Of a stretch of DNA of 64,000 nucleotides, positions 1-64,000 are shown in pieces. This DNA is from Bacillus sp. EB01 (GTDB lineage Bacteria; Bacillota; Bacilli; Bacillales; Cytobacillaceae): the NCBI RefSeq assembly GCF_000613125.1, contig NZ_HG964497.1, positions 2,137,130-2,201,129 on the forward strand. The letters run 5' to 3'. Within the stretch, counting starts at the first letter, position 1; every line of letters starts with the position of its first letter. The notes beneath the pieces are model-generated. The model was given only the letters and a program-made list of their open reading frames with translations. It was not told the origin of the DNA and did not search any database. The translations under genes and the position numbers were made by a program.

Positions 1-588
1 GCTTTACATTCTTTTAAAATTATGGGGCTAAGAAAAGGCCTTACACCTTCTGATCAAGTTATCCTTGCAGTGAACGACAGGATGGCCTACGTATATTCAA
101 ACAATCTTGAATCGTTACCCCTTGAGATGCTTGCTCAGGAATTGCACAATGAAAAAAGAATCGATATCATAGCCTGGAAACATGGTGGTGATATTATGGT
201 GAAATCAACACAGTGTGAAGGGGAATTAAGGTTCAGGCCAAATGGAGATTACCAGGATGAATACGGCCAGAGCTGGCAACTTAAAGGGGAACCATCAATT
301 TTGAATTTAAAATTGGAATCCGGTTTCATTTCTTACGGAAACTATCCAGATGCCTTGGCAAGGCTATATAGCTCCCTATATTCTCACGAGGGGGACTTCC
401 TAGTGGTCAGCGCAATGCCAGGGTACGAACTTGCAGGGGAAGGGTCACCCTTACACTTGGGAGGAGCAGGTCACGGCGGCTTGCATAAACAGGATAGCAT
501 CGTTCCAATGATTATTGCCGGGACAGATTCTTCCCCGGATAAAATGCGAATTGTCGACCTTAAGAAATGGCTGCTTACTCTCATTTAA
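1..588 (+). CDS. Alkaline-phosphatase-superfamily phosphodiesterase/nucleotide pyrophosphatase, C-terminal part
   Basis: The reading frame is open from the first base, so the 5' end lies outside the window; 195 codons are visible. The C-terminal segment GAGHGGLHKQD followed by SIVPMIIAGT resembles the last metal-ligand histidine region of type I phosphodiesterases and nucleotide pyrophosphatases, where a His-Gly motif precedes a hydrophobic strand. This family hydrolyses phosphate esters with two metal ions. The substrate cannot be read from this fragment. An internal ATG at 22 is probably not the true start because homology-like sequence appears continuous to the edge. The gene ends before a repeat array and faces trhO tail to tail. 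Confidence 0.6.
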   Translation, partial: ALHSFKIMGLRKGLTPSDQVILAVNDRMAYVYSNNLESLPLEMLAQELHNEKRIDIIAWKHGGDIMVKSTQCEGELRFRPNGDYQDEYGQSWQLKGEPSILNLKLESGFISYGNYPDALARLYSSLYSHEGDFLVVSAMPGYELAGEGSPLHLGGAGHGGLHKQDSIVPMIIAGTDSSPDKMRIVDLKKWLLTLI

Positions 589-737
589 TAATGAGAAAAT
601 ACTCTTCTTGGTACCAGATTGAGAAAAACTACAAAAACCCCAATTTTAAAAAATGCTGTGCCATAGTGCGTTGACTACTTACGCGCTCATGGTACGGCAT
701 TTATGTTTTTACAACCTTGATCTTATATTAAAAAAAG

Positions 738-1060
738 TTTTATGAATAACATTTCGCCGACATGGCACCCCGGGATGTTATTCATCGCCTTTATGAATGA
801 CATTTCACAGATTCGATAACCCCAAGTTGTCATTCATCGGCTTTATGAATGACATTTCACTGCCTCGACAACCCCAAGTTGTCATTCATCGCCTTTATGA
901 ATGACATTTCACTGCCTCGACAACCCCAAGTTGTCATTCATCGGCTTTATGAATGACATTCCACTGCCTCGACAACCCCAAGTTGTCATTCATCGGCTTT
1001 ATGAATGACATTCCACTGCCTCGACAACCCCAAGTTGTCATTCATCGACTTATGAATATC
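738..1060. repeat. Array A: six 52-bp tandem hairpin repeats plus a partial copy
   Basis: Units start at 738, 790, 842, 894, 946 and 998, exactly 52 bp apart, with a broken copy from about 1050. Each unit has outer arms ATGAATGACA and TGTCATTCAT and an inner alternative hairpin GACAAC/GTTGTC around CCCAA. The first unit is diverged but its arms are ATGAATAACA and TGTTATTCAT, a compensatory G-C to A-T change. The array fills the gap between two convergent genes. No open frame is maintained through it. I do not recognise the family. Confidence 0.95.
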
Positions 1061-1116
1061 AACTTATCGATAAAAGATACCCACTCTCATTCAGTTTTAT
1101 TACCATACTAATAAAG

Positions 1117-1146
1117 AAGGCTGCCCATTGCGGACAGCCGTTTTTT
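1117..1146. terminator. Terminator between array A and trhO
   Basis: GGCTG (1119-1123) pairs with CAGCC (1135-1139), extended by CC/GG inside the stem, and is followed on the plus strand by CGTTTTTT. It can end rightward transcription from the phosphodiesterase side and, less strongly, leftward transcription of trhO. Confidence 0.7.
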
Positions 1147-1153
1147 ATGCCTT

Positions 1154-2116
1154 TTATCGAACTGGTACTTCTTCACCAAGTGCGCGCAAGCGCTCGGCCC
1201 ACTGCTCCTCGGTCAGCCCGTGTTCCTTAACATACATATTGCGCGGATGAACCCTGCATTCAGGCGTGCAGCCACGTAAATACTTATGCTCGTTTTCCTC
1301 TGAGCTCAGGATTTGCTTATTGCACTCGGGATTCGCGCAGTTTACATAGCGCTCACATGGCTCGCCAGTAAAATAATCCTTGCCGACAACCACGTGCTCG
1401 ACCTGGTTTATCGGAACAGAAATCCGCTCATCGAATACATACATTTTCCCGTTCCAAAGCTGGCCCTTTACCTCGGGGTCCTTGCCATACGTCGCAATAC
1501 CCCCATGCAGCTGGCCGACATCCTTAAAGCCTTCCTTTACAAGCCAGCCGGAAAACTTCTCACAGCGGATTCCGCCTGTGCAATAAGTCAACACACGCTT
1601 ACCTTCAAGCTCGTCCTTATGTTCACGAATCCAGTCCGGAAGCTCACGGAATGCCTTAATATCCGGACGGATCGCTCCACGGAAATGGCCAAGGTCATAT
1701 TCATAATCATTCCTCGCATCAATAACGACCGTTTCCGGGTCCTGCATTGCCTCGTAGAATTCCTGGGGATTCAAATACTGGCCGGTTACCTGATTCGGGT
1801 CAACATCGTCCTCTAGCCTCAATGTCACAAGTTCACTGCGGTGGCGTACGTGCATTTTTTTAAACGCATGTCCTTCTGACTCATCAATCTTGAACAACAT
1901 ATCAGCGAATCGGGGGTCCTCCCTCATTGCCTTCATATAGGCATCCGTCTGCTCAACCGTACCTGAAACAGTACCGTTGATCCCTTCCGAAGCAATCAGA
2001 ATCCGTCCCTTCAACCCGAGCTCCTTACAAAACTTCAAATGAGAAGCAGTGAATTCCTCTGGGTTCTCAATATGAACATACTTGTAATACAATAAAACTC
2101 TATATTGTTCTTGCAT
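1154..2116 (-). CDS. trhO: tRNA uridine(34) hydroxylase TrhO (rhodanese family)
   Basis: The 320-aa product matches the usual length of the TrhO/YceA family, which uses oxygen to make 5-hydroxyuridine at position 34 of certain tRNAs, a step toward 5-methoxyuridine in Bacillus. It has an N-terminal acylphosphatase-like half, then a rhodanese domain with the active-site loop around [13 protein letters not shown], and a Cys-rich tail ([17 protein letters not shown]). The start is supported by AGAAGGAG upstream of the ATG. It is the last gene of a leftward cluster, about 90 bp after the DUF1450 gene, so it may have its own promoter. Confidence 0.92.
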
Positions 2117-2208
2117 ATATTTTAAACTCCTTCTATCTATTAATACTATTTGGATGGTGATAACACTCTAATAAGCCATTTTATAAGAAAATCAATTATT
2201 TTTCAATA

Positions 2209-2454
2209 CTACTGAAATGCAGCCAGTTCCTTTTCAATCTGCTCGCGGATTTTAACAAGACATTCCTCTGGTGTCTTGGCAAAAATCCGCTTTCCATTCA
2301 CCATCGCATATGGACTGCGCGCACACATCCCGCAGAAGTTCAGGCAATCATTGCGGAGTACAGCCACCTCAGGGTACTCCTTCTCAAGAATCTCTTCAAT
2401 ATCCAGCTGATTAATCCAATTACTGTCGCATATATCAATGATGACAATTCCCAT
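2209..2454 (-). CDS. DUF1450 (YuzB-family) small cysteine protein
   Basis: This is an 81-aa protein with the DUF1450 pattern: an early CDSN, then CLNFCGMCARSPYAMVNGK, ending in a charged helix. The arrangement of cysteines (C-x3-C-x2-C) suggests metal or Fe-S binding or a thioredoxin-like ferredoxin fold, but the family has no established function. It starts 18 bp after murB, so the two genes are probably co-transcribed. A second DUF1450 protein lies 1.5 kb upstream in the same cluster. Confidence 0.8.
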   Translation of the reverse strand: MGIVIIDICDSNWINQLDIEEILEKEYPEVAVLRNDCLNFCGMCARSPYAMVNGKRIFAKTPEECLVKIREQIEKELAAFQ

Positions 2455-2472
2455 GAGCGGCTACTCCCTTCT

Positions 2473-3378
2473 TTAGTCTTCCCCCAAAACAATTACTTCT
2501 GTCTCCAGCTCAACATCAAACTTTTCCTTTACCGTCCTTCTGACAAACTCAATCAAATCAAGGTATTCACCAGAAGTCGCATCATCAATGTTCACAATGA
2601 ACCCGGCATGCTTCCTGGAAACTTCCGCTCCGCCAATCCGCTTGCCCTGCAGCTCACTATCCTGAATCAGCTTGCCGGCAAAATAACCCGGAGGCCGCTT
2701 GAATACACTGCCGCACGAAGGATATTCCAAGGGCTGCTTCGACTCTCTGGCTTCCGTAAGCTCATCCATCTTCGCCTTAATTTCAGAAGAATCTCCAGCC
2801 TCAAGCTCAAACTCCGCCTCAACAATCAAGTAATCCTTTTCCATAAATATACTCTTGCGATAACCAAGGCCCATTTCTTCTTTTTTGAAAAAATGGACGA
2901 CGCCATCTTTATCCATCACCGTCGCCTGAACGAGTACGTCAGCAGTTTGCCCTCCATACGCACCCGCATTCATATAAAGCGCTCCGCCAACACTGCCCGG
3001 AATTCCGCATGCAAATTCCAGCCCAGTCAAACTGTGCTTGAGGGCAATTCTTGATACATCTATAATTTGCGCCCCACTCTGCGCCTTAATCCGGTTGCCA
3101 TTGACCGATATGGAATTTAGTTTACCCATTCCAATTACAATACCCCGGATTCCGCCATCCCGGACAATTACATTCGAACCGCTGCCAAGAATTGTTATAG
3201 GTTGTCCAAGACTTTTGGCCGTTCGCAATACAGCTTGTAGCTCCCCGACTGTTTCAGGTGTTACAAAAATATCCGCTTTCCCGCCAAGCTTTGTATACGT
3301 ATGGTTTCTGATTGGTTCATTCTTATAAATATTTTCGTTCTTTATGTTTTCGCTTAATATGCTAATAATTTTATCCAT
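2473..3378 (-). CDS. murB: UDP-N-acetylmuramate dehydrogenase MurB
   Basis: At 301 aa this matches the Bacillus MurB length. It reduces UDP-GlcNAc-enolpyruvate to UDP-MurNAc with FAD and NADPH in the cytoplasm. The FAD-binding segment GSGSNVIVRDGGIRG lies near residue 65, the catalytic-Ser region is YPSCGSVFKRPPG near residue 220, and the C-terminal acid is in ETEVIVLGED. It is not in a dcw division cluster here. Some Bacilli carry two murB genes, so this could be the second copy; I cannot tell from one window. It is probably co-transcribed with the DUF1450 gene 18 bp downstream. Confidence 0.93.
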   Translation of the reverse strand: MDKIISILSENIKNENIYKNEPIRNHTYTKLGGKADIFVTPETVGELQAVLRTAKSLGQPITILGSGSNVIVRDGGIRGIVIGMGKLNSISVNGNRIKAQSGAQIIDVSRIALKHSLTGLEFACGIPGSVGGALYMNAGAYGGQTADVLVQATVMDKDGVVHFFKKEEMGLGYRKSIFMEKDYLIVEAEFELEAGDSSEIKAKMDELTEARESKQPLEYPSCGSVFKRPPGYFAGKLIQDSELQGKRIGGAEVSRKHAGFIVNIDDATSGEYLDLIEFVRRTVKEKFDVELETEVIVLGED

Positions 3379-3398
3379 CGTTGCACCTCTGAAAATAA

Positions 3399-3432
3399 AG
3401 GATACCTCCCCGGAATTTGGAGAGGTATCACT
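3399..3432 (-). terminator. Hairpin between flavin reductase and murB
   Basis: GATACCTC (3401-3408) pairs with GAGGTATC (3422-3429). On the minus strand a T-rich but interrupted tail follows, so it is a weak terminator or attenuator ahead of murB. Confidence 0.45.
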
Positions 3433-3445
3433 AGTGTAGCCTTAC

Positions 3446-3940
3446 TTATTTAGAATAAAACTCGCCAGGAATCTTCCCGAAGGTTCGCTTATGATAAAGC
3501 AGCGGTTCCTTGTTATAGCTCTCGATTTCAATAACTTCGCCAATGAGGATTGTATGGTCCCCTGCATCAACTGTCTTGAAGGTTTTGCATTGCATAACGC
3601 CAGTAACACCAGCAAGCACTGGAAGGTTTTGTTCGGATAGCTCCCATTCACACTGGCTAAAACGATCCGCACCTTTCATTGCGAAAAGGCTGCACACATC
3701 ACCCTGTTCAGCAGCAAGAACGTTGACCGCGAACTTTCCCGATTTTGTAAAAAGATCATGTGAGGAAACCCTCTTGTCAATGGACCACAGAATCAAAAGC
3801 GGATCAAGTGACACAGAGGCAAATGAGTTAACAGTCAAGCCAACTGGCGTGCCATTTTCATCAACTGTCGTGACGACTGTAACACCAGTCGGATAATTCC
3901 CCATAACCTCTTTAAATTTTGTTACATTCTCCATCCCCAA
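3446..3940 (-). CDS. Flavin reductase family protein (FMN-binding split barrel)
   Basis: The 164-aa protein has the flavin reductase-like split-barrel fold: NYPTGVTVVTT, GLTVNSFASVSLDPLLILWSI, and a GDHTILIGEVIE strand with the typical His near the flavin. Members bind FMN and either supply reduced flavin to a two-component monooxygenase or reduce small substrates. No partner oxygenase is nearby, so its role is unknown. It sits between a DUF1450 gene (45 bp upstream) and murB. The ATG follows a GGAGTG-type ribosome site. Confidence 0.85.
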   Translation of the reverse strand: MGMENVTKFKEVMGNYPTGVTVVTTVDENGTPVGLTVNSFASVSLDPLLILWSIDKRVSSHDLFTKSGKFAVNVLAAEQGDVCSLFAMKGADRFSQCEWELSEQNLPVLAGVTGVMQCKTFKTVDAGDHTILIGEVIEIESYNKEPLLYHKRTFGKIPGEFYSK

Positions 3941-3985
3941 ACACTCCTTGAAAATAAGATACTATAGAAAGATTAACAAGGTAAC

Positions 3986-4261
3986 CTATTCTTCACGTTC
4001 GGCGAGCTTTTTCAGCCTTTCGAGTAATTCACCGGATGAGCCAGCGGAAATGAAGTCCCCATCAACTAGTGCATAGGGAGAAAGCTTGCACTCCTTACAT
4101 AGGCTCTGGCATTCATATTCCTTATAGAATACATTTTTACGGCTCATAAATGACTGATAACCAGCAAAATTCTCCTCAGTCAAAAACCGGTCAAGATTCT
4201 TTTCGCAAAATTCAACTTTGACCCTCTTTTGCTTAGGGAATAATGCGCTGAATAATTTCAT
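3986..4261 (-). CDS. DUF1450 protein, second copy
   Basis: This 91-aa protein resembles the DUF1450 family: VEFCEKNLDRFLTEENF, then YECQSLCKECKLSPYALVDG and a C-terminal charged helix. It keeps the C-x3-C-x2-C cluster of the copy at 2209-2454 but differs in the rest, so it is an old paralogue and not a recent duplication. Function unknown; metal or Fe-S binding is a guess from the cysteines. It starts 20 bp after the HesB-like gene, which makes an Fe-S link a little more attractive. Confidence 0.7.
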   Translation of the reverse strand: MKLFSALFPKQKRVKVEFCEKNLDRFLTEENFAGYQSFMSRKNVFYKEYECQSLCKECKLSPYALVDGDFISAGSSGELLERLKKLAEREE

Positions 4262-4281
4262 TCTCCTGCATCCCTTTGGCT

Positions 4282-4575
4282 TTATGGCTTAAGATACTTG
4301 AACTCAACTTCATCATAAGACTCATTGTACTCGACATAAAGATCGTGGCCGTTGAAAAACCAAAGGTCCGTCTCATCGACATAGAACTGAATTCCATCCA
4401 CCTCGGTCGACACAGCTGCATCAAGCGGTTCTTCAACTGAAAAACCGAGTGAAAAATTCTCCTGGACTGGGCTTGAACCGTAAATCTTTGCAAAAAACTT
4501 CACGTTTGATCCCGCTTCAACACCCACTTCTTCCTTGAACCATTGAAGAGCTTCTTTACTAATGTTTATTTTCAA
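4282..4575 (-). CDS. HesB/YneR-family protein (TTG start)
   Basis: A 97-aa protein of the HesB/YneR type, related to A-type Fe-S carriers but lacking their three conserved cysteines, as usual for YneR. The start is the TTG at 4573-4575 because AAGGAGGAG lies just upstream and the protein then begins with the family's KINISKEALQWFKEE. A longer frame upstream has no ribosome site. It heads the leftward cluster running down to trhO. The biochemical role of YneR is not known. Confidence 0.8.
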   Translation of the reverse strand: MKINISKEALQWFKEEVGVEAGSNVKFFAKIYGSSPVQENFSLGFSVEEPLDAAVSTEVDGIQFYVDETDLWFFNGHDLYVEYNESYDEVEFKYLKP

Positions 4576-4841
4576 ACTGTGCTCCTCCTTAAAACTAGCA
4601 ATTTTATTATACCATTTTACACTAAGCAAACCTCATCAAAGTGTCTTTTTATCCCCACAGGGTTAGCCCAAATTATAGCAGCATATATTATTGAAGGAGT
4701 TTATCTGATTTTCAATCTAAAGATAATCCGGGGGATTGTCAACCAATCCGAATCGCTAAACCCACAGATGTATGACTTAGAGCTGTCATACATTCGTAAT
4801 CGTTTTATTAAACAATTTCATGTTTCTGTAGATACCTGCTT

Positions 4842-5408
<567 letters not shown>

Positions 5409-5633
5409 TCAAATCAGTTAAAGCATATCGGATAAAACGTCCAAATCCTATGGAGAGTTTGTGAATTAAATCACAAAATATTGCATATAAAATGGTACCT
5501 TCCTACATCTAAAATCTTCTAAATAGTTATTCTCATTTACTAAATTAATCTTAATTCCCAAGGCCAAGATAAAAATAATTCCTCGCAACATATAAAACAT
5601 CCGACAATTTATCAGCTGAATCTAAAGTAAGCA

Positions 5634-5656
5634 GGCCCAGCCTGCACGGCTGGGCC
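5634..5656 (-). terminator. Terminator of the YtrA-like operon
   Basis: A perfect hairpin, GGCCCAGCC (5634-5642) with GGCTGGGCC (5648-5656), lies just past the stop of the 227-aa gene. The minus-strand tail is T-rich but interrupted. Confidence 0.7.
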
Positions 5657-5661
5657 GACTC

Positions 5662-6345
5662 TCATTTCTCAACATACACAATCCGGTCGCTATCAGGAGC
5701 AATGATTTCAATGTTTCTTGGTATTTTAAGATAAAAAGAGAAATCATTTATCACAAATTCCGAGCTCATATAATTCCTAAATGGATCTTTCTCTGATATC
5801 TGTTCCCCAGAAAACTGTGTTCCTAGAAAATCCTTCGTGACTAGTGAGATATCTATATCCTGGGTTGGATCGGAAATCGTAATCGTATCATTTTCCAACT
5901 CAAGCTTGACAGGCCTTAATAAATGGGAGAAGTCAATTCCGTTCACGGCTACAGTTCCCCCATAGGAGTAGGCTTCAATTGTGTTAGCCTCACTAAACGT
6001 CTTTTCAATGAAAATGGTGGCTCCCTCTTGGGGACTTTTAACCGTTACCGTTTCATTAGTATAGTTGTTGAAGCTCTTTTTATCGGTTAATTTCACACCT
6101 GGGATCTTATCAAGCTCACCGTCCATCAGATCCTCATAGAAGAAATCAAGAGATGTACTACCTTCCTTTGCTTCAAAAGGATCTATTTTAAAAAACGGAA
6201 CAATGAAAGCGGCAATGAGCAGAATCCCGATATATCCGAGCAAAATTCCATGTGTTGCTTTAAAATTGACAATTCTTCGCCCCGATTTTGGAATCGTGCT
6301 AAAAACTATGGCAATGATCACAATTAACAGAATGACATTGATCAT
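5662..6345 (-). CDS. Unrecognised two-TM membrane protein of the GntR/ABC operon
   Basis: The 227-aa product has two N-terminal membrane segments (about residues 3-16 and 33-51, ILLGYIGILLIAAFIVPF) and then about 170 soluble, mostly beta-predicted residues with repeated acidic stretches. I do not recognise a family. It overlaps the preceding permease by 4 bp (ATGA), so it is translationally coupled and is probably an accessory or sensory subunit of the ABC system. The soluble part is likely outside the cell by the positive-inside rule (SGRRIVNFK between the segments), but that is inference. Confidence 0.65.
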   Translation of the reverse strand: MINVILLIVIIAIVFSTIPKSGRRIVNFKATHGILLGYIGILLIAAFIVPFFKIDPFEAKEGSTSLDFFYEDLMDGELDKIPGVKLTDKKSFNNYTNETVTVKSPQEGATIFIEKTFSEANTIEAYSYGGTVAVNGIDFSHLLRPVKLELENDTITISDPTQDIDISLVTKDFLGTQFSGEQISEKDPFRNYMSSEFVINDFSFYLKIPRNIEIIAPDSDRIVYVEK

Positions 6346-7085
6346 CGTCCCACCTCCAGGCGCTGAAGAATTGCGGTACCAGCTGCATATAACAATCCTG
6401 CAGTAAGGACCGTTTTCAATGAGAACAGTGCAAGATTTCTCTCATCAAAATAAAAATGGACTATATTTACAATAAAATGGTCTTCCTGAGAAACACCTCC
6501 CAAGAATAGCAACCCGATAATAGCAAACGGTATGATCAGCTTGAACAATTTGTTTACCTGGCTGAGCGAGCCAACTAAATAGCCAATTGAACTGAAAACA
6601 AGAAGATAAAGGAAGCAGCCTGCAATGGAAGTGAATAGTCCCGAAACATTAGTCTGCATTCTATAAACATTCTTTTCTAAAAACAGGTAAACAATTGCCT
6701 GAACGAGATTGCCCGCCAAAATTGCTGTGAAACTGCCAAGCAGTCCAACTGTTACTAAAAAGAGAATATTTGAAAGAGAGCTACTCATACGATTCGTGAC
6801 AAACGTAAAATCCTGCTCCCTTGTCACCTTATTATTAATCGTTATCGCTGAGACGAATGCCCACATAAACGTAAAGATAATAACCAAATTAGCGGAGAGG
6901 TAGTTTACCTCAACATCCATTCCGCCATTGCTCCCCCCAGACATACCGGTTCCCCTAAGGGAAAACACGATAGCAAGGAGTTGTACCCCTACAAGCGCGC
7001 TAAAAGCATCAATATTTGCCTTTAACTTATAAAGGAACTGCTTTTTAACGGTTTCCCAGAGTGTTATCTTCCTTAAAGACATCAT
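6342..7085 (-). CDS. ABC transporter permease of the YtrA-like operon
   Basis: A 247-aa integral membrane protein with about six hydrophobic segments, no ATPase motifs, next to an ABC ATPase. I place the start at the ATG at 7085 (AGGCGGG upstream, MMSLRKITLW); the frame is open to 7106 but that start would include the ribosome site. It overlaps the end of the ATPase gene by about 40 bp. It is the membrane subunit of the exporter or efflux-type system controlled by the GntR regulator at 7962. The substrate is unknown; B. subtilis ytr operons respond to some cell-wall antibiotics. Confidence 0.75.
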   Translation of the reverse strand: MMSLRKITLWETVKKQFLYKLKANIDAFSALVGVQLLAIVFSLRGTGMSGGSNGGMDVEVNYLSANLVIIFTFMWAFVSAITINNKVTREQDFTFVTNRMSSSLSNILFLVTVGLLGSFTAILAGNLVQAIVYLFLEKNVYRMQTNVSGLFTSIAGCFLYLLVFSSIGYLVGSLSQVNKLFKLIIPFAIIGLLFLGGVSQEDHFIVNIVHFYFDERNLALFSLKTVLTAGLLYAAGTAILQRLEVGR

Positions 7086-7965
7086 CAATCCCGCCTTTCC
7101 TCTCATTCGTTACATACACAAACAGGTCACTCGTGCTGACAGGAAGGACTTCTAATCCTTTGCCCCGGAGACTGTTCAGTTCCACTTCTGAAAATCTATT
7201 CCTCACAACCACAGTCAGGGTGCTTTGCCCCAGTGCTTTTTGATTAATAACATCCCTCCCCGCAACTGCAGCCAGTACAACCTCCCTGTTTCCTCGAAGC
7301 GAAACTGCCCACTCTCTTAAATCAGCCATTGGCATATGAAGTAAATTCCTGCCATTTTGAATAAACAGAATATCTTCGAGTATATCTTCTATTTCCTCCA
7401 AATGGTGGCTTGATAGAATGATAGTCCTCGGAAATGCTATATAATCCTTTAGCAGCGCACGGTAAAAGTCCTTTCTGGCTGCCTCATCCATGCCAGTTGT
7501 AGGCTCGTCAAACAGAGTTAACGGGCAACGTGAAGCAATACCAATGATTGCGTTAAAAGTGCTGGTTTTACCTTTTGAAAGACGGTTATGATAATTTTTC
7601 GGATCAAATGAGAAATAATCAAAAAGCCTCTGGGCCAGTTTCCCATCCCAGTTAGGATAAAAGCGGCCAGCTTCATCCAGAATCTCACCAAGTGGCACAG
7701 CCGAAGGAAATACCATGCTGTCATCGACAAAAATGGAATTAGCCGAGACAGTCAGACTATTGAAGGGATCCTCAGAAAATACTTTCAGTTTGCCAGAGGC
7801 AGGTTTTAGAAATCCTGCGATTAACTTTAGAAGAGTTGTTTTCCCCGCGCCATTTCTTCCAACCAGACCAGTTATGGTGTTATCGCCAATTGAGAACGAC
7901 ATGCCATCCAATGCCTTTTTTCGTAAAAATGTCTTTGAGACATTGCTGCACTCAATTACGTTCAT
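7045..7965 (-). CDS. ABC transporter ATP-binding protein (YtrB-like)
   Basis: The 306-aa ATPase has Walker A GRNGAGKTT near residue 40, a signature region RLSKGKTSTFNAIIGI in place of the classical LSGGQ, Walker B LTLFDEPTTGMD and the H-loop SSHHLEE. The C-terminal ~90 residues form an extra domain. The LSKG form is typical of YtrB/YtrE-type drug or envelope-stress transporters. It overlaps the GntR regulator by 4 bp and the permease by ~40 bp, so all four genes form one operon. Confidence 0.88.
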   Translation of the reverse strand: MNVIECSNVSKTFLRKKALDGMSFSIGDNTITGLVGRNGAGKTTLLKLIAGFLKPASGKLKVFSEDPFNSLTVSANSIFVDDSMVFPSAVPLGEILDEAGRFYPNWDGKLAQRLFDYFSFDPKNYHNRLSKGKTSTFNAIIGIASRCPLTLFDEPTTGMDEAARKDFYRALLKDYIAFPRTIILSSHHLEEIEDILEDILFIQNGRNLLHMPMADLREWAVSLRGNREVVLAAVAGRDVINQKALGQSTLTVVVRNRFSEVELNSLRGKGLEVLPVSTSDLFVYVTNERKGGIDDVFKEDNTLGNR

Positions 7966-8348
7966 TGCTCTGCCTCCCCAACTTCTGCAGTTTCAATCAT
8001 GCCAATTAGCTCTCTTTTGCTGATATTTAGCCGGCTTGCTTCCAGGATTAGCTCTTGGATAAGCCCTTTAAGCGTTTGGTTTTTTCTTTTTGCAATGATT
8101 GCTTCTTTCGCCCCTTCTGCAACAAACATCCCAAGCCCCCGCTTTTTGTATAAAATATTTTCGTCAGCCAACAGATTCAAGCCTTTTGCTGCGGTTGCCG
8201 GATTTATCGTATACATCTCGGCCAGCTGATATTGCGAATACACTTTTTCATCTACGTTTAAATGGCCGCTGATGATTTCCGACTCAATCCATTCTGCAAT
8301 CTGAACATAAATCGGTTTCATACTATCTGCGTTTAAAATAGGAATCAA
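7962..8348 (-). CDS. GntR-family repressor, YtrA type
   Basis: This 128-aa protein has a GntR winged helix (KPIYVQIAEWIESEIISG, SQYQLAEMYTINPATAAKGLNLL) and a short C-terminal helix instead of a ligand domain, which defines the YtrA subfamily. It is the first gene of the ABC operon, so autorepression is expected. A 28-bp palindrome sits just upstream at the predicted transcription start. The start at 8348 is a TTG only a few bases after GAGAGGGG, which is unusually close; the residues from MIPILN onward fit the family N-terminus, so the exact start is unsure. Confidence 0.85.
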   Translation of the reverse strand: MIPILNADSMKPIYVQIAEWIESEIISGHLNVDEKVYSQYQLAEMYTINPATAAKGLNLLADENILYKKRGLGMFVAEGAKEAIIAKRKNQTLKGLIQELILEASRLNISKRELIGMIETAEVGEAEQ

Positions 8349-8360
8349 CCCCTCTCACCC

Positions 8361-8388
8361 ATAGTACATTAGTGTAGTAATGTACTAT
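8361..8388. promoter_or_regulatory. Operator palindrome of the GntR/ABC operon
   Basis: ATAGTACATTA (8361-8371) and TAATGTACTAT (8378-8388) form a perfect 11-bp inverted repeat with a 6-bp spacer. It lies directly downstream of the -10 box and upstream of the regulator gene, the expected place for YtrA-type autorepression. Confidence 0.85.
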
Positions 8389-8396
8389 GTAGTTAT

Positions 8397-8425
8397 ATGA
8401 TATATTTTCCAGCTCTGGTAGTCAA
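8397..8425 (-). promoter_or_regulatory. Sigma-A promoter of the GntR/ABC operon
   Basis: On the minus strand a -35 TTGACT (8425-8420) and a -10 TATCAT (8402-8397) are 17 bp apart. Transcription would start near 8390, inside or at the edge of the palindromic operator. Confidence 0.75.
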
Positions 8426-8568
8426 TAGGTCTTTTTAGAAAATGCAATCTTAGAAATAAAATGTGTGACAATGTTGTTCTAGAGGGTAGTGCGTTTAGCA
8501 GAGCTGGACATAAACACGCTGAATAAAAACAATCCAAGGCAGCCAGATGATTTATCTTGTAAACCAAA

Positions 8569-8602
8569 AAAAAGCAGCTTCCAGAGTGGGAAGCTGCTTT
8601 TC
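8569..8602. terminator. Bidirectional terminator after the lysozyme-like gene
   Basis: AGCAGCTTCC (8573-8582) pairs with GGAAGCTGCT (8589-8598), with A-run on the left and T-run on the right, just beyond the stop of the leftward gene at 8612. Confidence 0.85.
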
Positions 8603-8611
8603 TGCTTTTAG

Positions 8612-9274
8612 TTAGTTGGTCATTGTTGATTTTTCAAATGAACTCACAAACGTTTGAATATTGTTCAGCACCTTGGTTGTATAGGTAAAGTCGCCATAGC
8701 AATAGGGATAGCGGAAGTTGTCCTTGTCCCCGCCGCAGTTATACGTATCGGGATTTTTCTGGACCTGCATGTAGGAATATTGCTTTGCAAGCTCCTCTTT
8801 ATGCTTACCACCTTTGCTGGCTACAAAGTCGATGTATCCAAGCCCCATATTATAGGCCTGAATGATTGTCGGCATATCAACATTTTTCTTTTCCCCATAT
8901 TCCACTGCCTGCTTAAAATGTTTGACCCCCTGGCGAATACTCTGCTCAGGATCAGTTATAGAGTTTGGAGCGAGGCCTGCCGATTCAGATGCCTGCATCG
9001 GGTCTCCGCCCTTTCCCTTGCTCTCCTGCTGCATCACTGCAGCAAGCACTGGGGTATAGTCCTCTAAATTCTGCTTCTCTAGCTCCTCATGAAGTACAGG
9101 GATATACCGTTCGACTTTTCCTGTGAAAAGGTTGGTACCAACATAGTCGCCAATGGTAAATAGCTGGTCCTTCACCATCACTAATGCTGCGATACCGGCA
9201 AGGACAAGCAGTAAATTTAAGTTTCTCCGGAATTGAACTTGTTTTTTTGAAATTTTTCTTTTCTTTTTCATCAC
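8612..9274 (-). CDS. Membrane-anchored lysozyme-like peptidoglycan hydrolase (CwlT N-domain type)
   Basis: The 220-aa protein begins with a basic stretch and one membrane segment (LNLLLVLAGIAALVMV), then a lysozyme-like domain of the CwlT type: YTPVLAAVMQQESKGKGG carries the catalytic Glu, followed by DPMQASES, SIRQGVKHFKQA and IIQAYNMGLGYIDF. This family cleaves the glycan strand as a muramidase. It would act at the outer face of the membrane. It is a single gene with its own terminator; no conjugation genes are nearby, unlike true cwlT. A housekeeping or sporulation wall role is possible. Confidence 0.82.
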   Translation of the reverse strand: MMKKKRKISKKQVQFRRNLNLLLVLAGIAALVMVKDQLFTIGDYVGTNLFTGKVERYIPVLHEELEKQNLEDYTPVLAAVMQQESKGKGGDPMQASESAGLAPNSITDPEQSIRQGVKHFKQAVEYGEKKNVDMPTIIQAYNMGLGYIDFVASKGGKHKEELAKQYSYMQVQKNPDTYNCGGDKDNFRYPYCYGDFTYTTKVLNNIQTFVSSFEKSTMTN

Positions 9275-9394
9275 TGTTCACCAACTGATTTTCTATGTAT
9301 CTATTATAATGAAAAACCATTTTAGAAAACAGGAAAAAGTTGAAGAACATTTATTACCAAAAACAACCGATCCAAAATTTAATCTGGTGCACAT

Positions 9395-10138
9395 TTAGTT
9401 TTCAGGCTTACTAGCCCCCTGCTTGAGTACACGTTCTATGATAGTAGTCGGCAGGTTTAAAGTTTCCCCTAGAAAAAACTCATCTCTCTCAGCTTTTTTT
9501 ATAGTGTTGACTTCCTGGTTAATCCTTTCCATTTTAAGATCCAATTCGGTGGCCGCCATCGCCGCGTCCTTCAGCTCCTTCTTTAGCCTATCTGGAATTT
9601 CCTTATCATATTTATAATAAATTTTGTGCTCAAGACTTGCCCAAAAATCCATTGCAATTGTCCTTATCTGTATTTCCACATAAACTCTTTCCTCCCGGTC
9701 GGACATGAACACTGGTATTTTCACAATCAGATGAAGGCTTTGATAGCCGTTGGGCTTTGGATTTTTAATATAATCCTTCTTTTCAATAACCTCAACATCC
9801 CTTTGAGCTTCAATCATGTCACTAATCCGGTGGATATCGGAAATGAATGGACATGTAATTCTGATTCCTGCTATATCCTTTATCGATTCTTTAATTTTCG
9901 GAAGTGAAAAGCCAAGATTTTTCCTATGTGCTTTTTTCAGGATGCTTTCAGGGGACTTCAAACGGGATTTTGTATGCTCAATAGGATTATAGTCGTGGAT
10001 ATATTGAAATTCCTCTTTTAGAATATTAATTTTCGTATTCATTTCATCTAGTGCGAATTTATATGTCATTGAAAATTTCGCCAATTCATTTCTAATAGTA
10101 CGGATCATTGTTAAATGCTTTTGTGTTAGTTCATCCAT
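9395..10138 (-). CDS. Small alarmone synthetase, GTP pyrophosphokinase family (YwaC/YjbM type)
   Basis: The 247-aa protein is a stand-alone RelA/SpoT synthetase domain with no hydrolase or regulatory domain. It shows RLKSPESILKKAHRK, DIAGIRITCPFISDI, KPNGYQSLHLIV and EIQIRTIAMDFWASLEHK, the ATP/GTP-binding and catalytic motifs of the family, which makes (p)ppGpp. The start is set at the ATG at 10138 by AAAAGGAG upstream; the frame extends seven codons further without a ribosome site. By overall look it is closer to YwaC (SasA/RelP) than YjbM, but I cannot prove which. Confidence 0.88.
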   Translation of the reverse strand: MDELTQKHLTMIRTIRNELAKFSMTYKFALDEMNTKINILKEEFQYIHDYNPIEHTKSRLKSPESILKKAHRKNLGFSLPKIKESIKDIAGIRITCPFISDIHRISDMIEAQRDVEVIEKKDYIKNPKPNGYQSLHLIVKIPVFMSDREERVYVEIQIRTIAMDFWASLEHKIYYKYDKEIPDRLKKELKDAAMAATELDLKMERINQEVNTIKKAERDEFFLGETLNLPTTIIERVLKQGASKPEN

Positions 10139-10365
10139 AGTCTTTTCTCCTTTTACCAAACCATTAAAATAGTATAATTATGCATTCCCGTGCTGCCCTT
10201 ACTATATCATGCTCTATAAGACCATAATAACTCTTACATATGAAGAAAATGAGAACATAAGCCCAAAGGATCTATTTTTTCGCAAAAAAAAATGCCCTTA
10301 ACGGGGGGAGTTTTCTTACATTTATTCCTGCTAAAATGCAGTCTTATTTAATAGAAATTCTGTTG

Positions 10366-10551
10366 CTAATCAATCAAAGTTAACACAAGCACAACGAAAC
10401 CACCCAAACCTATAAAACCAAACATGAAATAGCCGATCCACCGAATTGGCTTTGGCAGCTTACTCCAATCAGTACTTACTGCATGTGCCGGATTTCCTTC
10501 AATTTTGTTGAAATGGTCAATAGCGTCATTGAACGGCTCTTTTTTTCCCAT
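10366..10551 (-). CDS. Small single-TM protein, unrecognised
   Basis: A 61-residue protein with a hydrophilic N-terminal half and one C-terminal membrane segment (WIGYFMFGFIGLGGFVVLVLTLI). GGAGGTG lies 6 bp before the ATG, so it is very likely translated. I do not recognise a family. It is single, between the alarmone synthetase and the osmoprotectant transporter. Confidence 0.6.
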   Translation of the reverse strand: MGKKEPFNDAIDHFNKIEGNPAHAVSTDWSKLPKPIRWIGYFMFGFIGLGGFVVLVLTLID

Positions 10552-10634
10552 TAGGGCACCTCCTGCAACTTCATTCTAACATATTCTTACAATTATTATA
10601 ATTCCTGTGAAAAAATAAATAATTTACGACCACA

Positions 10635-10663
10635 AACAACTTTTGTGTTATTATTAAGTTGTT
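10635..10663. promoter_or_regulatory. Inverted repeat in the osmoprotectant transporter promoter
   Basis: AACAACTT (10635-10642) and AAGTTGTT (10656-10663) are a perfect inverted repeat around 13 bp; a second short repeat CACAAA/TTTGTG (10631-10648) overlaps it. It lies 40-70 bp before the ATG at 10703, over a weak candidate promoter (TTTACG 10623, TGTTAT 10646). It is a candidate operator for the BusR-type regulator at 13898; inference only. Confidence 0.5.
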
Positions 10664-10702
10664 ACTTTTGTTCTGGAGATATAAGATTTGAGGGGGAATT
10701 TG

Positions 10703-11827
10703 ATGATTACATTTGAAAACATTATAAAAAGCTATGCCAAACGGCCAGTCATAGACAATTTCAATCTTGAAATTGAGTCTGGAGAACTGGTTGTTTTTAT
10801 TGGCCCAAGCGGCTGCGGCAAGACCACTTTGCTGAAGATGGTGAACAGGTTGATCGAGCCAAGCTCAGGAAAGATCTTTATTAAAGGAAAAGACATATCG
10901 ACGATTGACCCTATAGAATTGCGCCGCAACATTGGATATGTTATCCAGAACACTGGCCTATTCCCGCATATGACAATTAGGGAAAACCTCGAACTGATTC
11001 CAAAACTCAAAGGTGAGGATCCCGAAGCAATTGAAAAGAAAACCGAAAACCTGATGGACCTTGTTGGACTCAACCCGGCAGAATTCCTCGATCGCTACCC
11101 TAAAGAATTGAGCGGCGGACAGCAGCAGCGTGTCGGAGTTGCCCGTGCCTTCTCCACTGATTCCGAAATTATCCTGATGGACGAGCCATTCAGCGCGCTC
11201 GACCCCGTAACGAGAAGCTCCCTCCAGGAAGAACTGTTCAATATGCAAAAAGAATTAAACAAAACAATTATCTTCGTTACTCACGATATGGACGAGGCTT
11301 ATAAGATTGCGGATAAAATCTGCCTTCTAAAGGACGGGCATATTCTGCAATATGACACACCTGAAAATATCTTGAAGAATCCCGCTTCTGAGTTTGTTGA
11401 AAACTTTCTTGGCAAGCGCCGGGTTTGGAATAATCCAGAGGTATTGAAGGCTGAGGACATTATGATTCCTTATCCGGTCAAGGTTTCGCCAAAGCGCAAT
11501 GTCCTGCAGGCCGTAGAAATTATGAAGGAAAACAAAGTCGACAGCTTAATGGTCACGGATCGTGACTTGACCTTAATTGGCCTTGTCACATTAAAGGACC
11601 TTAAAATGGTGGATCGTAACAATTTGATTGGCGAGGTAATGGAACGCGAAATTCATTATGTATACGATGATGCAGACTTAATTTCTGTATTAAAAGTAAT
11701 GAATGAACGTAAAATTGGCTATCTTCCGGTTATAAATGAAGCTGGAAAACTAAGCGGATTGATTACACGAAGCAGTATCCTCTCCGCACTCAGCAGCCAG
11801 CTAATTGACCTGGAGGTGGCATTTTAA
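10703..11827 (+). CDS. Osmoprotectant (betaine/choline/carnitine) ABC transporter ATP-binding protein with CBS domains
   Basis: The 374-aa ATPase has Walker A GPSGCGKTT, Q-loop VIQNTGLFPHMT, signature LSGGQQQR, Walker B IILMDEPFSALDP and the H-loop FVTHDMDEA, then two CBS domains (from about residue 255) typical of OpuBA/OpuCA/ProV proteins. The CBS pair senses ionic strength or binds c-di-AMP in relatives. The start is the ATG at 10703 with GAGGGGGA just upstream. Its stop overlaps the next gene's start (TAATG), so the two are translationally coupled. Substrate is inferred from the family. Confidence 0.93.
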   Translation: MITFENIIKSYAKRPVIDNFNLEIESGELVVFIGPSGCGKTTLLKMVNRLIEPSSGKIFIKGKDISTIDPIELRRNIGYVIQNTGLFPHMTIRENLELIPKLKGEDPEAIEKKTENLMDLVGLNPAEFLDRYPKELSGGQQQRVGVARAFSTDSEIILMDEPFSALDPVTRSSLQEELFNMQKELNKTIIFVTHDMDEAYKIADKICLLKDGHILQYDTPENILKNPASEFVENFLGKRRVWNNPEVLKAEDIMIPYPVKVSPKRNVLQAVEIMKENKVDSLMVTDRDLTLIGLVTLKDLKMVDRNNLIGEVMEREIHYVYDDADLISVLKVMNERKIGYLPVINEAGKLSGLITRSSILSALSSQLIDLEVAF

Positions 11828-13389
11828 TGACGGCATTTTTTGAATATGTTAAAAACAATACCGGACAAATTCTTGATTTACTAGGCCAGCATATTTGGCT
11901 AAGCATTTTATCCGTTGGGATTGCAATCGTGATTGGTGTTCCCCTTGGTATACTCATTTCCAGGAGTAAGAATCTTTCAAAACCAATCATTGGGATTGCC
12001 AATGTCATACAGGCGGTACCAAGCCTGGCATTACTCGGCTTCCTTATTCCGGTTGTCGGAATTGGAAGTACACCAGCCATTGTCATGGTTGTCTTGTACT
12101 CGCTTCTTCCGATTATTAAAAATACTTATACTGGTTTAACGACAATTGACAGTGATATTTTGGAAGCAGCAAGAGGGATTGGCTTAACGAAAAGTCAAAC
12201 AATGAGAAAAATCCAGCTTCCGCTCGCCTTCCCTGTCATTATGGCAGGTGTCCGAATTTCCGCAGTGACTGCTGTCGGCTTAATGACGATTGCAGCGTTT
12301 GTTGGTGCAGGCGGACTTGGCTACCTCGTCTTCTCAGGTGTAACCTCAGTTGACAATAATATGATTCTCGCTGGTGCAATCCCTGCCTGTATCCTTGCCC
12401 TCTTAATTGATTTTGTAATTGGCAGGCTTGAGCTTAAACTTTCCTATGAAACGAAAGCTCGCACAACTGTAAAGAAGACAAAACAGTCAAAAGCAAGAAG
12501 GATATTAATCCCTGCTGCTATCGTTGTATTAATTGTTGGCATTGGCACTTCCTATTTATATAAGAATGCCTCCGCTGGAGAAAAGATTACCATTGGATCA
12601 AAAAACTTTGCTGAATCGATTATTCTAGGCAATATGTTGGCAGATCTTGTTGAATCAAATACAGACCTTCAGGTTGAACGAAAGCTCAACCTTGGTGGAA
12701 CCCAAGTAGCCCACAGCGCCCTGAAGACGGGTGATATTGATGCTTATGTTGAATACACAGGAACAGCGCTTGTCAGCATGCTTAAAAAACCTGTAACAAA
12801 CGATCCTGAAGAAGCTTTTTCAACAGTGAAAAAGGATTTTTCTGAACAATACGGTATTGCAACCCTTGATCAGCTTGGTTTCAACAATACGTATGCACTT
12901 GCTGTTACCCAGGAAACAGCAGACAAATACGGAATTGAAACCTTCTCTGACCTTGCAAAGGTAAGCCCAGAACTAACTTCTGGAACAACGATTGAATTTA
13001 CAAACCGGCCGGATGGGCTTCCAGGTCTCCTGAAAGCATACAATATGGAGTTCGCCAACAGCAAAGCAGTAGATGGCGGTCTGCGCTATACAGCCATGAA
13101 AAGTGGAGAAACACATGTGATTGATGCCTTTGCTACAGACGGTTTGCTTGAGGAATTCAACCTTAAAGTCCTAAAGGATGATAAAGGTTTCTTCCCTCCT
13201 TACTATGCGGTTCCTATGGTTAGGGAAGATATACTGAAAGAACATCCTGAATTAAGGGAAGCTTTGAATTCTCTTGCTGGAAAATTGGATGATGAAACCA
13301 TGCGGAAGTTGAACTTTAAAGTCGATAGCCTGGATCAATCACCTGCAAAAGTAGCGAAAGAATTTTTAACAGAACAAGGGCTTATCTAA
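11827..13389 (+). CDS. Fused permease/substrate-binding protein of the osmoprotectant ABC transporter
   Basis: The 520-aa protein joins an OpuBB-like permease (about residues 1-210, with the EAARGIGLTKSQTMRKIQLP coupling loop) to an OpuAC/ProX-like solute-binding domain (from about residue 240, ITIGSKNFAESIILGNML) tethered through an extra membrane segment. With the ATPase it makes a complete two-gene importer. Separate B and C genes are found in B. subtilis opuB/opuC; the fusion resembles BusAB and OpuABC types. The binding domain is of the choline/betaine/carnitine class (GGTQVAHSALKTGDID, YVEYTGTAL). Confidence 0.93.
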   Translation: MTAFFEYVKNNTGQILDLLGQHIWLSILSVGIAIVIGVPLGILISRSKNLSKPIIGIANVIQAVPSLALLGFLIPVVGIGSTPAIVMVVLYSLLPIIKNTYTGLTTIDSDILEAARGIGLTKSQTMRKIQLPLAFPVIMAGVRISAVTAVGLMTIAAFVGAGGLGYLVFSGVTSVDNNMILAGAIPACILALLIDFVIGRLELKLSYETKARTTVKKTKQSKARRILIPAAIVVLIVGIGTSYLYKNASAGEKITIGSKNFAESIILGNMLADLVESNTDLQVERKLNLGGTQVAHSALKTGDIDAYVEYTGTALVSMLKKPVTNDPEEAFSTVKKDFSEQYGIATLDQLGFNNTYALAVTQETADKYGIETFSDLAKVSPELTSGTTIEFTNRPDGLPGLLKAYNMEFANSKAVDGGLRYTAMKSGETHVIDAFATDGLLEEFNLKVLKDDKGFFPPYYAVPMVREDILKEHPELREALNSLAGKLDDETMRKLNFKVDSLDQSPAKVAKEFLTEQGLI

Positions 13390-13395
13390 ACAAAA

Positions 13396-13765
13396 GCGCA
13401 AGCGCCTGATTAGCGCCGTATGGCCTCCTCGAAAATCCTCATTACGCTATCGCGTAATTTCGTGCGATGTAATTTCGAGGGAGCTTTCCTTGTGCTATCA
13501 CTTTTTCTTCGTGCGATGCTTATGCTGCCGAAGCATTCCTTGTGGAGCCTCTCCAACTGAGATAAAGTGAAACTTCCATCAGCGCTATTTGCTGATGGTT
13601 AGTTGAACGAATCGGACTTTAGGGTCTGTTGCCTCCATTGGAGGCTTACAGAGCCTTAAGGTGGGATAAAGGAAACACGAAGAGCCGAAGGCGATTCGAT
13701 GTTGACTTATCGTAGGGCGGAGAGCGAAGGACACTACGCGCTAGGCGCTGAAGCTAGACGTAGCC
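13396..13765. repeat. Interspersed Bacillus-type repeat R, long copy
   Basis: It starts GCGCAAGCGCC and ends GGCGCTGAAGCTAGAC, sharing blocks (CACGAAGAGC, GCGATTCGATG, GACTTATCGTAGGG) with the shorter copy at 53768-53921. AAACAAAA stands on both sides (13388-13395 and 13766-13773), which could be a target duplication but is low-complexity. It carries an internal extra block with inverted repeats and no ORF. Confidence 0.8.
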
Positions 13766-13773
13766 AAACAAAA

Positions 13774-13817
13774 ACACCAGGTTTAAGGGGACACCCCCCT
13801 CCCTGGTGTTTTTTTTC
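13774..13817 (+). terminator. Terminator after the osmoprotectant transporter
   Basis: ACACCAGG (13774-13781) pairs with CCTGGTGT (13802-13809) and is followed by a run of T. It lies after the repeat, about 390 bp past the transporter stop. Confidence 0.85.
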
Positions 13818-13897
13818 AAAATAGGGTTCGGATTATGGACCGATAAGGAAGGTAACAGCAATTTAAATAACAACCTGCCCTGAATTATCCGGATCAT

Positions 13898-14512
13898 TTA
13901 TTTCCTTAAGAAATCCAGTACTCTGTGATTCGATTGTTCATTTCCAATGATCAGTAGAATGTCCCCTACCATGATGGTCGCATATGGCCCTGGTGACAGG
14001 ATAAGTTCACCGGCTCGTTTGATTCCCACAATCGTTCCACCAGTATTTTGCCAAAATTTAAGCTCAGCAATGGTCCTTCCGATATGAACACACTCATCGG
14101 TAATTTCAACCTCAATTGGGGCCAGCGGATTCGTGTGGCGGAACTTGCCTGAGAGCTCAATCAATTGATTGACTTTCTCAAACAGCCTTGTATCGATTTC
14201 CTTTCGTTCGTCCATCAGAATCCGCAACTGCTTTTCCATATCCTTGACACTCTCAAGGTTTGAGAACCGATTGATATAAGTCAATGCGTTCTCGCGGGAA
14301 GCAATTACGACCCCGGCTCCTTTCTCTGACCTGACGATTTCAACATCCTCGAGAATTTTCATTGCCTTCCGAACTGTTTCTGGAGAGACATTGTACTCGC
14401 TTGCCAGTGTCGACCGCCCATGGACTTTCTCGCCAACCTTGTATTTTTCATTGTATATCCGATTTGCAATATCAATCGCAATTTGCTCGTAAATCGGGAT
14501 TTTTGTCCGCAT
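13898..14512 (-). CDS. busR: BusR-type GntR/RCK_C transcriptional regulator
   Basis: The 204-aa protein has a GntR winged helix (KIPIYEQIAIDIANRI, STLASEYNVSPETVRKAMKIL), a coiled-coil linker (SVKDMEKQLRILMDERKEI) and a C-terminal RCK_C/TrkA-C domain (IGRTIAELKFWQNTGGTIVGI to ILLIIGNEQ). BusR of lactic acid bacteria has this architecture; it binds c-di-AMP through RCK_C and represses the busAB betaine transporter. Here the gene faces the betaine-type transporter, which supports the same job. The start is the ATG at 14512 with AAAAGGAAG upstream; a longer frame has no ribosome site. Confidence 0.8.
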   Translation of the reverse strand: MRTKIPIYEQIAIDIANRIYNEKYKVGEKVHGRSTLASEYNVSPETVRKAMKILEDVEIVRSEKGAGVVIASRENALTYINRFSNLESVKDMEKQLRILMDERKEIDTRLFEKVNQLIELSGKFRHTNPLAPIEVEITDECVHIGRTIAELKFWQNTGGTIVGIKRAGELILSPGPYATIMVGDILLIIGNEQSNHRVLDFLRK

Positions 14513-14708
14513 AGCGCTCTTCCTTTTGAGTAAGTTATATACATTAGTATACCATGTCCTGAAAACATGAACCCCCTTCAATGATAAGGAACCCCGCTTA
14601 ATCTTATTCAAATTGAGTTGTTACAAACATATAATGGGAAAAGAGACGGGTAACAGAGAAGCCTTGTCAGTACCCAAACAGAGTACCCTAACCTGCTTAG
14701 AAAGGATG

Positions 14709-14948
14709 ATGCGTTTGTCTGTCTTTAAAAAAGTATTGTATTTCCTGTTTACCGGAGTCTGTGCATTTCTTGTTTCAATTCCTATTTTGGAACGTGGCGG
14801 ACTAGAACTGGAGGTATTGGATGATGCTTTATTTATTGGTGTATGGATTGTCGGCGCATTCCTGCTTTTTACAAAAAGCTTCAGCAAAGCAGGCCAGGTG
14901 TTGTCTCTCTTCCCTGTTTTGTTAGTATTATCAACCCTGCTTCTCTAA
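14709..14948 (+). CDS. Small membrane protein, unrecognised
   Basis: About 79 residues with three hydrophobic segments (VLYFLFTGVCAFLVSIPIL, LFIGVWIVGAFLLF, VLSLFPVLLVLSTLLL). The frame is open further upstream, but that part is not protein-like. AGAAAGG precedes a pair of ATG codons (14706, 14709) and a TTG at 14715, so the exact start is unsure. It runs divergently from the BusR-type gene. No family recognised. Confidence 0.5.
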   Translation: MRLSVFKKVLYFLFTGVCAFLVSIPILERGGLELEVLDDALFIGVWIVGAFLLFTKSFSKAGQVLSLFPVLLVLSTLLL

Positions 14949-15046
14949 ATGTTGAATCTTATTTTCAATTTTTTTAGACAAGTGAGTGAGTATCAATGAT
15001 TGTAAGTTACAAGCCTATTGAGATAAAACTAGCTTCTTTATTTAAA

Positions 15047-15291
15047 GGCTGTGTTAAAGGATAATGTTGTTTTTAGTAAGATTTGATTGTAACGGAAGGC
15101 GCGAAGACTCGTTCGAAAATGCAAAGACCGCATTTTCTCCTGCGATGTTTTTCGGGGAGGTTATTCAACGTCCTAACGGGAGAAAAGGTCAGTGGGAGAC
15201 CCCACAGGCGTTCGCGCCGAGGAGGCTCCCAGGCCGCCCGTGGAAAGCGAGGCGCCTGGAGTGGAAATCAACAGTCTTGTTTAACATAGCC
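15047..15291. mobile_element. MITE-like element, copy 1, with 8-bp target duplication
   Basis: Ends GGCTGTGTTAA and TTAACATAGCC are imperfect terminal inverted repeats. The identical octamer TATTTAAA flanks both sides (15039-15046 and 15292-15299). The interior matches the copy at 22877-23061 (GGAAGGCGCGAAGACTC, GGAAATCAACAG) but holds about 60 bp extra. No transposase is encoded. Confidence 0.85.
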
Positions 15292-15302
15292 TATTTAAAA
15301 AA

Positions 15303-15330
15303 AGCTCTTCATAGTGAAGAGCTCGCATCT
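15303..15330. terminator. Terminator after the HrtA-like gene
   Basis: AGCTCTTC pairs with GAAGAGCT (15303-15322), with T-runs in both directions, next to the stop of the leftward ATPase gene. Confidence 0.85.
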
Positions 15331-15333
15331 TTT

Positions 15334-16020
15334 TTATAAAAAGGCTTTAGCCTCCTGCAGTTTCAGTGTTCCATCTGTAATCTTGTATACCTTGTCACAA
15401 TAGTCAATTAATCTTGTATCGTGGGTTACGACAATCGATGTTTTTCCTGTGGAAGTCGTTGCCTGCTTTAGCATCTCCATTACTTCAAAGGCGCGGTCCG
15501 AGTCAAGCGAAGCAGTTGGTTCATCGGCAAGGATAATACTTGGGTTTGTATACAAAGCCTTGGCAATTGCGACCCGCTGCCGTTCCCCTCCGGACAAATC
15601 GGCCGGGAAACTATCCAATAAATCGCTAATGCCGAGCGACTCGCAAACATCCATAAACTTCTCCTTCGAAACATTGTCTTTCTTGACCTTGTCGAGCAGC
15701 TGCATCTGCTGGCGGACAGTGAGGAATGGAACCAGATTGGACTGCTGCAGCACAAATCCAATTTCCTTCAATCTAATACCAGCCCGCTTTTTTTCCTTCA
15801 CATCCGTTATATTTTTTCCATTAATAATGACGTCACCAGTGGACGGAGTCAGGAGTCCCCCAGCAATTGTTAAAAATGTACTCTTTCCGGATCCAGAGGG
15901 CCCGATAATGGCGATCAACTCACCACGGCTTGCCGAAAAATCAGTCGTTTTTAGCGCGACTACTTCTGTATGCCCTGCTCCAAACACCTTACTTACGTTT
16001 TTCAATTCTAACAGCGTCAT
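15334..16020 (-). CDS. ABC exporter ATP-binding protein (HrtA/MacB type)
   Basis: The 228-aa ATPase has Walker A GPSGSGKST, signature LSGGERQR, Walker B IILADEPTASLDS and H-loop VVTHDTRL. It is of the MacB/LolD/HrtA class, which powers FtsX-type permeases without pumping through a classical channel. It lies 3 bp after the FtsX permease gene, so the two work together. The HrtA assignment (haem efflux) rests on similarity of the permease to HrtB and is uncertain. Confidence 0.85.
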   Translation of the reverse strand: MTLLELKNVSKVFGAGHTEVVALKTTDFSASRGELIAIIGPSGSGKSTFLTIAGGLLTPSTGDVIINGKNITDVKEKKRAGIRLKEIGFVLQQSNLVPFLTVRQQMQLLDKVKKDNVSKEKFMDVCESLGISDLLDSFPADLSGGERQRVAIAKALYTNPSIILADEPTASLDSDRAFEVMEMLKQATTSTGKTSIVVTHDTRLIDYCDKVYKITDGTLKLQEAKAFL

Positions 16021-16023
16021 CCT

Positions 16024-17091
16024 TTAGCCCCCTATCGCTTTCAAAGGATCAATCCTCACAATCGTCTGTATCGAGAACAGCGCGCCTACTATTGATACCA
16101 CGATCAGCACTACTGCATAGGCAAGCATATCCAAATAGTTGAATGCAACTGGGACAGCCGGCGGCAGAAATAATCCAGTCAAAACTGTCAGACCAAAACC
16201 AATGATTACACCGGCCAATGCAAGCAGGAAGGTTTGGGCAATCACGGACTTTGATAAGTATCCACTTGAGATTCCCTGTGCCTTCATTACTCCAAAAATA
16301 CTGATTTTCTGGATGGTCAATACATAAAGGAAGATAGCGAGAATAACAGCAGAAATAACGAAAAGGAAATAAATCATAAATGTAAGTGTCATATTCTGTT
16401 CAGAGTAACCGGGCATATTCTCAATGAACGCCTGGGTGCCGACTACCTCTAGGCCATCTGCTACTTCTATATCACTCAAATCGCCAGACCTGATGACAAA
16501 GGCGTTAATTTTATGTTTCATACTCTCAGCTGAATCGCCAAAGCGTACTTTCTGAAGCGTCTCCACACTCCCATACAGAACCGGCGCGGCATTAAATCTC
16601 GCATTATCCGTAAATCCAGTAATTTTCAATTTCTCTTCTGTAGCTGAAAGTGTCAGAACATCTCCGGTTTTAAAACCTTCATCTTTTAGTGTGTCATCCG
16701 CAATAACTTCCCCTATCTGCTGGAAAGGCTTGCCGTCTGTCACTTCAGGCATGATAAACTCATCTTCCCGTATACCAAACAGCGAAACATTCCCTTTCAC
16801 ATCTCCAGTGCTCGCAATTGCATTGAATTGGCCAAGTACAGCATAATCGTCGGCTCCATTCCCGTCATAATCACCTGTTTCCATGATTGATTGCGGTAAA
16901 CTTATATCTGATTCCTCTGTCAGGATAATTCCTTCTGCATCCCACTTTAATACGGACTCTTTATTTAGATTCTCCAGTCCATTAGCCAGCCCCGACAAAA
17001 AGAATACGAGATACGAAACAAGCGTAAGCACCCCTACAATTAAACCGAAGCGCAGTTTGTTATTCTTAATTTCATTCCAGGCAAGGAACAT
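16024..17091 (-). CDS. FtsX-type ABC permease, HrtB-like
   Basis: This 355-aa permease has one N-terminal membrane segment (FGLIVGVLTLVSYLVFFLSG), a ~190-residue extracytoplasmic domain and three C-terminal segments, the FtsX topology. Length and the opening MFLAWNEIKNNKLRFGLIV resemble HrtB, which extracts toxic haem from the membrane in Gram-positives. No HssRS two-component system is next to it. Alternative roles (lipid, peptide or drug extrusion) cannot be excluded. Confidence 0.75.
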   Translation of the reverse strand: MFLAWNEIKNNKLRFGLIVGVLTLVSYLVFFLSGLANGLENLNKESVLKWDAEGIILTEESDISLPQSIMETGDYDGNGADDYAVLGQFNAIASTGDVKGNVSLFGIREDEFIMPEVTDGKPFQQIGEVIADDTLKDEGFKTGDVLTLSATEEKLKITGFTDNARFNAAPVLYGSVETLQKVRFGDSAESMKHKINAFVIRSGDLSDIEVADGLEVVGTQAFIENMPGYSEQNMTLTFMIYFLFVISAVILAIFLYVLTIQKISIFGVMKAQGISSGYLSKSVIAQTFLLALAGVIIGFGLTVLTGLFLPPAVPVAFNYLDMLAYAVVLIVVSIVGALFSIQTIVRIDPLKAIGG

Positions 17092-17227
17092 TTTCTTCCC
17101 CCAATCTCTCGTTTGTATAATATTTGTAAAATAAATATATAACCCATTTTTAATAAAAGCAATAATAAAGTACTTACATATTCATATAAAACTTATAGCA
17201 ACCACAATATTATGGGGCAGGATGGAA

Positions 17228-17258
17228 AAAACCCCAGACAACAAGACTGGGGTCCTTT
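17228..17258 (-). terminator. Terminator after litR
   Basis: CCCCAG and CTGGGG form a hairpin between 17228 and 17258, followed on the minus strand by a T-run. It separates the LitR-like gene from the HrtAB-like genes. Confidence 0.8.
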
Positions 17259-17280
17259 CTATTAACCTTCTGCATGCCAA

Positions 17281-18162
17281 TTATTGAATGACATCCTGAA
17301 GTGCATCTTCCCAATTTGATTCAGAAGGGGTTATATACCAGCGTTTTCTCAATTTCTTGCTTTCCTTCACACCCATTCCGCCAATAATAATCTTTAGCTG
17401 AGGATTATGCGTCTGAAGTGTTTTTAAGAAATAATTCATTTCGGATTCAACCATTTTTTCCGATACAGAGAGAGCTACAATTTCGATTCCCTTTTCACGA
17501 ATCAGCTCCCCAAGTCCCTCAAGTGGTGTATTGGCACCAATATAATAGACTGGATATCGCCTCTCCCTCAGGTATAGCGTAAACATCAGCAATCCCAGCT
17601 GGTGTTCCTCTCCTTCCGGACAAAACGCCATCACCTTTGGCAGCTCCGCTGAAACAGGGAAAACATTGAGAAGTTTCATGATACGCTGTTGAACCAGGTT
17701 AGAAATCATATGCTCATTCACAACATGAAAAACGCCCTCTTCCCAAGCTTGTCCTACCTTATTCATAAGAGGAACAACTATGGATTGAAGAACCATCCTG
17801 TAAGGAAACTGTGAAAAATAAAGATCAAGCAACAGTTCACATTTTGCTGAATCCAATTCTTCGACTGCCTCAAACAATTCAGCAATTTGCATATCAAAGC
17901 TTTGAGCAGATGACCATCCGGGAAGGGAGACGGTTTTGTTTTCCTTCTTATCACGTAACAACTTAACGGCCTGGCCGATATTTATTCCGTTTTCCTGCAC
18001 CTGTTTTTTTAACCATTTCAGGTCTTTTAAATTTTCTTCTGTATACACTCGATGCCCTGATTCATTCCGCTCCGGCGTAATCGCCTGGTATCGATTTTCC
18101 CAGGCCCGGATCGTTACAGTCGGCATATCAAGGATTTTTGATACAGCTTTAATATTGTACAT
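17281..18162 (-). CDS. litR: LitR/CarH-type MerR repressor with B12-binding domain (putative photoreceptor)
   Basis: The 293-aa protein has a MerR winged helix (residues 1-70, MPTVTIRAWENRY), a helical-bundle domain and a cobalamin-binding Rossmann domain. The signature W-x9-EH of the light-sensing helical bundle is present (W140, E150, H151), and the lower-ligand motif E-x-H-x-x-G is at E185-H187-G190. In CarH and LitR these bind adenosylcobalamin; in the dark the tetramer represses, and light breaks it up. No carotenoid gene is in the window, so its targets are unknown; it may act on itself or distant genes. Confidence 0.85.
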   Translation of the reverse strand: MYNIKAVSKILDMPTVTIRAWENRYQAITPERNESGHRVYTEENLKDLKWLKKQVQENGINIGQAVKLLRDKKENKTVSLPGWSSAQSFDMQIAELFEAVEELDSAKCELLLDLYFSQFPYRMVLQSIVVPLMNKVGQAWEEGVFHVVNEHMISNLVQQRIMKLLNVFPVSAELPKVMAFCPEGEEHQLGLLMFTLYLRERRYPVYYIGANTPLEGLGELIREKGIEIVALSVSEKMVESEMNYFLKTLQTHNPQLKIIIGGMGVKESKKLRKRWYITPSESNWEDALQDVIQ

Positions 18163-18556
18163 AAAGCAACCCTTCTTTTACATTCATTATACAAAAAACC
18201 TTAAATCAGCGATGTTAAACTTCATCATACACTGATTGTTCGTTACGCAAACCGGGATAATTTTTCTCTTAAGGCTGAATCCTGAAAGAAAAACTCATAA
18301 TGATTCGTACTTTTACGGGCAGCTAGCTCCATCTTTTCTTTTTGCAACCTAAGAATCGGACAAGGTGCTCACTGCCGGTTATTGCAGGATAAGATGATTA
18401 TACATTAATTATATTAATACTAAAATAGCCATTTGGGATTGCCAGGAATAAAGCTTATAAACAAGAGAAGCTTTCCCTTAACAACTCGGGAAAGCTTCTT
18501 AATAACATGTTTATAGAAAGTCATTCGTGCCTTTTTGGTCTCTATCCTGAAAAATA
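18163..18556. other. Intergenic stretch upstream of litR
   Basis: No coding sequence is supported. It holds the litR upstream region, with a TATAAT-like -10 in reverse orientation near 18190, and the terminator at 18466. Nothing else was seen. Confidence 0.5.
18466..18500. terminator. Terminator after the 66-aa gene
   Basis: AGAAGCTTTCCC and GGGAAAGCTTCT form a 12-bp perfect stem with a 10-base loop, about 55 bp beyond the stop of the leftward small gene. Confidence 0.85.
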
Positions 18557-18757
18557 TTATTTTTTTCCTCCTTGGATGACTTTGAATGCTGCTTTCTTCT
18601 CAGTCTTTGTTTGATAGAGAGGGTCATTCGATGGAAAAAAAGCTGGTCTATCCAGACCGTTTACCTTTGCGTACATTTGTTTTTCCACCTGTTTTTCTTC
18701 AACCTTAATGCCCATCAATTCTTTGACCTTCAACATAAACCGATTGAATAAATCCAT
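18557..18757 (-). CDS. Small hypothetical protein, 66 aa
   Basis: The product starts MDLFNRFMLKVKELMGIKV, is charged, has no membrane segment and ends in basic residues. The ATG at 18757 follows GAAAGGAGAGG, a strong ribosome site. I do not recognise a family. Confidence 0.6.
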   Translation of the reverse strand: MDLFNRFMLKVKELMGIKVEEKQVEKQMYAKVNGLDRPAFFPSNDPLYQTKTEKKAAFKVIQGGKK

Positions 18758-18847
18758 GGAACCCTCTCCTTTCAAACTCTACTAACTGATATGCCGCACT
18801 TTCTGCCACTATTCCTCCCACACCTCATTGGAAGAAGGGCTTTTATT

Positions 18848-19165
18848 TTATAAAAACAAAAATGTACCCATGAATAAACAAAGTGAACCAACAGGTATGG
18901 GGTGCCTCAAAAAAGAAGTAAAATACTTAAACGTTGTCTCCACTTCATCGCTCTCCCTTCTGAATACCCCGAGTGACAGTGCTAAAAACACCGCCGAACA
19001 AAACAAAAGGATCATTGGGAAACTTGTATAACCAGTATGAACAGGAATACGGAATGTATAAACATATCCACGTTCCATAATCAGCTTGAACGCTGTATAT
19101 GCAATCACCAGCTCAATCCCGACCGTCAATAAAACCCAAAGCCAAAACTCTACTTTTCTAGTCAT
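18848..19165 (-). CDS. Hypothetical membrane protein, 105 aa
   Basis: Three predicted membrane segments (WLWVLLTVGIELVIAYTAF, FPMILLFCSAVFLALSLGVF, VGSLCLFMGTFLFL). GCGGAGG lies 5 bp before the ATG. No family recognised. It runs in the same direction as its neighbours but with its own spacing of ~90 bp, so it may be transcribed alone. Confidence 0.6.
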   Translation of the reverse strand: MTRKVEFWLWVLLTVGIELVIAYTAFKLIMERGYVYTFRIPVHTGYTSFPMILLFCSAVFLALSLGVFRRESDEVETTFKYFTSFLRHPIPVGSLCLFMGTFLFL

Positions 19166-19318
19166 CTATAGCCTCCGCCAAGTAATGCTTATGCTAAGAA
19201 TAATTCGCTCCACTGGAAGCTGTTTCCTCCCAAAAGTAAAAATTTTCCGCCAAACCAAAAGAAAAAAGCCCGGAGTTCCTCCGCTTTCAACGAAGGGTAA
19301 CTGACGAGCTCTTTTTAT

Positions 19319-20590
19319 TTATTTCTGATGTGCCAGTTTTCTTTTTAAAACGGCACGCTTTTCCCCATTAGTCCAATAGACGGTTCCCATGGCAATCAGC
19401 AGCATAATGCCTGTTACCGCGAATACGCTTTGCACCGGGAAAAAACCTCCGATAAGACCGCCAAGCATTGGTCCGACCATTCCACCCAGTTGGTTCGACG
19501 TTTGATGAAGGCTGAATGCCCTGCCCCGGAAATCTGCTGGAGTTGTTTTTACCACGAGTCCATTTAAGGCCGGGTACACTGCACAGAAAAAGATTCCGTA
19601 AATGAACCTAACAATTGAAAATCCAACGATATGTGTAAAGACAATTTGGGCCAGTGTACCAATACCACCACCCAAGAGACCAATCATCAACACCTTATTA
19701 AAACCGTGTTTATCGGCCCACTTGCCCCAGAAAGGAGCGAATATGGCGCTAGCAATTCCCGGTAAGGAAAAGACGATCCCTGCCAAAAGCGCTGCTTTAT
19801 CTGCGGAACCGCCAATATCCACTATATACAACGGAAGCACTGGCTCAATAATCATGACAGAACAGCTGACTACAAGGGTCAGAAGTAAAACATGCACAAA
19901 TGGTTTGTTATTTGCAGCAATTTTAAAATCTTGAATAACCGAGCCCTTCCCCTTACTCGGCTTGAAATTTTCCTCTTTTACCCAGAAAACAATCAGGAAG
20001 GTAGCAAGCCCTACGATAATTCCGCCAGTCGCAAATGCCCATCGATTGCCAACCAGTTCAGCAATCCCTCCCCCAAGCAACGGCCCCAGGATTCCGCCTG
20101 AAGCAGATGAAGAGGAAATAAGTGAAAGGGCATAGCCTACTTTTTCATTCGGTGTATTGGTTCCAATCAGGGCAATAGCTCCTGGAATGAAGCCGCTCAA
20201 TAACCCCTGCAGGATCCGTAATGTCAGAATCTCATAAGGGTTCGTAACAAATGCCATCAACGTATAAATTACAAACAGGACAAACCCTGCCCTGACAATC
20301 ATCGGTTTCCGGCCATATTTATCGGCCATCCTGCCCCAAAATGGGGATGCAATCGCCCCCGCAAAAAAAGCAGAACTGAATATCAATCCTGACCATATTT
20401 CTGTATGGTCATGAACCCCGATTTCCAATAGAAAAATCGGCAGAAACGGGATAACCATGGAAAAGCTCGCCGATGTAAAAAAGACCCCAATCCAGAGTAC
20501 CCACAAATTCCGCTTCCAAATAGGCAAAATATGCATCTCCCTGTTTTCATTTATGCAGTCCATCTTACCATAGCCGCCAATTAATTTCAT
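19319..20590 (-). CDS. MFS transporter, multidrug-efflux type
   Basis: The 423-aa protein has 12 hydrophobic segments and the drug:H+ antiporter motif A (GRMADKYGRKPMIVRAG) in the first cytoplasmic loop, repeated as GKWADKHGFNKVLM in the second half, plus the motif-C-like glycine-rich stretch GGILGPLLGGGIAEL in segment 5. It probably exports a drug or metabolite with proton exchange. The long N-terminal tail before IWKRNLWVLW is unusual; a later start near the AGGGAG at about 20535 is possible. Confidence 0.85.
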   Translation of the reverse strand: MKLIGGYGKMDCINENREMHILPIWKRNLWVLWIGVFFTSASFSMVIPFLPIFLLEIGVHDHTEIWSGLIFSSAFFAGAIASPFWGRMADKYGRKPMIVRAGFVLFVIYTLMAFVTNPYEILTLRILQGLLSGFIPGAIALIGTNTPNEKVGYALSLISSSSASGGILGPLLGGGIAELVGNRWAFATGGIIVGLATFLIVFWVKEENFKPSKGKGSVIQDFKIAANNKPFVHVLLLTLVVSCSVMIIEPVLPLYIVDIGGSADKAALLAGIVFSLPGIASAIFAPFWGKWADKHGFNKVLMIGLLGGGIGTLAQIVFTHIVGFSIVRFIYGIFFCAVYPALNGLVVKTTPADFRGRAFSLHQTSNQLGGMVGPMLGGLIGGFFPVQSVFAVTGIMLLIAMGTVYWTNGEKRAVLKRKLAHQK

Positions 20591-20690
20591 CTACGAAATA
20601 TTCGTTTACCGAAGTATTTTTCAAGAATATCTCGATGGAAAATAATTGAAATTAATGATAAGATACTTAAGATGAAAGGGGCTGAGGGTT

Positions 20691-21254
20691 TTGGATTTAG
20701 GCTTAAAAAAAGATGAAGTAAGGTTAGCAGAGTATACCCCTGAATGGACGGAAGAATTTCAGAAGGTAAAAAAGGAAATTTGTTTGAAAACCAGTCTTGG
20801 TGCGGACAGAATTGAGCATATCGGCAGCACAGCCATATTGGGGATGCCTGCAAAGCCAATTATTGATCTTTTAGTTGGAATAGATGATCTCAAAGTCCTT
20901 GATAAACAAATCATATCCGGTTTAAAAGAATGCGGTTTTTTAAGATTAAAAGTTGAACGCCTCGGAGAAATCGTATTTGCCAAATTTACAGACACGACCT
21001 ACGAAGTGAAAACACACTTTATACACATGGTTGACTATCAACAGGATTTATGGAAAGACCTGACTTTCTTTCGCGATTACTTAAATGCGAACGAAACGGC
21101 CAGACAACAATATCTAACTATCAAGCTTGCATACTTGGAAAACGGCTCGAACGGCATAAATGAATACACTGCCTTCAAAGAGGAGTTTGTCAGAGGAATT
21201 TATAATAAGAGGGAACAAAATGAGGATTCGTTTCAAGTAACCCCTAATTCATAG
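20691..21254 (+). CDS. GrpB/UPF0157 family protein (nucleotidyltransferase fold)
   Basis: This 187-aa protein has the GrpB hallmarks: YTPEWTEEF near the start, then IEHIGSTAILGMPAKPIIDLLVG, where GS and the paired acids form the nucleotidyltransferase core, and YEVKTHFIHMVD. Members look like minimal nucleotidyltransferases and are sometimes fused to dephospho-CoA kinase, but the substrate is unknown. It starts with TTG at 20691, preceded by GGGGCTGAGGG. It is divergent from the MFS gene. Confidence 0.85.
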   Translation: MDLGLKKDEVRLAEYTPEWTEEFQKVKKEICLKTSLGADRIEHIGSTAILGMPAKPIIDLLVGIDDLKVLDKQIISGLKECGFLRLKVERLGEIVFAKFTDTTYEVKTHFIHMVDYQQDLWKDLTFFRDYLNANETARQQYLTIKLAYLENGSNGINEYTAFKEEFVRGIYNKREQNEDSFQVTPNS

Positions 21255-21285
21255 AGTTAACACGATGGGCTCTATTAAACTAAAT

Positions 21286-21321
21286 ACCCCTTCAACAAGG
21301 CTATTACCTTCTTGAAGGGGT
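21286..21321. terminator. Bidirectional terminator between GrpB and subtilisin genes
   Basis: CCCCTTCAA (21287-21295) pairs with TTGAAGGGG (21312-21320) between two convergent genes. Confidence 0.85.
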
Positions 21322-21337
21322 GCTGTTTAATTGAGGA

Positions 21338-22615
21338 TTATTTTACACGCGCAAAACCGAAACCGGATGCATAGTCATCGCCAGTAGCTGATCCATAACC
21401 ACCTTTAATGTCATACAGTTTCGCTCTTCTTTGAAGTTCGGTGCGAAGAGTCTTGTTCGTGTAGGATAAGTTGGAAGACCAAATCTTAGCAGCAAGCCCG
21501 GCTACGTGCGGAGTTGCCATTGACGTGCCGCTGATAGTGTTGTAGTTTCCATCGTACCAAGTAGATTCAATTGCTGCACCTGGAGCGGAAATTTCAACGT
21601 CTTTTTCCTGGATAACATAGTCACCATCAGTGTTCGGGTTGCCGCGTGAAGAGAAGTTGGCAACACGGTATGTTCCGTTCTCCTGGACATTTTCCAATGC
21701 AGCCACTGCTACTGCATTAACGAGGGCACCCGGATAGCCAATTGTGTTGGCTGCATAACCGGAGTTTCCTGCAGCTGCTACGACAAGGACATTCTTGCTA
21801 TATGCATAGTCAACTGCGGATGCAATCATTGTATCTTTGCCGCTTGACCCTAGTGACATATTAATTACCACTTTCGAACCTGTCGCAGTAGCTTGGTCAG
21901 CAACATGGCGGATAGCACCAGCGATATCATCTGAATATCCAGAACCACTGTCAGTCAAAACTTTATAAGCCCAAAGCTTCGCTTGCGGAGCAACTCCGAA
22001 GACTCCCTGGCCATCATCGGCGCCGTCTGCCAGAACGGTTCCGGCAACATGTGTACCATGTCCGTTACGGTCCGTACATGTACCGTTTACAATAGGAGAA
22101 GATGTTTGCGTAAAGTCCTTACACTGTTCAGCCTGGCCTCGCAAATCATAGTGGTTTGTGTAAACCCCTGTGTCAAGAACGGCTACCTTAATGCCTGAAC
22201 CGCCTGACGTTGCTGTAACGTATGGATCATTATAAATAGCTTGGATTCCCCATGGAGTGCGGTCGCTTGGCAAGGAAGTGATTGCATTGGCTGTAACATC
22301 CTTTTTGATGGCAGGGTTTTCTCTGCTGTCTAAAGCAACTTCCTGAACCTGTTCAATTTTCAGGTTCTTATTTTTCAACAATGCATCATACTGCTTTCCG
22401 TTTACTTCAGTTGTGAAACCTTCCGCACCGAAATCCCAGCGTGGCTTGTAGCTTTGTTTCGCTTTAGCCATTTCAGAGCTGGCCCCCTTGATTACGACGC
22501 GGTACGTATCCTTTGCGGTTCCCTCCGGACCTTGGCTGCTTGCTCCAGCAGCAAACAGTGAAAGTCCCATAGACAGCGCCAATAGCGCCGATCCAACCTT
22601 TGTTCTCTTCTTCAT
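21338..22615 (-). CDS. Secreted subtilisin-family serine protease (S8)
   Basis: The 425-aa preproenzyme has a signal peptide (SALLALSMGLSLFAAGASS), an I9 propeptide (TYRVVIKGASSEMAKAK to about residue 100) and a catalytic domain. The triad is Asp148 (VLDTGVY), His186 (RNGHGTHVAG) and Ser365 (SGTSMATPHVAG), with the oxyanion Asn284 (AAAGNSG). Two cysteines around AEQCKDF and GTCTDR may form a disulfide, as in some thermostable or psychrophilic subtilases. The ATG at 22615 follows GGAGAGGAG. It is a degradative exoprotease with its own transcription unit. Confidence 0.95.
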   Translation of the reverse strand: MKKRTKVGSALLALSMGLSLFAAGASSQGPEGTAKDTYRVVIKGASSEMAKAKQSYKPRWDFGAEGFTTEVNGKQYDALLKNKNLKIEQVQEVALDSRENPAIKKDVTANAITSLPSDRTPWGIQAIYNDPYVTATSGGSGIKVAVLDTGVYTNHYDLRGQAEQCKDFTQTSSPIVNGTCTDRNGHGTHVAGTVLADGADDGQGVFGVAPQAKLWAYKVLTDSGSGYSDDIAGAIRHVADQATATGSKVVINMSLGSSGKDTMIASAVDYAYSKNVLVVAAAGNSGYAANTIGYPGALVNAVAVAALENVQENGTYRVANFSSRGNPNTDGDYVIQEKDVEISAPGAAIESTWYDGNYNTISGTSMATPHVAGLAAKIWSSNLSYTNKTLRTELQRRAKLYDIKGGYGSATGDDYASGFGFARVK

Positions 22616-22876
22616 TGTATTTCTCCTCTCCACCTTAGGTATGTACAGCACAGCATTTTTTCCGGCTGTAATTTAGAGTGTATTCAGAAAGTTTGAGCAG
22701 CGCAATTATTCATGTGCCCGCTTTTATTGGGAAAATTAAAGGAGAAATTCAAGAGAAACTACGGTTTGCAGTTGGGAAATTTTCTGGGGAGGTTTAATTT
22801 ATATTCAATGTTATCGGGGCGATTAAAGAGCTCCTTTGGGTATGGATAAGAGATTTCTATCCCTCTTTTTCACAAA

Positions 22877-23061
22877 GGCTGTGTTAATGGATATTGTTGA
22901 ATTTATAGCAGTGTTGATTGGAGCGGAAGGCGCGAAGACTCCTGTGGGAGCAGCGGGACAGGAGAGACCCCGCAGGAGCAAAGCGACGAGGAGGCTCACC
23001 GCCCGCCCCACGGAAAGCGAAGCGCCGGTAGCGGAAATCAACAGACTTGTTTTACACAGCC
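22877..23061. mobile_element. MITE-like element, copy 2, with 8-bp target duplication
   Basis: The ends GGCTGTGTTAA and TTTACACAGCC are inverted repeats; TTCACAAA flanks both sides (22869-22876, 23062-23069). The 185-bp interior is GC-rich with internal inverted repeats and matches copy 1 at 15047-15291. No transposase. The 8-bp duplication and GG-starting ends would fit mobilisation by an ISL3-type transposase elsewhere; inference. Confidence 0.88.
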
Positions 23062-23120
23062 TTCACAAAAAAAAGACCCTTTAAAGCAGGTCCCTTTATA
23101 TGTGACTCTTTTCATTTTCT

Positions 23121-23459
23121 CTAAACATCAAGCTTGTATTGTTGTAAAATTGTCTCCAGTTTGATTGCCTTTGTCATATCCCCTTTAATCTTCAGCTTGC
23201 CTGTCATGAAAGCCATTGTGCCATTCAGCTTACCTGCCAAAAATTTGCGGAAACTATCAAATGACATACTTAATGTACAGTCCGCAGGGGATTCAGAACC
23301 CTTCACTACTTTTGCCTGTCCTTCCTTAAAATGAAGCTGGTATGTACCCTCCTCATCACCGGAAATATCGAACTGATAAACAGTATTAATCCCCAAAATC
23401 GGATTTGGGTTTTGGTTTACCTCATTTTCAATTTCTCGCATTGTTTCAAACAAATTCAT
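23121..23459 (-). CDS. SCP2 sterol-carrier-domain protein
   Basis: The 112-aa protein is a stand-alone SCP2 domain: YQFDISGDEEGTYQLHF, DCTLSMSFDSFRKFLAGK and GKLKIKGDMTKAIKLETIL are the usual strands and lipid-binding helix. SCP2 domains bind fatty acyl chains or acyl-CoA. The ATG at 23459 follows GGGGGGAGGG. A FadR-type palindrome lies 19 bp upstream of the start, which suggests control by acyl-CoA levels with the fatty acid degradation genes. Confidence 0.88.
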   Translation of the reverse strand: MNLFETMREIENEVNQNPNPILGINTVYQFDISGDEEGTYQLHFKEGQAKVVKGSESPADCTLSMSFDSFRKFLAGKLNGTMAFMTGKLKIKGDMTKAIKLETILQQYKLDV

Positions 23460-23477
23460 TGCCCTCCCCCCTAAAAA

Positions 23478-23495
23478 TGAATGACTATTCATTCG
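23478..23495. promoter_or_regulatory. FadR-type operator upstream of the SCP2 gene
   Basis: TGAATGACTATTCATTCG matches the B. subtilis FadR (YsiA) consensus TGAATGANTANTCATTCA at all but the last position. It sits between the promoter region and the ribosome site, a position suited to repression that acyl-CoA would relieve. Confidence 0.75.
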
Positions 23496-23762
23496 TTATA
23501 TATATCTATATTACCTGTAATGATGTTAATCCACAACTATCAAACTACAAATCAATTCCTTGTACTTCTGTACTTGAGCAATGTTTTAATAATCACAATT
23601 AAGATAGATTAAAATTCATTCCGTTCCACAAATTATTTTTACAAAATAGTTATAAATCACTATTCAATAGTTATATAATACAATGTTGATATTTAGTTCT
23701 GTTATATAACAAACCCCGCTAATTTAAGAAGCTATAATGTTGGAAAAGGAGCTATATATTAG

Positions 23763-24068
23763 ATGAATAAAACAGAGGCTATTGCACGCCGCATATTCGG
23801 TTGGAAGCTGAATCGCTGGGACCGCTGGTTTGATTTCGAGAACAGGAAGTTCATCCTTGTATCAGATTTCCAGCCTGACAAGAACCTTGAGCATGCCATG
23901 CTGATCGTCAAGAAACTTGAGCAGTTTGGATATACTTTTACCAAAAATGGGGACTCTGAGGTTAGATTTAATCATGTCGGGGGGGCCGGAGCTAACCTGG
24001 CAGAGGCAATCACCGATGCAGCCTATTCAATTGCAGACACAAGCTCAGTGCCAGATGGTTGGGTTTAA
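23763..24068 (+). CDS. BC1872-like (phage ABA-sandwich domain) protein
   Basis: The 101-aa product has AIARRIFGWKLNRWDRWFD, NLEHAMLIVKKLEQFGYTF and NLAEAITDAAYSIAD, the pattern of the small BC1872-like ABA-sandwich family often found in Bacillus phages and genomes. AAAAGGAG lies 12 bp upstream of the ATG. There are no other phage genes around, so it is a lone cargo or domesticated gene. Function unknown. Confidence 0.75.
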   Translation: MNKTEAIARRIFGWKLNRWDRWFDFENRKFILVSDFQPDKNLEHAMLIVKKLEQFGYTFTKNGDSEVRFNHVGGAGANLAEAITDAAYSIADTSSVPDGWV

Positions 24069-24075
24069 ATGAAGT

Positions 24076-24110
24076 CCCGTGCCATATACCGCACGGGATT
24101 ATTTATTATT
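24076..24110 (+). terminator. Terminator between convergent genes
   Basis: CCCGTGC (24076-24082) pairs with GCACGGG (24091-24097), followed by a T-rich tract, directly after the BC1872-like stop. Confidence 0.85.
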
Positions 24111-24662
24111 TTTGGCAAAAAATCATTTGTCTGCCTTCGTGTTCATTTTCTTCAAAGGAAAGCACCTTCCAGCCTTTGAACTCCTCTAGCAGCTCATTCG
24201 AATTCAGGCAAAACTTTTTGGACATCCGCTGTGATTGCAGTTCAGGGCTATTAAAGAAAGTTTCGATAAAAACAAATCCGCCTTTTTTTACCCAGCTTTT
24301 CACATATGGAAAAAGCGATCTGTCCAAATAATTAGTAATGACCACTAACTCAAAGGAATCCTCATCAAATGGCAAGCTTTCGTACTCTGTCAGGTCAAAG
24401 ACTTCAGCATGGATAGGCAACATATAACTTTTAGCTTGCTCCTGCACATACTGAATCGCAGTATCTGATAGATCGATCGCGCTTACTCTGTAGCCAAGCC
24501 TGGCCAAGTACAAACTATTGCCTCCCAATCCACAGGCCAAATCCAGTGCTGCCCCTCCTTTTAAATAGGACGCCAGCAAAGCCAGCCGGTCATTTGGGAC
24601 TGGCATCTTTATCTCCTTCAGTTTTTCTTCATACTTTCGTTCCATTTCTGCTTGTCTTCCAT
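24106..24662 (-). pseudogene. Class I SAM-dependent methyltransferase with an apparent 1-bp frameshift near the start
   Basis: The main frame carries motif I (ALDLACGLGGNSLYLA) and the rest of a small class I methyltransferase to the stop. The best start is the ATG at 24662 behind GCGGAGGTGG, but that frame reads MEDKQKWNE and then stops after 14 codons, while the frame of motif I continues from YEEKLKEIKMPVPNDRL. The two halves join if one base is restored in the GAAAG run at about 24634-24638. The total length, 557 bp, is one short of a multiple of three. It is either a mutation or a sequencing error in a short A-run. Confidence 0.75.
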
Positions 24663-24893
24663 TTTCCACCTCCGCGGTTACGGTAATATTATCCAATTTC
24701 TGCTATTATGTCTGACATGCCTTTACATGGGTAAATTTACTATAAAATGTAACTTCTCTCTGTGATGTTTTCAACTTATTGTTCGTTTTACACACTCCAA
24801 GTGAATTTTCCCAGAATTCGTGAAAGTAACCGACAATGGTTAATGCCCGCTCATGCGGGACAAATGATATACAATATGAATGGAGGGTTTTAC

Positions 24894-25229
24894 ATGGTAG
24901 GTAATCACAACGGAAATGGCAATAATAACGGCATCGGCGGTATTCCAGTTCCAATTAATATTTTTAATAAGGACCCCGCAAATATTGATGGTTCCAACGA
25001 TACCAAACTGAATGCAGATCAGTACAAAGTGTTTGTAAATGATTCCTTCGTAGGTGAAAAAGCCCTTGAAAATCCAGGAGAAAACCTTTCGGATATTGAT
25101 GATTTTATTAAATTGCAAGGCATCACCGACTTTGCAGCATGCCTGGAAGGAAATAAGTACACCATCGAGGCCGATAGCAAGGTTAACGATATCAAGGATA
25201 CATTGGAAGTATACTTCAATAACCGTTAG
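24894..25229 (+). CDS. Hypothetical protein with Asn/Gly-rich N-terminus, 111 aa
   Basis: The product starts MVGNHNGNGNNNGIGGIPV and continues into an acidic, soluble domain with no membrane segment or signal peptide. GGAGGG lies 6 bp before the ATG at 24894; an upstream extension of the frame lacks a ribosome site. A short hairpin (CCCGC/GCGGG, 24846-24859) lies upstream. I do not recognise a family. The Asn/Gly tail is like that of some spore-coat or surface proteins, which is only a hint. Confidence 0.65.
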   Translation: MVGNHNGNGNNNGIGGIPVPINIFNKDPANIDGSNDTKLNADQYKVFVNDSFVGEKALENPGENLSDIDDFIKLQGITDFAACLEGNKYTIEADSKVNDIKDTLEVYFNNR

Positions 25230-25254
25230 GCCTGTTCCTATTTTAACAATAGGT

Positions 25255-25292
25255 AAACCCCACTTCCAACAGAAGTGGGGTTTAATTTTATT
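25255..25292. terminator. Terminator after the Asn/Gly-rich gene
   Basis: AAACCCCACTT pairs with AAGTGGGGTTT (25255-25283), followed by a T-rich tract. It separates two convergent genes. Confidence 0.88.
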
Positions 25293-25500
25293 CTTCCCAG
25301 GCTTTTCCTATCAGAAGTTCAAATTCTTTGGCAAGCTTCTCGGGTACATTCGTTAAAATAATTACGTTGTCTCCTTCGATTTCTACGACGTCCCCTGGTA
25401 CCGCTTGCTTTGGAAAAATCGATCTTGGGAAAACCTTCGCAGTGCCATCAAGGTGGATGACAGCATGGTCTTCCTCAAATTTATAAAGAATTCCCCTCAT
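25288..25500 (-). CDS. DUF3006 protein
   Basis: This 70-aa protein matches the DUF3006 outline: GILYKFEEDHAVIHLDG, FPRSIFPKQAVPGDVVEI and VIILTNVPEK. It is a small beta-barrel-like family without known function. The ATG at 25500 follows GGTGAG; the frame is open a little further upstream. It lies 40-60 bp after the start side of the M20 peptidase region and shares direction with it. Confidence 0.7.
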   Translation of the reverse strand: MRGILYKFEEDHAVIHLDGTAKVFPRSIFPKQAVPGDVVEIEGDNVIILTNVPEKLAKEFELLIGKAWEE

Positions 25501-25564
25501 TCTGCTCACCAGCTTTATCATTTATTTTTACATTTCACTTTATAAAATCGACTAAGAAGGTACC

Positions 25565-26971
25565 CTAAGCTTGTATGATTTCCTCACTTTTTCTTAGAGC
25601 TTCCGGCAGCCCTGTTAGCATGTAGGCCATATGGACAATTCCTTGCTCCAAGTCAGCAAGCCGGATGGATTCATTTGGTGCATGAGCCCTCGATTTCACC
25701 CAGCCAACGCCAGTACTGACGATGGGAAGTCCGAGTTCTTCCCCAAAAATATACATCGGCCCTGTTCCCACAGAATTCGGAGCCAGTACACAGCCAGCTT
25801 CATATACTTCATTTGCTGTCTTCATTACATGCTTGACGAAAGGATCGTTAAAATCCGAACGATATGCCTTTTGGCCATTCAGTAATGTAACTTCAACATC
25901 ACCGAAACCATTCTCAATCAAATGCTTTTTTACACAAGCCATAATATGGTCGGGATCCTGGCCAGGAACGAGCCGGCAATCGAGTTTTGCCTTTGCAAGC
26001 TTGGGCAGAACTGTTTTTGAGCCTTCGCCCGTATACCCGCTGACAATGCCGCATATCGTCATTGTCGGATCGAACACCATTGCCTCGCGCGGGTCTTGGC
26101 CCTTCGCTGCAGTAATCAGTGGCCTTTTTAGACCGTAAAGCCTCTGAGTTGCCTGCTCGTCGAATGGCAAAGACTTAACCGCATTGATCTCCTCTTCAGT
26201 AGGAGGTATGATCCCGTCAAAGAAGCCATCAACCAAAATCTCATTTTGTTCATTTCTCAATGTTGCCAGCGCCTGGACAAGCCGCCATGCCGCATTGTCT
26301 ATATAAGCGCCGACCGAGGAATGCATATCAATATCTGCCCCCTCACACGTCAGCTCAAGGTACGCCATCCCTTTAATGCCCGCGACCATGTTGATTCGCT
26401 CTGCTTCGTCCTTGCCGCCAAACTCCCAGATGCAGGCATCGGCTGCAAAAAGTTCCTTGTATTTTTTCAAATAGTGCTCAAGGTTTGGACTGCCGATTTC
26501 CTCTTCGCCTTCAATCAAAAATTTCACATTGCAAGGAAGGCCACCCATCTCCTTCAGTACCTTAATTGCCGTAAGCCTGGCAACAAGGTCGCCTTTGTTA
26601 TCCGCCACACCCCTTGCAAAAAGGGCGTCATTTTCTATTATCGGTATAAATGGATCTGACTTCCATTCATCAAGCGGTTCAGGCGGCTGGACATCATAAT
26701 GGTTGTAAAACAATAACGTCTTTCCTGTGTCCCCAAATTCCCCGGCGGCAAAAAATGCATATACAACCGGGTTTCCCCCAAGGTCATTCAGGATTCTAAC
26801 TTCTCCGCCGGCTTCCTCTATCATCTTAGCAACATAGTCGACTGTTTCTTGAATTCCGAAATTTTGAGCGGAAATCGACGGCAGCTTCAAGTATTCCGTT
26901 AATACGCCAAGCGCGGCAGTTACCTTTTCACTTGTTTTCTGTTTTATTTTTTCCAATAACGGTTGTTCCAT
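25565..26971 (-). CDS. M20-family metallopeptidase (dipeptidase type)
   Basis: The 468-aa protein has the M20 metal-binding layout: first His-x-Asp in LLFYNHYDVQPPEP near residue 92, bridging Asp in ARGVADNKGDL, the catalytic EGEEEIGSPN and a C-terminal HAPNES. The middle dimerisation lid is present. Length and motifs fit cytosolic dipeptidases or aminoacyl-carboxypeptidases. It has no signal peptide. It stands alone; substrate not predictable. Confidence 0.9.
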   Translation of the reverse strand: MEQPLLEKIKQKTSEKVTAALGVLTEYLKLPSISAQNFGIQETVDYVAKMIEEAGGEVRILNDLGGNPVVYAFFAAGEFGDTGKTLLFYNHYDVQPPEPLDEWKSDPFIPIIENDALFARGVADNKGDLVARLTAIKVLKEMGGLPCNVKFLIEGEEEIGSPNLEHYLKKYKELFAADACIWEFGGKDEAERINMVAGIKGMAYLELTCEGADIDMHSSVGAYIDNAAWRLVQALATLRNEQNEILVDGFFDGIIPPTEEEINAVKSLPFDEQATQRLYGLKRPLITAAKGQDPREAMVFDPTMTICGIVSGYTGEGSKTVLPKLAKAKLDCRLVPGQDPDHIMACVKKHLIENGFGDVEVTLLNGQKAYRSDFNDPFVKHVMKTANEVYEAGCVLAPNSVGTGPMYIFGEELGLPIVSTGVGWVKSRAHAPNESIRLADLEQGIVHMAYMLTGLPEALRKSEEIIQA

Positions 26972-27177
26972 TGTAAAACTCCCTTCTGGTCATATTTATT
27001 TCGATGCACGAAGGATAATTCCTCTTATAAAAAATACAATACTTTATTTGTATGCAGCAAAATTAGAAACCTGTCCTTTTAACGGCAAAACTCCTCGGAC
27101 ACCATGAAACTTCTCTCATCAATCCATTTGTGAAATTGGGTAAAGAAACTGTGAGACTTTAACTTATGACAAAAAAA

Positions 27178-27199
27178 TACCCAGAACATTGTCTGGGTA
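27178..27199 (-). terminator. Terminator after the AAA ATPase gene
   Basis: ACCCAGA (27179-27185) pairs with TCTGGGT (27192-27198), followed on the minus strand by a T-run, about 30 bp beyond the stop at 27229. Confidence 0.85.
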
Positions 27200-27228
27200 A
27201 GTAAAATGTTGTGCCGGTACAGTTTTAT

Positions 27229-27960
27229 CTACTTTAGCAGATGGCGCAGAAGCCGTTCTCTGTCTTCAAAAAACTGCTTCATAATGGAATAGTGGGGTGT
27301 TTCCTCAAGTGTTGTTTCGTTGATTCCCTCTTCGGTTATCTGAATGATTTTTGCACCTGGATAGGCCATAATGATTGGGGAATGAGTTGAGATAATAAAT
27401 TGGGATCCATCATGGACGAGGTCATCAATCCTTGCAAGAAATGACATCTGCCTTAGCGGAGACAAAGCTGCTTCAGGTTCATCCAAAATATAAAGCCCAT
27501 CACCTTGAAACCTTTCGTTAAAGGCTGCAAAGAAGGATTCACCATGGGACATCTTATGAAGTGAGGTGCCTCCATATGATTCGACTGCTTTAATTTGATC
27601 AATATTGGTCGCCAAGTTGTAGAAGGTTTCAGCCCTGAAGAAGAAATTGTCAGTCGGCCTATAGGGTCCTTTAACGAGCCGCAAATAATTATGCAAATCG
27701 GAATGCGAATCGTAATTGGAGAAATTAAAATTCATTGTTCCGCCTTCCGGATTGAATCCGTAAGCAACGGCAATTCCTTCCAGCAGTGTTGACTTGCCCA
27801 TCCCATTCTCTCCGACAATATAGGTCACACAGGAATCAAAGGTAATCTCCTTGAAATTCCGAATAATTGGCAGTGTAAACGGATAGCAGTCCTGGCCCGC
27901 CGCTTCCTCCTCTTTCAGCTGAATTTTCCTGATATATTGCGATTCCCATTCAAGTTTCAA
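27229..27960 (-). CDS. AAA/ABC-type ATPase, SMC-like (putative predicted ATPase)
   Basis: The 243-aa protein is a stand-alone ABC-class ATPase of the predicted-ATPase/RecF-like type: Walker A VGENGMGKST, a degenerate signature KMSHGESFFAAF, Walker B GLYILDEPEAALSP and the switch histidine ISTHSPII. There is no nuclease partner next to it, so it is not an obvious OLD or Lamassu-like defence pair. The start is the TTG at 27960, six bases after AAGGGGG; the longer upstream frame has no ribosome site. Cellular role unknown. Confidence 0.8.
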   Translation of the reverse strand: MKLEWESQYIRKIQLKEEEAAGQDCYPFTLPIIRNFKEITFDSCVTYIVGENGMGKSTLLEGIAVAYGFNPEGGTMNFNFSNYDSHSDLHNYLRLVKGPYRPTDNFFFRAETFYNLATNIDQIKAVESYGGTSLHKMSHGESFFAAFNERFQGDGLYILDEPEAALSPLRQMSFLARIDDLVHDGSQFIISTHSPIIMAYPGAKIIQITEEGINETTLEETPHYSIMKQFFEDRERLLRHLLK

Positions 27961-28047
27961 AGATATCCCCCTTTTAACACGATTAATCTTCAGCACCAAT
28001 AAAGTCCAGGAAAGCTTCCTGGACTGGCACGCAGCTATGTAATTCGA

Positions 28048-28662
28048 TTATATACTTATATAAATAGTAACAGATAAATAGAGTATATACAGAACTAGTG
28101 CAAGGAAAGCCCCTGCCCAGCTAGTGTTCCCCTTTGCTTTTAGCCATTCCTTTTTTTCCAGGGGGGTCATGCTGCTTCGGTTCATTTGACTAAAACGGGT
28201 TTCCGCATATTTAAAATAAATATAATTCCCTAACAGTCCCATAAGAATCCATAAAGATAACACAAGGGTAAGAATTAAAACGGTAAAAACGCGGCCATAT
28301 GGTTGTTGATAATCGCTTAAATAAGCCAGGATATCCAGACCCACAAGCATTCCAATAATAGCAAGGACAGGGGCTGGCATTTTCCTGAATCCGAACCAGA
28401 CAGGCCCTAACAGGAACGCGGCCCAATTCCAGCTAAGTTTGGAGTCCCTATCTTCCAGGTGATTCCATTGTCTATGGTAGTATTCATAGTTTTCCCCAAT
28501 GAAGCATTCCTCCCTTTGGCTTTTTAAAAGGAAGCCTTTTTCATATTCAATATCAGCAGGTGGGACAAAACGCTGTTTGGGCCTTTCGTATATAGACTTT
28601 CCGCAATTGGAGCAAACTTTTTCATGGGCGGTGAGATACATTCCGCAAGATGTACAATACAT
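28048..28662 (-). CDS. Zinc-ribbon membrane protein with DUF2628-like region
   Basis: A 204-aa protein with an N-terminal zinc ribbon (CTSCGMYL, CSNCGKSI), then a segment WNWAAFLLGPVWFGFRKM typical of DUF2628 proteins, and three to four membrane segments. The ribbon would be cytoplasmic. Function unknown. No obvious operon partner. Confidence 0.75.
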   Translation of the reverse strand: MYCTSCGMYLTAHEKVCSNCGKSIYERPKQRFVPPADIEYEKGFLLKSQREECFIGENYEYYHRQWNHLEDRDSKLSWNWAAFLLGPVWFGFRKMPAPVLAIIGMLVGLDILAYLSDYQQPYGRVFTVLILTLVLSLWILMGLLGNYIYFKYAETRFSQMNRSSMTPLEKKEWLKAKGNTSWAGAFLALVLYILYLSVTIYISI

Positions 28663-28997
28663 CGTTTATTCCGCCTTCCAACACATGATTTTTAAGCTAA
28701 GGCAGTTAGTTTCAACTTTTTTCTGCTCATCATCCTCTTTTATTTTGTTTTTATGTATTTCTTCCTTAGCGGCAATAGGGTCTGTACAAAATTTACAAAT
28801 TAATGGCAGGCAGCAGTAAGCCCAGCGGAAGAATTATAGGGGAAAATACATAGGCTCCTATTAACACCTAAGTCTTTTATACTATTCTTCAAATTAATTG
28901 GAAAATCCTTCAAAAATTTACAAAAGACAAGAAATTTTCACATTTTTATAAAAATATAAAAAACCAAGCCCACTGGACTTAGCAGGCTTGGCATTTT
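28663..28997. other. Intergenic stretch
   Basis: No coding sequence supported. It holds the upstream region of the zinc-ribbon gene and, at 28964-28993, the terminator of the AspT-family gene. Nothing else was seen. Confidence 0.5.
28964..28993 (-). terminator. Terminator after the AspT-family gene
   Basis: CCAAGCC pairs with GGCTTGG around a 14-base loop, followed on the minus strand by a T-run. Confidence 0.8.
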
Positions 28998-30608
28998 TCA
29001 TAAGAAGAAAATCAATATTTGCGCTATGATCGCAACGAAAATGAGCGCGAACGGATAGGCTGCGGCATAGGCAATCGCAGGGTCATCGCTTTCCATTAGC
29101 TGGCTGGCAGCGCCGAGGCCAGGCGTGCTTGTCATTCCTCCGCATATCGCTCCGATGGAATGAATGATGCTGAGTTTGAACAGTCTTCTTGATAAAAAGT
29201 AGCCGACAATCATTGGGATAATGGTGATCAAAGCACCGCCAAATAACAGGCCGAAGCCTTCCTCGCTCACTACCTCAACAACGCCTTGCCCGGCAGTTGT
29301 CCCTGCACCTGCAAGGAACAAGACTAACCCAATATCACCAATGACCTGGTTGGATGGCTGGAAATAACGTGCCCGAATTGGACCAATTTTTCCAAAGTGG
29401 CCAATAATGAGTGCGATAAATAGCGGACCACCAGCAACTCCTAGCGTAATCGTCCCTAGCCCCGGTATTGGAATTGGGGCCATACCTGCAAGAATACCTA
29501 TCAGCAAAATTAAGCTTAATGAAAGGATATGGACATTCGTTACAGTGAGATTTTTACGGCTGAATAGCTTTTCGACATCATTCAATCTATCTTCACTGCT
29601 GACCGCAAGAAGAACATCCCCTCGCTCCATGCGCCATTTCGGGCTTTGATTATATTCAAAGCCGCCCCGTTCAATTCTGGTCACAGTGACTCCATACTTT
29701 CTTCTTAGTTCAAGCTCCCTCAATGTCTTGCCAATCATTTCCTCCGCGCCGACGGTAATTTTCCGAGGAACAATATGGTCATGATTTTCAAACTGGGTTT
29801 CGGCCTTTACACCGATTTGGCTGCAAAGCCTTTCAACATCCTCTTTCAAGCCTACAGCGACAAGATGGTCTCCGGTCAGGATGACTGTATCCCCAAGCGC
29901 AATGATGTTCCGATCGCCGCGAATGACACGGCTGATAACAACACTGTTGTACTGATTGAACTGCTGATTGAAATGAAGTTCCTTCAAAGTCATTTTATTC
30001 AATGATGGGTTTGTGACCTTGATTGTAATTACTTCAGGTGATTCCTCATTCCGGATTGGTCCAGATGTGGCCTCAAGGTCTTTTTTTAAATCAGTCTTTA
30101 ACAATTTAGGCAGAATTTGAACGAATAGGACCACACCAAGCACGCCAAATGGATAGGAAATACCATATCCAACTGATGCAATTGGGTCATTTGTTGCCTG
30201 CAAGGCTGCTGCTAGGCCTGGCGTGCTGGTCAGTGCACCTGTCATAATTCCGATACCTAGTGCCGGCGTAAGGTCAAACGCTTTTGTAACGAAGATTGTT
30301 ACAATTGCACCTGTAAGGACAATAAAAAGCCCTAGAATCCCAAATACCACTCCGCTAGTCCTCATCATCCTGAAAAAGCGCGGGCCCGCCTGAAGTCCAA
30401 CAGCAACTATGAATAAACTAAGTCCCAGCTGCTGGATAGTTTCATTTATTTGATAGCCAAAATGGCCGAATATCATCGCTACAAAAAGGACACCCGAAGT
30501 CCCAAGGCTTAAGCCTTTGACACTCAGCTTCCCAAGAACCGAACCGAGAAACAGGATCACAAACAGTAAAAACAGCTGTTCCTCGAGCAAACGTGTCAGA
30601 TAATCCAT
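28998..30608 (-). CDS. AspT/YidE-family transporter with two TrkA-C domains
   Basis: The 536-aa protein consists of two homologous membrane halves (each with the family motif STPGLAAA or STPGLGAA) around two RCK_C/TrkA-C domains in the middle (about residues 195-360, ITVGAEEMIGKTLREL). This is the aspartate:alanine antiporter/YidE-YbjL family. RCK_C domains in such carriers may bind c-di-AMP or other nucleotides. Substrate unknown. It has its own promoter and terminator. Confidence 0.88.
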   Translation of the reverse strand: MDYLTRLLEEQLFLLFVILFLGSVLGKLSVKGLSLGTSGVLFVAMIFGHFGYQINETIQQLGLSLFIVAVGLQAGPRFFRMMRTSGVVFGILGLFIVLTGAIVTIFVTKAFDLTPALGIGIMTGALTSTPGLAAALQATNDPIASVGYGISYPFGVLGVVLFVQILPKLLKTDLKKDLEATSGPIRNEESPEVITIKVTNPSLNKMTLKELHFNQQFNQYNSVVISRVIRGDRNIIALGDTVILTGDHLVAVGLKEDVERLCSQIGVKAETQFENHDHIVPRKITVGAEEMIGKTLRELELRRKYGVTVTRIERGGFEYNQSPKWRMERGDVLLAVSSEDRLNDVEKLFSRKNLTVTNVHILSLSLILLIGILAGMAPIPIPGLGTITLGVAGGPLFIALIIGHFGKIGPIRARYFQPSNQVIGDIGLVLFLAGAGTTAGQGVVEVVSEEGFGLLFGGALITIIPMIVGYFLSRRLFKLSIIHSIGAICGGMTSTPGLGAASQLMESDDPAIAYAAAYPFALIFVAIIAQILIFFL

Positions 30609-30782
30609 TAATAATATCCTCCGTATAGAACTACATTTTACAATTTCAACTTTCCAATTCTATCATGTTTTAAATTAATGTCTATCGTTCGGTAAAAAAG
30701 TTCATCGGAATGTAAAAACTTCCGTCCGGTATACACCAAACCTTGCACCCGGGACACAATGGCTCCATTAAAACACACCCTC

Positions 30783-30842
30783 TTCGTCCACCCCAAACGG
30801 ACAAAATTCATGAAATGTCCACAGCAGGGGTCTGACCCCTTT
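30783..30842. repeat. Interspersed repeat D, copy 1
   Basis: Two small hairpins: TCCACCCCAAACGGA and, after ATGTCCACAGCA, the palindrome GGGGTCTGACCCC. The same layout recurs at 31546, 37916 and 60572. Confidence 0.8.
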
Positions 30843-30929
30843 TTCTCATTTCCCAGTTCACAAATAGAGATAAATCAAGTAGACTATATTAAAACCTGAA
30901 ATTCTTATAAGAAAGGTTGGTTTTACTTT

Positions 30930-31364
30930 ATGACTGAAACTGTGCGTTCGATTCCTCGTCCGCTTGTCAGGACGAATCAATGGGTAATTGTTATAAGTGT
31001 TGTGGCTACATGGCTCACTGGCCAGGTATGGATTCTGGCTATCCCTCTTGTTGCTGGGCTGATGGGGCTTTTCTTTGGGTTCAATCCTATTATGAGGTTC
31101 GCCAGGCTTTTCCTGAAAAAAGAACCTTCTGCCTATATCCCGGAGGAATGGAATCAGCAGCAGTTCAATCAGGCAATCTCGGTTGTTTGTCTGGCAGGCG
31201 GTCTGGCGGGATATGCCTTTGGCTGGAACACACTTGGCCATGCTTTCACAATTATGGTGGCCATTGCAGCATTTGTCGCTATCCTTGGCTTCTGCATCGG
31301 CTGCTTCATCCGATTCCAATACATTCAATGGCGCGCTAAGAAACGAATTGGAAATCAGCATTAG
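30930..31364 (+). CDS. DUF4395 membrane protein
   Basis: The 144-aa product has the DUF4395 features: IPRPLVRTNQWVIV near the N-terminus, FNPIMRF, and a C-terminal GFCIGCF with paired cysteines, plus four membrane segments. Members often occur with thiosulfate or rhodanese-type redox genes, but none is adjacent here. Function unknown. AGAAAGG lies upstream of the ATG with somewhat long spacing. Confidence 0.8.
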   Translation: MTETVRSIPRPLVRTNQWVIVISVVATWLTGQVWILAIPLVAGLMGLFFGFNPIMRFARLFLKKEPSAYIPEEWNQQQFNQAISVVCLAGGLAGYAFGWNTLGHAFTIMVAIAAFVAILGFCIGCFIRFQYIQWRAKKRIGNQH

Positions 31365-31372
31365 CATATAAA

Positions 31373-31415
31373 AACGAGGGGTCCACTTTACTTCTGGACC
31401 ACCCTCGTTTTTTTC
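31373..31415. terminator. Terminator after the DUF4395 gene
   Basis: AACGAGGG pairs with CCCTCGTT, with inner GTCCA/TGGAC pairing, followed by a T-run. Confidence 0.88.
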
Positions 31416-31545
31416 GTTATCATTCTTAAATATTTCTATCGCCCTAAGTAATAGAAGGGTTTTCCTTAATCATCTCACAGTTTTCATTAACCACTTAAAA
31501 ACCAATCTTACATAACTCCTCAGCCATATCTTCCAGGCTTCTCCC

Positions 31546-31606
31546 ACCCGTCCATCTCACACGGACAAAAACTGTAAAATGTCCACGATAGGGGTCTGAC
31601 CCCTGC
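31546..31606. repeat. Interspersed repeat D, copy 2
   Basis: GTCCATCTCACACGGAC hairpin followed by ATGTCCAC and AGGGGTCTGACCCCT. It lies just past the stop of the large permease gene. Confidence 0.8.
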
Positions 31607-31617
31607 ACTTTGCCCCC

Positions 31618-34179
31618 TCAAATACTCTCCTGCCTCAACCCGTCGATGATGTTTTGGGTTTTGATTTTGCGGCTGGAGTAGAGCATGGCGGATGTAACAA
31701 TTAGGAAAATGGCGATTGTTGCATAGGCTATGCTTGACCAGGGCAGCTCGAAGCCGTACTCAAAGGTGCTGCTTAAGGACAGATAGATGAGGTACATAAG
31801 GCCAATGCTGATTGGAAGACCGTAGGTTAGTGCCTTCACACCGTAAAAGATGCTTTCGTAATTCGTCATCTTACTGAACCCTTTAGGCGTCATCCCGACT
31901 GATTTCAGCATTGCGAACTCGCGCGTCCTCAGTGAAATGCTCGTTGAAATCGTATTGAGAATATTAGCGATGGAAATCAGACTGATCAAAACGATGAACC
32001 CATACGTGAATAGTGACATGAACAAAATAAGGTTATCGTTGTTTTGCCGCTGTTTATAAACGTTATAGATATGCAGCCCCTGCAAGTTCATTTCTTCTAT
32101 CTCTGCCTGAGTCTCAAGCGGATCCGTGCTTTTTACGACAAGATAATTATCATACTGGTTATCTAGTTTTGCAGCCAGTTGATCCAATATCTTTTCCGGA
32201 ACAAGAACCGGAACATCGCCCATTCCCGTTTGAATGCCCATTGGAGCCTCATCAACAAAACCAGCTATCGTCAACTTGCCGGCTGGCTCGCGGCTGCCTG
32301 TATCATAATTTGGAACACTGAGGTCCAGCGTATGTCCCACTTCAGTTTCAATACTCCGCTCTTCAATAAACTTCCCAGTCTCCCCATCCTGGTAGGTGGT
32401 ATTTTCAATTACAATGCCTGCAGGATTTTTGGGATTCGCAAACGTTGCAGGATTGACACCCGCTTTTTCGGCAACTGCTGCAAAACTTTTTTCATCAAGC
32501 CCGTAAAGGACCACGATATAGGGAACCTTTCCATCCTTCATCATGGACTTGTCGACCCTGCCCGGTTCCTGCATACTCTTGGGCAGCTGGTTCATTTCAA
32601 GATGAGTTTCCACTGAAAAAGGTTTAATCAGGCTATAATCGGTAACATGTTTCAAGCTTGAAAACGGCTTAAGCTGCTCGATTTGCCCATCACTAGCGAA
32701 GAATACCTTCATATCATAATCCACCTTTTCCTGTGACAGGACAAATGACTTTTTCAAGTTATCTGTGAAAAAGGATACTGTCAGAAAGAGGACAAGGCTG
32801 ATAACGAGTGAGAAAACAGTTGCCCGGTACCGCTTCTTGTTGCGTATAATATTCTTTAATCCGATTTCAGCTTCAATCCCGAACAGCCTGCGAACGAATT
32901 TCGAGGTTTTAACGCTTTTGCCAGTCAGCTTAACATCCTGGGTCTGGCGGATTGCATCAATCGCAGAAATCTTCGATGCCTTCCTCGCCGGCCAATACGT
33001 CGAAATAAAAATCGTCAGAATTGAAACAGCACAGGCAACCAGGATGCTCATCGGGGTTACCACAATGCGAAGCCGCTCTGATGTTTCAAATACCTCGCTA
33101 ATTAATGCATTACTAAACCAAAATGTTACAGCCAAGCCTGCCAGTCCCGCTAAAATGCCAAGCGGGATGCTGATGCCTCCAATGACGACACCTTCAAAAA
33201 AGACTGAATTACGTTTCTGCTTTTTGGTCGCCCCGACACTTGAGAGCATCCCAAGATGCCTGGCCCGCTCAGAGACACTAATGGCAAATGCATTGTAAAT
33301 CAGAGAAACAGACCCAATGACGATGATGGCCATGATGATGGCTGAAAGCGTATAGAGTGTCAGCCTAAGCTCACTATTGTCGGTTACCCCGTAGAGGCGA
33401 AGCAAAGTATCATTATACGAAACTTCCTTGATGCCAAGCTTATCTGCAAGTCTTTGCGTGTAGTCATACAAGTCGTTTGTAATGGAGGCAGCCACGACGG
33501 TAGCATGGACCGGTTTACTTTTTCCAATAGCGGTCTTATCAATATAGGTAAAGGCGGAATAGGCTGGTGACCACGAGTTTTCCCAGTTCGGAGTTTCAAT
33601 GAACCCGGTAATTGTATACTTTCCAGTGCCAGACTTCTCAAATGTTTCAATCAGCTTGTCGCCTTGCTTCTGATATGGGTCATTTTGGGTTAGCGGAGTT
33701 CCTTCCAATTTCCGATCGCCGAGTTCAAGATTCAGTGTGTCACCTATTTTATAGGTTTCTTGCAGCTCTTTGACCAGTACGATTTCATTTGGCGCTTTTG
33801 GAAATCGGCCTGCTTCGAGCTTAATTTGAAATTGTGAGAAGCCTTGCTCGCTGTAGCCTTTTAGAAAAAGAAACGGTTTTTCTCTTTTTGCGGTACTTTC
33901 CACAGGGGCAAAGCCGAAATCGCTGGACAGAATCAGCTTGTTCGTTTCCTTGTCATTTTCGATTGCTTCAAGCTGCACGGCATCGACATCTTTGTATAAA
34001 ACATGCCACTCGCCCTCATCCGCGATTGCATCCCGCTTCATTAAATCAAGGAAAGATACACCGAGCGTAGATACTGCGGTCAGCATGGCAACAGAGATGA
34101 TGACTCCGAAGATGGTGACAAGAGTTCTTCGCTTATTCTCCTTCAGATGCCGAACGGTCAATTTATTGACGATATTCAT
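31618..34179 (-). CDS. FtsX-type ABC permease, 853 aa
   Basis: This large permease contains two FtsX units: an N-terminal segment (TLVTIFGVIISVAML), an extracytoplasmic domain, then three segments around residues 275-400, and a second copy from about residue 450. That gives about eight membrane segments and two big outside domains, unlike the ten-TM BceB with one. It overlaps the ATPase gene by 4 bp, so they are coupled. With the kinase/regulator pair upstream it makes an envelope-stress or antimicrobial-peptide module. The substrate is unknown. Confidence 0.88.
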   Translation of the reverse strand: MNIVNKLTVRHLKENKRRTLVTIFGVIISVAMLTAVSTLGVSFLDLMKRDAIADEGEWHVLYKDVDAVQLEAIENDKETNKLILSSDFGFAPVESTAKREKPFLFLKGYSEQGFSQFQIKLEAGRFPKAPNEIVLVKELQETYKIGDTLNLELGDRKLEGTPLTQNDPYQKQGDKLIETFEKSGTGKYTITGFIETPNWENSWSPAYSAFTYIDKTAIGKSKPVHATVVAASITNDLYDYTQRLADKLGIKEVSYNDTLLRLYGVTDNSELRLTLYTLSAIIMAIIVIGSVSLIYNAFAISVSERARHLGMLSSVGATKKQKRNSVFFEGVVIGGISIPLGILAGLAGLAVTFWFSNALISEVFETSERLRIVVTPMSILVACAVSILTIFISTYWPARKASKISAIDAIRQTQDVKLTGKSVKTSKFVRRLFGIEAEIGLKNIIRNKKRYRATVFSLVISLVLFLTVSFFTDNLKKSFVLSQEKVDYDMKVFFASDGQIEQLKPFSSLKHVTDYSLIKPFSVETHLEMNQLPKSMQEPGRVDKSMMKDGKVPYIVVLYGLDEKSFAAVAEKAGVNPATFANPKNPAGIVIENTTYQDGETGKFIEERSIETEVGHTLDLSVPNYDTGSREPAGKLTIAGFVDEAPMGIQTGMGDVPVLVPEKILDQLAAKLDNQYDNYLVVKSTDPLETQAEIEEMNLQGLHIYNVYKQRQNNDNLILFMSLFTYGFIVLISLISIANILNTISTSISLRTREFAMLKSVGMTPKGFSKMTNYESIFYGVKALTYGLPISIGLMYLIYLSLSSTFEYGFELPWSSIAYATIAIFLIVTSAMLYSSRKIKTQNIIDGLRQESI

Positions 34180-34859
34180 GGCCGGATCACCTCGTCCCTG
34201 GCAATGCGGCCATCCTCGATTGCAATCACCCGGTCAGCCTGAAGCGCAATTCGCTCATCATGGGTAATCACAATCAGCGTCTGCTTGTATGTCTTATTGA
34301 ACATTTTCAGCAATTCCATAATTTCTTCACTGTTTTTCGAGTCAAGATTGCCGGTCGGTTCATCGGCCAACAGCAGAGCCGGATTGCTGATCAATGCCCG
34401 GCCGATTGAGACCCGCTGCTGCTGGCCCCCAGAAAGCTGATTCGGCAAATGGCCCATTCGGTTCTCCAAGCCAAGAATTGATGAAATCTCCTGCAAATGC
34501 TTGCCATCAACCTTCTGTTCATCAAGCAGCATCGGCAGAGTCATATTTTCTTCAACAGACAGAATCGGAATCAGGTTATAAAACTGATAAATCAGCCCGA
34601 TTTGACGGCGCCTGAAAATCGCAAGCTGCGTTTCATCAAGCTTATATATATCGGTATTATCAATCAGCACCAGGCCATCTGTGGGACGGTCAACACCGCC
34701 AAGCATATGAAGCAGCGTCGATTTGCCCGAACCAGACGGGCCGACAATTGCGACAAACTCCCCTTTTTTCACCGAAAACGACACATTGTCAAGTGCCCGG
34801 ACCGCGGTTTCGCCCTTCCCATACACTTTAGACAGATTCTCTATCTTTAAAATTTCCAT
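34176..34859 (-). CDS. ABC exporter ATP-binding protein (MacB/LolD type) of the two-component-linked module
   Basis: The 227-aa ATPase has Walker A GPSGSGKST, Q-loop YQFYNLIPILSV, signature LSGGQQQR, Walker B LLLADEPTGNLDS and VITHDERI. It energises the 853-aa permease it overlaps. It is preceded by a promoter with a four-block operator at 34908-34946 that also occurs ahead of the glycosylation cassette at 43.2 kb. It is separated from the kinase gene by about 230 bp, so it is a separate transcription unit under activator control. Confidence 0.93.
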   Translation of the reverse strand: MEILKIENLSKVYGKGETAVRALDNVSFSVKKGEFVAIVGPSGSGKSTLLHMLGGVDRPTDGLVLIDNTDIYKLDETQLAIFRRRQIGLIYQFYNLIPILSVEENMTLPMLLDEQKVDGKHLQEISSILGLENRMGHLPNQLSGGQQQRVSIGRALISNPALLLADEPTGNLDSKNSEEIMELLKMFNKTYKQTLIVITHDERIALQADRVIAIEDGRIARDEVIRP

Positions 34860-34891
34860 ACGATAACCCCCAACATGTTCTTGATGGCTTC

Positions 34892-34897
34892 AGTATA
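34892..34897 (-). promoter_or_regulatory. -10 box of the ABC transporter promoter
   Basis: TATACT on the minus strand lies 10 bp downstream of the operator at 34908 and about 33 bp before the ATG at 34859. There is no good -35 hexamer 17 bp upstream, as expected for an activator-dependent promoter. Confidence 0.65.
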
Positions 34898-34907
34898 TCT
34901 GCCTAAA

Positions 34908-34946
34908 ATGACTCTTCCGTGACTCTCACGTGACAGTTTAGTCACT
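34908..34946 (-). promoter_or_regulatory. Four-block, 11-bp-period operator ahead of the ABC transporter
   Basis: Plus-strand hexamers ATGACT (34908), GTGACT (34919), GTGACA (34930) and GTCACT (34941) are each 11 bp apart. The identical arrangement occurs at 43225-43263. Direct repeats with one-turn spacing are typical of OmpR/PhoB-family response regulators, and such a regulator is encoded at 36095-36778. Confidence 0.8.
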
Positions 34947-35088
34947 TAAGAGCTTTTTTTTGGAAAAATTGGTCGATACCATGCAGTCACCATCTCAAGC
35001 TGAATACGCAAAGCTTTTTCACAAAAAGGCCGGCCCCGCCCTTGTCACTGGCAAAGCCCGCCTAAATAGCTTTTTCACACTCCGGGCA

Positions 35089-36102
35089 CTACACTACCTG
35101 CTTATAAAACTTGACCGTGAATGTAGTTCCTTTCCGTTCTTCGCTTTTAACCTCTATGTCTCCGTTCTGGCTTTTTACAATCGAATATGCCATCGCAAGC
35201 CCAATCCCGACGCTGTCCTCACCGGCATTTTCGCCTTTATAAAAACGCTTGAAAATATAAGGCAGGTCCTTTTTCGAAATTCCCTTGCCATTATCTGAAA
35301 TCGATATCGCTGTGTACAATGGGTTTTCGGAATACGAAATCGCTATAGTACCGCCTTCACCCGTATGCTCTACACAATTTTTCAAAATATTGATCAATGC
35401 CTCGGTGGTCCACTTCATATCTCCCTGAAAAGATGTAGCTTCATCGCCACTAACGCTTAGTGTCTGCTGCTTGATTTCAATCGGAATCAGCATTGGTTCA
35501 ACAACCTTGTGCAGCAAATAGGCAACCTTTACATGCTCCCTCTTAAACTGAGCCGTCCCAGCGTCGATTTTTGACAGCTTCAACAACGATGAAACAAGCC
35601 ATTCTATCCTTTCAAGCTGGACCTGGATATTTCTTGTGAACTCTTCTCGTTTCGGTTCACTCAAATTCGCATCGCTTAGCAAGTCCGCCATCATCATCAT
35701 GGATGTCAACGGTGTTTTTAGCTGATGCGAGATATCAGAAATCGCGTCGGTAAGCTTCAGTCTATCTTGCTGCAAATGAGAGCCATGCTCCGCCAGCATA
35801 AGTGTCACTTTATAAATATCACTTTTTAAAACACTCAACTCTCCCTCACTGTTGTCGCGGACGTCAAGCTTATAATCCCCGCTTGAAATCTGACGCAAGT
35901 AGCCTGAAAGCTTACTGATTTCCCTGTAGCGCCAAACAGTAAAAACAACACTGCCGCCAGTCAGTAGTGCCGAAACGAGTAAAATGAGACTTGCGACTTG
36001 AATCGAAAACAGCGCCCAGCCCATTCCGGCCGCCAAAATCCCAAACAGGCAGCTCAGACCAAAAAACACCCTAAATTCCCGGTTGCGGAGCAAGTTAATC
36101 AC
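35089..36102 (-). CDS. Sensor histidine kinase, short-loop (intramembrane-sensing-like)
   Basis: The 337-aa kinase has two N-terminal membrane segments with almost no loop between them, a HAMP-like linker (LSGYLRQISSGDYKLDV), an H-box ISHQLKTPLTSMMM, N-box INILKNCVEHT, and G-boxes DNGKGISKKDL and GIGLAMAYSIV. With so little outside sequence it probably senses through the membrane or through its partner transporter. I place the start at the GTG at 36102, which overlaps the regulator's stop; an earlier ATG would overlap by 70 bp. Confidence 0.9.
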   Translation of the reverse strand: MINLLRNREFRVFFGLSCLFGILAAGMGWALFSIQVASLILLVSALLTGGSVVFTVWRYREISKLSGYLRQISSGDYKLDVRDNSEGELSVLKSDIYKVTLMLAEHGSHLQQDRLKLTDAISDISHQLKTPLTSMMMMADLLSDANLSEPKREEFTRNIQVQLERIEWLVSSLLKLSKIDAGTAQFKREHVKVAYLLHKVVEPMLIPIEIKQQTLSVSGDEATSFQGDMKWTTEALINILKNCVEHTGEGGTIAISYSENPLYTAISISDNGKGISKKDLPYIFKRFYKGENAGEDSVGIGLAMAYSIVKSQNGDIEVKSEERKGTTFTVKFYKQVV

Positions 36103-36778
36103 CCACCTTATACCCAAGGCCGCGCACAGTCTTGATAATGGTCGGGCTTTGCGGGTTGTCCTCAAGCTTTTCCCGCAACCTTTTTATGTACACAGTCAGC
36201 GTATTGTCATTCACGAAATCGCCGGCCACATCCCAAATCCGCTCAAGCAGCTGTTCCCGAGTCAGAACACGTCCGATATTATTGGCAAAAATAAGGAACA
36301 GCCTGTATTCGAGGGCAGTGACCAGTACTTCCTGTCCATTTTTATAAACCTTGCCTTCCAGTGTGTTTACCTTTACAGTACCGACTTCAATAATCGGCTT
36401 GGCCTGCATGTGCTTGTGGTAGCGGCGGAGTACCGACTTGATTCGCGACATAAGCTCCCTGACACGGAACGGCTTTGTAATATAATCATCCGCGCCCATA
36501 TCAAGCCCCATGACAACATTTACTTCATCATCCAGGGCTGTCAGGAAAATAACGGGTTTATCACTCCACTTCTTCACAAGACTGCACAGGTCATAGCCGC
36601 TCCCATCCGGAAGCGACAAGTCGAACAAGCATAAATCAATTTCATCAAGACGTTCGGCTATCACTTTTTTGGCAGCCAGGGCATTCTCGCAAAGAATTGT
36701 CTCGTATTCTTCCATCTGCAGTGAATACTCAAGCCCCGCCGCAATCGCCCGATCATCTTCAACCAATAAAATCTTCAA
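36095..36778 (-). CDS. OmpR-family response regulator
   Basis: The 227-aa protein has a receiver domain (KILLVEDDRAIAAG, phosphoacceptor in LCLFDLSLPDGSG, VIFLTALDD, ITKPFRV) and an OmpR-type winged helix (ALEYRLFLIFANN, LTVYIKRLREKLEDN, VRGLGYKV). I choose the TTG at 36778 because the protein then starts with the family's KILLVEDD. It overlaps the kinase gene. It is the best candidate to bind the 11-bp direct repeats at 34908 and 43225; its own upstream region lacks that motif. Confidence 0.92.
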   Translation of the reverse strand: MKILLVEDDRAIAAGLEYSLQMEEYETILCENALAAKKVIAERLDEIDLCLFDLSLPDGSGYDLCSLVKKWSDKPVIFLTALDDEVNVVMGLDMGADDYITKPFRVRELMSRIKSVLRRYHKHMQAKPIIEVGTVKVNTLEGKVYKNGQEVLVTALEYRLFLIFANNIGRVLTREQLLERIWDVAGDFVNDNTLTVYIKRLREKLEDNPQSPTIIKTVRGLGYKVGD

Positions 36779-36837
36779 CCCTATCACCCTACTCTAGCAA
36801 TCTGTCTTCTTTTCTATCTACTATACCGTAAAAAGGC

Positions 36838-36893
36838 AAAAAAAGGGACGGTTCTACTTAGCCAAAGCAAGGCAGAGACCGTCCCTAATTGCG
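36838..36893. terminator. Hairpin between hydrolase and response-regulator genes
   Basis: AGGGACGGT pairs with ACCGTCCCT around a long loop. It resembles a common short Bacillus repeat and could end transcription arriving from the right, but T-runs are poor. Confidence 0.5.
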
Positions 36894-36916
36894 CCCAAAA
36901 GCGGGACGCTGCAATT

Positions 36917-37750
36917 TTATAGTTTGCTAACCTTCTCTTTTAAAAATTCCTCGACAATGGCGTTGAATTTTTCGCTATGCTCCCAGAACATCAAGTGCCC
37001 GCCCAGCACCTTAACGTCCGTTTTTGGGGTCAGCTTTTGAAGATAGGCTGTGGCTGTTTCGGCCCAATGCTCTGCGACAATAGCCAGAGTCGGTACCGCT
37101 TCGCTGGATTGTTTTGCTTCCTCCCGATAGTCAGAAAACATCCCACTCGCAAACAAATTGGCGGCAATATAATATGGGGTTTTCATTGATTGTTCAACAA
37201 TCCAGGTCAACTCCTCCTCTTTCAGCTCTCTCTGGACCATGACGCCCGTTGTGTAACCGGTAATGAACTCCCTTTGCCCCTGCGGATTCCTCAAGTACGC
37301 ATTGTAGGCAGCACCAATATCATTTAGAGAACCCTCGACCCAATCACCTTCGTGGATACTCAAAGATTTTGGGGACATATCGACAAACACAAGTGACTTC
37401 ACATTTTCGGTTCCAAACTGCTTCACATATTCCCAGATAGTGAGAGCACCGAATGACCAGCCAACAAGAGTCGCATTTTTAACATTGAGGGCCTCAAGCA
37501 CCTTGGCCAAATCAGCTCCATGCGTGACATAGTCATTTCCGTGAAGAGACATGGAAGACCGCCCATGGCTGCGTGGATCCAGGATAATTGTCCGGTTGGT
37601 TTTTGAGAAATGTTCAAGCTGTTTGGAAAACACCTCTGTTGTAAACGTAAATCCCGGGATAAACACAATCGGTTCCCCGCTCCCGGAATCTTGGACAAAC
37701 AATTCAACACCAGGTTCTACTTCAATATACTTGCCATTTCGAGAAGTCAT
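36917..37750 (-). CDS. Alpha/beta hydrolase
   Basis: The 277-aa protein has the oxyanion region VFIPGFTF, nucleophile elbow LVGWSFGAL (Ser near residue 109), acidic residue after LAIVAEHW and catalytic His in VLGGHLMFWEH. It looks like the non-haem haloperoxidase/esterase branch. No signal peptide. Substrate unknown. It stands alone between the response regulator and sstT. Confidence 0.85.
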   Translation of the reverse strand: MTSRNGKYIEVEPGVELFVQDSGSGEPIVFIPGFTFTTEVFSKQLEHFSKTNRTIILDPRSHGRSSMSLHGNDYVTHGADLAKVLEALNVKNATLVGWSFGALTIWEYVKQFGTENVKSLVFVDMSPKSLSIHEGDWVEGSLNDIGAAYNAYLRNPQGQREFITGYTTGVMVQRELKEEELTWIVEQSMKTPYYIAANLFASGMFSDYREEAKQSSEAVPTLAIVAEHWAETATAYLQKLTPKTDVKVLGGHLMFWEHSEKFNAIVEEFLKEKVSKL

Positions 37751-38123
37751 TTTTCCTATCCCTCCATCCGATTATCTTTTCTCACTATGCATATTTCGAT
37801 AAAGGTTCATTTAATACCTTCCACTGGAAAAAACAAACCCTTTGAAAAAAAGTAATATAGTAGTAGTATTTTAAAAGACTATTTATACGCACACTCATAA
37901 TATTAACTGCCCTAACTGTCCTTACAGCGCGGACAAAATGAGGCTTTTGTCCACAACAGGGGTCTGACCCCTGTAAGTTATTACCTATGATGAATATCAT
38001 TGTAATCTATCGAAATTTTCAATATAATGAATAAAAATTATTCTCGCCTTAAATCGGCATAGTTCTACAGCAAGAAAATAGAAAAACACTGCGGTGTATT
38101 GCACCAGCAATCAGGAGGAAGGT
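37751..38123. other. Intergenic stretch upstream of sstT
   Basis: No coding sequence is supported. It contains repeat D copy 3 (37916-37975) and the promoter region of sstT; the ribosome site CAGGAGGAAGG is at 38112-38122. Confidence 0.6.
37916..37975. repeat. Interspersed repeat D, copy 3
   Basis: GTCC/GGAC hairpin, then TTTGTCCACAACAGG leading into the GGGGTCTGACCCC palindrome. Confidence 0.8.
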
Positions 38124-39362
38124 ATGAGAAATCTAGTCAAGAAGTGGAATGACATCAGTCTTGTTAAGCAAATCATTATCGGTCTTGCCGTTGGTATTCT
38201 TCTCGCCATAACAATACCAAAAGCCGCCCAGCCAGTAGCGCTGTTCGGTACCCTATTTGTCGGTGCGTTAAAAGCTGTTGCACCGATACTCGTGCTTTTC
38301 CTGGTCATGGGAGCCATTGCCCAGCATAAGAGCGGCAAGAAAACAAATATGAAATCCATTATTGTCCTGTACGCTTTGGGAACATTTTTGGCTGGCCTTA
38401 TCGCCGTAATAGTTAGCTTCATCTTCCCGGTAAGCATCACACTTGCCACCGGCTCCCAGGAGTTGCAGGCACCCGGCGGCGTTTCCGAAGTCCTTAAGTC
38501 TTTGCTGCTGAATGTGGTGGATAACCCGGTTAATGCACTTATCAAAGCAAATTACATCGGCATTCTCGCTTGGGCTATCGTCCTTGGCTTTGCTTTAAAA
38601 AATGCAAAAGATACAACCAAATCATTGATTTCCAACTTTTCAGATGCCATTTCCAAGGTGGTAACCTGGGTCATTAAGTTTGCTCCGCTTGGCATTATGG
38701 GTCTTGTTTTTGAATCAATAACAACAAACGGTCTGGAATCGCTTCTTAGCTATGGGAAATTGATCGCGATTCTCCTTGGCTGCATGTTTTTTGTGGCATT
38801 GGTGGTCAACCCGATTATCGTGTTCGCAGCAACCCGCCAGAATCCGTATCCGCTCGTTCTACAATGCTTGAGAGAAAGCGGCATTACTGCCTTCTTCACA
38901 CGAAGCTCGGCAGCAAACATTCCTGTAAACATGAAGCTTTGTGAAAAATTGGGTTTGAACAAAGATACGTATTCCGTGTCGATTCCGCTGGGCGCCACCA
39001 TCAACATGGCTGGTGCAGCGGTAACAATTTCAGTTTTGACCCTTGCTGCGGTTCATACGCTGGGTATCAATGTTGATATCCCGACAGCAGTTCTGCTTAG
39101 CGTCTTGTCTGCGGTCTGTGCCGCAGGAGCATCCGGAGTTGCCGGCGGATCTCTGCTCTTGATTCCACTAGCCTGCAGCCTGTTCGGTATTCCTAACGAA
39201 ATAGCCATGCAGGTCGTTGGTGTCGGTTTTATCATCGGTGTAATTCAGGATTCTGTTGAAACAGCCCTCAACTCATCGACTGACGTCCTCTTCACCGCTG
39301 CCGCAGAGCACAGGGAGCGCAGACTCGAAGGCACTCATCTAAAAGTAAAAAAAGCGGTATAG
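38124..39362 (+). CDS. sstT: Serine/threonine:Na+ symporter SstT
   Basis: The 412-aa protein is a DAACS-family carrier with the SstT features: hairpin-loop serine-rich motif [13 protein letters not shown], the substrate/Na+ site [11 protein letters not shown] and a C-terminal [21 protein letters not shown] (written here in parts: [22 protein letters not shown]). It imports serine and threonine with Na+. The ATG at 38124 follows a strong AGGAGGAAGG site. It has its own terminator. Confidence 0.93.
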
Positions 39363-39373
39363 AATTTTTAGGA

Positions 39374-39405
39374 GCCCTCAATCATCACGATTGAGGGCTT
39401 TTTTT
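39374..39405 (+). terminator. Terminator after sstT
   Basis: GCCCTCAATC (39374-39383) pairs with GATTGAGGGC (39389-39398), followed by TTTTTTT. Confidence 0.92.
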
Positions 39406-39722
39406 ACTCAACTGAAGTCCTTTAAAAAAACCCCAGATTTCCTTACAACTATAATAAGACTCTCCCACAACAACTTTAGGCTAACCTTACTATTACTTTT
39501 TTATGACAAAGGCTTATTTTACGAAAAGAAGGGAAAGAGATGGACGAACAAGGGTTTAAGTTCAAACCTTGTAGATGTAACCGGATTTTATCCCGGCCAA
39601 CTCAATGAGAAATTAATAGACCTTGCATTAAAGCAGTTGAACCCTCATAAAATTTACTTCAAGGAACATTAACCTTCCTCTCATCCTCTGGCTATTTTTG
39701 AAAAAGAAAGGGTGTGGCAGGA
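39406..39722. other. Intergenic stretch before the FbpA-like gene
   Basis: A frame is open here but has no ribosome site and no recognisable protein features; its last 30 codons (TGFYPGQLNEKLIDLALKQL) look protein-like, so a decayed gene is possible. No regulatory site was recognised. Confidence 0.35.
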
Positions 39723-39872
39723 ATGTCCATTCTAAGAGAAATGGTTGAAGCCAAGCGCAACCACTATTTTAAGCTTTTGAAGAAATCAGGACTGGTTCAA
39801 AATGGTACAGCAGATGAGTACACACTTACAGAAGTACTCGAAGTATATAAAAAGTGGAAAGGCCGCCGCTAA
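39723..39872 (+). CDS. FbpA-like small basic protein, 49 aa
   Basis: A 49-residue protein, MSILREMVEAKRNHYFKLLK and on, with a basic helix and a C-terminal LTEVLEVYKKWKG. The pattern (charged helix, short loop, LTxxE helix) resembles Fur-regulated basic protein A of B. subtilis, an iron-sparing factor. AAAGGGTG lies upstream of the ATG. I see no Fur box in front, so iron control is not shown. The assignment is tentative. Confidence 0.55.
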   Translation: MSILREMVEAKRNHYFKLLKKSGLVQNGTADEYTLTEVLEVYKKWKGRR

Positions 39873-39924
39873 TTTTCGGGAACCAGCCATTTAAAACCTT
39901 TCTCCCTCTCCAGCCCCCAAAATA

Positions 39925-39960
39925 AAAAGCTCGTAGACCAGATTCGCCTACCGAGCTTTA
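39925..39960. terminator. Terminator after gtrA
   Basis: AAAGCTCG and CGAGCTTT form a stem around TAG/CTA-paired inner bases at 39925-39959, just beyond the gtrA stop at 39969. Confidence 0.8.
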
Positions 39961-39968
39961 TTACCTGT

Positions 39969-40373
39969 TCATGCATAAAGCCTTTCCCGAAAAACAACAC
40001 TTCTTTGCAATAGATAATTCAGTACGGTATATAATCCCGTACTAAATAATACCTTTCCATTTGTGACAACTGTTTCTGAAAAATAATCCCCAGCAGTCCA
40101 TTCAATTACCATGCTGCCCAGCTGATACGAAACAACATAGCAGAACAGAATGACACAAACAAACCGGACAATGCTCCATAAACCAGCTTCTTTGCTCCTG
40201 AATGTAAAACTCCGGTTCAAAACAAAGCTGACTCCCGCCCCAACCGTATTCCCTATGAACGTCGAGACCCAGTAGGACAATCCGGCTCCGTGCAAAAGCA
40301 GGAACATAATCGACAACCCGACCAGTGTATTGATCACTCCAACGACTAAGAAACGAATAAACTCGAACTTCAT
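39969..40373 (-). CDS. GtrA-family flippase (GtcA-like)
   Basis: The 134-aa protein has four membrane segments and the GtrA pattern: FIRFLVVGVINTLVG at the N-terminus and VSFVLNRSFTFRS in the centre. Members flip undecaprenyl-phosphate-linked sugars to the outer face. It overlaps the glycosyltransferase gene by 4 bp. With that enzyme and the YkoS-like protein it forms a three-component envelope glycosylation system like CsbB-GtcA-YfhO. Confidence 0.9.
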   Translation of the reverse strand: MKFEFIRFLVVGVINTLVGLSIMFLLLHGAGLSYWVSTFIGNTVGAGVSFVLNRSFTFRSKEAGLWSIVRFVCVILFCYVVSYQLGSMVIEWTAGDYFSETVVTNGKVLFSTGLYTVLNYLLQRSVVFRERLYA

Positions 40374-41365
40374 CGCCGGCCCATAGACATCAATTTTTTC
40401 GCTGGAAGTTCCCTGTTAGAAAATGTATCAATTTCAACGGCATATTTCGGCCTGCCTTTAACCTCGTGATAAATTTTACCGATATACTCTCCGATGATAC
40501 CAATCCCCAAAAGCTGCAGGCCTCCGACAAACCAAATCGACAAAATCAGCGATGCCCAGCCTGATTCAGTATTTCCCATCCACTCCTGTACTAGCGCATA
40601 GCCCCCCGCAACCGAACTGAGAATAACTGAAAGGAAACCGAGCAGCGTTACGAGCCGTATCGGCGCAATACTAAACGACGTGATCCCTTCCATTGCGAAG
40701 GCGAGCATTTTTTTCAACGGATACTTGGATTCCCCAGCAAAGCGCTCCTTCCTGTCATAATAGACAACAGTCGATTTAAATCCAACAAGCGGTACCAGCC
40801 CGCGTAAAAACACATTTGCTTCCTTGTATTTGAAAAGCTCATCGAGTGCCCGCCTGCTCATCAATCGGAAGTCTGCGTGATTCGGAACAAGCTTGATGCC
40901 GATTTTCTCCATGAACCGGTAGAAGCCCAGGGCAGTTGTCCTTTTGAAAAATGTATCCGTATCACGTTTATCTCTGACTCCATAGACGATGTCATAGCCT
41001 TCGCGGAACCTCTCAACAAATTGCCTGATTACATTCACATCGTCCTGAAGGTCTGCATCGATAGAAACAACACAGTCAGATAACTTATTGGCTGTCTCCA
41101 GCCCGGCAATCAAAGCCTTCTGGTGGCCGACATTTCTGGCCAGCTTTAACCCAGTCACACAATGGTTGCCTCTGCTTTCTTCTTCAATCAATTCCCAAGT
41201 CCGGTCCCGGCTGCCGTCATCAACGAACACCACCTTGCTGTCTGCCGAAATCAGTGAATCCTTAATCATTCCTCTTATAACCCCAGTCAGTTGGGATGTC
41301 GTTTCCTTTTAAACTTCTTCCTCGTTATAGCATGGAACAACAATTGTCAAAACTGGCTTATTCAC
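40370..41365 (-). pseudogene. GT2 undecaprenyl-phosphate glycosyltransferase (GtrB/CsbB type) with a nonsense codon at position 19
   Basis: The natural start is the GTG at 41365, overlapping the stop of the upstream gene and preceded by AGGAGTGG. The N-terminus reads NKPVLTIVVPCYNEEEV, the canonical GT2 opening, then hits TAA at 41311-41309 and continues in the same frame as KETTSQLTGVI into VFVDDGSRDRTW, DADLQDD (metal site) and two C-terminal membrane segments. A single T to A change in a Leu codon (TTA to TAA) explains this. Restart at the ATG at 41269 would lose the first nucleotide-binding strand, so the product should be inactive unless read through. Confidence 0.85.
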
Positions 41366-43064
41366 CAGGAACCACTCCTTCAGTTACGTGATAAAGATAA
41401 ATTCTCCATGCAGATTCATTGTTGTCGAATACTTTTTCAAGCTTCATACCGTTCTCTTCTGGATTCTTGACCGGGACTGCCGAGAAAATGTATTCCCCTC
41501 CCAATTCCTTAAATACTTTAGTATTTAATTCAAGATTCTCTATTTCTTTTTTCGTTGTCTTTTTAAATTCATAGTGTTTCCCGAGCTCCGCGACAAAGAT
41601 ATAACACCTGCCGCCCCAGGTATCGAAATAATCCTCAATAATAGCGTTTTTCTCAAGCTCCTTCGAAATAATTTCACGGAACCGGTGCTTGTATTCGAGC
41701 GAATAAAAATTATTGTACGTATCCAGCGTGTAAAATCCGTTGTACTGAGCGATTGCCGGATGGATACCGATGCTTGCGACCCGGTATGATTCCTGCGACT
41801 TGCCAATAAAATCACGGATATCCTCAAACTGATCAACAGCATAAAACTGTTTGAATGAAGGCCTGTGTCCGTACTCGTTCTCGCCATTATTGTAAAAAAC
41901 AACGGCAATCTGCAGAGCCAGCGCAACCCCTGCAGCCTTTTTCCAAACACCGCCCTTTTGCCATAAAACATAGGCACCAACCGCAAACATCATATAAATA
42001 ATCAGCGGGCGAAGGAAATGAAACCGTGAAAAATTGAAGGTTTTTAACAACGATATCTCTTCCTTGATTGGATGCCAGCCTTTGTAAAACCAAAACGAAT
42101 ACCAGATGGACAGGACAATGTTAAGGACAAACAAGTATGTAAACCGTTTTTCGTTAACACCATGGGTTTTTCTGGCTGCTATCCATATCAGCACCAGGAA
42201 CGACAGCGGTACAATCACGTATGTATGAAGCGTAAGTACATGGTTGTGGCCAAAGAAATAATTTTTCCCAATTAACATGATTGTCTGCCAAAACGTGTTA
42301 TCCGTATAATCAAATTCATTCCGGCTTGTCGGTTCTTCCGGTAGCACCAATGAAAGAACAAGCCGGTATTCAACAAGCAAATACATGATTGTCATAAACG
42401 CAATGCTTGCAAAAAAGGTCCAGTTCCAGCTTTTCTTAACGAGCACATCCCTTAGCCACAACAATCCCATTGCAGCCAGGAAGAAGAAAAACCCGAGCAC
42501 AAAGCTGGAATAGAGCGGCAGCAAGAAAAGCGTCAGCCATTCCTTCCATGAATGCCTGCCATCCCTTATGTTGAGGAAAGCCCATAATGCTAGCGGCATA
42601 CCTAACGTACTCAGCATCCCCGACGGCCAGAAAGGAGTTAGTGCGAAAGCAAGTGCAACCCAAACACTGATTGGAAATGCATTCCTCTCCTTTATGAAAT
42701 GCCTCGAAAGTAATAAGTACATCCCGATAAATGCCACAATCCGTGTAATCGCCTGGCTGAGCGCATATGCGAGCATCGATGGAAACAGGTGATGCAGCCA
42801 CTGAATACCGCTAAACTCAGTTCCATATGTATTCCGCGGCAGACCGTTGATGATTTGTGGAATCACCGCATCAGTTGCCCCGAACAGCTCCCCGCTTTCG
42901 CGTAATACCTTATACCAGCTAATATTTGAATCAAGGTTGTCATGAATCCGCATATGCGCGTCCTCACCGAGCACAAACAGTGGCGACAAATACAATGCCA
43001 GCAATATCCCGGCAACCCATAAATGAACCTTTTCTTTTTTTAAAATTGCCCCCCGTATCATCAT
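41358..43064 (-). CDS. ykoS: YkoS-like DUF6044 polytopic membrane protein (putative GT-C glycosyltransferase)
   Basis: About 568 residues with 10-12 membrane segments and a soluble C-terminal domain (from about residue 430). The first outside loop holds LGEDAHMRIHDNLDSNISWY with paired acidic residues, the usual catalytic place in GT-C enzymes such as YfhO. It resembles B. subtilis YkoS, whose partner YkoT is a GT2 enzyme. It likely transfers a lipid-linked sugar to a surface polymer. The start is the ATG at 43064, coupled to a nine-codon leader ORF whose stop overlaps it; a TTG at 43079 is possible. Confidence 0.8.
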   Translation of the reverse strand: MMIRGAILKKEKVHLWVAGILLALYLSPLFVLGEDAHMRIHDNLDSNISWYKVLRESGELFGATDAVIPQIINGLPRNTYGTEFSGIQWLHHLFPSMLAYALSQAITRIVAFIGMYLLLSRHFIKERNAFPISVWVALAFALTPFWPSGMLSTLGMPLALWAFLNIRDGRHSWKEWLTLFLLPLYSSFVLGFFFFLAAMGLLWLRDVLVKKSWNWTFFASIAFMTIMYLLVEYRLVLSLVLPEEPTSRNEFDYTDNTFWQTIMLIGKNYFFGHNHVLTLHTYVIVPLSFLVLIWIAARKTHGVNEKRFTYLFVLNIVLSIWYSFWFYKGWHPIKEEISLLKTFNFSRFHFLRPLIIYMMFAVGAYVLWQKGGVWKKAAGVALALQIAVVFYNNGENEYGHRPSFKQFYAVDQFEDIRDFIGKSQESYRVASIGIHPAIAQYNGFYTLDTYNNFYSLEYKHRFREIISKELEKNAIIEDYFDTWGGRCYIFVAELGKHYEFKKTTKKEIENLELNTKVFKELGGEYIFSAVPVKNPEENGMKLEKVFDNNESAWRIYLYHVTEGVVPGE

Positions 43065-43090
43065 GTAAAAATCACACAATCTTTCTTCAT
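43061..43090 (-). CDS. Nine-codon leader ORF with strong ribosome site, coupled to ykoS
   Basis: The ATG at 43090 is placed seven bases after GTGGGGG and encodes MKKDCVIFT, then TGA. The TGA overlaps the ATG at 43064-43062 (ATGA). The ykoS-like start itself has no good ribosome site, so coupled translation through this leader is the simplest reading. A frameshift separating the leader from the main frame is an alternative. Confidence 0.5.
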   Translation of the reverse strand: MKKDCVIFT

Positions 43091-43208
43091 TTGAAATCCC
43101 CCACCCCTGTTCTTTCTCTTTGTATAACCATCTTATCTAGTAATAATGAATTTTCCTCTAGCAGAAATCTTAAGAAATTATGAAGATTTCCAAATTCTTC
43201 TTTCCCAT

Positions 43209-43214
43209 ATTATA
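43209..43214 (-). promoter_or_regulatory. -10 box of the glycosylation cassette promoter
   Basis: TATAAT on the minus strand lies exactly 10 bp downstream of the four-block operator, the same distance as in the ABC transporter promoter. No -35 hexamer is seen at the right spacing. Confidence 0.7.
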
Positions 43215-43224
43215 CCTATATTAA

Positions 43225-43263
43225 GTGACTTTCAAGTGACTCTATAGTGACAATTTATTCACT
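43225..43263 (-). promoter_or_regulatory. Four-block, 11-bp-period operator ahead of the glycosylation cassette
   Basis: Plus-strand hexamers GTGACT (43225), GTGACT (43236), GTGACA (43247) and TTCACT (43258) are spaced 11 bp apart, with TTTA before the last block as in the copy at 34908-34946. The two sites also share block order. Confidence 0.8.
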
Positions 43264-43391
43264 TTACATTCGAGTGAGATTACAGTTGGAGCATAGTGTT
43301 GGCTAACCAAACATTTTTGGGAAAGTAAGGTCCATAAAAAAAGCTCTCCACATGCCGAAATAGCAAAGGAAAGCTTTTATTCTAAAAACTA

Positions 43392-43496
43392 TTAATCTAT
43401 ATCAATTAAATTGAGCTCCGGATGATCAAACGGATACCGCTCTCTTTTGCTTTCCAATAATTCTTCAAGCAATCCCCTCCAACCCCGGAAATATTT
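43392..43496 (-). pseudogene. Possible C-terminal gene remnant, 34 codons
   Basis: An open stretch between two stops reads KYFRGWRGLLEELLESKRER and then YPFDHPELNLIDID before TAA. It looks like the end of a real protein, but there is no start codon with a proper ribosome site, so it is probably a relic or a very small ORF. No family recognised. Confidence 0.3.
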
Positions 43497-43560
43497 CTAT
43501 TATAACTAATCGCTATGAACACTATTGGAAAAGGCAATGTAAGAGCCGTAAAACAAAAAT

Positions 43561-43600
43561 AGCCAGACTGCCTGCCAGTTTTCACTGGCTGTCTGGCTAT
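43561..43600 (-). terminator. Terminator after the 79-aa gene
   Basis: AGCCAGAC pairs with GTCTGGCT, with inner GCCAGT/ACTGGC pairing, directly beyond the stop at 43604. Confidence 0.85.
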
Positions 43601-43603
43601 ACC

Positions 43604-43843
43604 CTATCCTCTGCTGCGTTCCCGCCTATTGCGCTTCCGTTCCCTAAGAACTGTCGGGATCTCAAGAATTTCCTCATTATATTGATACTTTAAAATATTG
43701 TTTTTAATATAGTCATCAATTGCCACCTGAATCATGACTTCTTGATTCACTTTGCTAATCCCCTTCAGCTTTGGATCGTTGAACATACCTTCATACTTTT
43801 TCCGGAGAGTCCTCTTCAACAGCCCTAGCTCAATGGTTCCCAT
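43604..43843 (-). CDS. Hypothetical basic protein, 79 aa
   Basis: A soluble, helical, basic protein beginning MGTIELGLLKRTLRKKYEGM and ending in an Arg-rich tail (RERKRNRRERSRG). GGGAGGTG lies before the ATG. No family recognised. The Arg-rich end suggests contact with nucleic acid, but that is only a composition argument. It is a single-gene unit with a strong terminator. Confidence 0.6.
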   Translation of the reverse strand: MGTIELGLLKRTLRKKYEGMFNDPKLKGISKVNQEVMIQVAIDDYIKNNILKYQYNEEILEIPTVLRERKRNRRERSRG

Positions 43844-44262
43844 TTCAACACCTCCCGTTCGCCTTTTCCATAGAGGCTTGTTTATACCGTCCTTTTAAAA
43901 TAACCTTATATTTCAACTATACAATGTTTCTTTCACTACTAATATTGGGAAAATTTTTGGTTGTCCCTAGAGCGGTGTTGGAAAGTGGGGTATCTGTGAA
44001 GGTTGGGAGAATATATTTTTCAAACATAAGAATTTGCTCACCTACAACCCAAGGAAATCGACTAAATTGGTGAAGTTTTCAATCAAGCTTTGGGGCAAAG
44101 CTTGCCTTCTACAGGGATGTACGCTCAAAAGGCCTGAATTAGGATTACCATGCTGAAACTGAGGGGTGAACAGGAGAATATCGAACATAATAGAGTAACT
44201 GAGACATTCCTATTGCAATAAAACAATAAATGTAGTAATTTTATAAATAGTTTAATAATTTA
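43844..44262. other. Intergenic stretch before the SAM riboswitch
   Basis: No coding sequence supported. The promoter of the yitJ-metH operon must lie near 44210-44260, a very AT-rich stretch (TTGCAA at about 44213, TTTATAAAT at 44240), but I cannot fix the hexamers. Confidence 0.4.
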
Positions 44263-44380
44263 GTCTTATCAAGAGAGGTTGAGGGACATGGCCCTGCGAC
44301 ACCTCAGCAACCATCAGATGGCTTGCCTTCTGAAAAGGTGCTAATTCCAGCAAGTTAGCTGCTAACTTGGTAGATAAGAA
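44263..44380 (+). promoter_or_regulatory. SAM-I (S-box) riboswitch
   Basis: P1 is CTTATC (44265-44270) with GATAAG (44373-44378). In between are the conserved AAGAGAGGTTGAGGGA, the GCAACC segment (44308) and the AAAAGGTGCTAATTCCAGCA block (44333), all diagnostic of the S-box. High SAM should stabilise the aptamer and let the downstream terminator form, cutting off yitJ-metH. Confidence 0.97.
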
Positions 44381-44404
44381 GGATGGCTGACGCTGACAGA
44401 TTTT

Positions 44405-44438
44405 AGTCTTCTTCTTGTTATAAAGAGGAAGGCTTTTT
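44405..44438 (+). terminator. Riboswitch-controlled intrinsic terminator
   Basis: AGTCTTCTTCTT pairs (with G-U pairs) with AAGAGGAAGGCT, followed by TTTTTT. It lies 25 bp after the S-box and before the yitJ start. Confidence 0.88.
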
Positions 44439-44483
44439 TGTATTTACGGGCGTGTCTTGCCACCTTAAAGGAGACGGAGACAA

Positions 44484-46346
44484 ATGACTTTTTTGGAAAA
44501 ATTGCAAACTCAAATCCTTATCGCTGACGGGGCGATGGGTACGCTGCTTTACTCATATGGAAGTGACAGCTGTTTTGAAGAATTGAATCTGTCCCACCCA
44601 AGCCAAATCCAAACGATTCACAAAGCCTATATTGATGCAGGCGCTGATGTTATCCAGACGAATACGTATGCAGCTAATTATCTGAAGCTGCAGCGTTATG
44701 GCCTTGAAGATTCAGTGAAGGAAATCAACAGTGCCGCTGTCAGGAATGCCAAAAAAGCTGCGGAGGACGGCATCTATGTGCTCGGCACAATGGGCGGCAA
44801 TCGGGGGGTGAAACCCCAGTCTATAGCAATCGAAGAGATCAAACGCAGTTTCCGGGAACAGCTTTATTGCCTTCTTCTTGAAGGTGTCGACGGTCTATTG
44901 CTAGAAACATTTTACGACCTCGAGGAATTAGAAACCGTCCTGGCTATTGCCAGAAAGGAAACAACACTGCCTATCATTGCGCAGGTGTCGCTTCAGGAAA
45001 CCGGTATTCTTCAGGACCGGACGCCTGTTAACGAAGCGATGAAAAGGCTCGACGGGCTTGGTGCTGATGTGGTGGGACTTAACTGCCGCCTGGGACCGCA
45101 CCATATGCTTGAAACGCTTGAACAAATTGAACTCCCTTCCGGCGCATACCTGTCTGCTTATCCGAATGCGAGCTTGCCGGCGTATACGGATGGAAAGTTT
45201 CACTATGAGGGTGATGCCGACTACTTCAGGAAGTCAGCAAGGCAGTTCCGAAAAGAAGGTGTCCGCCTGATCGGCGGCTGCTGCGGGACAACGCCTGAAC
45301 ATATCCGTGCTTTCGCTGCAGAATTGAAAGCTGCCGTTCCAATTACAGAAAAAACGGTCAGCGTGAAGACGGGTGCCCTTGTTATTGAACCGAGGCAAAC
45401 TGTACGTGACTCTCCCCCGCTTCACGATATTGTAAAAGAACGTCCTTCAGTCATTGTCGAGCTCGACCCGCCACGAAAACTTGATACGACCAAGTTCTTT
45501 GAAGGCGCAAAAGCACTTAAAAAGGCCGGAATTGATGCAATCACCCTGGCAGACAATTCACTTGCCTCGGTAAGGATTTCGAATGAGTCACTTGGTTATT
45601 TGGTCAAACAGGAGCTGTCTATGAGGCCGCTCATCCATATTGCCTGCCGTGACCGTAATATTATTGGCTTGCAATCACACTTGATGGGGTTACACACGCT
45701 TGGGCTTCATGATGTCCTAGCGATTACCGGTGATCCGGCAAGGGTTGGCGACTTCCCTGGAGCTTCGTCTGTATATGATGTTTCATCCTTCGAGCTAATC
45801 CAGATGATCAAACAGCTGAATGAGGGACTATCGTATTCCGGAAAAGATCTTGGCCAAAAAACAGCCTTTAGCATCGGCGCGGCCTTCAACCCAAATGTCC
45901 GCTCGCTTGAAAAGGCAGTCAACCGCCTTGAAAAGAAAATTGAGCATGGAGCTGATTATTTCATTTCCCAGCCTGTCTTTTCCGAGGAAAAGCTCATCGA
46001 AATCCATGAGCATACGAAGCATCTGGAAAGTCCAATTTATATAGGTTTAATGCCGCTGTTGAGCAGCAAAAACACCGAATTCCTTCATAACGAAGTACCG
46101 GGAATTAAAATATCGCAAGAAATACGCGACAGGATGGCAGAACTTACTGATAACCCGGACCAGGCAGCCCAGGAAGGTTTGGCCATTACAAAATCATTAA
46201 TAGATGCCGCACTCGAGCTTTTTAATGGAATCTATTTGATTACGCCTTTCCTTCGTTATGAACTGACTGCCGAACTTGCAAACTATGCCAACAAACGAGC
46301 GAATGAAAAGAGGGGAACCATCTATGCCAGCACACACATTCACTGA
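44484..46346 (+). CDS. yitJ: Bifunctional homocysteine S-methyltransferase / methylenetetrahydrofolate reductase YitJ
   Basis: The 620-aa protein joins an N-terminal homocysteine methyltransferase domain ([12 protein letters not shown]; zinc ligands in VGLNCRLGP and [11 protein letters not shown]) to a C-terminal MTHFR domain (from about residue 325, [45 protein letters not shown]). It supplies 5-methyl-THF for MetH and may methylate homocysteine directly. AAAGGAGACGG precedes the ATG. It sits under the S-box riboswitch and overlaps metH by 23 bp. Confidence 0.95.
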
Positions 46347-49300
46347 ACAGCTTAAGAAAAGGATTTTAGTCATGGACGGAGCCATGGGAACAATGCTGCA
46401 GAGGGCCGATTTGACGGCTGCCGATTTTGGCGGAGAGGAACTCGAAGGCTGCAACGAAAACCTGAATTTGACTGCCCCTGCCGTTATTGCCAGCATCCAC
46501 CGGGAATACCTTGAGGCAGGCTCCGATATCATCGAGACGAACAGCTTCGGCGGAACCCGGATCGTTCTTGATGAATACGGCCTCGGATTCAAGGCATACG
46601 AAATTAATAAAGCAGCTTCCAAAATTGCCCGCGCAGAGGCGGACGCTTTTTCAACACCAGAACGCCCCCGCTTTGTTGTTGGTTCAATGGGTCCGACGAC
46701 GAAAACGCTAAGTGTCACAGGCGGGGTCAGCTTCGAGAGGCTTTCAGCAGACTATGAGGAACAGGCACTCGGCTTGATTGACGGCGGTGCCGACTTGCTT
46801 TTGCTTGAAACAAGCCAGGATTTGTTAAATGTAAAAGCCGGCTTTATCGGGATTCAGAATGCTTTTTCAAAAACAGGCAAGGTTCTGCCTCTAATGATTT
46901 CGGGCACAATTGAACCAATGGGCACAACTTTAGCCGGCCAATCAATCGAGGCATTTTATATTTCAGTCCAGCATATGAATCCTGTCGCTGTAGGGCTGAA
47001 TTGTGCAACCGGTCCAGAATTCATGCAGGAGCACATCCGCTCGCTTTCAGGCCTCGCTTCGACAGCAATCAGCTGCTACCCGAATGCGGGACTTCCAGAC
47101 GAGGACGGACATTATCATGAAACACCGGAAACACTGGCACGAAAGCTCGCCGATTTCGCCTCTAATGGCTGGCTAAATATTGCCGGTGGCTGCTGTGGCA
47201 CGACACCTGACCATATACGCGCAATTTCTGAAGCACTTCAAGAAGTAAACCCTAGAGAACTTGCAGCACCTTCCTATCATATGGTTTCCGGCATCGAGCC
47301 ACTTGTGTATGACGACCCGAGCATTCGCCCTATCATGGTTGGCGAGCGCACAAATGTCATTGGTTCCAGGAAATTCAGAAGGCTGATTACGGAAGGGAAA
47401 ATTGAGGAGGCTGCGGAAATCGCCCGCGCCCAGGTTAAAAACGGCGCCCATGTCATCGATATTTGTCTTGCTGACCCTGACCGCGATGAAAAAGCAGATA
47501 TGGAAACGTTCATTCCGGAAGTGGTCAAAAAGGTAAAGGTTCCGCTCGTCATCGATTCAACTGACCACGAAGTAATTGAGTCTTCCCTAAAATTTTCCCA
47601 GGGTAAAGCGATTATCAATTCCATAAATTTAGAAGATGGCGAGGAACGCTTTGAAACCATTGTTCCAATCATTAAACGCTACGGCGCTGCAGTTGTCGTC
47701 GGAACGATTGATGAAGAAGGCATGGGTGTATCGGCAGACCGCAAGCTTGAAATTGCCGAACGTTCTTACCACCTGCTTGTTGAAAAATACGGCCTAAGGC
47801 CAGAGGATCTCATTTTCGATCCGCTTACCTTCCCTGTCGGCACAGGCGACGAACAATATATCGGGTCAGCAAATGCTACCGTGGATGGCATCAGACTCAT
47901 CAAGGAACGCTTCCCGCAAACGCAGACGATTCTCGGAGTCAGCAATGTTTCGTTCGGCCTGCCGCCTGTTGGACGCGAAATTCTTAATTCGGTATTTTTG
48001 TACCACTGTACACAGGCTGGACTCGATTATGCGATCGTCAACACTGAAAAGCTCGAACGGTTTGCTTCGATTTCCAAAGAAGAAGTCGCTCTTGCGGAAG
48101 ACCTGTTGTTCCGGACAACCGATGAGACGCTTGCAACCTTCACTGAATTTTATCGCGGTAAAAAGAAGGAATCGAAACAGACTGTTCCCGACATGAGCCT
48201 CGAGGAACGGCTTGCCTATTATGTCGTCGAAGGGACAAAGGAAGGACTGCTTGAGGATCTCTCCTTGGCATTGGAGAAGTACCCTGCCCCGCTCGACATC
48301 ATCAATGGGCCTTTGATGGAAGGAATGAAAGAAGTCGGCCGTCTGTTCAATGATAACCAGCTTATTGTCGCTGAGGTACTCCAAAGCGCTGAAGTCATGA
48401 AAGCGGCCGTTTCCTTCCTGGAGCCTCATATGGAAAAAGGCGATGTGTCTGCATCGAAAGGCAAAGTGCTTCTAGCAACAGTAAAAGGCGATGTTCATGA
48501 TATCGGAAAAAATCTAGTCGACATCATTCTGAGCAACAATGGCTATGATGTTCACGACCTTGGAATCAAAGTTTCACCAACCGAGCTGATTCAAGCCGTC
48601 AGAAAAGAGCAGCCCGATTTTATCGGTCTCTCCGGCCTGCTTGTTAAATCGGCACAGCAAATGGTCTTGACAGCCCATGACTTAAAAGAAGCCGGCATCA
48701 ATTTGCCAATTCTCGTCGGCGGTGCAGCTTTGTCCAGGAAGTTTACCGATACTAGGATATCCAGGGAATACGATGGCCTTGTTCTTTATGCAAAAGATGC
48801 TATGAACGGCCTTTCGCTCGCAAATCAGCTAAGCACCGAGGACGGGCGCCAAAAGCTCTGGACTGATCGCGAGGAAAAGCAGGTAGCTCTAAGTGCTCCG
48901 GCTCAGACGTTCGAACGCCCATCGGTGGGAGTCGCGGTTAAGACGAGGCCGGCGGTTTCTACGGATGTCCCTGTATTTGTTCCACAGGATACAAAGAGGC
49001 ATGTTTTGAAATCCTATTCACTTTCCCATATTGACCCTTATATCAATATGCAGATGCTCCTCGGCCACCATCTCGGTGTAAAAGGGAAAATCGCCAAACT
49101 GCTGGCGGAAGGTAATGAAAAAGCTGTTAAGGTAAAAGAAGTTGTCGACGGACTGATCGCAGATGCCGGCGAACAAGGCTGGATTCAGCCCGCTGCTGTC
49201 TATCAGTTCTTTCCTGCCAATTCGGAGGGCGATAAGGTTCTTATTTACAATCCGGAAGCACCTGACCAGGTACTTGAAACCTTCGAATTCCCGCGCCAGG

Positions 49301-49773
49301 ATTCCGAGCCTCATCTCTGCCTTGCGGATTACCTGAAGCCTGTGGATGGCGGGGTGAAAGATTATGTCTGCTTCTTTGCTGTCACAGCTGGGCGTGGTAT
49401 ACGTGAAAAAGCTGAAGAGTTCAAGCAGGCAGGCCGCTTCCTCGAAAGCCACGCTTTAGCATCTCTTGCTCTTGAAAGTGCAGAAGGCTTCGCGGAACTT
49501 ATTCACCGGCAGATCCGTGACCGCTGGGGCTTCCCGGATCCCGCAAGCTTTACAATGCAAGATAGGTTCACAGCGCGCTACCAGGGCCAGCGCTACTCCT
49601 TCGGCTATCCTGCCTGTCCAGAGCTTGAGGATCAAGAAAAGCTGTTCAAGCTTATTAACCCAAATGAAATCGGCATTGAGTTGACAGAAGGCTTTATGAT
49701 GAGCCCTGAAGCATCAGTAACAGCAATGGTCTTTGCCCATCCAGAAGCAAGATACTTTAATGTATTAAGATAG
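46324..49773 (+). CDS. metH: Cobalamin-dependent methionine synthase MetH
   Basis: The 1149-aa enzyme has all four modules: homocysteine domain ([13 protein letters not shown]; zinc Cys in GLNCATGPE and [10 protein letters not shown]), pterin domain ([16 protein letters not shown]), cap and B12 domain ([15 protein letters not shown] with the lower-ligand His), and the SAM activation domain ([22 protein letters not shown]). It moves the methyl group of 5-methyl-THF to homocysteine. The ATG at 46324 follows GAGGGG and lies inside the end of yitJ. It needs B12, as does the LitR-type regulator in this window. Confidence 0.97.
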
Positions 49774-49781
49774 GAATTCGA

Positions 49782-49817
49782 AAAGGAGACAGCCAAGGGT
49801 GGCTGTCTCCTTTTCGT
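49782..49817 (+). terminator. Terminator after metH
   Basis: AAAAGGAGACAGCC pairs with GGCTGTCTCCTTTT, directly after the metH stop; a very stable stem. Confidence 0.92.
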
Positions 49818-49971
49818 ACTTAATGTGTTAGTTGCATTTCGGTTGTCTTTGTTTACTGAAATGTTATCAATCCGGTTTATTGGTGACATTTTGTATGTCT
49901 CCAGTGACCAAAACGTTACCAATACGGTCTATTGGTTACATTTTGTATGCGTTCAAAGTCCAAAACGTTAC
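49811..49971. repeat. Array B: 52-bp hairpin repeats between metH and the siderophore-binding gene
   Basis: Equivalent points (GTTAT or GTTAC) fall at 49863, 49915 and 49967, exactly 52 bp apart; a more diverged unit precedes them. Each unit offers arms GTGACATTTTG/CAAAACGTTAC (or GTTACATTTTG) and a second stem CCAAT/ATTGG. In the diverged unit the stem is CATTTC/GAAATG, a compensated change from CATTTT/AAAA. Same period as array A but different arm sequence. Confidence 0.8.
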
Positions 49972-50925
49972 TTACTTTGCTAAACCTGCTTCTACTTCTT
50001 TAACCATTTCTGATACGGAGACAAGACCGCCACCTGCTAAATACCAGTAATCAGGGTCCAGGTAAACGACATTGCCTTCTTTTACTGCCTTTGTATCTTT
50101 TACAAGCGCGTTTTCAACAACTGATTCTGCAGAGGACTTTCCACCCTGAACTGCAGCTCCCCTATCTACAACAAACAAGTAGTCAGGATTTTTCTCAACC
50201 AGGTATTCAAATGAAATTGTTTGCCCATGAGTAGAAACTTCAAGGTTTTCGTCTACTGCCTTTACGCCGAGAACATCATGGATAAGTCCAAAACGTGAAC
50301 CTGGCCCATATGCGCTGATGTTCCCTTCATTTGCCAGGATGATCAGCGAGTTTTTATCAAGGTTGCTCGTTTTTTCTTTAACCGAATTAACAGTTTCCTC
50401 TACCTTGGCAAGTTCCTTTTCCACTTCTTTCTCCTTGCCGAAAATCTCACCAAGTGTCTTTGTATTTTCTTCAAACGATTCCATATATCTAGTTGTATCA
50501 ACACCCATGAAAATGGTTGGAGCAATTTCACTCAATTCTTCATAAGCATCCATTTGCCTTCCGGAAATGATGATCAACTCAGGTCCAATCTCATTAATCT
50601 TTTCAAAATCAGGTTCCTTGATTCCACCGGCATTTTGATACTTATCACTCTTATATTTTTCAAGATATCCTGGAAGCGTTTCTTGTGGAAGAGCCGCAAC
50701 TTCTACTCCAAGCTTGTCAAGAGAATCAAGGATACCGTAATCAAAGACAACAACATTTTTAGGATTTTTGCTAACCTTTGTTTCACCAAGTTGATGCTTT
50801 ACAGTAATTTCTTGCTTATCGGTGCTCTTTTCCGAACCGCTAGCAGTTTCGGTTGCTGAACCGCAAGCTGTAGCGATGATTGTAATTAGGGCTAGTAATA
50901 AAATTAGAGATAATTTCCTTTTCAT
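49972..50925 (-). CDS. yclQ: Iron-siderophore ABC transporter substrate-binding lipoprotein (YclQ-like)
   Basis: The 317-aa precursor has a lipobox (IIATACGS), then the class III siderophore-binding fold: VVVFDYGILDSLDKLGVEVAALP, GGIKEPDFEKINEIGPELIII, and FVVDRGAAVQGG. Length and these segments fit B. subtilis YclQ, the petrobactin-binding protein. No permease or ATPase genes are adjacent, so it must work with components encoded elsewhere. A near-perfect Fur box upstream predicts induction under iron limitation. Confidence 0.85.
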   Translation of the reverse strand: MKRKLSLILLLALITIIATACGSATETASGSEKSTDKQEITVKHQLGETKVSKNPKNVVVFDYGILDSLDKLGVEVAALPQETLPGYLEKYKSDKYQNAGGIKEPDFEKINEIGPELIIISGRQMDAYEELSEIAPTIFMGVDTTRYMESFEENTKTLGEIFGKEKEVEKELAKVEETVNSVKEKTSNLDKNSLIILANEGNISAYGPGSRFGLIHDVLGVKAVDENLEVSTHGQTISFEYLVEKNPDYLFVVDRGAAVQGGKSSAESVVENALVKDTKAVKEGNVVYLDPDYWYLAGGGLVSVSEMVKEVEAGLAK

Positions 50926-50975
50926 AATTCCACCTCATAATTTAAGTTTTTTTGGTTTGTACTAACTATCTAGAT

Positions 50976-50994
50976 GATAATGATTTTCATTATC
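50976..50994. promoter_or_regulatory. Fur box
   Basis: GATAATGATTTTCATTATC differs from the classical 19-bp Fur box only at the centre. It lies 50-70 bp upstream of the siderophore-binding gene, over its likely promoter. Confidence 0.92.
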
Positions 50995-51198
50995 GTTTGT
51001 CAACACATAAATAGTGAAAATAAAAATTTAATTTCAAATTAGGCAAAATTGTGTATAGATGGTCTTATTATATTTACCTTATTTTTTTGAAAAAAAGAAA
51101 ACCACCTGGTATCGGTGATTTTCTAATGCAAGATAATTGAACAAATTCCCCATAATCACTATTCTGAAAATAGGCTTTTAAAATGATAGGAAGTGCAT

Positions 51199-51384
51199 AT
51201 GATGAATAAAAAAGAAGTTGAAAGCAAGATTATTGATTTGAAGGATGAATACCTGCAGCTTCAACACAACCTGGAAAAAATGGAGTTGGTAAACGGGAAT
51301 CTTACTCCATTGGAAAAACGCCTGATCGAGATTGAAGCTGAACTCCAAGGCCTGAATCAACAGTTGCGGGTTTTGAAGGGTTAA
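51199..51384 (+). CDS. SE1832-family coiled-coil protein, 61 aa
   Basis: A small all-helical protein with heptad-like spacing (KKEVESKIIDLKDEYLQLQ, LEKRLIEIEAELQGLNQQ). It resembles the SE1832 family of short Firmicute coiled-coil proteins with no known role. AGGAAG precedes two ATGs (51199, 51202). It stands alone between two leftward genes. Confidence 0.65.
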   Translation: MMNKKEVESKIIDLKDEYLQLQHNLEKMELVNGNLTPLEKRLIEIEAELQGLNQQLRVLKG

Positions 51385-51434
51385 AGTTTTTTGCCGCGAG
51401 GCACTTGTGCAGTCCCCGCGGCCCCTTTTTCAAC

Positions 51435-51962
51435 TTAATCGGTCATAAATTTGTACCGCAAAATCGTGGCGAGCCCTGCTCCATGCTGGAATTCACCATC
51501 TACTACCAATTTCTTTACCTCTTCCATGGTCAATTCATGCAATTCTATTTGTTCGCTGTTTTCTAGCTGTTGCTCTGTTTTCGACAAGCCTGCGGCTGCA
51601 AACAGGAAAACTTCCTCCGCAGTCGATCCTGCCGACGGGTAAAAGCTTCCCAGTTCAAGCCAGTGCTCTGCCACGTATCCTGTTTCCTCTTCCAGTTCTT
51701 TCTCTGCCGTTAGAATAGGCTTGCTATGTACATCTTCAATCGTCCCAGCAGGAAGCTCCCACTGCCATTTCTTAATAGCATGCCGATACTGCCTCATACA
51801 AACAACCTTATGGTCCTTTGTAATTGGGAGGATACAAACTCCCTTTCCAAAGCCTAAATAGGAAAACGTCTTTTCAACACCATCAGGCAAAACCACACGG
51901 TCTACCGTGATTTTAAATCGGTCTATGTTTGTTTGAAGAGAGTGGGCAATTTTCCAAGTCAT
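51435..51962 (-). CDS. Nudix hydrolase (ADP-ribose pyrophosphatase-like)
   Basis: The 175-aa protein has a Nudix box with core AEKELEEETGYVAEHW preceded by ELPAGTIED; spacing from the Gly is slightly longer than standard. The N-terminal strand pair and QYRHAIKKWQWELPAG match the ADP-ribose pyrophosphatase (NudF) group. It would hydrolyse nucleoside diphosphate derivatives in the cytoplasm. Close to but not overlapping rpiA. Confidence 0.85.
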   Translation of the reverse strand: MTWKIAHSLQTNIDRFKITVDRVVLPDGVEKTFSYLGFGKGVCILPITKDHKVVCMRQYRHAIKKWQWELPAGTIEDVHSKPILTAEKELEEETGYVAEHWLELGSFYPSAGSTAEEVFLFAAAGLSKTEQQLENSEQIELHELTMEEVKKLVVDGEFQHGAGLATILRYKFMTD

Positions 51963-52078
51963 TATTCATCACCTCAAAAGCTTTATCTTTCGCCTTACAT
52001 CTTAATTACAAGACACTTCCTCATTCTAACATAGCCGACATGGCTTAGACCTCTTAAACCAGTCTCTTCTTTAAAAAG

Positions 52079-52747
52079 TTACCCTCTGATAACAACTTCC
52101 CCCTGTTTATCAACGGTTATTACCTTATCCGCCATTCCGACAAACAAGCCATTCTCAACAACACCGGGAATCATGTTAATTTTAGCCTCAAGTTCCTTGG
52201 CGTTTTCGATAAATCCAAAATCACAATCAAAGATAAAATTACCGTTATCAGTTTTAAAAGGGGCACCGTCACTGGTACGGAGACGAGGCAGCCCGCCTAG
52301 TTCCATAAGATGCTTTTCAGTCAGCTCCATTCCAAATGGTACAGCTTCCACTGGCAGTTTAAAGGCACCCAGCCTGTTAACAAGCTTCGACGAGTCCGCT
52401 ACAACAATGAAGGTCCTGGCGGCATACGCAATAATTTTTTCACGTAATAGCGCTCCGCCGCCACCTTTGATCAAATCCAGATTCTCATCGACTTCATCGG
52501 CACCATCAATGACAAGATCAAATTCTTCAATCTCCGTAAAATCAACGAGAGTGATGCCAGCCTCCCGTGCTAATTGTTCAGTCTGTATTGACGTAGGTAC
52601 GGCTTTAATGGACAAGCCCTCATTAACAAGCTGGCCGAGTTTTTTTATGGTATAAAAGACAGTCGAGCCCGTTCCAAGCCCGACTATCATTTCATCCTTT
52701 ACAAACTCTGCCGCTTTTTCTCCAACAATTTGCTTTTCATTCACCAA
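52079..52747 (-). CDS. rpiA: Ribose-5-phosphate isomerase A
   Basis: The 222-aa enzyme interconverts ribose-5-phosphate and ribulose-5-phosphate. It has VGLGTGSTVFYTIKKLG (phosphate loop), DLVIDGADEVDENLDLIKGG with the catalytic Asp pair, and LLREKIIAYAARTFIVVADSSK with the catalytic Glu/Lys region. I choose the TTG at 52747, eight bases after GGAG; earlier in-frame starts lie on top of the ribosome site. It follows the 6-phosphogluconate dehydrogenase gene closely, so the two make a pentose-phosphate pair. Confidence 0.95.
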   Translation of the reverse strand: MVNEKQIVGEKAAEFVKDEMIVGLGTGSTVFYTIKKLGQLVNEGLSIKAVPTSIQTEQLAREAGITLVDFTEIEEFDLVIDGADEVDENLDLIKGGGGALLREKIIAYAARTFIVVADSSKLVNRLGAFKLPVEAVPFGMELTEKHLMELGGLPRLRTSDGAPFKTDNGNFIFDCDFGFIENAKELEAKINMIPGVVENGLFVGMADKVITVDKQGEVVIRG

Positions 52748-52771
52748 ATCCACCACTCCAAACAACCAATA

Positions 52772-53668
52772 TTATTTAGCTTTTTCAACAGCATGTCCGC
52801 CAAATTCATTCCGAAGGGCAGCTACCACTTTACCGTTAAACGTATCGGTTTCCAACGAACGGTAACGGGATAGGAGCGACATCGCGATCACTGGTGTTGC
52901 TGTTTTGAGATCCAGTGCCGTTTCCAGCGTCCATTTCGCTTCACCAGATGAATGCATAACACCTTTAATACCTTCAAGCTTCGGATCCTTTGAAAAAGCA
53001 TGTTCAGTAAGCTCCATCAGCCAGGAGCGGATGACAGACCCATTGTTCCAGACCTTGGCCACTTTTTCATAATCAAAATCATATTCACTTTTTTCCAGAA
53101 CCTCAAATCCTTCTCCAATCGCTGCCATCATACCGTATTCAATGCCGTTGTGAATCATTTTCAAAAAATGGCCGCTTCCAGCATTCCCGGCATAAAGATA
53201 GCCATCCTTCACGGCTGTATCCCGGAAAATCGGTTCCACTCGCTCCCACGCTTCGCTGTCGCCGCCTATCATATAGCAAGCCCCATTCCGCGCGCCACTC
53301 ATTCCACCGGAAGTGCCCACATCTAAAAAAAAGAGACCCTTTTCCTTTAATTCACCATGTCGGCGAATTGATTCCTTATAATGAGAGTTTCCCGCATCAA
53401 TGATAATATCCCCCTCTTGCAGCAAAGGCACAACCTCTCCTAAGACAGCATCAACAATGGTATGGGGAACCATGATCCAGACGATTCTCGGGGTATCCAG
53501 CACTTGGACCAAATCCTTAACTGAAGGTACAGCCCTTGCTCCACGTTTAGACAATTCCTCAGTTGCAGCCGGATTTACATCATACGCGGCCACCTCATAC
53601 TGATGATCCAATAAATTTTGTCCAAGATTAAGCCCCATCTTCCCCAGCCCAATCAACCCGATTTGCAT
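52772..53668 (-). CDS. gnd: 6-phosphogluconate dehydrogenase, decarboxylating, short (NAD+-type) form
   Basis: The 298-aa protein starts with the Rossmann motif IGLIGLGKMGLNLG and has IIDAGNSHYKES, DVGTSGGMSGARNG and HNGIEYGMMAAIGEGF, which hold the substrate and catalytic Lys/Glu residues. It is of the short, YqeC-like class (about 300 aa) rather than the 470-aa NADP form. It makes ribulose-5-phosphate, the substrate of RpiA encoded 25 bp downstream. Confidence 0.92.
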   Translation of the reverse strand: MQIGLIGLGKMGLNLGQNLLDHQYEVAAYDVNPAATEELSKRGARAVPSVKDLVQVLDTPRIVWIMVPHTIVDAVLGEVVPLLQEGDIIIDAGNSHYKESIRRHGELKEKGLFFLDVGTSGGMSGARNGACYMIGGDSEAWERVEPIFRDTAVKDGYLYAGNAGSGHFLKMIHNGIEYGMMAAIGEGFEVLEKSEYDFDYEKVAKVWNNGSVIRSWLMELTEHAFSKDPKLEGIKGVMHSSGEAKWTLETALDLKTATPVIAMSLLSRYRSLETDTFNGKVVAALRNEFGGHAVEKAK

Positions 53669-53767
53669 AAGTACTCACTCCTTGTCCCATATTTATACTA
53701 TCCTCTTTTCCCATATCTACGATGTTTTCAACAGGAAGCTGTTAATTACCTGATTTATCCATAAAAG

Positions 53768-53921
53768 AAAAGCGCAAGCGCCTTGCTCAGCGCCGTACAA
53801 ACTGGAGGGGCTTCGACTGAGATAAAGGAATCACGAAGAGCAAAAGCGATTCGATGATGACTTATCGTAGGGAGGAGTCCTGAAGTTTGCTAGGCGCTAG
53901 GTGCTGGAGCTAGACAGTTCA
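53768..53921. repeat. Interspersed repeat R, short copy
   Basis: It begins AGCGCAAGCGCC and ends GGTGCTGGAGCTAGAC, sharing ordered blocks with the longer copy at 13396-13765 but without the inner insert. No ORF and no convincing flanking duplication. Confidence 0.8.
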
Positions 53922-53953
53922 CAAAGGAAAGATATAACTTCTGAAATAATGAA

Positions 53954-53982
53954 AAAGGCACCCTGTGTGGATACCCTTGAGT
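53954..53982 (-). terminator. Weak terminator after the BsuPI gene
   Basis: On the minus strand GGTATCC and GGGTGCC pair with G-U pairs and are followed by TTTTTC, 10 bp beyond the stop at 53992. Confidence 0.5.
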
Positions 53983-53991
53983 CGTTAATCA

Positions 53992-54456
53992 CTATTTTAC
54001 GATAAAGTTTGTGGTTGTTTTGTATTTTGGCCCGCCCTTTGGTGTCATCCAGACAGTCAGTGTATATTCGCCTTTTTCTAAGTTCATGTTATGGAGATTA
54101 ATTTCGTAAGTCAATGTGCCGCCCGGTGTGAGTGTTTCTTTTCCCAATGCCTGTAAAAAAGATGCGACACTTGAAAACAGCAGCAGCTCCTTACCACTCT
54201 TGTCCTTTACCGAATAATCATATCTCTGCGAGCTCGTGAATTCGTAGTTAACTGCTTGCTCCGTCTGGTTTTTTACTTCATATTGAAAAGTTAGCGGGGC
54301 CTTTTCCGTAAGAGTTGCTTCTACTTCGTTTGCCACAATCGCTTTCCCTCCTCCTCCGTTTACAGTCTGTGCAGGCTGATCCTTTGGTGCAGAGTCGTTC
54401 GTGCCACAACCAGCAAGCAATATGCCCATCAGTATACTTAACATGAATTTCTTCAT
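53992..54456 (-). CDS. BsuPI-domain lipoprotein
   Basis: The 154-aa precursor has a lipobox (GILLAGCGT) and a BsuPI domain (from about residue 50: LTFQYEVKNQTEQAVNYEFT, SQRYDYSVKD, EYTLTVWMT). BsuPI is the fold of the intracellular proteinase inhibitor of B. subtilis; here it is exported and lipid-anchored. It may inhibit surface proteases. The ATG at 54456 follows AGAGGTGG. Confidence 0.85.
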   Translation of the reverse strand: MKKFMLSILMGILLAGCGTNDSAPKDQPAQTVNGGGGKAIVANEVEATLTEKAPLTFQYEVKNQTEQAVNYEFTSSQRYDYSVKDKSGKELLLFSSVASFLQALGKETLTPGGTLTYEINLHNMNLEKGEYTLTVWMTPKGGPKYKTTTNFIVK

Positions 54457-54572
54457 TCGTTCCACCTCTTGCTGCAGATTTCCATTCATCTTATTAGTCG
54501 TAAAAGATACTCTTTACGTTTCTGGAAGTTGGTGGGAGTATTAAAAGTTTATCGGCAGCTCACTTCCATCTC

Positions 54573-54929
54573 ATGTTTCTTCCTCACAATAACTTGTTTT
54601 TCCTTTCCGTTCGATGGGGAAACATTTTTCGTGGCGGAGACCTCGGTCCTAACTATGACCCTGTTACAAAAACAGGAAGAGATAGTAGTTACCTTGCGCT
54701 TGCAACAATTCCTGGAGGAGGGTATGGATATAAAGCAGGAACTTCCATGGCTGCTCCTAAAGTTGCCTGCCTCGCTGGCGTCATCATTGCCCAGCACGGT
54801 AAGGACGCCCTTAAACCAGCACAGGTCAAAGCCATCATTCAGCAATCTGCTGAAGATGTCTTTAAACCAGGCTACGACGAAAACTCCGGCTTCGGCTTGA
54901 TTAACGCAGTCAATGCTTTAAACCGATAA
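54573..54929 (+). pseudogene. Subtilase (S8) C-terminal remnant
   Basis: Only the last ~105 residues of an S8 peptidase remain: GGDLGPNYDPVTKTG, the catalytic-Ser motif AGTSMAAPKVACLAG and the closing ENSGFGLINAVNAL. The Asp and His of the triad are missing. Upstream, another frame near 54600 reads FPFDGETFF, which would join well to GGDLGPNYDP, so a frameshift near 54625 is likely too. No signal peptide or start is credible. It is a relic unrelated in detail to the intact protease at 21338. Confidence 0.75.
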
Positions 54930-54937
54930 TAGGAAGA

Positions 54938-54975
54938 GAAGCGAAGGCAAATCCCCTTCGCTTCTTTTTTATAAA
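54938..54975. terminator. Terminator after the subtilase remnant
   Basis: GAAGCGAAGG pairs with CCTTCGCTTC, followed by TTTTTT. The retained terminator marks the 3' end of the former gene and serves the leftward gene at 54980 poorly. Confidence 0.85.
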
Positions 54976-54979
54976 AAAA

Positions 54980-55492
54980 TTATAAGGTTGTTAGCTTGGA
55001 ATAGTAAAACTTTGCGTCCTTCAAAGCATGGCTTAAATCCATTAATGCATCAAAGGCTAGAAACAATCCAATTACGCCTGTCATTACAACAACAATTAAT
55101 GGACCTCCTACCTTAAGCCATTTCTTGTTTTTCCAGTAAAAATAAAACGAAAGTAGAACAACTAGCACAAAATAGGATGTCCAAATGACTAATTCTCCAA
55201 AAAACAATTCTCCATCATTTACAGCGTTCATGAACTTTTCTAATTCAACTTTATTATCATTACTTACTTTGTAAGACGTTCTTTCTCCTTTGTAGCCAAC
55301 CTTCCAAAAAAAAGCATCCCCCTCTTTTTCAACCTTGTACTCATAACCCATGACTTTACCTTCATTTACTATGCCTGAAAAATCCCCTGACTCTTTTTCT
55401 TCTTGAGTGCACGCGGATAATAATAGCGAAAAAAATAGCACAATAAGTACAGGCTTTCTAATAAGAATCACTCCATTTTGTTTGTCCAACAA
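54980..55492 (-). CDS. Hypothetical lipoprotein with two C-terminal membrane segments
   Basis: About 160-170 residues: a lipobox (LLLSACTQ), a soluble region with FFWKVGYKGERTSY, and two membrane segments (LVIWTSYFVLVVLLSFYFYW, GGPLIVVVMTGVIGLFLAF). The start is unsure: the frame opens with TTG at 55492 without a ribosome site, and AATGGAG precedes codons around RKPVLIV. No family recognised. Confidence 0.6.
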   Translation of the reverse strand: MLDKQNGVILIRKPVLIVLFFSLLLSACTQEEKESGDFSGIVNEGKVMGYEYKVEKEGDAFFWKVGYKGERTSYKVSNDNKVELEKFMNAVNDGELFFGELVIWTSYFVLVVLLSFYFYWKNKKWLKVGGPLIVVVMTGVIGLFLAFDALMDLSHALKDAKFYYSKLTTL

Positions 55493-55504
55493 GCGCGACA
55501 GTCT

Positions 55505-56995
55505 TCATTCAAGTGGCATTGCTTTAATCCAATGTGGTGATTGTTCCAGCTCTCCGGCAATTCGGAATAGCAAATCCTCTCTTCCTCGCGAGGAGATAAA
55601 CTGAACTCCGCATGGCAGCCTCTCTGCAGTCAGATGCATCGGTAAAGACATGGCAGGCTGTCCGGTCAAGTTGGCGAGCTGCGTAAAAGGGGTGCGTGCC
55701 AGGTTTTGTTCAGCCATTTGGTCAACGATTCCTGCCTTTTTCAACAAGCCGCCCAATCCTGTACGCCCCACGAGATTCATCGCCATTTTTTCAAAGGATC
55801 CTGGTGCGAGCTCACCGATTTTCGCAGGCGGGAATGCCGTTGTCGGTGTAATATAGAAATCATATGTATTATGGAATGCCTCCATTTGGTAGGCGGCTTT
55901 GTCCCATTCCCTTAGAGCTAAAACAAACTCTTCAGCGCTTGTTGCTTTTCCTAGAAGCCCTAAAACCCAGGTAGCCGGTTCTACATCATTGAAATTTGCC
56001 TTTCTGCCAAGCACCTCCTCTAAAGAACGAAGCGCTGCGGCAACTTCGCCAAAATACATAGTCATATAGCTGTTTGCCAAGCTTTTTCCATCAACAGGCG
56101 CGTCAGCTTCTTCTACCTTATGCCCCATTTCCTCAAGCAGCCGAACCGTTTTAAAGACTGCTTCCATACACTCCTGATCAACCTTTGTACCTAACGGCGA
56201 TTGAGTTGAAAACGCAAATCGTATCCCTTTTTCCGCTTGTCTCGACGCCTGCTCCAAATAAGAACCCTTAAAAGGCGGTGCCATATATGCGGCGGTTTTG
56301 TCCTGAACCACAAGTGCATCAAGCATCACGGCACTGTCCCTTACAGACCGGCACAGGATATGATCGACCGATGCTCCCTGCCAGTTCCGCCCTGCCCCAG
56401 GCCCAACCGGAGTCCGTCCGCGAGTCGGCTTCAGTCCGAACAATCCACAGTAAGCTGCCGGTATCCTGATCGAACCGCCTCCATCATTAGCGCCTGCAAT
56501 CGGCACCATCCCCGAAGCAACAGCCGCCGCCGAACCACCACTCGACCCGCCTGTTGTATGGTTATACTTCCAGGGATTTCGCGTGGGGCCATAGAATGCC
56601 GGTTCGGTAATACCCATCAAAGCAAATTCAGGAACATTGGTCTGCCCGAGAAAAATAGCGCCTGTTTTCCTGACCTGACGAACATAGTTCGAATCCTGCT
56701 TGGCCCGATAGCCTTGCATCGACTTGGAACCCCATGTAATCGGTTCGCCTTCGATTTCCTGAGTGATGTCCTTCAACAGCATCGGCACACCAGAAAAAGG
56801 ACCTTCCGAGACGGTTTCCCTCACAGTTTGCCTTGCTTTTTCATACATTTTGTTGATGACCGCATTCAGCTTAGGATTCAATTTTTCCACCCTATCGATT
56901 GCTGCTTCAATCACTTCATCCGGCCGGACTTCTTTCTTTTTAATAAGCTCCGCCAGGCCTAAGCCATCAAATTCACTATATTCTTTAAAGGCCAT
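55505..56995 (-). CDS. Amidase-signature enzyme
   Basis: The 496-aa protein has the amidase-signature triad regions: Lys in [10 protein letters not shown], the Gly/Ser stretch [16 protein letters not shown] and the nucleophile Ser in [15 protein letters not shown]. It hydrolyses an amide bond of unknown substrate; it is not GatA, since gatC and gatB are not adjacent. The ATG at 56995 follows GGGGGAG. No signal peptide, so cytosolic. Confidence 0.9.
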
Positions 56996-57160
56996 CCCTA
57001 CTCCCCCAGTCCGCATTCTCTCCTGTTATAATTCTCCAGTGGCTGCCACTATCCTTTAACGGTCTCTCATATTTAGGAAAATTCATCACTCCTGGTCTAA
57101 ATTCTTTTTTCAATCAATATTGTATGAATGAATATATTCCACAGGAAAAGGTGAGGCAAA

Positions 57161-57385
57161 ATGGTTGTCGTTCATTATTATGATAATAAAAACCGGATCC
57201 TGACCAGGTACCTCGATCATGCCCCTACCGAAGGATCAGATGTAAGGATTAAAGGCCGCTCCGGAAAAGTCACAAAAGTCCAGACGGAGGACAATCACAT
57301 CTATAACGTGCAAGTCGAGCTGCAACCAGTCGCGAAAAACAAACAGGTGGGCCCCGCTCTGCCTCAGAGTAAGAAAAGAAGATAA
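57161..57385 (+). CDS. Hypothetical small protein, 74 aa
   Basis: It begins MVVVHYYDNKNRILTRYLD, has a beta-rich middle (GSDVRIKGRSGKVTKVQ) and a basic end. AAAAGGTGAGG precedes the ATG. The middle looks like a small KOW/SH3-like barrel, by eye only. No family recognised. Confidence 0.6.
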   Translation: MVVVHYYDNKNRILTRYLDHAPTEGSDVRIKGRSGKVTKVQTEDNHIYNVQVELQPVAKNKQVGPALPQSKKRR

Positions 57386-57389
57386 AAAT

Positions 57390-57421
57390 ACAGTCCAATT
57401 CATATGCGAATTGGACTGTTT
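57390..57421 (+). terminator. Terminator after the 74-aa gene
   Basis: CAGTCCAATTC pairs with GAATTGGACTG, followed by TTTC, 5 bp after the stop. Confidence 0.88.
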
Positions 57422-57550
57422 CATTAGGGGTTTAATGGATTAATCTTCTTTAAAGGTCGAACTATTAAACCATTGGAACTTTTTATAAGATTAAACTCCT
57501 TCAGGGCATGGACATTAATCTGTTTTTAAAAACATACGAAGACCAAACCT

Positions 57551-57925
57551 TTAGTAGTTTTCAAGCTCCTCCTTTAAATCTCCTAACAACCTGTCAATGT
57601 CCATCATGATAGAGTTTTTATTGTTCCAAAAAACGGATACCCTGAGGCCATCTCTTTTCATACCCGGGATCCATTTAGATATAAAATCTTCCAAATCGAT
57701 TTTTTTAGGCTGATAATGACTCCACTCCTTAATACTGCTCAATTCAGCAAATTCTCTTTTAGGCCAGAAAGGAATTAATTTATTCCCGTTATCATCTTCA
57801 CTTATGGCCCACCCGCCTTCGTATAGCCCCCATAATTGTTCATAGTCCGCAACCTTCTTAATAAAATACTCGTATCTTTTCTGTGCAGGAAGACTAAACA
57901 CAGTTTCTATTTCTTTTTTATGCAT
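57551..57925 (-). CDS. DUF2750 protein
   Basis: The 124-aa product has the DUF2750 pattern: LPAQKRYEYFIKKVADYEQL, WGLYEGGWAISEDDNG, LIPFWPKREFA and a C-terminal FWNNKN segment. Family function unknown; members are often in immunity-like or stress contexts. The ATG at 57925 follows GGAGTGGAG. Confidence 0.8.
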   Translation of the reverse strand: MHKKEIETVFSLPAQKRYEYFIKKVADYEQLWGLYEGGWAISEDDNGNKLIPFWPKREFAELSSIKEWSHYQPKKIDLEDFISKWIPGMKRDGLRVSVFWNNKNSIMMDIDRLLGDLKEELENY

Positions 57926-58250
57926 GGCTCCACTCCTCACATCAAGGACTTCTAGTTACCTTTAGGATAAATATTGAACTCCATCTAGATTGTTCTTCAA
58001 AGAAGCCTTTAGTTTTGGTTGTAATTTTATAAATACTTATATTCTATTTTAGAGATTTTATTAATTTCTAACAGCGATATGACAGACGAATAGACAAATT
58101 TGGATAGACATTACCTATTTGCTAAAACTTTGATTATCAAAAAACGGCTTCCAATTGATAAACAATTGAAAGCCATTTTCTATTACATATTGAATATTTC
58201 GATGAAAACGGAGTCCGTTACCCAGTACGTGCCTTCTACCATTTGAAACA
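57926..58250. other. Intergenic stretch
   Basis: No coding sequence supported. It holds the upstream region of the DUF2750 gene and the terminator at 58143. Confidence 0.5.
58143..58182. terminator. Terminator downstream of the VWA gene
   Basis: GGCTTCCAATTG pairs with CAATTGAAAGCC (one mismatch), with T-runs on the minus side, about 75 bp past the stop at 58251. Confidence 0.75.
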
Positions 58251-59672
58251 CTATAATCCAACTTGTTTCTCTATCGCATCAAGCTTTTTGGATAATTCAT
58301 CTGAGGTGGTTTTAATTTCATCCGACTTTCTCGTACTCAAGTCGCCCATATAGGTTTGGATTTTATCATTACGGTCATTCAATACCTGAGTGATAGCATT
58401 CTGCATCAAAGGATCAATCAGGCCTTCCTCCTCAAGCCGCTCCCTCGCTGTACGTATTCTTTCATCTTCGTTTTTGAAAAGGGTGAAGTATTTTGACTTC
58501 AAGTCACCTACTGCATTTTGATGGTCAAGTGTCGTCCAGACATTATCGGCGAAGCGGTGGATTGCCCACCATCTCCATGTATTGATGCTGACTGCTTCTT
58601 TCCATACATCCTTGATTTCAGCGAGTTGCTGCTTCGTCTTAACAGATGAATATTCCCCGCCGCCAGCTTCGGCAACCTGCTTCAGCTGTTTGTCTGCCTC
58701 GGAATCAACGTCGAAGCCAATTATATTGATTTTCACATTCGTATTGTCTTCGACCGCTTTCTTCGCTACTGCTACTGGATCCCCGTCACACGTCTCAATC
58801 CCATCACTCACAACATAGATGAAATTCTCAGTGTTTTCGTCCTTTTCCTTGGATAACTGTTCATTTGCGAGGGCAATGCTTGAGGCTAACGGGGTCCAGC
58901 CCATCGCATTGAATTTTTTCAAGGAATTCGCGAATTCTGCCCCTTCATATGCTTTTAATGGATACATCGTTTCCACGGCTGAACAGGACTTTTGCTTATC
59001 CGCATCGCTTCCTGTACCCTTATGTCCAAAGGCAATCAAGGATACGTTTACGTTTTCCGGAAGCTCCTTTGCCAAGTCTTCAATGCTTTTTTTGGCTAGT
59101 GCCATTTTGGCCTCGCCGCCGACTTTCGCCTTCATGCTGCCACTGGAGTCAATGACCAGAACAACATTCACCTTCTTATTCGATTCCTGGGTGACTTCAT
59201 CCATGCTGATGTCCTGAAGCAGGCGGCCATCTGGTAGACGAAGTTCTTCATAAACAACCTCATAGTTTTCAATTTCCTTTGCTACATCCTTGTAGCTGGT
59301 CCGAAGTGCTGTGGTAATCGATTCAGCCCACTTGTTTTCATCCCACTTTTTTGTTTTCTTTTCGCTAATTTCTTCAATATAAGCATCAATCGCATCTTTA
59401 GTTGCTTGCTCATACGCAGTCTTATCCTCGGAAAATTCCTTGCCCTCTATGTATTTCTGATATAAAATGCCCTTGTCTTGCTGTATGTATTCCTCGGGAC
59501 TTGTTGCTGGCAGCTTGGCTTCACCGATTGCCGATGCCGGTTTTTCTATCACAATATCTTCGCCTTTTGTTGCTTGTTTCTGTGTGTCGGCAATGCTTTT
59601 ATCACTATCTTGGCACCCGCTCAATAACACAATTGAGAAAAATAATCCTATTACCCCTTTGTTCAGTTTCAT
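58251..59672 (-). CDS. VWA-domain lipoprotein
   Basis: The 473-aa precursor has a lipobox (IVLLSGCQD), a helical N-terminal region, a von Willebrand A domain with the MIDAS motif VLVIDSSGSM (about residue 172) and a conserved DGIETCDGDP, and a long C-terminal helical part. B. subtilis YwmC/YwmD are shorter relatives. It is anchored outside and likely binds metal and a partner protein. The ATG at 59672 follows AAAGGGGAAAGG. Confidence 0.85.
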   Translation of the reverse strand: MKLNKGVIGLFFSIVLLSGCQDSDKSIADTQKQATKGEDIVIEKPASAIGEAKLPATSPEEYIQQDKGILYQKYIEGKEFSEDKTAYEQATKDAIDAYIEEISEKKTKKWDENKWAESITTALRTSYKDVAKEIENYEVVYEELRLPDGRLLQDISMDEVTQESNKKVNVVLVIDSSGSMKAKVGGEAKMALAKKSIEDLAKELPENVNVSLIAFGHKGTGSDADKQKSCSAVETMYPLKAYEGAEFANSLKKFNAMGWTPLASSIALANEQLSKEKDENTENFIYVVSDGIETCDGDPVAVAKKAVEDNTNVKINIIGFDVDSEADKQLKQVAEAGGGEYSSVKTKQQLAEIKDVWKEAVSINTWRWWAIHRFADNVWTTLDHQNAVGDLKSKYFTLFKNEDERIRTARERLEEEGLIDPLMQNAITQVLNDRNDKIQTYMGDLSTRKSDEIKTTSDELSKKLDAIEKQVGL

Positions 59673-59880
59673 AATAATTCCTTTCCCCTTTGAAATTTTG
59701 TGAAGGCATCCTTCCTGGGTTGATTTATTAGAAGGATTTTCCAGCACAGACTTTGCTTTACCCTATTTTAACTTAAATAAACTTGTTAAGGTTGTAAAAT
59801 CCCCTATTTTCTTTATGTGAAAGGGAAAGGATTAGCCAGATACCAATTCGAACTTAATTATGTAGTGGATTTCTCTTTTC

Positions 59881-60025
59881 TAGACGAATCTAATTGCTCC
59901 AACCTCAGTTTTGTCTAGTAAACCCCTTTTTCTAGACGAATCTCACTGCTACAACCCTAGTTCCGTCTAGTAACCTCTTTTGCGAATCTCGCTGCTCTAA
60001 CCCCAGTTTCGTCTAGTAAATCATT
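59881..60025. repeat. Array C: 52-bp hairpin repeats sharing a core with array A
   Basis: TAGACGAA occurs at 59881 and 59933 (52 bp apart); the third unit has lost 6 bp in its left arm. Arms are TAGACGAA and TTCGTCTA (TTTTGTCTA, TTCCGTCTA). The centre, for example CGCTGCTCTAACCCCAGTT, matches the array A centre CACTGCCTCGACAACCCCAA in order and spacing, while the arms differ completely. Confidence 0.85.
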
Positions 60026-60064
60026 TTTCTACGCTTCTCCAACCATATAGAAAGGCAACCAAAA

Positions 60065-60093
60065 GAACGAGGCTGTTCTGGACGGCCTCGTTC
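60065..60093 (-). terminator. Terminator after the globin gene
   Basis: GAACGAGGC pairs with GCCTCGTTC, followed on the minus strand by TTTTGG, about 35 bp beyond the stop. Confidence 0.85.
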
Positions 60094-60126
60094 ACTTTCA
60101 TTTTACCGATATTAAGTTACCTTCTT

Positions 60127-60489
60127 CTATTTATAGATAATATCCTCACGAAGGGATTCTACCCGGGTTAGTGCCTCATCAATATCCGCTTCTTTGACAC
60201 CAAAATGCCGCAGTGCCTGATGAAGATGTTTCGTTATCGTATCAAAATGGACTGGCTGAAGGTGCATGCCTTCGTGGGCCTTTTCCATCGCCAGGCCGGA
60301 ATAGTTATTTGGTCCTCCCACCGCGAAACTAATGAACTTCGTCTGGTGCCTTCGCTGCTTTTCCATATCCGTGTTCTCAAAATACTGGTTCACCGTTTCA
60401 TCCTTCAATACCAACTCATTATAAAAATAATCGACAACCTTCCCAATACCTTCCTCACCGCCAAGCCGCTCATACAAACTCTTCTCCAT
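60127..60489 (-). CDS. Group 1 truncated haemoglobin
   Basis: The 120-aa protein opens with LYERLGGEEGIGKVVDYFYN, which has the B-helix Phe-Tyr pair, followed by the proximal-His region EKAHEGMHLQPVHFD. TrHbN-type proteins bind O2 and NO and can detoxify NO. The ATG at 60489 follows GAAAGGGGTGG. It is divergent from the DUF438 gene, and a perfect Fnr box lies between them. Confidence 0.92.
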   Translation of the reverse strand: MEKSLYERLGGEEGIGKVVDYFYNELVLKDETVNQYFENTDMEKQRRHQTKFISFAVGGPNNYSGLAMEKAHEGMHLQPVHFDTITKHLHQALRHFGVKEADIDEALTRVESLREDIIYK

Positions 60490-60571
60490 CAAACCACCCC
60501 TTTCAAAGAATACCCCTTCTATTTTCCCTAACCTCTTCCAAATAATCCCCAAGATTTAAAACCAACTACTG

Positions 60572-60640
60572 CTGTCCATCCCAAATGGACAAAGCGGCAA
60601 GAATGAGGGTAAATGTCTTTTTTAGGGGTCTGACCCCTAC
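60572..60640. repeat. Interspersed repeat D, copy 4
   Basis: GTCCATCCCAAATGGAC hairpin, then AATGTCTTTTTTA and the GGGGTCTGACCCC palindrome. It ends two bases before the Fnr box. Confidence 0.8.
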
Positions 60641-60641
60641 T

Positions 60642-60657
60642 TGTGACGCTCGTCACA
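60642..60657. promoter_or_regulatory. Fnr box
   Basis: TGTGACGCTCGTCACA is a perfect TGTGA-N6-TCACA site. Its centre (60649.5) is 41.5 bp upstream of the start predicted from the -10 at 60679. Confidence 0.85.
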
Positions 60658-60675
60658 ACTATTTTGTAAGGGGTT

Positions 60676-60684
60676 TGGTATGGT
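60676..60684 (+). promoter_or_regulatory. Extended -10 of the DUF438 gene
   Basis: TGGTATGGT gives an extended -10 (TGN plus TATGGT at 60679-60684). With the Fnr box at -41.5 it forms a class II activated promoter. Confidence 0.65.
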
Positions 60685-60754
60685 ATGGATGTGAGGTTTT
60701 GATAATTGTTCTCAATCAAAGTGTTTACTTATTTTGTAGTGAAGGGGAATTGCT

Positions 60755-61999
60755 ATGAGTGAGCTTATTAATAATCGTGAAATGAATATAGAGGATAAGA
60801 ATGTGAGCGAGGGCCGTTTGGCTATATTGGAAGGGATTTTCTTGGGGTTATATAAAGGACGGAACAAAGCAGACGTTCAGGACGAATTTGACAAGAAAAT
60901 CGGAAAGGTCACGGTTGAGGAAGTAACACATCTCTCCCATTTTCAGCGGCAACTCGTGGAATCGGAAGGCCTTACAAAAATTGAAGTTCAAAAATTGTCC
61001 GATGACCATATGGATATTCTGAAAGGAAAGATTCTCGACAAGCAGCGTCCGGAAGATGAGCCGGGTCATCCGATTCATACGTTTAAGCTTGAAAACCGGG
61101 AATTGGAAAAATTGATTAAAACGAGGGTCGCTCCCCATACCGAGCAGTTTGCATGTGAGGAAAGCAGTGAGGCAATCACCATGCTGCTTGAGGACTGCAA
61201 TTTACTGTACGAAGTCGACAAGCACTACGTTAGAAAGGAACATCTCATCTTCCCGTATCTCGAGAAATACGGAATATACGGACCTTCCACAAATATGTGG
61301 CGTATCAACGATTTCATTCGGGAAGGCATCAAGGAACTAAGACAAAAGCTGGCCACCTACAACGGTGACAAAGCTTCTGTTCTGGAGTCCGCGCAATTTG
61401 TCATCGAACAGGTTCTGCACATGGTTTACCGGGAAGAAAACATCCTTTTCCCAATGTGCCTCGACAAACTGACTGAAGATGAATGGATGAAAATTGCTCT
61501 TGAAAGTGATGAAATCGGCTACTGCCTCATTAGCGCCCCGGCAAAGTGGAAGCCTGAGCGGAACGAACTTCCTACGGATGCAATGTCTGAAGGGTTCATC
61601 AAGCTAGAAACCGGAATTCTCTCGCTGAAGCAGCTTGAACTCATGCTGAACCACCTGCCGATTGACATTACGTTCATTGATGAGAATGATGTTGTCCGTT
61701 ATTTCTCATTTGGAAAAGAAAGAATCTTTCCTAGAACTAAAGCTATCATTGGACGGACCGTGCAAAATTGCCATCCTCCAAAGAGCGTTCATGTTGTCGA
61801 AGAAATTCTTCACGATTTCAAATCGGGAAAAAAAGACAGTGAGGACTTCTGGATTAAGGCACGCGGCAAATACGTGTATATCCGATATTTCGCTGTTCGG
61901 GACGGAGACGGGAACTACGCTGGCACACTTGAGTTTACCCAGAATATTGAGCCAATCCAGGCCATCCAGGATGAGAAGCGGATTCTCGCGGTGGATTGA
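60755..61999 (+). CDS. DUF438/hemerythrin/PAS protein
   Basis: The 414-aa protein has an N-terminal DUF438 region (LGLYKGRNKADVQDEFDKKIG), a hemerythrin-like HHE domain in the middle (KHYVRKEHLIFPYLEKYG, VLHMVYREENILFPM, which supply His and Glu for a di-iron site) and a C-terminal PAS domain (LPIDITFIDENDVVRYFS). Members sense or handle NO and O2 in low-oxygen growth. An Fnr site in front predicts anaerobic induction. Confidence 0.9.
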   Translation: MSELINNREMNIEDKNVSEGRLAILEGIFLGLYKGRNKADVQDEFDKKIGKVTVEEVTHLSHFQRQLVESEGLTKIEVQKLSDDHMDILKGKILDKQRPEDEPGHPIHTFKLENRELEKLIKTRVAPHTEQFACEESSEAITMLLEDCNLLYEVDKHYVRKEHLIFPYLEKYGIYGPSTNMWRINDFIREGIKELRQKLATYNGDKASVLESAQFVIEQVLHMVYREENILFPMCLDKLTEDEWMKIALESDEIGYCLISAPAKWKPERNELPTDAMSEGFIKLETGILSLKQLELMLNHLPIDITFIDENDVVRYFSFGKERIFPRTKAIIGRTVQNCHPPKSVHVVEEILHDFKSGKKDSEDFWIKARGKYVYIRYFAVRDGDGNYAGTLEFTQNIEPIQAIQDEKRILAVD

Positions 62000-62025
62000 G
62001 CCAGGTAATATATATCAACTTCGAC

Positions 62026-62058
62026 CAGGCCCCTTTCCTACGGGCCTGGTTTTTTATT
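62026..62058 (+). terminator. Terminator after the DUF438 gene
   Basis: CCAGGCCC pairs with GGGCCTGG, followed by TTTTTT. Confidence 0.9.
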
Positions 62059-62111
62059 GTCTTAACATGAATTCTATTAAAGGAGTTTCAAGTTCTGTAC
62101 CGAATTCATTT

Positions 62112-62525
62112 CTAATAGTCTTTTATCCCAATAGTTGGATTCCTCTTTTTTAATTCGTCGAGGAACTGCTGTTCTTCCAGGGGAGAAATCGTAACAGTCC
62201 CATATTTTCTATACTGAATTTCAATTCGTCTAATTGATAGCGCTGGTGCAGTAAATAGATGCGTTGTATGTCGAATCCAGTTAATTTCCTGTATTCTAAT
62301 TGTTTTTTTAAAAGGACCATAGTATATCTTAAGAGTTTCATCTCCAAGTTTGTACCGAGTATGGAACCAAATACTTAGCAACAAAGAAATCATACATAAT
62401 GAGATAATTAATCCCAAACTATCAAATTCGCTAAAGATCGATTGATAAAAAAGCATAGTGATACCGGCAATAACTATCCAAACCAACGTACCCATCCACA
62501 CATCTCTCTTTGAAGAAAAAATCAT
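62112..62525 (-). CDS. PH-domain membrane protein (YyaB-like)
   Basis: The 137-aa protein has two N-terminal membrane segments (WMGTLVWIVIAGITMLFY and LIISLCMISLLLSIWF) followed by a short bacterial PH domain (YKLGDETLKIYYGPFKKTI, IQEINWIRHT, SIRRIEIQYRKYG, ISPLEEQQFLDEL). This is the short C-terminal PH family that includes B. subtilis YyaB. The ATG at 62525 follows GGAGGTGG. Role unknown. Confidence 0.75.
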   Translation of the reverse strand: MIFSSKRDVWMGTLVWIVIAGITMLFYQSIFSEFDSLGLIISLCMISLLLSIWFHTRYKLGDETLKIYYGPFKKTIRIQEINWIRHTTHLFTAPALSIRRIEIQYRKYGTVTISPLEEQQFLDELKKRNPTIGIKDY

Positions 62526-62609
62526 GATAGCCACCTCCAATGAGTTATACGTGTCTTGCTCCTACTTTGGTTCATAAATATATTTTTAAATTTTACAGGG
62601 GGAATGTCA

Positions 62610-64000
62610 GTGAAAAAATTAAAAATCGCCTTTCTAATTTTAGCAAGTTTTCTCATAGTTTTTCTAATTGTAACCGGTATACGGGCTATGATAGTTGAAA
62701 CAAAACAGCCCAAACCAGTCCCAACCACTGAGGCATTTGATGAAGAAACCGCAGTAAGGCATATGTCCGAGGCTATTACCTACGAGACAATCTCCTATCA
62801 AGATCGCACCAAGTTCAATTTAAACGAGTTTGACAGATTCATTGAATTTTTACAAAAAAGCTATCCCTTAGTTCACGAGCAGCTAGAACTTGAAAAGGTC
62901 AATGAGTATGCACTCGTATATAAATGGAAGGGTTCTGACCCCTCTAAAAAACCGATCGGCCTAACAAGCCATTATGATGTCGTTCCTGTGCTAAGTGGTA
63001 CGGAAGGCAATTGGGTACAAGATCCGTTTAGCGGGGCTGTCACTGATGAGAAGATTTGGGGAAGAGGAACACTCGATGATAAAATCGGTGTCATCGGCAT
63101 CCTTGAAGCAGCCGAGCAGTTATTGAAGCAGAACTTCAAGCCGGAACGCGACATGTATTTCATGTTTGGCCATGATGAGGAAATTGGCGGAGATGAAGGC
63201 GCCAGCGCAATCGCAAATTTAATGAAGGAACGTGGAATTACGTTTGAATTCGTTCTTGATGAAGGCGGAGCGATTGTTGAGAATATGGTTCCAGGCGTTA
63301 ATAAGCCTGTCGGGGTTGTTGGAATTTCTGAAAAGGGTTCGGCGACCGCTGAACTTACGATAGAAGGAAGCGGTGGTCACTCCTCACAACCGAAGAATCG
63401 AACCAATATCGGGCGTATTGCCAGTGCGATTGCCAAGCTTGAAGAAACCCAGTTCAAGGGTGATCTAAGAGGTCCTGGTGAAGATTTATTCGAATTCGTT
63501 GCGCCGGAAATGAGCTTCGGCATGAAATATGTATTTGCCAACAAATTTATTTTCGAGCCAATCATTGAAAAAATCCTCCTCGGTCAGCCTGCCACTGCAG
63601 CCTTGATCAGAACAACGATTGCTCCAACCATTTTCCAGGCAGGTGAACAATACAACGCATTACCTGAAGAAGCAAAGGCCATCATCAACCACCGGCTTAT
63701 GCCTGGCGACTCATTGGAGGATGTTAAGGAGTTTATCGAGGAAACAATTGATGATCCGGATATAAAAGTGACCGTATCTGGAAACGAAGCAAGTTCTGTT
63801 TCATCCATTGATAGCTGGCAGTTCAAAACTATCCAGCAGGCGGCGCGGAATGTTTACACCGACGCTGTCATAGCACCGTATCTGATGTTTGCAGGCTCCG
63901 ATGCCCGTCACTATGACTCAGTATCAAAAGACACCTACCGCTTCCTGCCCGTGCAAATCACAGGCCAAGACCTTAACAGGATGCATGGAACAAACGAACA
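62610..64000 (+). CDS. M20-family carboxypeptidase, membrane-anchored, truncated by the window edge
   Basis: The gene starts with GTG at 62610, after CAGGGGG, and is open to the end of the window (about 463 codons). It has an N-terminal membrane segment (IAFLILASFLIVFLIVTG), then the M20 sites: PIGLTSHYDVVPV, WGRGTLDDKIGV, MFGHDEEIGGDEGAS and a partial C-terminal region. The order and the long form resemble CPS/PM20D1-type carboxypeptidases. With one anchor, the active domain would lie outside the cell. Confidence 0.9.
   Translation, partial: MKKLKIAFLILASFLIVFLIVTGIRAMIVETKQPKPVPTTEAFDEETAVRHMSEAITYETISYQDRTKFNLNEFDRFIEFLQKSYPLVHEQLELEKVNEYALVYKWKGSDPSKKPIGLTSHYDVVPVLSGTEGNWVQDPFSGAVTDEKIWGRGTLDDKIGVIGILEAAEQLLKQNFKPERDMYFMFGHDEEIGGDEGASAIANLMKERGITFEFVLDEGGAIVENMVPGVNKPVGVVGISEKGSATAELTIEGSGGHSSQPKNRTNIGRIASAIAKLEETQFKGDLRGPGEDLFEFVAPEMSFGMKYVFANKFIFEPIIEKILLGQPATAALIRTTIAPTIFQAGEQYNALPEEAKAIINHRLMPGDSLEDVKEFIEETIDDPDIKVTVSGNEASSVSSIDSWQFKTIQQAARNVYTDAVIAPYLMFAGSDARHYDSVSKDTYRFLPVQITGQDLNRMHGTNE

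Follow-up and report, generated by a model that had tools for sequence, protein, structure and literature searches.

Comparative evidence for one OmpR/PhoB-type operator before an ABC transporter module and a DUF6044 glycosylation cassette in Bacillus sp. EB01

Comparing the promoters in a 64,000-nucleotide stretch of Bacillus sp. EB01 (hereafter the window) with those of related genomes, we found comparative support for a single OmpR/PhoB-type operator that tracks a neighbouring response regulator and precedes two cassettes lying 8 kb from each other, an ABC transporter operon (site 1) and a DUF6044 cassette (site 2). We assign a probability of about 0.8 to the whole model, in which the neighbouring regulator would drive both gene sets through this one operator.

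Operator architecture and specificity

The two sites and their promoter elements lie as follows.

34892..34897, minus strand: ABC operon -10 box, TATACT, 10 bp beyond the block of site 1 nearest the promoter
34908..34946, minus strand: site 1, predicted ABC operon operator (profile E 2.2e-14 across the whole genome)
43209..43214, minus strand: -10 box TATAAT of the DUF6044 cassette, overlapped by an alternative TTGAAA-N17-TAATAT
43225..43263, minus strand: site 2, predicted DUF6044 cassette operator (E 1.1e-11 with a profile not trained on site 2)

Re-reading the sequence confirmed the plus-strand hexamers that the earlier note had reported, ATGACT/GTGACT/GTGACA/GTCACT at 34908-34946 and GTGACT/GTGACT/GTGACA/TTCACT at 43225-43263, as well as the 11-bp pitch, the TTTA ahead of the last block at both sites and the minus-strand -10 boxes (34897-34892 and 43214-43209), each 10 bp beyond the promoter-proximal block. 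In gene orientation, site 1 reads AGTGAC-N5-TGTCAC-N5-AGTCAC-N5-AGTCAT and site 2 reads AGTGAA-N5-TGTCAC-N5-AGTCAC-N5-AGTCAC. The two matching sites are thus real, but they do not consist of four like blocks, since the fourth, gene-distal block is an inverted copy, GTGA(C/A) in gene orientation. Its G is retained in 112/113 distinct sites, and we therefore read the first two blocks as a dyad; because a G at this fourth base is what an inverted half-site requires, four equal direct repeats were ruled out. The predicted operator is a dyad GTGAC-N6-GTCAC, a gap of 5 or 6 bp, a direct repeat AGTCAC-N5-AGTCAY and 10 bp to the -10 box. That last spacing was the best one in 79/79 module sites when 9 to 11 bp were allowed. 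A -35-like hexamer (at least 4/6 matches, 16-18 bp from the -10) occurred at one of 117 distinct sites, and its absence from the other 116 is as expected of an activator-dependent promoter; the proposed lack of a -35 hexamer holds for site 1 and as a rule, but not strictly for site 2, where a shifted sigma-A reading is possible. A TTTAG-N-CAGA element common between the last block and the -10 is absent at site 2, as it is at some module sites.

Searching 5,282,259 bases of the window genome with the strict pattern and up to three mismatches, we recovered sites 1 and 2 only, each with 0 mismatches, and a reversed-pattern control gave 0 matches in this genome and 0 across 193 family genomes. With a profile trained on 31 module promoters, G000 and G005 left out, we recovered both sites (E 2.2e-14 and 1.1e-11) and no third operator in the window genome at E<=1.

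The regulator-kinase-ABC module and its operator in other genomes

Site 1 is the predicted operator of a conserved four-gene module comprising a response regulator, a short histidine kinase, a LolD-like ATPase and a duplicated MacB/YbbP-like permease.

31618..34179, minus strand: duplicated permease, 853 aa (MacB_PCD and two FtsX matches)
34176..34859, minus strand: ABC ATPase, LolD/MacB-like (sequence matches)
35089..36102, minus strand: histidine kinase, 337 aa (Pfam and hydropathy)
36095..36778, minus strand: OmpR-family response regulator (Pfam Response_reg and Trans_reg_C; TTG start inferred from alignment)

The regulator matches a receiver domain (E 1.3e-22) and a winged-helix Trans_reg_C domain (E 4.3e-25), and its DNA-contact segment, DVAGDFVNDNTLTVYIKRLREKLED, is identical in 13/13 aligned sequences, the window's included. 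By hydropathy the kinase has a single hydrophobic stretch (residues 10-58) ahead of its catalytic domains, with space for two helices and none for an extracellular domain. In the predicted permease structure helices flank two large domains that are mostly non-helical, and the top PDB match of the model is E. coli YbbAP (E 2.7e-19, TM 0.55), followed by BceABS/BceAB; by profile search the first half aligns with YtrF (E 4.6e-12), and no BceB match was found by sequence. The earlier note had proposed ABC export; export is not established, and the module looks more like one for sensing and target protection.

The earlier note had suggested scanning relatives for the motif to see if it tracks the regulator, and it does so: the operator was present in 58/58 genomes with the regulator, while the strict pattern occurred in 0/135 others. 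These 58 of 193 family genomes were counted at >=70% regulator identity, contig-end fragments included, and correspond to the 61 genomes found at E<=1e-60 minus G018, G028 and G029 (48-50% identity). The strict pattern itself matched in 47 genomes, all of them among the 58; an apparent lack of the motif in the remaining 11 was a fixed-pattern artefact, as reading their promoters revealed the site in 11/11, ten having 6 bp in the middle spacer and one, G066, an altered first block. A three-block pattern with three mismatches matched in 1/135 regulator-less genomes. Extra matches at three mismatches in G032, G038 and G097 were taken as background because a reversed control also gave three matches (profile E 0.013 at the G097 place and 0.03 at the G038 place; G032 lay outside that search). 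Among named genomes, the operator stood at 80/80 transporter loci, out to Desulfosporosinus, and at 79 of these it lay <=200 bp from the ATPase gene with <=2 mismatches to a loose pattern; at the 80th (L265) it lay about 1.1 kb upstream. In G165 the module is interrupted by an insertion bearing what looks by eye like a transposase gene; the operator remains beside the ABC genes.

The DUF6044 cassette and competing readings of site 2

Site 2 precedes three genes on the minus strand.

39969..40373, minus strand: GtrA-family protein, flippase component (Pfam match)
40370..41365, minus strand: GT2 glycosyltransferase (Pfam match), with an in-frame TAA at 41311-41309
41358..43079, minus strand: DUF6044 (YkoS-like) membrane protein (Pfam PF19510, E 4e-242)

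Beyond its Pfam match, the GT2 protein, a candidate undecaprenyl-phosphate glycosyltransferase, has PgfS-like similarity under the curated cut-off. Evaluating the reach of site 2, we saw it in two genomes, the window's own and that of its sister G005, and in no others; in G005 four changes all fall in spacers and none in the blocks or the -10 box. At DUF6044 genes searched in further regulator-bearing genomes no strong site appeared, and none lay upstream of the six nearest DUF6044 relatives (from another family genus) or of one more distant copy; regulator, close DUF6044 copy and both sites occur together in 2/8 genus genomes. By the refuting condition that the earlier note had set, the glycosylation link therefore fails at the more distant of the DUF6044 genes searched. 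The regulon of ABC transport plus envelope glycosylation that had been suggested stands insofar as both cassettes carry the operator and the link to the ABC genes is ancient and broadly distributed; its glycosylation arm was seen in two genomes only. As the window genome and G005 are close relatives, site 2 may be shared by descent.

Among other explanations of site 2, the strongest, though still unlikely, is that the site is recognised but useless here, the cassette decaying and its operator a remnant of past regulation. The GT2 frame carries TAA as its 19th codon, counted from the GTG overlapping the DUF6044 stop, and is open in G005, so cassette output may be impaired in the window genome; against decay, site 2 retains all four blocks and the -10 box, the DUF6044 and GtrA frames are intact, and a local error in sequencing or assembly could account for the stop. 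We consider it improbable that the neighbouring regulator is incidental and that a different one of the OmpR type occupies site 2, or sites 1 and 2 alike. The genome does hold at least four further regulators of this type, with 37-42% identity to the neighbouring one, and cross-binding of PsdR/ApsR at like boxes is reported in PMC10858260, but the operator goes with the neighbouring regulator (58/58 against 0/135 by the strict pattern), and paralogues of ~40% identity occur in 8/8 genus genomes, six of which are without the operator. Slightly less probable again is repression at site 2, in which the regulator would occlude a constitutive sigma-A promoter: a promoter scan does find TTGAAA-N17-TAATAT overlapping the blocks (9/12 match), yet shuffles yield 1.4 such matches, the 10-bp spacing to TATAAT is that of the module promoters, and a -35-like hexamer is missing at 116/117 distinct sites. 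Chance or compositional resemblance of the two sites is refuted in practice by the empty controls in this genome and in 193 genomes, the profile E of 1.1e-11 and the conservation of site 2 in G005.

Proposed mechanism, known systems and wider regulon

Returning to activation by the neighbouring regulator, what the comparison shows directly is a conserved operator that tracks this regulator and stands before both cassettes; we infer that the regulator binds it, does so in a phosphorylation-dependent way and activates transcription instead of repressing it, as well as what the signal is. The adjacent kinase, probably receiving its signal from the ABC permease, would phosphorylate the 36095-36778 response regulator, which would then bind as a pair of dimers across the 39 bp of the operator, the first covering the distal dyad (GTGAC-N6-GTCAC) and the second the direct repeat next to the promoter (AGTCAC-N5-AGTCAY), and would activate sigma-A polymerase from a fixed place 10 bp upstream of the -10 box. 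The ancestral target would be the ABC operon of the module itself, which would place a sensor and resistance transporter under positive feedback; in the present lineage the operator would serve the DUF6044-GT2-GtrA three-component glycosylation cassette too, and a signal that raises the transporter would therefore increase the sugar decoration of a wall polymer as well. The signal is probably a compound targeting the cell wall or the lipid carrier.

PhoB/OmpR-type regulators can activate from a site abutting the -10 box. The operator here is alike in that its tandem half-sites, at 11-bp pitch, stop 10 bp short of the -10 box on the upstream side and in that site 1 has no good -35, but differs in that its distal pair is inverted and lies 5 or 6 bp from the proximal pair. 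With Bce-type modules the module here shares the grouping of a regulator, a kinase without extracellular domain, an ATPase and a large permease, and a putative regulator box ahead of its transporter genes (80/80 named loci, one of them 1.1 kb off). Unlike that type, the permease is duplicated and MacB/YbbP-like, without the single large extracellular loop of BceB in its predicted structure, and the regulator's best PDB sequence matches are RegX3 and MtrA. The operator here also has a direct-repeat second half fixed 10 bp from the -10, probably a further difference from Bce promoters. Fang 2017, Dintner 2011 and Joseph 2002 are probably the closest sources, and our literature search (titles and abstract openings, with most subscription journals outside its scope) found no description of this module or operator. 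The PsdR/ApsR promoter consensus, AnnTTACnAnnnnGTnAG in PMC10858260, has the skeleton TnACnAnnnnGTnA in common with the distal dyad here. The extra PsdR/ApsR targets, dlt and mprF, are likewise envelope modifiers.

The permease resembles E. coli YbbAP, B. subtilis YtrEF and MacB in fold or profile, but the module carries a two-component system, unlike YtrBCDEF, which is controlled by the GntR-type repressor YtrA (PMC7828314). The cassette, for its part, pairs GT2 and GT-C type (YkoS) genes as do B. subtilis YkoST, CsbB-YfhO and YkcCB and Listeria GtlAB; it differs in having a GtrA gene within the operon and a regulator that belongs to an ABC module. PMC5836110 classes the DUF6044/YkoS membrane transferase as GT-C type, calls the target of YkoS and YkoT unknown and reports that a two-component system, YkoGH, controls ykoST in B. 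subtilis. Two-component control of such cassettes is thus already known in kind from that source, which tempers the claim of a previously unlinked regulon.

In other genomes, genes for VanZ, VanY, an acyltransferase, a PASTA-domain protein and an ECF sigma factor likewise follow the operator (these sites come mainly from genomes with two or more operator matches), which suggests an envelope-stress regulon recruiting different effectors by lineage. VanZ follows it in three families and, weakly, in a fourth. More tentatively, and at somewhat less than even odds, the operator may mark an undescribed multi-order Gram-positive regulon guarding the lipid-carrier (undecaprenyl-phosphate / lipid II) cycle, with a sensing regulator-kinase-YbbP-like ABC core and lineage-swapped effectors of convergent chemistry. 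Effectors under such a reading would be VanZ, VanY, a PASTA-domain protein, a membrane acyltransferase, an ECF sigma factor and an undecaprenyl-linked glycosylation cassette. To our knowledge, YkoS/DUF6044-type cassettes have no known acceptor and the role of VanZ is unsettled. If true, one DNA word would assign targets to a two-component/ABC module for which we found no description and which spans Bacillus relatives to Paenibacillus, Brevibacillus and Desulfosporosinus; orphan YkoS/DUF6044 cassettes and VanZ proteins would be tied to one envelope-stress signal, so that the timing of and reason for their production could be tested directly; and a regulator would have gained targets, in a clean case, with operator and DNA-contact residues unchanged. 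As the operator is legible straight from genomes, regulon members, and perhaps the signal, should be predictable species by species.

Within the genus, both operator-bearing segments are absent from G007.

31412..36924, no strand: module segment, unmatched in the corresponding G007 region
39858..43605, no strand: DUF6044 cassette and site 2 segment, unmatched in the corresponding G007 region

Matched genes lie between these two separate segments, and gain as one island was rejected. Because the segments are separate and more stretches are unmatched, with 25526-27236 at least one further such stretch in the window, their joint absence is suggestive at most. Among the loci compared, the DUF6044 protein reaches up to 68.5% with another family genus's copies against 57-60% within its own genus outside G005, and this nearness makes separate acquisition possible. 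The operator's wide conservation at the first gene set, against its sighting at the second in two close relatives alone, looks as though a single sensor had lately gained a further target. The GC content of the module and cassette segments is near the window mean.

Operator sites and their architecture

Building on the proposal of an earlier note that one regulator serves two operons, we placed the genes of a putative signalling and transport module, a separate cassette and the two four-block operators as follows.

36778-36095, minus strand: OmpR-type response regulator (module)
36102-35089, minus strand: histidine kinase, 337 aa (module)
34908-34946, minus strand: site 1, operator before the ABC operon
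34859-34176, minus strand: LolD-like ATPase (module)
34179-31618, minus strand: permease, 853 aa, with MacB_PCD and two FtsX matches (module)
43225-43263, minus strand: site 2, operator before the cassette
43079-41358, minus strand: DUF6044 gene of the second operon, 8 kb from the module

The second minus-strand operon encodes the DUF6044 protein, a GT2 transferase and a GtrA protein, and the two sites, one upstream of the ATPase gene and the other upstream of the DUF6044 gene, are exactly as the note had described them. Allowing up to 3 mismatches, the strict four-block pattern matched the 5.28-Mb genome at these two places only, with 0 matches for the reversed pattern as control. A sequence-only profile (R1) trained on 31 module promoters, none of them from the window genome or its sister genome G005, likewise recovered site 1 (2.2e-14) and site 2 (1.1e-11) in the window genome at E<=1, with no third site, and gave 6.6e-14 and 2.9e-10 in G005; in G007, a same-genus genome lacking the regulator, the best value was 0.06.

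Read in gene orientation, the consensus is AGTGACTAAATTGTCAC-N5/6-AGTCAC-N5-AGTCAT-TTTAG-N-CAGA-TATACT, its first block being GTGA(C/A), the inverse of GTCAC, with a G that 112 of 113 distinct sites retain. From this arrangement we read one dimer as probably sitting on the dyad and the other on the direct repeat, with a small latitude in their spacing. At 16-18 bp from the -10 box, a -35-like hexamer (at least 4/6) occurred in 1 of 117 distinct sites, a rarity expected if the regulator replaces the -35. The skeleton TnACnAnnnnGTnA is common to the dyad and to the published consensus of promoters regulated by PsdR and ApsR (PMC10858260), and the DNA-contact region of the regulator, without variation across 13 aligned sequences, appears consistent with a frozen operator.

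Distribution of the operator and the regulator

Scanning related genomes (8 of the genus, 193 of the family), as the note had suggested, we found that the operator follows the regulator. Within the genus, an orthologue of the regulator (97%) accompanied the sites in 2 of 8 genomes, the window genome and G005, and the 6 remaining genomes held neither, with paralogues near 40% only. Within the family, the regulator was present at >=70% in 58 of 193 genomes and the strict pattern in 47, every one among those 58. Reading the promoters of the 11 carriers missed by this pattern revealed a site in all 11, with 6 rather than 5 bp separating the two pairs in 10 and an altered first block in G066. The 135 genomes without the regulator gave 0 strict matches, and a looser three-block pattern at 3 mismatches matched one of them (G032), its reversed control matching 3 times in the 193 genomes. 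The R1 search took in 46 genomes, 45 of them from the 58 carriers, and the best match was <=5.9e-11 in 45/45 carriers searched.

As the regulator and the transporter occur together, this tracking cannot by itself tell whether the operator follows the regulator or the module. In G165, an insertion carrying a transposase-like gene and others (locus L106, 4474-15336) lies between the kinase and ATPase genes and splits regulator-kinase from transporter; the operator remains with the transporter genes, at the ATPase gene.

For the wider reach, we searched named genomes with a permease profile and took the best 80 of 461 relatives as loci; the genera include Rossellomorea, Neobacillus, Mesobacillus, Metabacillus, Paenibacillus, Brevibacillus, Sporosarcina and Desulfosporosinus. 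An operator lay <=200 bp from the ATPase start in 79 of these best 80, with <=2 mismatches to the loose pattern, and about 1.1 kb upstream in the 80th (L265). The scan could choose a middle of 4 to 7 bp and a -10 distance of 9 to 11 bp, departures from 5 and 10 bp being slightly penalised; among these 79 it settled on a middle of 5 or 6 bp and a -10 distance of 10 bp. In a sample of 397 genomes from the order, 78 gave R1 matches at E<=1e-4, as did 37 in a sample of 398 from the class, the two overlapping in the window genome, G202 and G211.

The DUF6044 cassette and other operator-bearing genes

Of the regulon of ABC export plus glycosylation proposed in the note, the ABC half has the operator at the ABC operon in 80/80 loci (best 80 of 461), and the candidate glycosylation half, with site 2, was seen in the window genome and G005 only. 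DUF6044 itself is widespread (167 of 193 family genomes), and we saw no DUF6044 relative in the 80 loci (best 80 of 461) with flanks of up to 10 kb, nor, in the R1 search and the loci opened afterwards, any strong match at DUF6044 in other regulator-bearing genomes. The 55-bp site 2 shows 4 changes between the window genome and G005, each of them in a spacer, and divergence is far greater over the 60-70 bp beyond its distal end. The order of matches to G007 is kept over much of the window, and G007 has no counterpart of either the module (31412-36924) or the site 2 cassette (39858-43605) but does have the hydrolase and transporter genes that lie between the two; this joint absence is suggestive only, because other stretches, e.g., 25526-27236 with its 468-aa frame, are also unmatched.

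The GT2 frame, which overlaps the DUF6044 stop, carries an in-frame TAA at codon 19 (41311-41309, minus strand) and is open in G005, such that the cassette may be impaired in the window strain or the TAA may be a sequencing error. A 9-codon frame overlapping the DUF6044 start region (about 43060-43092, minus strand) is possibly a leader or coupling frame.

Opening loci in genomes with >=2 strong R1 matches (in G747 and G918, the second site only) and in eight with one, we found 22 sites beyond the ABC operon copies, counts that are not a controlled enrichment, as they cover a minority of the single-match genomes and the same gene recurs in related genomes.

Operator-bearing genes at the 22 sites in opened genomes
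VanZ genes: 8/22; G041, G046, G576 (twice), G747, G867, G928, G918 (weakly, E 6.6e-5); genes at L302:5635-6552, L303:6065-6985, L325, L326, L327, L328, L330, L337, each preceded by the operator
Unclassified 243-244-aa protein type, signal-like start (by eye), without Pfam match: 3/22; G216, G259 (twice)
DUF6044: 2/22; window genome, G005
Acyltransferase: 2/22; G216, G259
ABC-2 transporter: 2/22; G216, G259
VanY: 1/22; G264
PASTA-domain protein: 1/22; G264
ECF sigma factor: 1/22; G066, E 4.6e-6
Module's own regulator-kinase genes: 1/22; G251 (L317)
Apparently decayed locus with a strong operator copy: 1/22; G126 (L104/L305), E 8.8e-11

Operator-bearing VanZ-family genes occur in 7 genomes from four families (one weakly); in G576 and in G867, ATPase and permease genes follow one such gene, with broken frames in G867. 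An enlarged set of operator-bearing genes marks G216 and G259 (L306, L307, L309, L310, L312, L313). In G251, some 0.6 kb, including a 97-aa frame, separates the second copy from the regulator gene downstream of it, making autoregulation possible. In all, 14 of the 22 sites (VanZ, DUF6044, acyltransferase, VanY, PASTA) look to be at envelope genes. Since lipid II head groups are the proposed target of VanZ domains (PMC12419801) and YkoST-type cassettes are described as users of undecaprenyl-phosphate sugars (PMC11081497), lipid-carrier chemistry is a reasonable candidate for a common theme.

Proposed signalling and a dispersed palindrome

The kinase possesses one hydrophobic stretch (residues 10-58), leaving no room for an extracellular domain, and BceS-type intramembrane-sensing kinases, which form a sensory complex with their own transporter, likewise lack one (PMC7828314). 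By analogy with a Bce module, the transporter would sense a compound that targets the wall or the lipid carrier, the kinase would phosphorylate the regulator, and the regulator would activate both promoters. We do not class the module as a Bce module because the permease, tested for type, fell outside it; its model (mean pLDDT 76.5, pTM 0.64) was closest in predicted fold to YbbAP (E 2.7e-19, TM 0.55), with BceABS second (E 3.2e-13, TM 0.35). Both kinds of system are already known: two-component-ABC modules in which a regulator box precedes the transporter, and YkoST-type cassettes under a two-component system, as for ykoST under YkoGH (PMC5836110); for the module-cassette combination, the operator and the target set, our searches of open-licence papers listed no description.

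The window also holds a dispersed 13-bp palindrome, GGGGTCTGACCCC, with 4 exact copies in 64 kb (30827, 31591, 37959, 60625) and a further copy with 1 mismatch at 62930, shuffles giving 0.02 matches at <=1 mismatch. A similar sequence is present in G007 at the place where the module has no counterpart.
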